DNA from: a virus
Virus record (IMG/VR): IMGVR_UViG_3300037247_001809
Location: 1-26,622 of that record
Direction: 5' to 3' (one strand)
DNA length: 26,622 nt
The translations under genes were made by a program, and so were the position numbers. The first letter of the stretch is position 1; every line of letters starts with the position of its first letter. The notes under the pieces were generated by a model. That model saw nothing but the letters and a program-made list of their open reading frames with translations. It made no database searches and had not been told where the DNA came from. This document shows, one piece after another, positions 1 through 26,622 of this stretch.

Positions 1-879
1 GTTCTGATCGATGGTGATGGCCGCCCTGCGAGGCCCCGTCACGGCGGTGAGAATGTTGACCCGAGCAATGAACGTGGTGGCGTCCACGACCTCCCAGAAT
101 CGGAAATCGTGCGCGCCCGCAGATGCCTCATGTTCAGGGATGAATAGATGGCCATCGCTGTGTCGAACGGAGACGGCGCCCTCCTGCCCAGACCAGTTGG
201 TCGCCGTGATGATCGCCTCCGTGAACGTGCCGGCGGTGGCGTCCCAGAACTTCAGGCTTAGTTGGTTGGCACCGTCGTCGAAGTAGGCTATCCACATGTC
301 GGCATCGTCGCCCGTGTTCGATGCTGGCATGATGAAGAAGTCATCTTGGCCAGTCTCCGGCTCCACGAAGTTGGCGCCTGGGTCACCCCATGTGGCCCCG
401 CCGTCTACTGACCGACGGGTAAAGTTGCGCACATTGGCGTCGTTGGAGTTTATCCCCGCCCACAGGTCGCCATTGCGGGCCTCTCCGATATCAACATGGA
501 GGGCCTGCGCACTCCCTGGAGCCATGATCGTGCGGACTGCGCCGAGGGTGTCAGTGTCAATGGTCAGACTGCGGTAGACCCAGGTGAGTCCTTGGGTCCA
601 CGTGATATGGATGATCCGGTCGGTGATGCCCGGAGTCGTGCGGGAGTAGTAGACCGCATGCGCTTCTCCAGGCTCTATGGCTAGCGTGCTAATGCTGATC
701 GGTGGGCTCCACGTAAGCCCCCCGTCGATGGTCTTCCTGTAGCGCAGGATGGGGCCCACCGTGTCGTCCAAGTACACCTGGTAACCCACCAGGTGGTCAC
801 GCCAGACGGTGTGGATCTGGTCGCTTTGGCTGTTGTAGGCGTTGACGTTGCAGTCGGGCGCTAGGATTATATCGACCAT
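1..879 (-). CDS. Asp-box (BNR/sialidase-like) beta-propeller protein, probable tail or receptor-binding protein, partial
   Basis: The frame opens with ATG at 879 and stays open for 293 codons to the left edge, so the C-terminus is missing. It starts 5 bases after the tape measure stop. The protein carries repeated Asp-box motifs such as RKTIDGGLTW (about residue 45) and RRSVDGGATWGDP (about residue 150), separated by beta-rich segments typical of a sialidase-fold propeller. No catalytic sialidase set can be confirmed, so the fold is supported but an enzymatic activity is not. Genes just downstream of the tape measure usually encode distal tail or baseplate parts, so a surface-binding tail protein is the likely role. 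This frame is easy to miss because it has no stop inside the window. Confidence 0.8.
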   Translation of the reverse strand, partial: MVDIILAPDCNVNAYNSQSDQIHTVWRDHLVGYQVYLDDTVGPILRYRKTIDGGLTWSPPISISTLAIEPGEAHAVYYSRTTPGITDRIIHITWTQGLTWVYRSLTIDTDTLGAVRTIMAPGSAQALHVDIGEARNGDLWAGINSNDANVRNFTRRSVDGGATWGDPGANFVEPETGQDDFFIMPASNTGDDADMWIAYFDDGANQLSLKFWDATAGTFTEAIITATNWSGQEGAVSVRHSDGHLFIPEHEASAGAHDFRFWEVVDATTFIARVNILTAVTGPRRAAITIDQN

Positions 880-884
880 TTCGG

Positions 885-2630
885 CTAGGCCCTCATCCTC
901 ATCGTGATGGCCTCGAGGTCCAGGCGGATTGACTGCGGGTCCTGCTGCCGCGTGTAGTTGGCCGTAACGTTGAATGTGGTCGACCGCGACGCGCCCATCG
1001 GGCTCACCTGGGCCCCTGCAGGGAGCGACACCAACTCGGGTCCCCGTTCGCCAACGACGGCCGTCCCGGGCGCGCGCTGAACGCCACCCGCGGCGAATCC
1101 GCGGATGCCGGGCACGTCGATTCCGGTGAACGTCTCGAGGAGCGTCAACGCGGCCGTGATCGGATTTAGCATCTGGAGGAACAGGCGCAGTACGTCGATG
1201 ACCCGTCGCACGCCGGCCTCGTACCGCCGCCAGATCACGATGCCGGCGACTAATACCGCGGCGATGCCCAGGACGACCAACGTTATGGGCGAGAAGGCGA
1301 CACTCAGGAGGAAGCCGGCCACGGCCGCCGCGGTCACGCTACCGCTGAACAGGAAGAACAGCACGGCCAGCCCGGGCAGGATGAAACTCAACCCGATGAG
1401 GACCACGCCGAGGCCGCCGACCGCCAGCGCCAACCCGATCACGACCGCCGTCAATACGGGGAACCGTTCGGCCATGCGGGCCAGGAAGCGTAGGACCGGC
1501 GCCATCACCGCGAGGAGCGCGAGGAACGCAGGCACCACGGCGTCGCCCACGGTGATGAGCAGCTCGTTGAAACGATTACGGGCAATGCTTATCTGGCTCG
1601 CCGCGCTGGCGTAGCGTTTCTCCGCCTCCTCGACCAGGGCCGTGTTGGCGGCAAAGGCCTCGGTCCCAAGGTCCATGCTGGTGGCGAGCAGATCGCCGGC
1701 CCCGGACAGTGCGAGGAACGACCGCAAGAGGCGCTGGTCCGCCAGCCCGAGGTCTTCGAGGATGACGAAGGCATCATCGCCACTCCGGCCGAGCCCCTCA
1801 ACGAACCGGCGGAACGCCTCGCCGGCGTCACGCTCGAACACCTCGGCGAACTCGGCCGCCGACAAGCCGGCCGTTTGAGCAAAGATATCAAGCTCCGCGC
1901 TCGTCGTGGCGACCGCCTGGACCATTTCGAGCAGAACACGCTGAACCGCGGTGCCGCCCGCTTCGGCCCTGATACCAAGGGCGGACATCGCGGCCCCGAT
2001 GCTCAGTATTTGCGCGTCGGTCAGGCCGGCGATTTGGCCCGCGGAGGCTATACGGAGAGCGAAGGTGACGATCTCAGACTCGGTGGTGGCGAGGTTGTTG
2101 CCCAGGTCGACGATGGTGGCGCCCAGGCGGTCGAACTGGTCCTGGCCCAGGCCGGTGATGTTCACCAACCGCGCCAACTGCGTTGCCGCGTCCCGGGCCG
2201 CGAGGTTGGTGGTCACGCCCAGGGCGGCCATTACCCGGGTAAACTCCTGGATGTTCTCGATTTCGATGCCTAGCTGGCCGGCCGCCTCGCCCAATCCGGC
2301 CAACTCCTCGGCCGCGGTCGGTATCTCCTGGGCCAACGTGCGGATGCCCTCGGACAACTCCGCAAATTGGGCCTCAGTGGCGTCAACGGTCTTCTGCACC
2401 CCGATGAAGGCAGTCTCAAACGAAATGGCGGCCCGTGCGGACAGGAACCCGAGCCCGATCAGGGGCGCTGCCATAGCGGTCAGCGCACGCCCCGCCTGAC
2501 CCACGCCCTGCGCGAATTGCGCCGTGGACGCGTTGGCCCTGGTGATGGCGTTGTTGTAACGCCCCATGTCGCCGACGAATCGCCCTATGCCCTGGACGAC
2601 TACCTCGACGCCCATGCGTTCGAGCGTCAT
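885..2630 (-). CDS. Phage tail tape measure protein (TP901 family type)
   Basis: Sets tail length and occupies the tail tube lumen before DNA ejection. The 581-residue protein shows the TP901-type tape measure core: an N-terminal helix with SFETAFIGVQKTVDAT (about residues 70-85), then AAEELAGLGEAAGQLG and the AARDAATQLARLVNITG segment. A hydrophobic region at about residues 385-470 contains several potential membrane-spanning stretches, and a Gly/Ala-rich C-terminus contains GERGPELV, a common motif near tape measure ends. It starts with ATG in an ATGA overlap with the chaperone extension, the classical order for long-tailed phages. By the usual rule of about 0.15 nm per residue the tail would be under 100 nm, which is short. 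A later in-frame Met at codon 6 is a possible alternative start. Confidence 0.93.
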   Translation of the reverse strand: MTLERMGVEVVVQGIGRFVGDMGRYNNAITRANASTAQFAQGVGQAGRALTAMAAPLIGLGFLSARAAISFETAFIGVQKTVDATEAQFAELSEGIRTLAQEIPTAAEELAGLGEAAGQLGIEIENIQEFTRVMAALGVTTNLAARDAATQLARLVNITGLGQDQFDRLGATIVDLGNNLATTESEIVTFALRIASAGQIAGLTDAQILSIGAAMSALGIRAEAGGTAVQRVLLEMVQAVATTSAELDIFAQTAGLSAAEFAEVFERDAGEAFRRFVEGLGRSGDDAFVILEDLGLADQRLLRSFLALSGAGDLLATSMDLGTEAFAANTALVEEAEKRYASAASQISIARNRFNELLITVGDAVVPAFLALLAVMAPVLRFLARMAERFPVLTAVVIGLALAVGGLGVVLIGLSFILPGLAVLFFLFSGSVTAAAVAGFLLSVAFSPITLVVLGIAAVLVAGIVIWRRYEAGVRRVIDVLRLFLQMLNPITAALTLLETFTGIDVPGIRGFAAGGVQRAPGTAVVGERGPELVSLPAGAQVSPMGASRSTTFNVTANYTRQQDPQSIRLDLEAITMRMRA

Positions 2631-2929
2631 CGAGCCGGGCCCCGACGACCACCGCGAGGTCGCGGCTGGTGCTTCTTCATTTCACGGGACACAGCATCAC
2701 CCTGGTGGAGTTCGATGAGTTGGTTCAAGCGGTGCCACGCGATGCCGGCGACACGATCCGGCATCGGCAACGCCATCCACTCGGTCCAGGTGTAGAGGCC
2801 GAATCTAGCCGCGGCGCGTTCTTCGGCGCTCGGCACGATTCCCGGGAACAGGGGTTTGTAGTGTATCCCGGTCGCCACGGCCTCCGTCGGTCGGACGCCC
2901 TGAATCGGTTGTCCCCCCACCGTCACTTC
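2627..2929 (-). CDS. Tail assembly chaperone, frameshift-accessed C-terminal extension (T part)
   Basis: This frame has no good start of its own. Its protein-like part begins near 2929 with EVTVGGQPIQGV and ends in an ATGA overlap with the tape measure gene. It contains LYTWTEWMALPMPDRVAG and HRLNQLIELHQ, helical and aromatic content typical of the second half of gpG-gpGT type chaperone pairs. It lies +1 (equivalently -2) relative to the upstream chaperone frame. Joined at the proposed slip site it would give a protein of about 264 residues. Upstream of 2929 this frame reads as Arg/Ser/Pro-rich shadow peptide, so an independent ATG start at 3136 is unlikely. The role is to bind the tape measure and recruit tail tube subunits. 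Position, overlap and frame logic are seen directly; the frameshift is inferred. Confidence 0.75.
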   Translation of the reverse strand, partial: EVTVGGQPIQGVRPTEAVATGIHYKPLFPGIVPSAEERAAARFGLYTWTEWMALPMPDRVAGIAWHRLNQLIELHQGDAVSREMKKHQPRPRGGRRGPAR

Positions 2930-3422
2930 GAAAGCTATCCAGGACTTCCTGGACCGCCACCTCCTCGGCCCCGGCCCTGGCCAGCAATGTCGGGCCAAGG
3001 AGCTCAAGATCGCCCGAGGTGGTTTGGAGAAAGAGCCATTGGACCATCCGGCGTGTGGGATTCGCCTCCACCTCGATGCCGTAGACGTCCGTGAGCAGGG
3101 CCGCCCAATCGTCGCTGTCATGCAGGGCGATGCCATCGGGAACGTGGTCGACGGTCACGCAGGCGGCCGCTAGGATGTTCAACGCCCTGCTGCCCAGTTC
3201 TAACGCCCATTTGGCCCTCGCCGCCTTGTATGTCGGGTCGTCCTCGTTGGGCTCCTCCCGGCCGTCACGGTCCGACCGGGTTATCATCGGTGGCGTGGGC
3301 TCGGACGCGTCCGCCTGCTTTCGCATGGCCACCATCAGCATCGGTGATGCGTCGCGAAGGGTTATCCTGATGCCGTTCGATAGCTCAAACTGGTTCGGGT
3401 TGTCCTCTGTCCTGGTTGACAC
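2805..3422 (-). CDS. Tail assembly chaperone (G part)
   Basis: Lies between the major tail protein and the tape measure gene, the standard position for the first member of the tail chaperone pair. The first ~164 residues look like real coding: an N-terminal beta segment (FELSNGIRITLRDASPML), an acidic stretch, and helical segments (ALELGSRALNILAAACV, TRRMVQWLFLQTT). After LDSFRSDGGG the frame becomes Gly/Arg/Asp-rich low-complexity sequence to its stop, consistent with that tail being used only when no frameshift occurs. Start choice: a strong Shine-Dalgarno at 3430-3436 is 1 base from an ATG at 3428 but 7 bases from an in-frame GTG at 3422, so GTG is preferred; ATG at 3428 adds two residues. 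Confidence 0.82.
   Translation of the reverse strand: MSTRTEDNPNQFELSNGIRITLRDASPMLMVAMRKQADASEPTPPMITRSDRDGREEPNEDDPTYKAARAKWALELGSRALNILAAACVTVDHVPDGIALHDSDDWAALLTDVYGIEVEANPTRRMVQWLFLQTTSGDLELLGPTLLARAGAEEVAVQEVLDSFRSDGGGTTDSGRPTDGGRGDRDTLQTPVPGNRAERRRTRRG
2913..2952 (-). promoter_or_regulatory. Candidate programmed frameshift site (+1 at TTT_CGA or -2 at GGG_GGG)
   Basis: Reading the minus strand in the upstream frame, codons AGC TTT CGA occur at 2936-2928. A +1 slip of the Phe tRNA from TTT to TTC would continue with GAA GTG ACG, joining LDSF to EVTVGG. This resembles the TTT_CGN +1 motif known from influenza PA-X. Twelve bases further on, GGT GGG GGG ACA (2921-2910) offers a poly-G run where a -2 slip enters the same frame as GQPIQG, comparable to Mu-type -2 chaperone frameshifts. 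A small hairpin, CCAGG-AAGT-CCTGG (2952-2939), sits just upstream of the TTT. Sequence cannot decide between the two sites. Confidence 0.55.
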
Positions 3423-3429
3423 CCGCATG

Positions 3430-3436
3430 CCTCCTT
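3430..3436 (-). promoter_or_regulatory. Shine-Dalgarno AAGGAGG that decides the chaperone start
   Basis: A full AAGGAGG on the minus strand ends one base before ATG 3428, too close for normal initiation, and 7 bases before the in-frame GTG at 3422. Spacing therefore favours GTG as the chaperone start. Confidence 0.6.
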
Positions 3437-3450
3437 GCCTGGGGATGCCG

Positions 3451-4971
3451 CTAACTCGGCCCTGCGCCCTTCGTGATTATGCCGTCGGCGCCATCGTCGG
3501 CCAAGCCGCCCGCGTAGACCACATTGGGACTGTCGGGCCCCTCATCGCAAACAGCGAGGGCGTTCCACGTGTCCGCGGCCGGCAGGGCCGTGTTGTCCTC
3601 CGGCGCCAGATACCACGTGTTCCCTCCGTCGATGGTGCGGAAGATGCGGCCCGTCGGGGTCGCGGTGTCATGCGACATATAGCCGACCACGTCGTTGGCG
3701 AACTTGATATCCCTGACGATGCCGGCGCCACTACCCGCGAAGGTCTTCTCGGTCCACGCGGTAGCCTCGTTCAATGTGAACCATAGCTGGCCACCGGCGT
3801 CGCCAATCCACCACTCTGTCTCGGTCTTCATCCACACGACCCCGAGGTCAACGCCCACGTTGGGGCCGGTGACGGCGTTCCAAGTGTCACCCCCATTGTC
3901 GGTCACCACGACGGCGTTCAGGTTCCCCACGGCGACCACATGATTGATGTCGTAGGCATGTACCTCATTCAGGTCTTGGGCGGTGGCAATGCCCGCGTCC
4001 TGAACGATCACGCCCGCGGTGGGGTCGGTGGCGAAGTAGATGTAGCCGTTCTCGCCCACTATCCACGTATGGCGTGGGCCCGCGCTGTAGATTGCCAACG
4101 GCCCGTTGGTGGCGACGAAACCGGTGGTTACCTCCGTCCACACCTCCGTACCTAGCAGGATATCCGCCAGGGGAGCCCAGTGGAGGCTGTCGCTATCCTC
4201 GGAGACGACGACCACGTTGCCACCCACGCAGGCAAACGCGTTGGGGTCCTCGTTGGCGGCCAGGGTGGTGATGTTGGTTTGCCCATAGGTGAGGCCGCCG
4301 TCCTGCGTGAACACGATCTCGGCGGGCAAGCCGGGTGAACCACCTATCGTCTTCGTGAGGAACAGGGCCACGTCGCACCCGCGGCTCGTGATGCCGCACT
4401 CGCCGCACGCGGCAATATCGCAGATCAGCGCGTCGATCACCTCGTTGACCACTTCGGCCTCGGCCTGCTCCTCGTACTGCATACGGTAGATGTGGAACAA
4501 CAACTGGGCCGATATGTCGACCTGTTCGTTGACCAACGCGGTTTGGTCCGGCGACAACGCCCCCAACTCGTCGGTGCTATAGGACCGCGCGCCGGCCTCG
4601 TGGAAGACGAGTATCTTCTTCCAACCGAATTGGAAACTCTGCGGGTTCTGGCACTCGCCCATGTGAACCTGAAAGTCGGTCGGGCAGCGGAGCCGTATGA
4701 TGCGCTCCAGGATTGAGGCGGCGTCCGCGGGATAGCGGAACTGGAAGGTCGTCTGCGGAAGGCCCTCGTCGCCACGGGTTTGCCCCACGACTTGGAACGT
4801 CCCGTACCGCTCGGGGTCCGGGATGTGGATGGGCGAAATGTCGCCCAGGTCCCAGGTCACGCCCTGGGCGCGGGCAAGGCCCTCGTAGAGGTACTCGTTC
4901 TCCGGGCCGGGGCCGAAGGGCTGCATCCAGACGCGGCTAAATGAAGACTGTTGTAGGTCGGCGTTAACCAT
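3451..4971 (-). CDS. Major tail protein with C-terminal Asp-box/YCF48-like beta-propeller
   Basis: A 506-residue protein directly upstream of the tail chaperones, where siphoviruses place the tail tube protein. Residues 1-190 look like a structural tube domain (for example PTDFQVHMGECQNPQSFQFGW, WKKILVFHEAGARSYSTDELG), ending in a Cys-rich linker (C184, C189, C192, C199). From about residue 200 to 500 it becomes a propeller with Asp-box turns FTQDGGLTYG (221-230), VTDNGGDTWNAV (356-367) and FRTIDGGNTWYLA (444-456), plus hairpins such as HTWIVGENGYIYFATD, resembling YCF48/BNR propellers. Usual tube proteins are 130-250 residues, so the addition is large. If this is the tube subunit, every ring would display propellers. 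Start: ATG at 4971 behind AAGGAGG ten bases upstream. The tube assignment rests on gene order; the propeller is seen in the sequence. Confidence 0.75.
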   Translation of the reverse strand: MVNADLQQSSFSRVWMQPFGPGPENEYLYEGLARAQGVTWDLGDISPIHIPDPERYGTFQVVGQTRGDEGLPQTTFQFRYPADAASILERIIRLRCPTDFQVHMGECQNPQSFQFGWKKILVFHEAGARSYSTDELGALSPDQTALVNEQVDISAQLLFHIYRMQYEEQAEAEVVNEVIDALICDIAACGECGITSRGCDVALFLTKTIGGSPGLPAEIVFTQDGGLTYGQTNITTLAANEDPNAFACVGGNVVVVSEDSDSLHWAPLADILLGTEVWTEVTTGFVATNGPLAIYSAGPRHTWIVGENGYIYFATDPTAGVIVQDAGIATAQDLNEVHAYDINHVVAVGNLNAVVVTDNGGDTWNAVTGPNVGVDLGVVWMKTETEWWIGDAGGQLWFTLNEATAWTEKTFAGSGAGIVRDIKFANDVVGYMSHDTATPTGRIFRTIDGGNTWYLAPEDNTALPAADTWNALAVCDEGPDSPNVVYAGGLADDGADGIITKGAGPS

Positions 4972-5018
4972 GGCGATGTGCCCTCCTTGGGATTCGGTGG
5001 TGGCTGCCCCATTCTACC

Positions 5019-5312
5019 TCAAACGTAGAGGGCCGTCACTGCCTGGGCGTCGGTCTTGTACGTGGCCTGGAGGGCGGCCCTGATTTCGATCATGCGGCCC
5101 CGGAGGTCGCGGTGGGTAAAAAGGCCCCTGGCGTGTAGTTGGTTGTGGAGTGTGCGTTGCAAATCGGGCGGTAAACCAAGGGGTGTCAGATCGGGCGGCC
5201 CCACCGGGATACCCATTGATAGGTCCAAGGCGTCCTCGGGGACGCGGACGCGCCACCAGAACCCCTCGGGGTCTTCGTAGTCGCGGTCAACGAGCCGGGG
5301 TTGCTCCAGCAT
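5019..5312 (-). CDS. Small conserved-position protein, possible tail completion or head-tail joining protein
   Basis: A 97-residue soluble protein with no membrane segment or Cys cluster. It is acidic and Pro-rich at the N-terminus (LEQPRLVDRDYEDPEGFWW) and helical at the C-terminus (RMIEIRAALQATYKTDAQAV). I do not recognise the family. It sits between the head-tail region and the major tail protein, where tail terminator or completion proteins are usually encoded. Start: ATG at 5312 has a GGGGGT run about 9 bases upstream; the in-frame ATG at 5339 lacks a plausible ribosome binding site, though it would add nine residues. The gene ends 47 bases before the major tail start, in a gap that holds that gene's Shine-Dalgarno. 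Confidence 0.65.
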   Translation of the reverse strand: MLEQPRLVDRDYEDPEGFWWRVRVPEDALDLSMGIPVGPPDLTPLGLPPDLQRTLHNQLHARGLFTHRDLRGRMIEIRAALQATYKTDAQAVTALYV

Positions 5313-5348
5313 TATTTTGTGACCCCCAGAGAGAGTCATATTGGATGG

Positions 5349-5648
5349 CTAGAGAAGGCGGACTCGATGTCCCCAAGCTAACCACTGAGCCTTGAGTCGA
5401 CGTATGTTGCCAGGGTCATTTATCTGAACCGGCGAGTACCCAAGGATGGACTCCAACGCTTGATACCAGAACCCTCCGTGCTGCTCCAAGTCTTTTAAGA
5501 TGAAGGGAACCGCCTTGGGGCCCATACCGATGATTCTGAGATAAGCTGGGTGGGAAGTTTTCTGAATCTCCAGTGAGTACATGCCGGTCTCTCGGTGCCA
5601 GCGGCCTGCCAATTCGGAGAATTCAACAGCGATTTCTTTTTTGTTCAC
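5349..5648 (-). CDS. Conserved uncharacterised protein of the WHRETG/HPAYxxIIGMG type (inserted gene)
   Basis: A 99-residue protein starting at GTG 5648 in a GTGA overlap with the stop of the upstream 424-residue gene. Recognisable signature: ELAGRWHRETGMYSLEIQ (about residues 11-28), then HPAYLRIIGMGPKAVPFIL, then WYQALESILGYSPVQIND, ending in LKAQWLAWGH. I associate this pattern with a widespread family of small uncharacterised bacterial and mobile-element proteins, without a function I can assert. Its base composition is visibly richer in A and T than its neighbours (for example AAC AAA AAA GAA at codons 2-5), which suggests recent acquisition as a moron within the structural operon. An in-frame upstream extension to 6389 is shadow sequence of the neighbouring gene and is not used. 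Confidence 0.75.
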   Translation of the reverse strand: MNKKEIAVEFSELAGRWHRETGMYSLEIQKTSHPAYLRIIGMGPKAVPFILKDLEQHGGFWYQALESILGYSPVQINDPGNIRRLKAQWLAWGHRVRLL

Positions 5649-6919
5649 AGCGCCACCGCCTGCCCCACCACGGCGTCGCCCTGATGGAAGAAGGACCAGG
5701 CGTCGATGGCGGCCCGCTGGGTCCCCCACGGGTTGTTGAGGTGGCGGGGGCTCAACTGGTAGGACTGGCTTGACGCCGTCGTGCTGACACGGAGGGCCAG
5801 ATCGGTGCGCTTGTCCGCGAATAGCGTCTTGATCGCGTCGCACGTACACACCGGCCGCGGTAGGTGGATGAGCGACAGGTAGGCGATGTGCCGCGCCATC
5901 GTGGGGTCCATCTCGTGATTGGGCGCGTCGGCGTGGTCCAGATCGCGGAGGCCGGCGTAGTACCACACCCGGAGGTTCTCGGGCGACCGCGCCACCGTGG
6001 GCGTCGCGGCGTCGAAGACCTCGGTGGTCGCGTTCCACGTCGCGGCGTTGAAATTGGCAATGCTCCGACGCTGATCGCGTGCCAGGAGGCATCCCGTCTG
6101 AACCGTATGGGCGCACACGAAGCACCCCGCGGTCCCGCAATCGCAGAACTGCGCGGTCGGCGCCCACATCAACGTCACCTGTTGCTGCGGGTCGTTGAAA
6201 TGCCGGTACACGTCGACCGTCGTGATGAAGCTGGCCGCCGAATCCCCATCGACCGCGACCGGGTTGAGCGCGTTCCACAGATCGGGGTCGACTAGCTGCT
6301 CGGCGGCCATCACGATGGTGGCGTTGCCACCCGCGATCACCACGGAGCGCCGGCGGGTGAGGGGATTGTTGAGCGGCCGGACCTCCCATTCATCGCGGGC
6401 TGCCTCACCGGGGAAGTAGACGGCGATCTCGTCGGGGTCCGTCACCGTCGTCGCCACGATCACGGTGGCCGTCTCGGCGTAGCCGTCCCCATCCTCGTCC
6501 GTGTAGACCACCGCGGCCCCGGCCTCGATCACCGACTTGGCCTCAATGCCCCCCGTGATGAAGTGCTTGCGGCGAAGCGTGGCCGGCATTGGGAAGCCGC
6601 GGGCGTCGGCCATTCCCACATTGATGACGTTCGGTATGCCCGGCGGCATCGTTCGGACACGCTCGTCCACGACCCAGTCCGGCAGGGGCGTGTATCCCAA
6701 TTCGGCAGTCACCATCTGCTCGGCCACGGCGATGGCCTGGGCGATGTCCTCGCGGGCCACCTGGCCCGATTCCTGCCAGGCGTACTGCTTCACGACCTGG
6801 GAACATAGGGTGTTCGCCTTCGCGGCCGTGGTCACCTGGTTGAAGTGGCGCGGGTCGAGGCCCATCATCTCGGCCCATGTGTCGAGTGGGAGGAGGGTCT
6901 TGGTCCTAGCGCGTGCCAT
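5645..6919 (-). CDS. Probable head-tail connector or other virion structural protein (424 aa)
   Basis: A 424-residue protein in the connector region between head genes and the major tail protein. The N-terminus is helical (WAEMMGLDPRHFNQVTTAA, IAQAIAVAEQMVTAELGYTPLPDWV), reminiscent of head-tail adaptor helices. The middle is beta-rich with an acidic turn (YTDEDGDGYAETATVIV). A Cys cluster FCDCGTAGCFVCAHTVQTGC at about residues 259-278 could bind metal or form disulfides. The C-terminus holds WYYAGLRDLDH and DPTMARHIAYLSLIHLPRPVCTCD. I do not recognise a named family; the structural assignment comes from position and size. It starts at ATG 6919 in a TAATG overlap with the small membrane gene and ends in a GTGA overlap with the next gene, so it is translationally coupled at both ends. 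Confidence 0.7.
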   Translation of the reverse strand: MARARTKTLLPLDTWAEMMGLDPRHFNQVTTAAKANTLCSQVVKQYAWQESGQVAREDIAQAIAVAEQMVTAELGYTPLPDWVVDERVRTMPPGIPNVINVGMADARGFPMPATLRRKHFITGGIEAKSVIEAGAAVVYTDEDGDGYAETATVIVATTVTDPDEIAVYFPGEAARDEWEVRPLNNPLTRRRSVVIAGGNATIVMAAEQLVDPDLWNALNPVAVDGDSAASFITTVDVYRHFNDPQQQVTLMWAPTAQFCDCGTAGCFVCAHTVQTGCLLARDQRRSIANFNAATWNATTEVFDAATPTVARSPENLRVWYYAGLRDLDHADAPNHEMDPTMARHIAYLSLIHLPRPVCTCDAIKTLFADKRTDLALRVSTTASSQSYQLSPRHLNNPWGTQRAAIDAWSFFHQGDAVVGQAVAL

Positions 6920-7092
6920 TACTCAAATGCCCTCCGGTTGAACGCGCTGGCTTCAACGAATTCGGTCTTGCCATTGATTTCAATGTACCGACCAGGGATC
7001 ATTGACTTCTCTAGGCTCGTACGGCGCGACATGGCGTAGATTACACCCAGCACCCACGCAGTCGCCAGCACGCAGATCATCAAGCCCTTCAT
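6919..7092 (-). CDS. Small single-pass membrane protein (57 aa)
   Basis: A short frame of 57 codons from ATG 7092 to TAA 6921-6919. A GGGAG ribosome binding site lies about 7 bases upstream of the start, and the stop overlaps the next start (TAATG), which strongly supports real translation. Residues 1-22 form one hydrophobic segment (MKGLMICVLATAWVLGVIYA), followed by a positively charged SRRTS and a short soluble tail ending FNRRAFE, giving an N-out/C-in or signal-anchor-like topology. The function is unknown. Its place beside a DUF1360-like membrane protein could indicate a membrane-associated function, but no endolysin is visible, so a holin role is not claimed. Confidence 0.65.
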   Translation of the reverse strand: MKGLMICVLATAWVLGVIYAMSRRTSLEKSMIPGRYIEINGKTEFVEASAFNRRAFE

Positions 7093-7135
7093 GTGCCACT
7101 CCCATTAGGCCAAGGGGCGATTATCACGCCCTGCA

Positions 7136-7579
7136 TCACAGGCATCCCGTGCGGCCCCCGATGACCTGCGGACTGAGACATCGGTTGGTCGACCATCGGT
7201 CGTTGCACTCGCCCGGAATATCCAGGGTCGTGGCGGCTACCATCGCGGCTTCCTGGCCCGCTAGCATCCGTCGCCCGGTAGCATCCCACTGTTCCTGCTG
7301 CCGCCACGTAGGCGCAGGATAAGGGATTCCGCGCGGCCCGTCGCTGTAGCGTCCCCAATGGCGGAAGTGGTGGGTGCGCGAGCAAATCCACCGAACTAGG
7401 GCGCCCTCTACACCTGCCCATCCTTGGCAGTACCAGGTCGTTTCATGCTTGCCAAAAGCACACAGCGCCGGGCCCACTTTGGGGCGCAGCCAACGCCCGA
7501 GGCGTTCGGCCAGCGGGTTCTTACTACTCACACCACCACGGAGCCCCAGGTCAAGATAGAAGCCGCTATCGGTCTTCAT
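7136..7579 (-). CDS. Uncharacterised Cys/His/Trp-rich phage protein (147 aa)
   Basis: Starts at ATG 7579 in an ATGA overlap with the stop of the DUF1360-like gene, which fixes the start; the longer frame to 7747 is a shadow. The protein is rich in Cys, His and Trp: ALCAFGKHETTWYCQGW (about residues 38-54), RWICSRTHHFRHWGRYSDG (about 62-80), followed by RGIPYPAPTWRQQEQWDATG. The CxxxxH and CxRxHH spacings could make a metal site. The last third (IPGECNDRWSTNRC...) is less ordered. No family is recognised. It is co-transcribed with two membrane proteins and a Cys-cluster protein, forming a small accessory block between the glycosyltransferase and the head-tail gene. Confidence 0.6.
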   Translation of the reverse strand: MKTDSGFYLDLGLRGGVSSKNPLAERLGRWLRPKVGPALCAFGKHETTWYCQGWAGVEGALVRWICSRTHHFRHWGRYSDGPRGIPYPAPTWRQQEQWDATGRRMLAGQEAAMVAATTLDIPGECNDRWSTNRCLSPQVIGGRTGCL

Positions 7580-7905
7580 TCGTGTCCTCCCCGGACCGCC
7601 CCGTCGATGGCTGAGGCCAGCCCCCATATGGCCAGCCCAACGACCACCTCCGGTCTGATCGCTAGGATGCCATACATCGCCCCCGCTGTCCACGCCGTCA
7701 TGCACCACACGCACCCGAAAAGGGCGCCGGGGAGTCGCGTTGGCCATACGGTCGCGTCCCCGTCCTCGTCATGCTCGACGCCGGCCAGGGCGCGGAGCCG
7801 GGTCACGAGGCCGAAGGGGCCCCGCTCGACCACCAGGAAGACGGCGATGCGCCAGGCGGCCAAGGCGGCCACGACGAGATCGAACATGGTATCCGGGGTA
7901 GTCAT
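7576..7905 (-). CDS. DUF1360-like membrane protein
   Basis: A 109-residue protein with two or three hydrophobic segments: DLVVAALAAWRIAVFLVVE (about 9-27), CVWCMTAWTAGAMYGILAI (about 65-83) and VVGLAIWGLASAIDGAV (about 87-103). The R-x-L/F start region, a basic and Asp-rich middle and the CxxCMTAWTAG motif at the second segment match DUF1360 proteins, which are small membrane proteins common in phages and Firmicutes; their function is unknown. It starts at ATG 7905 in an ATGA overlap with the Cys-cluster gene upstream and ends in another ATGA overlap, so it belongs to one coupled set. Confidence 0.75.
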   Translation of the reverse strand: MTTPDTMFDLVVAALAAWRIAVFLVVERGPFGLVTRLRALAGVEHDEDGDATVWPTRLPGALFGCVWCMTAWTAGAMYGILAIRPEVVVGLAIWGLASAIDGAVRGGHE

Positions 7906-8216
7906 AGCAAATATGCCTGGCCTTTCTCGTTCGTCACGTGGGCCGAGTGGGTGGCGTGGGTGATCTCATCTTCGCCCCGCGCGTGCATGGGGCAATAGTC
8001 CACACCATCCTCCTGGGGCACGCGGCAATCATCGCATAGTGGCTTGTCACACGTTCCCGTTTTACCTAGCGCTCCCATCGCTACCGTCGGGTAATCGCAC
8101 AGGTAGGCGGATACCTTCGCCACGCAGACGCCGCACGCCGTGATCGGCTTCGTGCTGTGGATGACCGCCCCACCGGTGCCGTCGCGGTTGAACAGGACGC
8201 ACGAATAGGTGGGCAC
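7902..8216 (-). CDS. Small Cys/His-cluster (zinc-binding-like) protein
   Basis: A 104-residue protein beginning at GTG 8216, whose G is shared with the stop of the glycosyltransferase gene (TAGTG). It has paired cysteines: CGVC (28-31), YLC (40), TCDKPLCDDC (about 56-65) and DYCPMHARG (about 73-81), a pattern seen in small zinc-ribbon-like phage proteins of the CDxxLCxxC...YCxxH type. It probably binds one or two zinc ions. The C-terminus (HATHSAHVTNEKGQAYLL) is His-rich. The biochemical role is unknown. Coupling to both neighbours suggests co-expression with the glycosyltransferase and the DUF1360-like protein. Confidence 0.7.
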   Translation of the reverse strand: MPTYSCVLFNRDGTGGAVIHSTKPITACGVCVAKVSAYLCDYPTVAMGALGKTGTCDKPLCDDCRVPQEDGVDYCPMHARGEDEITHATHSAHVTNEKGQAYLL

Positions 8217-11194
8217 TACGGCGGCGCCTGGGCCTTCCTCAACGCCGCCTCGATCACGGTCACCGCAGTGGGCCGGTTGGCCCCGGCCCTCTCTTTGGCG
8301 AGCATGATGGCCAACTCCTCCGACGGCATGCCCTTAGCGATCTTGTCGCGGAGTTCCTTGACCGTCGGATTCGGGCGAATGGACGGCTCGGGGTCCGGGG
8401 CCGGTGCGGTCACCGCCGCGGTCGGTGCCGGCGTCGGCTCAACGACCGGGGTCGGGGCCGGTGTGGGCGCCCCCGGTGCGGTCAGTTGGGGCGCCGGTGA
8501 GGAACCCGCCGCGAGTGCGTTTTCGTCAATCGCGGTGAATAACGGGGTTGAGCCCTCGTAGAAGGTGAGCAGCCCCGGCACGTCCGCCTCATAGACGAAC
8601 TTGCGGCGGTGGCTCTTGTTGTTGCCGAAGCGGTAGCGGGTCCCGGTCGACTGGCCTTTGTACTCGCGGGTCCCCTCGGAGAGTCCGTTGAATTGGACCG
8701 TCTGGTAACCGTCCGGTGCGCGGCCCTGGCTGGCGGCGGCGGTGCCGCCTCCCCCAACTGAGGGCGCCTTTGGGAATCGTTGACCGCCCCCACCGGGGCA
8801 TCCTCGACAAGCCATGAGTTTTTCTCCTCCCTCCCAGTATGGGCGCCATCGGTCCAGTATAGCCTCTTTGCCCTGTGCGAACGCCGCCATGTTCTCCTCC
8901 CGACGGAAGCCGGCGTTCTTGCGGTAGGTCCAGAGCGGCGCGGGGATTTTCGAGCCACAAATGCCGGCGCGGGCGAGCCGGAGATGGAAGTCCCAATCCT
9001 CCCAATGGTTGAGCTCCTCGTCGAATCCGCCGACGGAGCGCCACGCCGCGACGGGATAGAGCGCCGTGACCGCGTGTATCATGCCGTTAGTGAGCAGAAG
9101 GTTGGCGTCATATTCGGGCGGGTCATAGATCAGTGTCTTGTCCCCGAAGTCATCGACCCACTGCGAATAGATCACCCCGCCCACCGCCGCGGCCCCCACC
9201 ATCACCTCTAGCGCATCGGCCTGGAGGTAGTCATCCGCGTCCAGCGGGAGGAACCACTCCACCGTGGGGTCGAGCAGGCCGATGCCGACATTGCGGGCCT
9301 TGCCCGGCCCGAGCCGGTCCGCCAACCCGCCGCGATGCACCACGGTCGCCCATGGGTGCGGGACATGGAGCGGCTCGCCGGTGTCGTTAACCACGATGGC
9401 CTGCCACGCCCGATAGGACTGCGCCTCGACCGAATCCAGTGCGTCGATCAACAAGTCCGCATGACCCGGACCGACCGGTATCACGACACCGACCTTCGCG
9501 GGCTCCGCGGACGGGACGTTCCAACACAGGCCACCGTTGACATCCACGGGCGTCCCCGCGGCAACCCCGAAGGGCGTCAACGCCTTACGCCGGCTCCACG
9601 GATACCAGGCGGGGTAGTCGGGGCGCGGGTGGGCCCGGCTCATGGAGCCCTCGCGTTGGCGGTAAACCAGGGTGGGGCGCGAGGACACCTTTCGCGCATC
9701 GAACCCCAGGGAGGTCGCGCGGGTCCAGAAGTCCGCATCCTCCGACGTACGCCACCGCTTGCGATAACCGCCCGTGCGGTGCCACACGCGCCGACGATAC
9801 ATCGACGTGGAGGGGATTTGGTTGCGGCCCTGTAACTGGCTCACAAAGGCGAAGTCCTGGGGCCATCCCGAGACGCCCCCCCGGCCCACGGTCGAGTCGG
9901 GTGTCACCCCATCCTCTAGGACGAACCGCGCCGCCCCGTACGCGATGTCAAAGGTCCGGTCGGCATCCAGCGCGGCCGAAAGGCGTGACAGCGTGTCGGG
10001 GTCGATCATGTTGTCAGCGTCGACCGGGATGATGTAGCGGCCCCGGCTGGCCGCGATGCCCGCGTTGAGCGCGCCGGCGAGGTAGAGGTTCTCGGGGTTC
10101 GTCACCACGCGGACCCGGGGTTCCTCCTCGGCCAACGCGGCCGCCACGGTGGCCGTATCATCGGTGCTGGCATCGTCGACGATCACGGCCTCCCAATCCG
10201 GCTCCGATTGGGCCTGTAGGCTCCTGATCGTGTCCGGAAGGTGGCGGGCCAGGTTGTAGCACGGCACGATCACCGACACCTTGCGGGCATGGTAGGCTTC
10301 CGCCTTCGCCTCCCATACACCCATGTAGAGGTCCACATATCGGGCCATCGCGCGCTCCCACGTGAACTCGGCCAGGGCCTTCGCCCGTGCCGCCGCACCC
10401 ACGGCCTCGCGGTTTTCCAACGCCCACCGGATACCCTCGGCGAGGCCGTCAAGGTCGCCCACCGGGGCCAACCAGCCACTAACGCCGTGTTCGACGATCT
10501 CGCGCTGGCCGCCCCAATTCCAGCCCACGATGGGGACGCCGGCCGCCATCGCCTCGATGGTGCCGATGCCGAACGTCTCGCGGGTCGTGCATAGGTACAC
10601 GGCCGCATCCCTTACCCATTCGCGCGCCACCCCGTAGGGCAGTACGCCGGTTAGTTCCAAGTTGGAGACACCCTCGACGCCCAGGGTGGTGACGAAATGG
10701 AGATCGGGGTTTTGCCGCGCCAGGTTCATCACCGGCCCGGGGTCACAGATCGGGTCGACGCGATTCTTGTTCCACAGCACGTAGCCACCATTGGTCCCCG
10801 GTAGCCACTCTGACTCATCGATGCCGTGATAGAGGACCGTGGGGTTGAGCCACATCCCACGCCGCAACGCCTGCGCCACCCACTCCGATGGCGCGGTCAC
10901 ATGATCGGCCTGGCGCATCGCGTCGATGACTAGGCGGTTTAGATTGTGGGACCACTTGGACCAGTCATATTCGGCCCAATAGAGGCCATGGGTGTGGACC
11001 ACCCAGGGGACCTCAACCGGCACCGTCTTGGTGGCCACCGCGGCATGGGTGGCGATTAGGTCCGCGGCGCTCAATGTGTCGACCACCTCGACGCCCATCT
11101 TGGGCAGCCATATGCGCTGTGCTTCGACCACGCGGCGGATGCCGCCCTCGCCCTGGTCCTGGCCCTCGAACACCGGCTCGATGTAGACCTTCAT
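8216..11194 (-). CDS. Three-domain glycosyltransferase (GT4-like + GT2 + GT2) with phage-type C-terminal tail
   Basis: A 992-residue polyprotein-like enzyme. Residues 1-295 are a GT-B fold, GT4-like domain with the retaining E-x7-E motif (E206 and E214 in RETFGIGTIEAMAAGVPIVG). Residues 306-535 are a GT-A, GT2 domain (VSVIVPCYNLARHLPDTI; DxD at 391-393; SEDADFW at 484-490). Residues 567-790 are a second GT2 domain (VGVVIPVGPG; LDADDY 651-656; HWEDWDFHLRL 730-740). After a CRGC knuckle (797-800) come a small beta domain (about 828-880, TGTRYRFGNN, DVPGLL), a Pro/Ala/Thr linker (about 890-942) and a helical end (VKELRDKIAKG...). The tail resembles domains of phage structural proteins and could tether the enzyme. 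It probably transfers several sugars to one acceptor. It overlaps the methyltransferase gene by ATGA. Confidence 0.9.
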   Translation of the reverse strand: MKVYIEPVFEGQDQGEGGIRRVVEAQRIWLPKMGVEVVDTLSAADLIATHAAVATKTVPVEVPWVVHTHGLYWAEYDWSKWSHNLNRLVIDAMRQADHVTAPSEWVAQALRRGMWLNPTVLYHGIDESEWLPGTNGGYVLWNKNRVDPICDPGPVMNLARQNPDLHFVTTLGVEGVSNLELTGVLPYGVAREWVRDAAVYLCTTRETFGIGTIEAMAAGVPIVGWNWGGQREIVEHGVSGWLAPVGDLDGLAEGIRWALENREAVGAAARAKALAEFTWERAMARYVDLYMGVWEAKAEAYHARKVSVIVPCYNLARHLPDTIRSLQAQSEPDWEAVIVDDASTDDTATVAAALAEEEPRVRVVTNPENLYLAGALNAGIAASRGRYIIPVDADNMIDPDTLSRLSAALDADRTFDIAYGAARFVLEDGVTPDSTVGRGGVSGWPQDFAFVSQLQGRNQIPSTSMYRRRVWHRTGGYRKRWRTSEDADFWTRATSLGFDARKVSSRPTLVYRQREGSMSRAHPRPDYPAWYPWSRRKALTPFGVAAGTPVDVNGGLCWNVPSAEPAKVGVVIPVGPGHADLLIDALDSVEAQSYRAWQAIVVNDTGEPLHVPHPWATVVHRGGLADRLGPGKARNVGIGLLDPTVEWFLPLDADDYLQADALEVMVGAAAVGGVIYSQWVDDFGDKTLIYDPPEYDANLLLTNGMIHAVTALYPVAAWRSVGGFDEELNHWEDWDFHLRLARAGICGSKIPAPLWTYRKNAGFRREENMAAFAQGKEAILDRWRPYWEGGEKLMACRGCPGGGGQRFPKAPSVGGGGTAAASQGRAPDGYQTVQFNGLSEGTREYKGQSTGTRYRFGNNKSHRRKFVYEADVPGLLTFYEGSTPLFTAIDENALAAGSSPAPQLTAPGAPTPAPTPVVEPTPAPTAAVTAPAPDPEPSIRPNPTVKELRDKIAKGMPSEELAIMLAKERAGANRPTAVTVIEAALRKAQAPP

Positions 11195-11844
11195 GCTGCC
11201 TCCAAGCCTCTCAGCAGTTGGCGCCCCAAGAACTCGCTGTAGGCCGGCGGGACGGCCTGCGCGAGCTCGTGCGCGGTCATCCAGTCGATGCCCATCTGCG
11301 CCCGATGCCGGCCCACACCACCGTGATGGCCTGCCACACCACCCCAGCCATTGAGGCCATGGCGACGCTTTGATAATGAAGCACGGCCCGCCGAGATAAT
11401 CCAGTTATGCTTGCGGTGGCCTGGCGCCAGCATCAGCAACGGCGATTCGAAGGCTCGATGCCGATAAATGGACAGACCAAGGGCATACCCACACAGGACG
11501 ACCGGCGCGAGCATGTCCCACTTGGCGTCGTCCACGTTCTCAATGATGTAGGGCAGGCCGGATGCGACCACCACGTCCCTCGTGGGTGGGATGGACCGCC
11601 AATAAACCTTGTCCTTCAGCCAGGGAAGATACCGCAACCGGCTGTAAAATTGGCACGGCGGGCTCGCCCACACCGCGTCGAAGCCGCTCAGGTTCACGGT
11701 CAGCGCGTCCTGGCGCACGAAGGCAAATGGATACCGGGGCTGCTTCACGATGTCGAAGCCCACGACGTCGAAGCCCGCGCGGTGCAGGCCCATCGCGGCG
11801 CCACCAGCACCGCAGAAGAGGTCGGCTATGAGCGGGCGTTTCAT
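11191..11844 (-). CDS. DNA (cytosine-5-)-methyltransferase, compact
   Basis: Transfers a methyl group from S-adenosylmethionine to C5 of cytosine in DNA. Conserved motifs appear in order: motif I DLFCGAGGAAMGL (8-20), motif IV SPPCQ with catalytic Cys at about residue 64, motif VI ENV (about 102-104), a motif VIII-like YRHRAFES, and motif X VPPAYSEFLGRQLL near the C-terminus. At 217 residues it is well below the usual 300-400, with a very short target recognition region; this is common for orphan phage enzymes but leaves specificity unpredictable. No restriction endonuclease is adjacent, so it probably protects phage DNA from host restriction. It is the only gene in the cassette not obviously tied to carbohydrate or surface chemistry. 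Confidence 0.9.
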   Translation of the reverse strand: MKRPLIADLFCGAGGAAMGLHRAGFDVVGFDIVKQPRYPFAFVRQDALTVNLSGFDAVWASPPCQFYSRLRYLPWLKDKVYWRSIPPTRDVVVASGLPYIIENVDDAKWDMLAPVVLCGYALGLSIYRHRAFESPLLMLAPGHRKHNWIISAGRASLSKRRHGLNGWGGVAGHHGGVGRHRAQMGIDWMTAHELAQAVPPAYSEFLGRQLLRGLEAA

Positions 11845-11869
11845 CTTTGTCTCTCATACCGTTTCTTTT

Positions 11870-12148
11870 TCACGCTATCTCCTCGCCGTACCAGACTCGC
11901 AGCGCCTCTTCGTATGCCCTCACGATTTCAGGCGCCGTGAAGATACCCGCGCCTCCGTGCTGTTCGACACACTCGTAATGCCACCGGCTTATGTGCATCT
12001 CCTGTTCCTTATTCAGTGGGGAATGACTACCACGTCTATACGGAGTAGTGGCCATCATGGCAAGGCTGTAGGCGTAGCCTTCCACACTTCTAAGCCTCGC
12101 TGCTTCCCGCCGCTTCCGCGCCCATTTTCGCAAAGGCTCTCGGCTCAT
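11870..12148 (-). CDS. Small basic uncharacterised protein (92 aa)
   Basis: Starts at ATG 12148, six bases after GAGGAA, a good ribosome binding site. The N-terminal 20 residues are strongly basic (SREPLRKWARKRREAARLRS) and could bind nucleic acid or membrane; the rest is helical with HISRWHYECVEQHGG and EIVRAYEEALRVWYGEE. No family is recognised. It is the first minus-strand gene downstream of the inserted plus-strand gene. The DNA here is more AT-rich than the adjacent glycosyltransferase gene, suggesting a separate origin. The overlapping minus frame 12145-12372 is antisense to the plus-strand gene and was not used. Confidence 0.6.
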   Translation of the reverse strand: MSREPLRKWARKRREAARLRSVEGYAYSLAMMATTPYRRGSHSPLNKEQEMHISRWHYECVEQHGGAGIFTAPEIVRAYEEALRVWYGEEIA

Positions 12149-12162
12149 GCTATTTCCTCAAC

Positions 12163-12213
12163 CACGGGAGATGAGACGCTTTCCTCGTGGCCCACCATGC
12201 TACACTCCCCGTG
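12163..12213. repeat. Imperfect inverted repeat between divergent starts
   Basis: CACGGGAG (12163-12170) and CTCCCCGTG (12205-12213) are inverted copies with one bulged base, flanking 34 bases. They lie between the divergent starts at 12148 (minus) and 12224 (plus). They could be an operator or a transcript hairpin; nothing further supports either. Confidence 0.3.
12198..12206 (+). promoter_or_regulatory. Possible extended -10 element for the plus-strand gene
   Basis: TGC followed by TACACT resembles an extended -10 (TGn-TATAAT, four of six matches). No -35 is evident, and the predicted transcript start would fall on the Shine-Dalgarno at 12213-12218, so support is weak. The gene is antisense to the surrounding operon and needs some promoter of its own. 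Confidence 0.25.
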
Positions 12214-12223
12214 GAGGTGCGCC

Positions 12224-12682
12224 ATGTCCGACGCTGTGGGGGAACTGTTCGAGATCAATGAGGCCCCCGGAACCACTATCAACATCCCCGTCGCGGGCAA
12301 CTTCGTCCAGTGGACCACGTCGGTCGCAGGCGAGGGCGGCCCCTCCGATATCGTCGAGGTCGATGCGGCCAATGATCAGTTGGTCGTCGGCGCGGCCGGG
12401 GGCGGCCTCTACGAGGTCCATGCTGGCATGTCCCTGTCGGGCAGTGCCAACAGCCTCAAACAGGGGGCAATCTTCCTCAACGGGGTCCGCCAGCAGAAGT
12501 TGGAGTTCAACCGCCAAATTGGGGGCGGTATGGACCAGGGCTTCGTCGGTATCAGCGGCCTGATCCGACTGGTCGCTGCGGACATAGTCGACCTCAGGTT
12601 CACCGCCGACGGGAACGGCGACACCGTGGTGCTGCATCACGTTGACCTGTTCATTCATGCGCTCATCAGGGACATCGCCTAG
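12224..12682 (+). CDS. C1q/TNF-like jelly-roll virion protein on the opposite strand
   Basis: The only credible plus-strand gene. A 152-residue protein starting at ATG 12224, five bases after GGAGGT. The sequence shows the beta pattern of C1q/TNF-like jelly-roll domains common in phage tail and capsid decorations: NIPVAGNFVQWTT, QLVVGAAGGGLYEVHAGMS, GAIFLNGVRQQKLEFNR, VAADIVDLRFTADGNGDTV. It probably forms trimers and binds a surface ligand. Upstream in-frame sequence to 11750 is antisense to real minus genes and is excluded. Its stop TAG shares the palindrome CTAG with the stop of the convergent GT2 gene (12679-12682). The orientation implies a separate insertion with its own expression control. 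Confidence 0.82.
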   Translation: MSDAVGELFEINEAPGTTINIPVAGNFVQWTTSVAGEGGPSDIVEVDAANDQLVVGAAGGGLYEVHAGMSLSGSANSLKQGAIFLNGVRQQKLEFNRQIGGGMDQGFVGISGLIRLVAADIVDLRFTADGNGDTVVLHHVDLFIHALIRDIA

Positions 12683-13416
12683 CTCGCCGCGGCCCGGTCG
12701 GCCTCGAACTTGTCCGCCACCTGGGCGCCCGTCATGGCGCTGTTCTCCATCCACCATTTGAACGACTGGTGGTCGCCGATGTGTTGAAACGTCGTGTCGT
12801 ACGTCAGCCACGCGGGCCACAGGATGTCCGGCCCCTCCTTGGCGTTGAACCGGCCACAGTACCACAGCTCGGTCTGCCCCGGCTGGAGCCCGACCTTGTA
12901 GTCCCCGTAGGCGTCGTAGAAGCGTCGGTGCCTCAGGGCCGCGTTGCCGCTGAACACGTAGGTGTCTGAGCCCTTTTTGAGCCGCCACCATAGCTTACCC
13001 GCCCCGGCACACGATATGGCCTCCAAACCGGCCGACAGGCGCCCCAGGCGTACCATCCCGACCGTCTCGTCCTCGGCCATTACCTGAACGCATGGGCGCA
13101 GGTCCAGCGTGTCGGGCAGGATCCAATCGTCCTCGAGGTGTAGCCAGTAGTCGGCGCGGCCCAACGCGCCCTTGATTCCGAGATTCATCGAACGCCCCAC
13201 CCCCTCCTGGCGGGCGTCGGTGTGTTCAACCGAGTACGATGGGCCGATCTCATCGAGTAGCCGCTTCACGTACTCGGGCCCGCTGCCGTCGTCGGCGATG
13301 TGAAACCCGATGTTGGGGTAGTCGACCCGTTCACGGACCGACTTGATCGTCTCCAACGCCAGTTCGAGGCGCCGGTAGGTGAAGATCGTGGCGATGACGG
13401 GTGGCCAGTCGGTCAT
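12679..13416 (-). CDS. GT2-family glycosyltransferase
   Basis: A 245-residue GT-A fold glycosyltransferase. The start at ATG 13416 is fixed by an ATGA overlap with the upstream Cys-rich gene; the longer frame to 13518 is rejected. Motifs: IATIFTYRRLELALETIKSV (about 8-27), the nucleotide-binding IADDGSG (about 39-45), and YWLHLEDDWILP (about 90-101), whose EDD replaces the DxD metal site. Later segments, NAALRHRRFYDAYGDY and WYCGRFNAKEGPD, contain the probable acceptor side. It probably transfers a hexose from a nucleotide sugar. The substrate cannot be read from sequence. It belongs to the carbohydrate cassette and converges on the plus-strand gene. Confidence 0.85.
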   Translation of the reverse strand: MTDWPPVIATIFTYRRLELALETIKSVRERVDYPNIGFHIADDGSGPEYVKRLLDEIGPSYSVEHTDARQEGVGRSMNLGIKGALGRADYWLHLEDDWILPDTLDLRPCVQVMAEDETVGMVRLGRLSAGLEAISCAGAGKLWWRLKKGSDTYVFSGNAALRHRRFYDAYGDYKVGLQPGQTELWYCGRFNAKEGPDILWPAWLTYDTTFQHIGDHQSFKWWMENSAMTGAQVADKFEADRAAAS

Positions 13417-13634
13417 GGTGTCTTGTTGCCGTTCTTGCCGATTTGTCTGAAGCCTAGGATGATCCGTGACGCACGAGAGGTGGCGATAGGCGGCTGTTGA
13501 GGTCGCTCCTCGCCACATGTATCACACTTATAGTCGCTGGGCGCATCTTTACAGCCAGAGAGGGTGCACCGTTTGACTTCCCAGCAATACCAGCAAAGGT
13601 GATTGTGCATATCGCCCATCTCACTACGCTCCAT
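13413..13634 (-). CDS. Small Cys-rich zinc-ribbon-like protein (73 aa)
   Basis: A 73-residue protein with CWYC (14-17), C23, C28 and CDTC (37-40), forming two possible zinc knuckles, followed by a basic C-terminal tail (SRASRIILGFRQIGKNGNK). It overlaps the methyltransferase gene by 11 bases at its start and the GT2 gene by ATGA at its end, which supports translation. The function is unknown. It is one of several small Cys-cluster proteins in this window, and could be a regulator or a structural minor protein. Confidence 0.6.
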   Translation of the reverse strand: MERSEMGDMHNHLCWYCWEVKRCTLSGCKDAPSDYKCDTCGEERPQQPPIATSRASRIILGFRQIGKNGNKTP

Positions 13635-14202
13635 CCGCGTGGCTCCTGAATACTGCGGACCAGCCAGCCCGGTAGAGCGGTGGCGTCTCGCCCCACATCG
13701 CGTCGCACGCCTGCCGGACGCCGGGATACCGCTGTGGCGCCGTCGTGCCGTCGTAGTCGTGGATGAACATGAGGCCGCAATGGTCGCGCCAAGCGTACAC
13801 GTCCGTGACTACGCTGTCGAAGCTGTGGTCCGCGTCGATGATGACCAGAGAGTTTTGGGACATACGTCGTTGCCAGTGTCGGCCAGCCAGGGCTGAGTCG
13901 TCGTTGATCTGGACGTAGCGAGGATTCCCGCTATCGAACTGGAGGTCAACCTCGGCATTTTTCAGGGCCTGAAGTTCCCAGTTGAGGGCCTGTTGGTCGT
14001 TGTCGATCGACCAGAGGCCCACGTCATCACGAGCACCGAAGATCGCCAGGGCCATCGTGCCCGAGCCAGCACCGAGCTGGACGACGCGTGGATGATTATC
14101 CAGTTCGCGGAGCACCTCAATGAGCAGGTCCAGGTCCGCGCGGCAGCACATCTGACGCGAGTTGGCCAGCCCATACGCCGCCTCGATCACTGGGTTGGGC
14201 AT
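13624..14202 (-). CDS. Class I SAM-dependent methyltransferase (Methyltransf_24-like)
   Basis: A 192-residue protein with the Rossmann S-adenosylmethionine motif VQLGAGSGTMALAI (about 41-54), the acidic ribose-binding strand SIDNDQ (about 65-70), and the IIDADHSFDSVVTDVYAW and FIHDYDG strands typical of Methyltransf_24 proteins. These enzymes often act on sugars or small acceptors in polysaccharide and antibiotic clusters, so O-methylation of a glycan is plausible here. It starts at ATG 14202, overlapping the preceding methyltransferase by 16 bases. The surrounding DNA is somewhat lower in GC than the head genes. Confidence 0.82.
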   Translation of the reverse strand: MPNPVIEAAYGLANSRQMCCRADLDLLIEVLRELDNHPRVVQLGAGSGTMALAIFGARDDVGLWSIDNDQQALNWELQALKNAEVDLQFDSGNPRYVQINDDSALAGRHWQRRMSQNSLVIIDADHSFDSVVTDVYAWRDHCGLMFIHDYDGTTAPQRYPGVRQACDAMWGETPPLYRAGWSAVFRSHADGA

Positions 14203-14720
14203 GATCGTCTCCTATACAGGAAGAATAGGTGCGCCCCCTCGGTGACGCTATCCACGACTTCGAGGTCGAACGGTTGAGCGATGGCCTCGAACCAGTCGGG
14301 CAGATAGCGGAGGGTATCGATGGGGAAGCGATGAAGCGGGAAGCCTGGCATCACCGTGTGGGTGATTAGGTGGCCGCCTGGAACGATCAAGGCTGCCAGG
14401 TTCTCCATGAAACTGTACGGATTGAGGATGTGCTCCAGGATCGCCTGAGTGATGACCAGGTCGGATTGCTCCTGCTGGAGGGAGCACGGAGCTTCCTCGT
14501 TGAAGTCCCATACGTGGTCGGCGTCCGTGAGGGCGACAGTCGAGACCAACGAGGCACCGATCTCTTCACCGACCATGGCTCCAGTTGCCTTGGTCTCGCC
14601 GGCGAACAATACCCGCCGGTGGTCGACATCTTTCGCCCACTGGATGATCCGGCCGTGGTAGAAGCCCGAATCGTTGGGCACACCTTTGAGGGCCTTCAGT
14701 GGAGCCAGCTCGCGCGTCAC
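14187..14720 (-). CDS. SAM-dependent methyltransferase-like protein with degenerate motif I
   Basis: A 177-residue protein starting at GTG 14720 in a GTGA overlap with the kinase-methyltransferase gene. The C-terminal half matches Methyltransf_11/23-type folds: SDLVITQAILEHILNPYSF (about 85-103), then LAALIVPGGHLITHTV and FPIDTLRYLPDWFEAI, the last being typical of methyltransferases in sugar clusters. The N-terminal region where the Gly-rich SAM loop should lie (RVLFAGETKATGAMVG) lacks a standard GxGxG, so it may be a non-canonical binder or an inactive partner of one of the adjacent methyltransferases. Confidence 0.72.
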   Translation of the reverse strand: MTRELAPLKALKGVPNDSGFYHGRIIQWAKDVDHRRVLFAGETKATGAMVGEEIGASLVSTVALTDADHVWDFNEEAPCSLQQEQSDLVITQAILEHILNPYSFMENLAALIVPGGHLITHTVMPGFPLHRFPIDTLRYLPDWFEAIAQPFDLEVVDSVTEGAHLFFLYRRRSCPTQ

Positions 14721-15817
14721 CGTTGGACCTCCCAGACAGTCCGGCTGCCAGGCCGGCCGGTGACTGGGAAGGTGGCGAGCGCCTTGACTGTTGAACCTCC
14801 CAGCCTGTGGAGCATCGTCCGTATGTCCTCGTCGGTCTTCAGGAACTCAGGACCAGGCCCGTCGCCGTAGAGCTGGTTCTCAAAGAAGAGAACGCCAGCC
14901 TCCGCGATCACTTTGGCTAGGACCTCCTCAGCTCGCGCTAGGCCGTGGTCCTTGACGACGTACGACCAGGTCGAGAACATCACCGCCACATCAGACTCGT
15001 ACGAGCACTCGTCAATGTCCAGGTTCGCCAGCGTGATCTGCCCAAAGGGAAAGTCGGCCCATGCCATCTGGCCAATCGCGATGCTATCCTCGCCGGTGCG
15101 GAATCCGCCGCGGTCGATGCCCACCGCGTTCATCCCCTCGGCGGCCGCTAGTGCAACGAAGTCGCCCTGAAAGCACCCAAGGTCGAGGAATGTCTTGCCC
15201 CGGAGGGGCAGCGTACAGTTGCCGGCCGCCCCCAACGCCCAGAGGACAGCCCGCCACCGCCGCGCCACTCGGGGCGTGTCGCAGAAGCCATCCGGGCCCA
15301 GCGTCCCCTCGATGTGCTGCATGAGCAAGTGCGAGTCGGACCAGGGTTGCCTCTGCAACAGCACATCGCCAATTATGTTCGCATCCTGCCAGTCGATCAC
15401 CCATGGCCAGTCGTCGCGGGTTATCACGTTGGTCCCCCGGAGGTCGCCGTGCCTGAGCCCCCGCGACCGGATAGTGGCCAGCATGCGGACGCAGTTGCGG
15501 CGCCACGCCTCCATGTCCCGCGGGCTCTCCATCACGCCCACGTCGGTCTGCCACAGCACGCCCTCATCGATGTCGGTCAGGTCCGGCGTGTAGCCGCTAT
15601 CCGCCATGGCGTCCAGCATGGCCGCCTCGTTGTGTAGGGCCGCTAGATTGAGGTCGAAGAGATCTTCACCGGCCCGGTCTGCGTGCTGGGTGTCCTTCTC
15701 GTGCAGGGGCGCCTTCCTGATGGTGTAGCGGAGGCCGTCCCAGTGGCGCTCGACCGCCATGCCCTGGTGGCCGCCGATCAGTCCGAGAGGCCGTTCGTCC
15801 ATATGGGTTTCTTCCAT
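14717..15817 (-). CDS. Bifunctional protein: small-molecule/sugar kinase-like domain fused to a SAM methyltransferase
   Basis: Residues about 20-160 form a protein-kinase-fold (RIO/LPS-kinase-like) domain with the complete catalytic set: K35 in YTIRKA, E64 in HNEAAM, catalytic loop HGDLRGTN (H123, D125, N130) and metal-binding D142 in VIDWQDA. Residues about 205-366 form a class I methyltransferase with motif I FLDLGCFQGDF (210-220) and acidic strand VGID (232-235). Kinase plus methyltransferase in one chain is known from WbdD, which phosphorylates and then methylates the end of O9-type polymannose to stop elongation; there the methyltransferase comes first. Neighbouring glycosyltransferases make a chain-capping role attractive. 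It overlaps its upstream neighbour by 40 bases; ATG at 15802 behind GGAAGA is an alternative start. Confidence 0.8.
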   Translation of the reverse strand: MEETHMDERPLGLIGGHQGMAVERHWDGLRYTIRKAPLHEKDTQHADRAGEDLFDLNLAALHNEAAMLDAMADSGYTPDLTDIDEGVLWQTDVGVMESPRDMEAWRRNCVRMLATIRSRGLRHGDLRGTNVITRDDWPWVIDWQDANIIGDVLLQRQPWSDSHLLMQHIEGTLGPDGFCDTPRVARRWRAVLWALGAAGNCTLPLRGKTFLDLGCFQGDFVALAAAEGMNAVGIDRGGFRTGEDSIAIGQMAWADFPFGQITLANLDIDECSYESDVAVMFSTWSYVVKDHGLARAEEVLAKVIAEAGVLFFENQLYGDGPGPEFLKTDEDIRTMLHRLGGSTVKALATFPVTGRPGSRTVWEVQR

Positions 15818-16470
15818 AGCTCCATCACCTTGTCCCTGATGGGCCCGTGGACGCCCCCGAACTTGGAGGCGCGGGTCCGCGAATACGTCTCGGCGTGCCG
15901 CCGGTACCAGTAGGGCGGCGTCTTCGATTCCACGTGGAACATAGCGCCCGCGTCGGGATGAGTCAACAGGATGGAGACCAGCACGGTGTCACCCTGCCCC
16001 ACCGCGGATTCGACCGGGAACCCACCCGACGAACGCCACATCGCCTTGTGAACCATCGCGGCGTTACATGCCAGGGCCTGCTGCTCACCGTCGCTGTACT
16101 GCACGTCGACCCAGTAGTAGCCGGGCCGTTTCCCGCTGGCCTCGTAGGCGGCCAGGCAGTCCTCCAGGCAGTGAGGCTCCAGGCGGTCGTCCGAGCCCAG
16201 CATGAAGACCAGATCGTTCTGGGCCAGCGCGACCCCGAAGTTGAAGCTGTGCGCGACGCCGGAGAGCCACGGCGTCCGCCAGATCGTCCTGTCGATCAGC
16301 CGCCCCTGCTGGGTCGCATACTTGCCGTGGGGCTCGGGCAAGTGGGCCTGGTCGTCAATGAGGAGAAGTTCCGAGGGTGGCAGGGTCTGCGCCCGGACGC
16401 TGTCGATGGCGTCCTGGAGGTACTTGCGGTAGATGGGATCCGGGCCGACCGGGATGACGACGGTGATCAT
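15778..16470 (-). CDS. GT2-family glycosyltransferase
   Basis: A 230-residue GT-A enzyme. Start ATG 16470 overlaps the radical SAM stop by ATGA, so the longer frame to 16551 is rejected. Motifs: MITVVIPVGPDP at the N-terminus, AIDSVRAQTL, LLLIDDQ (nucleotide-binding strand) and LVFMLGSDDRLEP with the DxD-like SDD that binds metal and sugar nucleotide. The later NAAMVHKAMWRSSGGF is the typical acceptor-side loop of GT2 enzymes. The N-terminal signature is close to that of the third domain of the 992-residue protein (VGVVIPVGPG), so these domains may be related by duplication. Sugar specificity is unknown. Confidence 0.87.
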   Translation of the reverse strand: MITVVIPVGPDPIYRKYLQDAIDSVRAQTLPPSELLLIDDQAHLPEPHGKYATQQGRLIDRTIWRTPWLSGVAHSFNFGVALAQNDLVFMLGSDDRLEPHCLEDCLAAYEASGKRPGYYWVDVQYSDGEQQALACNAAMVHKAMWRSSGGFPVESAVGQGDTVLVSILLTHPDAGAMFHVESKTPPYWYRRHAETYSRTRASKFGGVHGPIRDKVMELWKKPIWTNGLSD

Positions 16471-17462
16471 AGGAAGTCCTCGTGCATAAGGGGCTTTTGC
16501 ATGTCCTCCAGGAAGCGGTTGAGGTGATCCCCGCGGCAGAACATCGGGCACCGGGCCCAGTTGACCACATTGTCTGGCCGCCGCGCCAGAATTGTTGCCA
16601 GCGAGTCCGAGTGCAGATCACCGAGATGGGCCTCCGGTTGCTGACGAGTATGGCAGCACCAGGTGACCTGCCCGTTAGCCTTGACCACACTGACCCACCA
16701 CCCGAACCCACACGTCGTATAGGGCCGTTCACGCTCGTGGAAGCGGCTATAGGCCAGGGCGCCCATGACCTCGAACGTATCCGTGTTGAAGACCCGCCGC
16801 AGTGCGTCTATGTCGACCGGGGTTCGGTCACCAAGGAAGGGCCGAAAATACAGATAGTCCACCCCAAAGTCTCGGACAGTCCGGCACGCATCTGCGAGCC
16901 CATCAATAGTGACGGGGCCCGTCAGGTAGGCTACTCCCAGGGTGGGGCTCTTCGCGCCCCGAGCCGTGCGCCCTTCGACGAGGGCCCTAATCCCATCAAC
17001 GGCGCGCTGGAATCCATCCATCCCATGGGTGAGCTCATACATTGCGGCGTCGCTGGCGTCGAGTGAGCAGCGCACCCATGTGCAATGTTCCATGACCGCC
17101 GCGACCAACGCCGGACGGTTATCGAACATCATGGCGTTCGTAACCAGTCCCGTCGCAAGGTCATGGGCCGATGCGACGCAGATCAGATCGGCCAAGTCGG
17201 GATGCAGGGTTGGCTCACCCCCGCCCGTGAAGACGACTGATCGCACCCCTAGACCGGCAGCCTCCTCGAGGAGCTTCTTGACCATGTCTGTCTCCAGCAT
17301 GGCGTTCGCGGTTCCCCTACCGCCAGCGCATCCGGGGCACAAGTTGTTGCACGCATCCGTCAAGTCGATGTCCAGCGTGAGGGGAACGATCGGCTCCCCC
17401 TGAGCGTAGGAGCGAAGCCGTTCGGGGTGACGAAGTGCCTTGTTGTTATAGAAGGTCAGCAT
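16467..17462 (-). CDS. Radical SAM enzyme with SPASM-like C-terminal cysteines
   Basis: A 331-residue protein. The [4Fe-4S] site is C38-x3-C42-x2-C45 in DACNNLCPGC; the SAM-contact motif GGGEPTLHPDL is present (about 80-90). The C-terminal third has extra cysteines (TTCGFG, TWCCHT, RCPMFCRGDH), consistent with a SPASM or twitch auxiliary cluster as in peptide- or sugar-modifying radical SAM enzymes. It starts at ATG 17462 behind AAGGA. Its partners are glycosyltransferases and methyltransferases, so a radical modification of a sugar, lipid carrier or small peptide is possible. No precursor peptide gene is evident next to it. The substrate is not deducible. Confidence 0.88.
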   Translation of the reverse strand: MLTFYNNKALRHPERLRSYAQGEPIVPLTLDIDLTDACNNLCPGCAGGRGTANAMLETDMVKKLLEEAAGLGVRSVVFTGGGEPTLHPDLADLICVASAHDLATGLVTNAMMFDNRPALVAAVMEHCTWVRCSLDASDAAMYELTHGMDGFQRAVDGIRALVEGRTARGAKSPTLGVAYLTGPVTIDGLADACRTVRDFGVDYLYFRPFLGDRTPVDIDALRRVFNTDTFEVMGALAYSRFHERERPYTTCGFGWWVSVVKANGQVTWCCHTRQQPEAHLGDLHSDSLATILARRPDNVVNWARCPMFCRGDHLNRFLEDMQKPLMHEDFL

Positions 17463-17493
17463 ATCGTTCCTTAGTTGTCTTGCTGGGCCGCCT

Positions 17494-17547
17494 TCACCAC
17501 ACGGCCCTGCCTAGCATGCCGCCCGCGCCGGTCACCACGATGGTCAT
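17494..17547 (-). pseudogene. Remnant N-terminus of an RmlD-like NAD(P)-dependent sugar reductase
   Basis: A 17-codon frame from ATG 17547 (ATGA overlap with the upstream gene) encodes MTIVVTGAGGMLGRAVW and then stops. TGAGGMLGRAV is the first beta-strand and dinucleotide loop of RmlD/dTDP-4-dehydrorhamnose reductase-type enzymes, normally about 290 residues. Thirty-one bases later the radical SAM gene begins. This reads as an internal deletion that removed nearly all of a sugar-nucleotide reductase while keeping its coupled start. Confidence 0.6.
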
Positions 17548-17786
17548 GGCGTCACCTTGTCGACGATGTCGTATATCGACAGCTCCACAGGCTCTGTCCA
17601 ATAGGTTCGATCATCCGGCGTTGGGTCCCGAGGTTGCGTGACTAGCACATCATCATCGAGGGTCGCTTCCTCCGGTCCGAAGGATACGCCTTCAACATCG
17701 TCGGACATGGTCTCCAGCCACTTGAGGAATAGCGTGTTGGCTTTCCGTACTGCGTCTGCGTCCGACTCAGTGTCGACCAATCGCAT
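17544..17786 (-). CDS. Small acidic uncharacterised protein, probably frameshifted at its N-terminus
   Basis: An 80-codon frame from ATG 17786 encodes an acidic, helical protein (SDADAVRKANTLFLKWLE, FGPEEATLDDDV, ELSIYDIVDKVTP). A second start, ATG 17829, lies in an ATGA overlap with the upstream 88-residue gene and encodes MTTYLVTGQYRQDIHAI before stopping after 20 codons in a frame one base away. Joined, the two would give the common small-protein pattern of a short beta-hairpin followed by an acidic DTESDADAVRKA helix. The intact ancestor therefore probably began at 17829 and has suffered a one-base indel near 17790, or the assembly has. The 17786 start lacks a convincing ribosome binding site. 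Function unknown. Confidence 0.5.
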   Translation of the reverse strand: MRLVDTESDADAVRKANTLFLKWLETMSDDVEGVSFGPEEATLDDDVLVTQPRDPTPDDRTYWTEPVELSIYDIVDKVTP

Positions 17787-17825
17787 GGATGTCCTGACGA
17801 TACTGCCCGGTCACTAGGTACGTGG

Positions 17826-18092
17826 TCATGTCTCAGCCTTGACCTCATCCTTCGACGCCTCATCGAATCGCTCCCAGGGTATCTCCACCACGTCGGCGGT
17901 CCGCCCCACAACGTATCGTATCGTCCGTCTGACGAAGTAGGCACCCGCGTTGGGGCCTGACGACTCGACCGGGTGCCGCCCGCTGTTGTTGATGACCTCG
18001 ATCGACAAGAGCTGGTAGCCCCCTGCCAGCCATTTATTGACTTTCCCCGGTGAAAGCGCCTGGACCTCGACGATGCCTTCGTAACGGTTCAT
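17826..18092 (-). CDS. Small uncharacterised beta-rich protein (88 aa)
   Basis: Starts at ATG 18092 in an ATGA overlap with the dehydratase stop and ends in an ATGA overlap with the next start at 17829. The sequence VNKWLAGGYQLLSIEVINN followed by FVRRTIRYVVGR resembles a family of small phage and bacterial proteins with a short helix and two or three beta-strands, but I cannot assign a function. The tail is acidic (RFDEASKDEVKAET). Its context suggests it is only carried along in the cassette operon. Confidence 0.65.
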   Translation of the reverse strand: MNRYEGIVEVQALSPGKVNKWLAGGYQLLSIEVINNSGRHPVESSGPNAGAYFVRRTIRYVVGRTADVVEIPWERFDEASKDEVKAET

Positions 18093-19051
18093 GTCCCCAT
18101 CCCCTCCCTGATCATCTTGGCCATATCGTCGACCCCTATCCAGTGGTCCGGTGTGGCGGATGTGTAGAGACCCGGCGGGCGCGTCGCCTCGTCCGTCGTA
18201 CCCGCGGTAGGCGAATAAAGGTGCATGATGCGGTCCATGGAATCCCAGTCCGCGTACGCTACCTCCTCGGGCGCGAGTAGGTCCTCGTGGACCTTCTCCC
18301 CGTGTCGATGCCCGATGGTTTCAAACTTGGGCTGCGCCACCCCGGCGACGAGCGCGCACGCCCTGGCCACCGTCACCATATCAGTCGCGGCGAGCCGCGG
18401 CACGATGATAGTGCCAGTGCCCCCGTCTCCGGTCCCACGCATGGCCCGTCTGATTAGCTCGACGGCCCGCCCCACCGATAACCAGAAGCGCGTCATGTCG
18501 GGGTTTGTCAACGTGATGCGCCCCTCCTTGGCCTGCCGGAGGAAGAAGGGTATTACCGACCCAGTCGAGCCGATCACATTGCCATACCGCACGGTGGTGA
18601 AGTGGGTGGCGCCCACCGCGTCCGCCTCCTGGAATAGCCGCTCCATGACCCGCTTGGTGAGCCCGTACACGTTGATGGCGCGGCACGCCTTGTCCGTGGA
18701 TATGCCGATCACGCGCTCGACGCGGGCCCGCATGGCCGCGGTGGCGACGTTCTCGCTCCCCGTGATGTTGGCCGCCACGGCCTGGCCCACCTGGGTTTCC
18801 GCCTGGGGTACGTACTTGAACGCTGCGGCGTGGATGACTACGTCATGGCCGGTGATGGCGGTGGAGAGACGGTCAAGATCGCGCACGTCGCCGAGGACGT
18901 AATCGTGTTCGGGGAACTCGGCGCGGACCGGGGCGTGCTTGCCCTCGTCGCGCGAATAGATGGTGAAACGCCAATCGGGGTGACGGGTGCGGGCATCACG
19001 GAGAAGGGCCCGTCCCAAGAAGCCCGCGCCGCCGGTCACGAAGATACGCAC
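18089..19051 (-). CDS. Nucleotide-sugar 4,6-dehydratase/epimerase, PseB/CapD (Polysacc_synt_2) type
   Basis: A 320-residue extended short-chain dehydrogenase/reductase. Residues 6-13 TGGAGFLG bind NAD(P); HAAAFKYVPQAE (75-85), ISTDKA (117-122) and Y129-x3-K133 (YGLTK) form the active-site region of the FlaA1/PseB/CapD group; RYGNVIGSTGSVIPFF, TRFWLS and HGEKVHEDL are family signatures. Such enzymes convert UDP-GlcNAc to a 4-keto-6-deoxy sugar, the entry step for modified amino or deoxy sugars. The downstream aminotransferase or reductase expected for a full pathway is missing here, although the RmlD relic suggests one was lost; the host may supply it. It starts at GTG 19051 behind a strong AGGAGGT (19057-19063) and is the first gene after the structured intergenic segment. 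Confidence 0.88.
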   Translation of the reverse strand: MRIFVTGGAGFLGRALLRDARTRHPDWRFTIYSRDEGKHAPVRAEFPEHDYVLGDVRDLDRLSTAITGHDVVIHAAAFKYVPQAETQVGQAVAANITGSENVATAAMRARVERVIGISTDKACRAINVYGLTKRVMERLFQEADAVGATHFTTVRYGNVIGSTGSVIPFFLRQAKEGRITLTNPDMTRFWLSVGRAVELIRRAMRGTGDGGTGTIIVPRLAATDMVTVARACALVAGVAQPKFETIGHRHGEKVHEDLLAPEEVAYADWDSMDRIMHLYSPTAGTTDEATRPPGLYTSATPDHWIGVDDMAKMIREGMGT

Positions 19052-19096
19052 CGACTACCTCCTGGCCGTAGCCGCACCTGGTGATTTACCAGCTCC

Positions 19097-19195
19097 GGGG
19101 GCAGGGCGCGAGCGCCAGGCACGCCCTCAGCTTGCAGGGCCTACCCTGCCCCCCCTGGCGCTGGTTCCGCGGTGCGTCGCGACCGACCAGCGCCA
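19097..19195 (-). promoter_or_regulatory. Structured intergenic RNA with two mutually exclusive folds (attenuator-like)
   Basis: In the 163-base gap between the capsid and dehydratase genes, several perfect inverted repeats share strands. TGGCGCTGGT (19156-19165) pairs with ACCAGCGCCA (19186-19195), extended by CGGT/ACCG (19170-19173/19182-19185). The overlapping CCTGGCGCT (19154-19162) instead pairs with AGCGCCAGG (19111-19119). CCCTGCCCCC (19144-19153) pairs with GGGGGCAGGG (19097-19106), while its first six bases also pair with GCAGGG (19134-19139) in a tight four-base-loop hairpin. Two compatible sets result. There is no T-tract, so a simple intrinsic terminator is not supported. A small CTGGT/ACCAG hairpin (19078-19092) lies closer to the start. 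Confidence 0.5.
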
Positions 19196-19214
19196 ATTGC
19201 GGGTTCGGGGTTCG

Positions 19215-20729
19215 CTACGCCGGCAGGTTCCAGTCGCTAAAGTGCGACGGGCCGGCGCGGGACGTTTCGCCACCGTCCACGAAGTACGGGTCAGCCGGGA
19301 ACGGGTCCCTGGTGTGCTGTAACGGCGCATAGCGGATGTTCTGGATACGCCCGGCCAATTGCGGCGTTCGCAGGATGACCCGCGGCTCGATCTTCGCCAA
19401 CCACTGCACACACCAGTTGAGGGGCGGCTTGGTGTGCCACAGGTAGCGGCCGCCATCCGACCAGTAGAACGCCCCCAGGCGCCCGTCCTGAACGGCCAGG
19501 ATAGCGCCCTGGGTGTAGTCCAGGTATTCCATGTAGGTGGCCGCGTAGCCGCCCACCACCGACATGGGGATGAAATACATATCCGAGGCGAACTCGCCCG
19601 CGCCGATGTTGGCGTTGTCGGCGTCGGTTTCCTCATTGATGCCGTCATCCAGCACCACCGGCACTTGGGTGCCGTCGATGAGGAGGTAGTTGCCATTCCG
19701 CATGCTGTCACGCATGCGAATCTGCTCGGCCGCGTCGACGTTGGCCCGCGCCTGGGTATCGGCGGCGCGGAACTGGCACCGCCACGAGATGTAAGCGCAT
19801 GGCCACACCGCGGTCAACTCGTAGAACAACTCCTGACGCATGGCGATCACCCACGTGGCGGGGTTGAGGTTCATGCGGTCCGCGTTGTGCCGGAGGAACC
19901 GGAACAGGTACGTGACCACCTCAACGATGTCCGCGTTGGCCGCGAGATCGTCAACCAGGGCGTAGTTGAAATCCTTGAGGTCCGAGTCCAGAGAGGGGCA
20001 GTTAATCCCCGTGATCGCGTCGACCTTGCCCGTCCCAATCAGGATGTCCAGCCCAGGGAACTCCTTGTACCCGCCGCCCGCCGTGTTGTTGGCGGGGTTG
20101 CCGATGTACAACTGCTGGATGAGTTTGTTCTGGAAGCTGATGCCCACCGATTGCATCGCGTTCTGGACCTCACGTTGGAGGCTGAACCCGCCCGGTAGGT
20201 TCTGCTGGATGACCCCGCCAGCCTGTTCGAGCAAGGGCTCGTTGAGCATGCGGAGGTCGAGGAGTTCGCCGCGGTCGGTCTGTTGACCGATGCGGTTTAG
20301 CTCCAACTCCTTGGTCATAAAGCAGTAGCGGCCGAACGCGGCGGTTTGGAGACACGACTTGCCCAGGCCCGCGGTTTGGCAGTCGTCGCACACCCCATCG
20401 GGGTCGGTGCCCGTGTCGGCCTGGAACCCCGTGAGGTACGGGAACAACGGGTCCGTCCGCATGCTCGGCGTCGCGGGCAACATCCCGATTAGGCCACGAG
20501 GCTGGACCCGGGTCGAGATGACATCGCGTTCGAGGCCGGAGACGCCGAAGATGCCCCCCGGGCCGGACATATAGTTGGTCGTCGGCGTGCCCGTCGGCGT
20601 GGTGTGCTTGAACCCGAGCGTGGCCAGGTCCTTGCCGGCGTCCCACGAGGGAGCCGCCCCGGCCTTGGCCAGGATGCCGGCTAGCTGTTGCGCCACCTTC
20701 GCGGCCATGTTGTCAGTTGCGCTCGTCAT
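19215..20729 (-). CDS. Major capsid protein (HK97-like fold inferred)
   Basis: A 504-residue protein immediately downstream of the protease-scaffold gene, the canonical major capsid position. The N-terminal region (LPATPSMRTDPLFPYLTGF) is followed by an N-arm/E-loop-like region and helices (REVQNAMQSVGISFQNKLIQ, about residues 185-205). The A-domain-like stretch WVIAMRQELFYELTAVWP and the segment GNYLLIDGTQVPVVLDDGIN (about 346-365) are typical of capsid proteins of this type. Cysteines at about 113, 116 and 125 (GVCDDCQTAGLGKSC) may crosslink or bind metal. It is longer than the usual 300-400 residues, perhaps with an inserted domain. It has its own extended -10 promoter and a GGAGG ribosome binding site about 9 bases from ATG 20729, fitting high expression. 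Confidence 0.88.
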   Translation of the reverse strand: MTSATDNMAAKVAQQLAGILAKAGAAPSWDAGKDLATLGFKHTTPTGTPTTNYMSGPGGIFGVSGLERDVISTRVQPRGLIGMLPATPSMRTDPLFPYLTGFQADTGTDPDGVCDDCQTAGLGKSCLQTAAFGRYCFMTKELELNRIGQQTDRGELLDLRMLNEPLLEQAGGVIQQNLPGGFSLQREVQNAMQSVGISFQNKLIQQLYIGNPANNTAGGGYKEFPGLDILIGTGKVDAITGINCPSLDSDLKDFNYALVDDLAANADIVEVVTYLFRFLRHNADRMNLNPATWVIAMRQELFYELTAVWPCAYISWRCQFRAADTQARANVDAAEQIRMRDSMRNGNYLLIDGTQVPVVLDDGINEETDADNANIGAGEFASDMYFIPMSVVGGYAATYMEYLDYTQGAILAVQDGRLGAFYWSDGGRYLWHTKPPLNWCVQWLAKIEPRVILRTPQLAGRIQNIRYAPLQHTRDPFPADPYFVDGGETSRAGPSHFSDWNLPA

Positions 20730-20775
20730 CGCGTAGGGCCTCCGTCCTGTGTGGTTGAGCCAGCGTCATGCGGCG

Positions 20776-20784
20776 ATTATAGCA
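20776..20784 (-). promoter_or_regulatory. Extended -10 promoter upstream of the capsid gene
   Basis: On the minus strand the sequence TGC-TATAAT is a perfect -10 hexamer with an extended TGn motif, lying about 47 bases before the capsid ATG in the only sizeable gap of the head module. No good -35 is seen 16-18 bases upstream (the best is GAAGTC), which is compatible with an extended -10 promoter. It would give extra transcription of the capsid gene. Confidence 0.5.
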
Positions 20785-20791
20785 TCCCTGG

Positions 20792-22693
20792 CTATTGAGA
20801 CTTCATGCCCATGGTGGCGACCAGGTCCTCGGTCACCTGGGCGATGAAGCCGTTTTCGGGGGCGCCGTGCTTCTTAGCCTCCCCCTCCTCGATGATGTTG
20901 CCGTCGGACTGGCTTGCCCGTGCGGCGCCCACGTCGGCGGTGCGGGACCGCAGAAGTGCGCTCAGTTTCTCGTCCTCGGACAATTCCAGGATCTTCAACC
21001 GGGTGTCGAAAGCGGCCTGTGCATCGCCGACCGCCTTGATCGACGCGGCTATGTTGGCGAAGGCCGGGGAGTCCGTCACGGCCTTGACCGTCGCCTCCGC
21101 GAGGGCCGCAACGGGGTTGACCGCGGGGGCACCGTCGGCCGGTGGCGCGGGGTCCGCGGGCGGGTCGGCGTCCGCGGCCTTGTAGTCGATACCGGCGCCC
21201 AGGAGCGCCGCCTGTTGTTTGGCGGTGTCGGATTCGAGGTCAGCCACCCGCTCCTCGCCTAGCTTCGCGGCCAGGAACGCCCGCTTCTCCTCGGGGATGC
21301 GATTGTCGAAGCCCATTGCCTTGACCTCCTCCTGGATGACGGCCAGGTCCGTCCAAGGGTTTGATGCAACCGCACGCGGCAGGGGCGACAACTCGAACGC
21401 CCTATACTGCGTGATGATACTTCCGTCGTTGGCATCCGTCAAATATCGGAATCCGTGCGAGACGCCAATCGACTTGTCCGCGGCGAGCCTAACGGCCACG
21501 TCGTCGTATCCCTTATCGACGGTGCCACTCACGACCATGAAGCCGTTCACGTATGCGGCCCAATCCACCTCGCCCCACTTGGTCCCGGGCGTGTGCCACA
21601 GCCACGCCTCCATCGCGGGCCCCCCCTCGGCGTTTCGGTAGCCCGCCTCGTCGAGGGCATTGACGAACTCCTCGTGGGCCGCCGCGGGGATGATCTCCTT
21701 GTCGCGATCCCGCCAACGGTTCGACATTAGGGCGATGAAGCGCAGGGACCCATTGGCTTCCTTGAAGAACGTTAGCTCGCTGTCGTAGATGGCCGGCGCC
21801 GCGACCTTGTCCTCGACGGGCGCCTCGCCGTTACGGTGCGGAACGAGGGCGTGGAGGGCCCCCACGACCGCATCCTTCAACGTATTGGGCGCCGTGACGA
21901 TGAGCTCGAACCAATCGGTCCGGCCCTTCGTGGTGTCGAGGGCCGTGGTCAGGGCCGTGGCTTGCTCCGTGGTCGTGTCGGCCCGCTCGATGGCCGCCGC
22001 GATGCGGTCGACGGCCTGGGCCTTATCCCCGGACGACAGCGTGACTCGGTTGCCCCTCATCCCGCCTGGTTGAATCGCCCTGATCGCCATGGCGACCCGA
22101 TCAACGGGGACGGCGCCATCGGCGTCGGTGAGGCGTAGCTTCCAGCCGTCCGGCTTGGCCTCGTCGGGCACCACCGCGAAGTCCGCCGCGGCATACGTAT
22201 GGCCATCCTCGGTCTTCGACGCCTTGCGCTCGCCCACGATCACGACCTCCAACGGGTCCGGGTTGGCGAACCGGTCGACGCGCTCGCGCCATAGGTTCGA
22301 GATACCGTTTGGCGCGATGGGGTCGGGGTAGTTCTCGACGATGGCGCACGCCGCGGGGGAAATGAACCATTGGCAGTTCGAGCAAGCCTTCTCGGTAGTG
22401 CCCCCGGTGGGCGAATACTCGGCCGCCTTCTGGTCGATCTGGCGGCTCATGTAGTCGTAGAAGTCGGGCATGTCGCCCATGTTCTTGACCGTATCCTTGA
22501 CCACGGCAACCTCCTTGATGGCCGCATTGGCAACGGCGAACGCGCTACTCTCGCACGTCTCGGTGGTGCCGCCGTCCGCGCGGCAGTCCCGGAAGCGCCC
22601 GTTCCACGCGCCCACCCATTGGCGCCGCTTGGCCAGTGAAAGGCCCTCGACGTTCGAGGGCAGGTCGGGGTCGGACGGGCCACTGAATGGCAT
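20792..22693 (-). CDS. Prohead maturation protease/scaffold polyprotein with N-terminal ChaB-like and Cys-cluster domains
   Basis: A 633-residue multidomain protein. Residues about 8-63 match ChaB-like domains (LPSNVEGLSLAKRRQWVGAW, SSAFAVANAAIKEV). Residues 100-135 contain CSNCQWFISPAAC (104-116), like the high-potential iron-sulfur-type Cys patch seen in phage proteins, but the expected fourth Cys is replaced (NGIS). Residues about 180-240 resemble a DUF6582-type helical segment. The protease core spans about 300-450: candidate His367 in AWLWHTPG and Ser412 in IGVSHGFRYL, with ITQYRAFELSPLPRAVASNP matching S78-type prohead proteases. The Ala/Pro linker and coiled-coil-like C-terminus (500-633) would be the scaffold cleaved during maturation. 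ATG 22693 follows GAGGG. It lies directly before the capsid gene. Confidence 0.82.
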   Translation of the reverse strand: MPFSGPSDPDLPSNVEGLSLAKRRQWVGAWNGRFRDCRADGGTTETCESSAFAVANAAIKEVAVVKDTVKNMGDMPDFYDYMSRQIDQKAAEYSPTGGTTEKACSNCQWFISPAACAIVENYPDPIAPNGISNLWRERVDRFANPDPLEVVIVGERKASKTEDGHTYAAADFAVVPDEAKPDGWKLRLTDADGAVPVDRVAMAIRAIQPGGMRGNRVTLSSGDKAQAVDRIAAAIERADTTTEQATALTTALDTTKGRTDWFELIVTAPNTLKDAVVGALHALVPHRNGEAPVEDKVAAPAIYDSELTFFKEANGSLRFIALMSNRWRDRDKEIIPAAAHEEFVNALDEAGYRNAEGGPAMEAWLWHTPGTKWGEVDWAAYVNGFMVVSGTVDKGYDDVAVRLAADKSIGVSHGFRYLTDANDGSIITQYRAFELSPLPRAVASNPWTDLAVIQEEVKAMGFDNRIPEEKRAFLAAKLGEERVADLESDTAKQQAALLGAGIDYKAADADPPADPAPPADGAPAVNPVAALAEATVKAVTDSPAFANIAASIKAVGDAQAAFDTRLKILELSEDEKLSALLRSRTADVGAARASQSDGNIIEEGEAKKHGAPENGFIAQVTEDLVATMGMKSQ

Positions 22694-22695
22694 CG

Positions 22696-22785
22696 CTATC
22701 CCTCACGGATCATCGCCGGCGGGTGTGTACAGCAGTCGTCGCGGTGGGAGTTAACCAATCCGTGTCCCCCTGGGTGAATCTGCAT
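22696..22785 (-). CDS. Possible 29-residue mini-protein
   Basis: ATG 22785 opens 29 codons ending TAG two bases before the protease ATG, filling the 101-base gap after the gp10-like gene. It encodes a His/Cys-containing peptide (HRDDCCTHPPAM). No strong ribosome binding site is seen. It may be chance coding. Confidence 0.2.
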   Translation of the reverse strand: MQIHPGGHGLVNSHRDDCCTHPPAMIREG

Positions 22786-22794
22786 CGTTGGAGA

Positions 22795-23193
22795 CTATCG
22801 CGCAAACTTCCGGACCGTGGCCCGCACCCGCCGGTCGATGTCATTTTGCATGCGTTGTCTCAGGCCGTCAACCCCACGCCATCCCGCGGTCTGGAATATC
22901 TTGACCTGCGGGTCCCCCTGGACGGGCCGATTATACGGGGCGATGTTGGCGTTCGAGCCAACTACGCCGACGATGGCGCCGGTTGGGCGGGACAGTCGAT
23001 GGGACCACGACCGCTTCAACGTCCCGGTGCGGACGTAGCCGGTCTTGGTGAGGGTTTGGGGCGGGTAGACGGCCACCCACCGCTGGCCGTCGGCGATCAC
23101 CGTCCTAACGTCGGTGGTCAGGTTGGCCACGAAGGCATCAACGTCCTTGATCGCATCGCGCGGGCGGATAGGACGGACCCGTATGTCGACCAT
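22795..23193 (-). CDS. HK97 gp10-like neck/head-tail protein
   Basis: A 132-residue protein from ATG 23193 (MVDIRVRPIRPRDAIKD). The first half is helical. The second half shows the gp10-like pattern: VRTGTLKRSWSHRLS, the strand GAIVGVVGSNANIAPYNRPV and FQTAGWRGVDGLRQRMQND, which matches the L..SW / GxVGSN..YA / GW..VD order of HK97 gp10-like minor proteins that join head and tail. Here it lies unusually early, between portal and protease. A longer frame to 23232 exists but overlaps the upstream gene's stop. A degenerate second copy of its first 20-28 codons lies at 23393-23479. Confidence 0.72.
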   Translation of the reverse strand: MVDIRVRPIRPRDAIKDVDAFVANLTTDVRTVIADGQRWVAVYPPQTLTKTGYVRTGTLKRSWSHRLSRPTGAIVGVVGSNANIAPYNRPVQGDPQVKIFQTAGWRGVDGLRQRMQNDIDRRVRATVRKFAR

Positions 23194-23197
23194 TAGC

Positions 23198-23389
23198 CTA
23201 GACCTTCGTAGGTATCCTGACCACCCATCCACATGGCCTCACGGATAGGTCGCCGGACCGCACCACTACCTCGAGCCTCAACATATGCTGCCACCCGTGC
23301 CATTTGGGCCGGTATTCCCATTCCGAGATGGGGGCGTGCGCCTGGCATCGCGCGCACCACAGCGTCCGTTCCTCGGGGGTAGCGGCCAA
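23198..23389 (-). CDS. Small Cys/Trp-containing protein, TTG start (63 aa)
   Basis: A 63-residue protein with CARC (12-15), EWEYRPKWHGWQHM (about 23-36) and the basic, hydrophobic end RPCGWVVRIPTKV. A stop codon lies just upstream in frame, so only TTG at 23389 can begin it; AGGA lies eight bases upstream. Its stop is two bases before the gp10-like ATG. It could be a half zinc ribbon. It is listed because the composition looks like protein and spacing fits, but a rare start lowers confidence. Confidence 0.45.
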   Translation of the reverse strand: MAATPEERTLWCARCQAHAPISEWEYRPKWHGWQHMLRLEVVVRSGDLSVRPCGWVVRIPTKV

Positions 23390-23392
23390 TGT

Positions 23393-23479
23393 TCAGGTCC
23401 TACACGCCGGGCCCACCAGACCGGCGGTGTCCTTGACGGCGCGGCGTGGGCGGATGAGGCGGATGCGGATGGCGACCAT
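23393..23479 (-). pseudogene. Truncated duplicate of the start of the gp10-like gene
   Basis: A 28-codon frame from ATG 23479 begins MVAIRIRLIRPRRAVKD, against MVDIRVRPIRPRDAIKD at the start of the intact gp10-like gene (23193); 11 of the first 17 residues are identical and the DNA is clearly similar too. After about 20 codons the similarity ends and the frame stops. It lies just after the propeller gene. This is best read as the remnant of a tandem duplication or of a replaced allele. Confidence 0.55.
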
Positions 23480-23493
23480 AGCCCGTGCGTCTT

Positions 23494-24108
23494 CTAGTTG
23501 ACTGCAAGCTGATAGATCAGGTCGGCGATTCTGTCGCAGTGCCAGAGGGTGCGTCCATCCCAGGTCAGGGCGCGAGGCCCGATGCCCGGCGAGGGGAAGG
23601 ACTGCAAGATCGTGCCGTCGGGGCCGAGTTGGTGGATCACATTGATTTGATCGTCAGCAACCCAGAAGGTGCGTCCATCCCAGGCCATGCCGAAAGCGGT
23701 GATACTCGGGGAAACAAAGGACTTCAAGATCGTACCGTCGGCACTGAGTTGATAGGTCAGGCCAGTGTTAAGGTCGTTATGCCAGAGGGTGCGGCCATCC
23801 CAGGCCATGCCGAAAGGCCCGATGCCAGGCGAGGGAAAGGACTTCAGGACCGTACCGTCGGGGCTGAGCTGGTAGATCAGAACGGCGACACTGTCGCAGT
23901 GCCAGAGAGTGCGCCCATCCCAGACCAGGCCACGAGGGGCATCACCCGGCGAGGCAAACGACTTCAAGACCGTACCATCGTCGGGGTCAAGTTGGTAAAT
24001 CACAGCAGCATTACGGTCGCAGTGCCAGAGGGTGCGCCCATCCCAGGCCAGGCCGAAAGGGTTATCACCCGGCGAGGCAAACGACTTCAAGACATCGCCA
24101 AGTGCCAT
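23494..24108 (-). CDS. Five-repeat beta-propeller protein (NHL/Vgb-like)
   Basis: A 204-residue protein built from five near-identical 40-residue units, each with GTVLKSFxSPG, a GLAWDGRTLWHCD-type strand and a YQLxPDG turn. The first unit has one extra Asp. This pattern matches NHL/virginiamycin B lyase-like propellers, where each unit forms one blade; five blades would be a small closed propeller or part of an oligomer. No catalytic residues are evident, so binding (protein or glycan) is likelier. It starts at ATG 24108 behind GAGG, directly downstream of portal. The repeats are alike at the DNA level, so blade number may vary by recombination. A virion surface role is inferred from location. 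Confidence 0.8.
   Translation of the reverse strand: MALGDVLKSFASPGDNPFGLAWDGRTLWHCDRNAAVIYQLDPDDGTVLKSFASPGDAPRGLVWDGRTLWHCDSVAVLIYQLSPDGTVLKSFPSPGIGPFGMAWDGRTLWHNDLNTGLTYQLSADGTILKSFVSPSITAFGMAWDGRTFWVADDQINVIHQLGPDGTILQSFPSPGIGPRALTWDGRTLWHCDRIADLIYQLAVN
23494..24108 (-). repeat. Coding tandem repeat, 120-base period, five copies
   Basis: The DNA core gcgtccatcc or close variants recurs at 23551, 23671, 23791, 23911 and 24034, giving spacings of 120, 120, 120 and 123 bases. The extra three bases correspond to one added Asp codon. Divergence between copies is mostly in variable loop codons. Confidence 0.9.
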
Positions 24109-24111
24109 TAG

Positions 24112-24186
24112 CTACGCCTCTCCTACGGCGAAGGTGTTAAGCTCGAAGCCCTTGCATACCGGCTGACCGTAGCCGTATATATTCAT
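24112..24186 (-). CDS. Possible 24-residue mini-protein coupled to portal
   Basis: ATG 24186 overlaps the portal stop as ATGA and opens 24 codons (beginning MNIYGYGQPVCKGFEL) ending TAG three bases before the propeller ATG. The coupled start argues for translation. It may be a leader peptide or the stub of an eroded gene. No family recognised. Confidence 0.4.
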   Translation of the reverse strand: MNIYGYGQPVCKGFELNTFAVGEA

Positions 24187-26354
24187 CTACCAAGCGTCTC
24201 CCCACCGGGCCCGACGGGGAGGCGCGCGCACCGGCAGCCGATGTGCGTGCCCGTGACGGGCCGCGGGCCCGCGTTGATCGGGAACCGCTCTTCATCCAGG
24301 CGCGAGCAGATGCCATCCACGCGGTCATCGCGGGATGTCTGCCATTCCTCCTCGTTGATGCCGCCGGCCTCGTGGGCGATCTTGTTTCCGGCGTCGAAGA
24401 TCTTCGTCGCCTCCGTAACCGCGATGCGGCGGGCCCGGTTGCGTCCGAATGTCGACTCGATGGCCTTGACCAGGTCGGGGAAGCCGCGGGTCCCAAGGCC
24501 GCCCTGCTGCCACGACGAGATGGCGGTCCGTAGTTGCGCCTGGCTGCTGCCCTCCAGGAGCGCCCACCATTCGTCGGTGTACGCCGCGGTGAACTCCAAT
24601 ACCTGTTGGTTCACTAGCTGCATGTCCACGCCGACCCCGATGGCGATGTTGGCCTCGACGGCCTCCAACACACCCTGGCGGGCGAATGGCGCCATGGTGT
24701 CCACCGCGTCGTCGCGGAAGGCACGCCAGAAGATCTCGTCGCCGATGATATCGTCCGGCGTCTGTTTGCGGCGCAGGATGGCCGCGGTAAACCACGCGCG
24801 TTTTGCCGCCTCAACGTCCGCGAGCCCCATGATCGCACGGGCGCGCGCCGATGCCCGGGCCAGGACGCCATCCATTGCGACGACGATCTCGTCCTCCAAG
24901 GCGAGCCGCTCGACCTCGGCGAAGTCGGCCCGTTCGTCGGTCGGCTGCTCCTCTGCCTTGCTCCGCTTGCGCGGTCGCTGGCGCATCCGTCGACGCCGCG
25001 CGCGGTGCGATTCCTTCATCAGCGCGGCGGGGCTTATGGACTTGTTCTCGGCCGGCTCTACATCCTGGACCGTCACGGCCGGCGTGGCATCGCCGCTCTC
25101 CGACAACCGGTCGAACGTCTCCTCGGAGATCGAGCCCGAGTCGAGCAGCAGTTGGCGCCCCGCCTGTGGGTCCAGGGTGCCGGACATGATCAGGGCCTCG
25201 ATGGTGTCGGCCTGAATCTTCTTTAGCTCGGCCTCCTCCAGGTCGGCCTCCACGTCCTGCTCGTCGTAGCTGAACGTAACGTTCTGCGGGATGAGGCCGT
25301 GGAAGTTGAACGTGTACTCCAGCATCTTCATCCAGAAGCCCGGCCCCTTGCCCCGCGACTTCATGTGGAGGACGAGGGCCTCGGTGGATGAGCCGATGCC
25401 GCGACCCGGCAGGGGGGCGAAATCCTGGTAGTCGACCCCGAACCCGAGCGCGAGTTGGTTGATGTACCACCGCATGGAGTCGTCCAGGTCGAACCCATCC
25501 GGTAGCGTTTTCAGGTCGATGGTGGCGACGCTCACGGTCGCGGACGGGTCGATGGACCCCAGGACGAGCGGGATGATGAATCGTTGCATCCCCTTGGCGG
25601 CCTGGTTGTCCTTGTGGGTTTGCATCGAGTCGGTGATCTGCTGCGATGGCACGCCCGACACCAGGTGGATGGCGTTCGGGTTGTTGCCCCCGACCTTCTC
25701 GCGCTGATACACGCCGATGTCCCGGAGATACTGCGCCGCCCTCAGGACGCGCGACACGGCGCATAGCTGCATACCGCGCATCGACTCGACCGGGGACGGT
25801 AACTCGGCCACCGTGACGACCTGGTGGCGTTTCAGTTGATGGTAGGCGCCCCGCAGGTCCTGGTAGATCACCGGTATCTCGGCATTGCCCGTGCGGGTAC
25901 ACCGGGACGAATCCAGGTGGGCGATTCCCAGGACGGGCGCATCGGGTGCGTCCCGTTCCCGGATGGTTTCGATAAAGCCGCCGTTGTCCTGGGTCATCAC
26001 GTCGACGGATAGCTTCGACGTGAACGATTGCCAGCCGGCCCCCAAGTCGGCCTGGACCAGCATGTCCTGGACGGCCTCGACCGTGAGTTCCGGCCCCTCT
26101 AGGCTCCAGGAGAAGGCGGCGTTGCGGATGGCCAGGGAGTACACGGCGGACGCCAGGATGGGCTCCGTCGGCCAGAAGTCGCGGAGTTGACGGTCCCTCA
26201 GGGCCGGGGTCCGCCCCCACGGAACCATTTCATCAGCCGCGGTGGCCAGGCCGATGACGAGCGAATCCATGACCCCACCGCCGGGGTCGCCCTCGTTGAC
26301 CCGCGGTTGAACCTGGATGGACCGCTGGATGGCGTCGTCGGTCTGTAGGGTCAC
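24183..26354 (-). CDS. Portal protein fused to a MuF-like head morphogenesis domain
   Basis: A 723-residue protein. Residues about 30-430 form a portal: FWPTEPILASAVYSLAIRNAAFSW near the N-terminus, a wing region, the DGFDLDDSMRWYINQLALGFGVD segment (287-309) and the long clip/stem helices EADLEEAELKKIQADTIEAL. A very basic linker (449-466, RARRRRMRQRPRKR) follows. From about 475 to the end is a MuF/phage head morphogenesis-type domain: a long helical part, RRIAVTEATKIFDAGN, then EWQTSRDDRVDGICSRLDEE and the terminal THIGCRCARLP, the typical closing HxxCRC motif. The two are usually adjacent genes. It starts at GTG 26354, eight bases after GGAGGT, which itself overlaps the stop of the upstream gene. 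It forms the head vertex through which DNA is packaged. Confidence 0.88.
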   Translation of the reverse strand: MTLQTDDAIQRSIQVQPRVNEGDPGGGVMDSLVIGLATAADEMVPWGRTPALRDRQLRDFWPTEPILASAVYSLAIRNAAFSWSLEGPELTVEAVQDMLVQADLGAGWQSFTSKLSVDVMTQDNGGFIETIRERDAPDAPVLGIAHLDSSRCTRTGNAEIPVIYQDLRGAYHQLKRHQVVTVAELPSPVESMRGMQLCAVSRVLRAAQYLRDIGVYQREKVGGNNPNAIHLVSGVPSQQITDSMQTHKDNQAAKGMQRFIIPLVLGSIDPSATVSVATIDLKTLPDGFDLDDSMRWYINQLALGFGVDYQDFAPLPGRGIGSSTEALVLHMKSRGKGPGFWMKMLEYTFNFHGLIPQNVTFSYDEQDVEADLEEAELKKIQADTIEALIMSGTLDPQAGRQLLLDSGSISEETFDRLSESGDATPAVTVQDVEPAENKSISPAALMKESHRARRRRMRQRPRKRSKAEEQPTDERADFAEVERLALEDEIVVAMDGVLARASARARAIMGLADVEAAKRAWFTAAILRRKQTPDDIIGDEIFWRAFRDDAVDTMAPFARQGVLEAVEANIAIGVGVDMQLVNQQVLEFTAAYTDEWWALLEGSSQAQLRTAISSWQQGGLGTRGFPDLVKAIESTFGRNRARRIAVTEATKIFDAGNKIAHEAGGINEEEWQTSRDDRVDGICSRLDEERFPINAGPRPVTGTHIGCRCARLPVGPGGETLGR

Positions 26355-26360
26355 GGGCCC

Positions 26361-26622
26361 CTACCTCCAGAAGCGGACTAGGGCACTGAACGTGAACGTG
26401 TCGGTGCCGTCCGTGCCGGTCGCGACGACCCGGAGCCGGAACATGTCCCCCACGACGAGGCCGGTGAAGGTCTGACGCACCGTGGTGGCCACCGCGAGGT
26501 CGCTGTAGACCAGGGAGGCGAACAGGCCCTGGGCGTGGTGGGCCCAGTCTGCGCCCCCGTTGTTGCTGAACTCGGCGAAGAATTCGATGTCGGTCGGCGC
26601 GTTGGCGGACAGGATCGTAAGC
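26361..26622 (-). CDS. C-terminus of a beta-rich probable virion protein, partial
   Basis: An open frame from the right edge to TAG 26361-26363 gives 86 residues of the C-terminus. The sequence is beta-rich with Gly/Asn turns (IEFFAEFSNNGGADWAHHAQ, VRQTFTGLVVGDMFRLRVVA, DTFTFSALVRFW), like a jelly-roll or Ig-like module of tail or capsid decoration proteins. The stop is 6 bases before the portal GTG. The usual terminase gene is not seen in the window and may lie further upstream. The N-terminus is missing, so the family is open. Confidence 0.65.
   Translation of the reverse strand, partial: LTILSANAPTDIEFFAEFSNNGGADWAHHAQGLFASLVYSDLAVATTVRQTFTGLVVGDMFRLRVVATGTDGTDTFTFSALVRFWR

Follow-up and report, generated by a model that had tools for sequence, protein, structure and literature searches.

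A probable virion-glycosylation locus with a nested glycosyltransferase gene and exchangeable sugar genes in an uncultivated clade of tailed phages

Few phages are known to glycosylate their virions, and the way in which glycosyltransferases (GTs) find virion proteins is an open question. The window analyzed here, a 26,622-base IMG/VR fragment of a tailed phage, carries a group of sugar enzymes inside its late structural operon. What these enzymes act on, and whether they belong together, was addressed by comparing the window with its relatives. Judged from sequence, it is somewhat probable that this is a virion-glycosylation locus of a clade of uncultivated tailed phages, made of a nested core gene for a GT and a late protein, and of exchangeable sugar cargo.

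The late operon lies on the minus strand. In order of transcription it encodes portal-MuF (24183-26354), a beta-propeller-like repeat protein, neck, a protease-region protein, capsid, the cassette of sugar genes, a DUF1360-like protein, connectors, a tail protein with a C-terminal beta-propeller, and tape measure. The portal-MuF, tape measure and neck identities are backed by Pfam and PHROGs. The capsid gene is recognized by no HMM, and neither the capsid profile nor the connector profile has a sequence match in the PDB. An AlphaFold2 model of the capsid protein, built from a 24-sequence alignment (pLDDT 74, pTM 0.72), was searched against the PDB with Foldseek and matched many HK97-fold phage capsids (E 5.8e-11, probability 1.00), which settles its identity. 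The first-pass annotation had placed the sugar genes between the capsid and head-tail genes, and with these matches the placement holds.

Two other proteins of the operon have beta-propeller features. The tail-region protein at 3451-4971 (~500 aa) is conserved in the clade and ends in a Ycf48/BNR-like beta-propeller (E 7e-16 for its profile in the PDB). The repeat protein at 23494-24108, with portal on one side and neck on the other, carries LKSF.SPG....GLAWDGRTLWH repeats and is 40% identical to its counterpart in the closest relative, G001, versus 76-78% for its neighbors.

The features of the locus are listed below in order of transcription, with the oppositely oriented gene at its place.

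19215..20729, minus strand: major capsid protein (HK97 fold), the upstream limit of the locus (AlphaFold2 and Foldseek)
18089..19051, minus strand: CapD/FlaA1-type UDP-sugar 4,6-dehydratase, PseB-like (Pfam Polysacc_synt_2, E 7e-70)
17826..18092, minus strand: 88-aa ORF without a counterpart in G001
17544..17786, minus strand: 80-aa ORF
16467..17462, minus strand: radical SAM/SPASM enzyme (rSAM) with a CX3CX2C motif (Pfam, E 1.8e-15)
15778..16470, minus strand: GT2 family glycosyltransferase GT2b (Pfam, E 7e-13)
14717..15802, minus strand: KinMT, a fusion of an APH/RIO-like kinase and a methyltransferase, 366 aa (Pfam)
14187..14720, minus strand: MT2, class I methyltransferase, absent in G001 (Pfam Methyltransf_23, E 9e-5, under the cut-off)
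13624..14202, minus strand: MT1, class I methyltransferase (Pfam Methyltransf_24, E 2e-5, just under the cut-off)
12679..13416, minus strand: GT2 family glycosyltransferase GT2a (Pfam, E 3.5e-10)
12224..12682, plus strand: 152-aa protein on the opposite strand within the cassette, 89% amino acid identity to G001
11870..12148, minus strand: 92-aa ORF
11191..11844, minus strand: orphan C5-cytosine DNA methyltransferase, not a sugar enzyme (phrog_363, E 4e-29)
8216..11194, minus strand: three-domain glycosyltransferase (GT-B, GT2, GT2) with a fused C-tail, 992 aa (Pfam and NCBIfam)
8816..8837, minus strand: Shine-Dalgarno region of the internal start, ctgggagggaggagaaaaactc-ATG (-11.4 kcal/mol; kept in 55 fusions)
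8216..8815, minus strand: C-tail, the nested gene, 199 aa (MACRGC...), conserved across the clade, with a free-standing homologue in L050
7902..8216, minus strand: 104-aa Cys-rich ORF 3' of the GT gene
7576..7905, minus strand: DUF1360-like protein with two TM-like segments
5645..6919, minus strand: conserved head-tail region protein, the downstream limit of the locus

The enzyme families named in the first-pass annotation are present on the minus strand between 8216 and 19051, as matched by Pfam, PHROGs and NCBIfam; the MT1 and MT2 calls rest on weak Pfam matches under the curated cut-offs. Its description of the genes as mostly joined by ATGA/GTGA overlaps was overstated: these 4-nt overlaps account for four of the 11 junctions, and at the rest the genes either overlap by more (16 and 25 nt) or stand 25-530 nt apart. 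Its gene list, correct for the enzymes it named, overlooked the C5-methyltransferase and the plus-strand gene, and omitted the two small ORFs downstream of the dehydratase and the C-tail domain with its own start signal. Since it contains a DNA methyltransferase and an opposite-strand gene, the cassette is not wholly glycan-related. The plus-strand gene has a homologue at the matching place in G001 and a weak match to DUF7244 as its only match.

Several of the assignments can be made narrower. The dehydratase matches FlaA1 in the PDB (2gn4, E 8e-51) and scores 227 bits against the NCBIfam PseB equivalog cut-off of 407.75, so it is assigned to the CapD/Polysacc_synt_2 family only. GT2b starts at 16470, not 16551, and has an ATGA overlap with rSAM. 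MT1 is also present in L020, L027 and others, KinMT is present in eight distinct phages (window included), and GT2a is the locus's commonest accessory GT, with 19 copies in the first set of relatives.

Scans of 2.9 million viral contigs left, once near-duplicates were removed, 94 unique relatives, some of them the two ends of one contig. The GT-based scan can find GT carriers only; the scans built on capsid and connector are free of this bias, and they added L050, L078 and L060, whose intervals hold no GT. In INPHARED, no match was found for the capsid, MTP, KinMT or C-tail, and a tblastn search of its 50,697 phage records with the three-domain GT matched 16 records, none covering at least 80% of the query. 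Scans of genome contigs for hosts gave no confirmed relative.

The closest relative, G001, has 51,348 bases, and its genome is probably complete because its ends overlap by ~127 bases. Its amino acid identity to the window is 77% for the PseB-like dehydratase, 95% for rSAM, 72-74% for GT2b, 69% for KinMT, 67% for MT1, 91% for GT2a and 71% for the GT gene. The rSAM gene is 94% identical in nucleotides, versus 70-80% for most backbone genes, which indicates recent exchange. G001 is without MT2 and the C5-methyltransferase and has another methyltransferase, and the earlier suggestion of one system, taken as a fixed one, is unsupported.

Farther out in the clade the site stays and the cargo changes. 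At this site G003 and G004 (capsid 52%) carry a methyltransferase, a GHMP sugar kinase, GT2a and a GalE-like epimerase along with the GT gene. Cargo in other relatives includes a DegT aminotransferase, an RMNT/CmcI-type O-methyltransferase, a sugar C-methyltransferase, RmlD, a PIG-L deacetylase, a formyltransferase, a GNAT acetyltransferase, sulfotransferases, a GFO/IDH/MocA oxidoreductase and an FkbM methyltransferase; the annotated cargo of divergent relatives belongs mostly to NDP-sugar or glycan-decorating families. The capsid-to-connector interval is shortest in L050 (0.9 kb), measures 2.7 kb in L031 and L034 (where the GT gene stands alone) and is longest, at 12.3 kb, in the window and L030. 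The three-domain GT is the near-constant member of the locus, and every homologue from the GT-based scan lies in this late operon. GTs are encoded together with late structural genes, between capsid and connector, in the window and its relatives, and in 47 of 56 relatives the DUF1360-like gene separates the GT gene from the connector.

That the position is kept across the whole uncultivated clade supports the earlier suggestion of a glycan-modification locus in a late operon. The expectation that the gene set would keep together is borne out for the three-domain GT and usually for a GT2a-like enzyme, but most of the other genes are replaced in distant relatives. Such partial, independent replacement refutes a single invariant pathway and leaves a modular glycosylation locus unrefuted. 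As read from these sequences, what is constant in the cassette is its place in the genome; its cargo can be exchanged, and it does not amount to a single set pathway.

Some relatives have further genes or inserts at or near the locus. In L030 (2439-4529), an intein with a LAGLIDADG endonuclease splits the PseB-like dehydratase (Pfam Intein_splicing, LAGLIDADG_2). The portal-MuF gene of G001 has an in-frame insert of ~314 aa between residues 707 and 708 (L004:5651-6594), which is intein-like, starting with Cys and ending VHN|C; the window has none. At the locus itself G001 also encodes a secreted, dockerin-like protein (L014:253-963; DLDGDGITEDINGNGFFDFADV) and a LuxR-type HTH protein (972-1304). 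In L047, an IS605 OrfB/TnpB-like gene (11484-12932) lies directly 3' of the capsid gene, and the GT gene is absent or rearranged in the fetched stretch.

The near-constant gene is a fusion of GT domains with a different kind of protein. Its N-terminal domain is assigned to GT4/GT1 and is followed by two GT2 domains, and the catalytic motifs (EX7E, DxD, ED-type) are kept in 18 homologues. The best PDB match is a tandem GT-A chondroitin synthase (E 8e-52), with GT4-type enzymes matching also. Chondroitin synthase K4CP (PDB 2z86) likewise has tandem GT-A domains on one chain, but the phage GT has an additional GT-B domain ahead of these and the late-protein C-tail after them. Across the clade, this C-tail is a distinct stretch of ~80-250 residues after the GT domains, starting M-(A/G/S/P)-C-x-x-C or similar. 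It stands behind one GT2 domain in L051, L052, L045 and L070 and behind three GT domains in most others. In L050 it is a gene of its own, of 171 aa, with capsid on one side, DUF1360 on the other and no GT, and L078 and L060 are alike in this. L112 and L138 encode the GT and C-tail on separate genes, so tethering is not essential in all members. The DUF1360-like gene comes after the C-tail, and the two often overlap by 4 nt. Where the C-tail lies, and its occurrence in genomes with no GT, suggest that it is a late assembly or virion protein.

An AlphaFold2 model of the C-tail shows with confidence a small beta domain at residues 31-100 and, beyond a Pro-rich linker, a helical C-terminus; fold searches gave nothing significant in PDB or BFVD. 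The C-tail ends in L078, L112, L027 and L040 vary, some being helix-hairpin-helix-like (e.g. LKGMGDKRLKDLRLALNGI) and others another helical module. A weak match to an HSTV-2 protein (E 0.065) was dropped; no 140-aa gene adjoins the HSTV-2 capsid gene.

At the boundary between GT and C-tail, the start codon carries a Shine-Dalgarno (SD) in nearly all fusions tested, L117 and L140 being weak cases; in the window the site is ctgggagggaggagaaaaactcATG at 8815. In the first set of sequences, the mean SD duplex energy was -9.0 kcal/mol, versus -2.6 at 363 other in-frame ATGs of the same genes (p 7.5e-14), and in the second set (n=34) it was -8.5 versus -2.3 kcal/mol (p 2.6e-19). L043 and L091, which are one contig, are counted in both sets, and the first set includes the free-standing L050. 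The mean at the starts of long ORFs was -6.6 kcal/mol. Over 55 fusions the mean was -8.9 kcal/mol, compared with -6.3 when the eight upstream codons were shuffled synonymously (p 1.7e-9). Because the sequences are related, these p values are descriptive only; the effect size and its replication are clear. ATG makes up 93% of the boundary start codons, the rest being GTG or TTG. For the window gene, synonymous shuffles average -10.4, meaning that its amino acids alone already favor a Shine-Dalgarno, and so the evidence for the signal is the clade-wide pattern, not the window alone. An internal start by chance was rejected by the three controls (two in-frame-ATG sets and the synonymous shuffles). 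The strong signal at the boundary suggests that one gene probably makes both the C-tail alone and the GT-tethered form.

How might such a gene work? We tentatively propose, as a possibility that falls somewhat short of probable, that in this clade the nested gene puts GTs onto assembling particles, its N-terminal extension consisting of one to three GT domains, and that the exchangeable sugar genes set a phage-specific coat, which would make this a phage serotype locus. From one mRNA, the internal Shine-Dalgarno and start would yield the late protein alone (the short form, ~200 aa) along with the GT fusion (the long form). The long form would most likely enter the assembly of the short form, placing GTs on the forming particle, where these tethered GTs and the small GT2 enzymes would build a short glycan on a virion protein. 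Upstream cargo genes would alter the sugar; in the window these are the UDP-sugar 4,6-dehydratase, the two methyltransferases, the radical SAM enzyme and KinMT, which may cap the chain with a methyl phosphate in the manner of WbdD. The enzyme families, the constant position, the turnover of cargo, the fusion and the start signal within it are shown by sequence. We infer that the short form is produced and is a virion protein, that the GTs are tethered through it, that the acceptor is a virion protein, and that the reactions run in this order.

Nested genes of this general form have precedents. In phage lambda, the protease C and the scaffold Nu3 are nested: a start inside the enzyme gene also yields its C-terminal part by itself, which works in particle assembly. 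Lambda C and Nu3 interact (PMC3224144). The in-frame internal start with a ribosome-binding site at a domain boundary is present here too, but the enzyme part is a glycosyltransferase, and general searches showed no homology between the C-tail and Nu3. The C-terminal domain of the CTP1L endolysin is also produced alone and binds the full-length enzyme (PMC4777826); there, as would be the case here, a phage enzyme and its C-terminal domain alone come from one gene, but CTP1L is a lysis enzyme and the C-tail occurs enzyme-free in relatives. In lambda C/Nu3 and CTP1L the two forms can assemble together, and we infer that here the long form would carry GTs into the short-form assembly. No report of a nested GT/structural gene in phages was found in the open-access papers searched, and one may exist elsewhere.

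The WbdD comparison concerns the cargo. In E. coli O9a, WbdD adds a phosphate to the terminal sugar and a methyl group to that phosphate (PMC3482155). A 7-sequence KinMT profile searched against the PDB had the WbdD methyltransferase as its best match (E 8e-10) and also matched Rio2 kinase (E 1.4e-4). Both proteins have a kinase and a methyltransferase on one chain, with a WbdD-type methyltransferase domain in KinMT, but the order in KinMT is kinase-methyltransferase and in WbdD methyltransferase-kinase-coiled coil. The KinMT kinase is RIO/APH-like, closest to RIO/Bud32, and 366 aa leaves no space for WbdD's long C-terminal coiled coil. Given what WbdD does, and that the KinMT methyltransferase resembles it most, a methyl-phosphate cap may reasonably be guessed at here.

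The nearest known biology is the virion glycosylation of mycobacteriophages, where glycans are reported on capsid and tail-tube subunits (Freeman et al. 2023, as cited in PMC12619734 and PMC13313380). There phage-encoded GTs are proposed to decorate virion proteins, and a role for a methyltransferase is an inference of PMC13313380. Phage-encoded GTs are the likeness; the locus described here differs in that its main GT is joined to a late protein that has a start of its own, and in the exchange of its NDP-sugar genes.

The same enzymes might instead alter the host's surface glycan, by serotype conversion or receptor masking, so that progeny are not re-adsorbed or superinfecting phages are excluded. 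The middle GT domain's best PHROGs matches are labeled GtrB-like O-antigen conversion, and the dehydratase and KinMT resemble bacterial surface-polysaccharide enzymes. However, the flippase GtrA and membrane-anchored GtrB/GtrC of gtr-type conversion were not seen: no cassette enzyme has a TM-like segment, and no flippase, polymerase or transporter is among them. Enzymes free of TM-like segments would sooner suit an acceptor in the cytoplasm, for instance a virion protein, than lipid-linked glycans of the host. The genes also lie in a late structural operon, away from immunity and integration genes, and the late-operon protein to which the main GT is joined is found without GTs in relatives. 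We regard action on the host surface as unlikely and, given the missing TM segments, flippase and polymerase and the fusion of the main GT to the C-tail, favor action on the virion. The C5-cytosine DNA methyltransferase raises another reading, in which phage DNA is hypermodified, with bases glycosylated and decorated further to evade restriction; phage GTs that glycosylate DNA are known (cited in PMC12619734). Against this, no hydroxymethylase, base-kinase or thymidylate-synthase-like gene was recognized in the window, a 26.6-kb fragment where G001, the nearest relative, measures 51 kb; the GTs resemble those that act on polysaccharides and proteins, and the CapD/PseB dehydratase, RmlD, DegT aminotransferase, RMNT/CmcI and formyltransferase are typical of NDP-sugar pathways. 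With the C5-methyltransferase missing from the closest relative as well, modification of DNA seems very improbable.

Virion glycosylation, the preferred reading, does not depend on the fusion having a role. The GT/C-tail fusion could be an assembly convenience, in which the stop between neighbors was lost, translation of the C-tail begins at its own start codon, and the fused product does nothing in particular; such an account concerns tethering only and is compatible with virion glycosylation. The strong internal SD would fit, as would the separate genes of L112 and L138, but ~50 diverged relatives, among them phages with one, two or three GT domains, have retained the in-frame fusion, and a neutral fusion would be expected to be broken often by stops or frameshifts. 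We find this account of the fusion doubtful, though it deserves some weight. The broader thought that unrelated cargo has gathered at a permissive site between capsid and connector, with no common function, draws on the mosaic identities seen in rSAM, on the C5-methyltransferase and opposite-strand gene in the window, and on the TnpB and pectate-lyase-like genes in some relatives. Most annotated cargo of divergent relatives nevertheless serves sugar activation, transfer or decoration and lies beside a conserved GT, which makes a mere collection of passengers quite improbable.

The locus is real and conserved; its enzyme families are ordinary, and its modularity and nested GT/late-protein gene are unusual. 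Together the exchangeable sugar genes and the fusion with its own start signal suggest that these viruses sugar-coat their own particles. The conserved internal start predicts two products from one gene, one of them bearing GTs, which could be checked in any cultivated relative. If true, sugar genes exchanged at one constant place in the late operon would let virion glycans vary in the way that bacterial O-antigens do, with consequences for adsorption, defence evasion and immune recognition.
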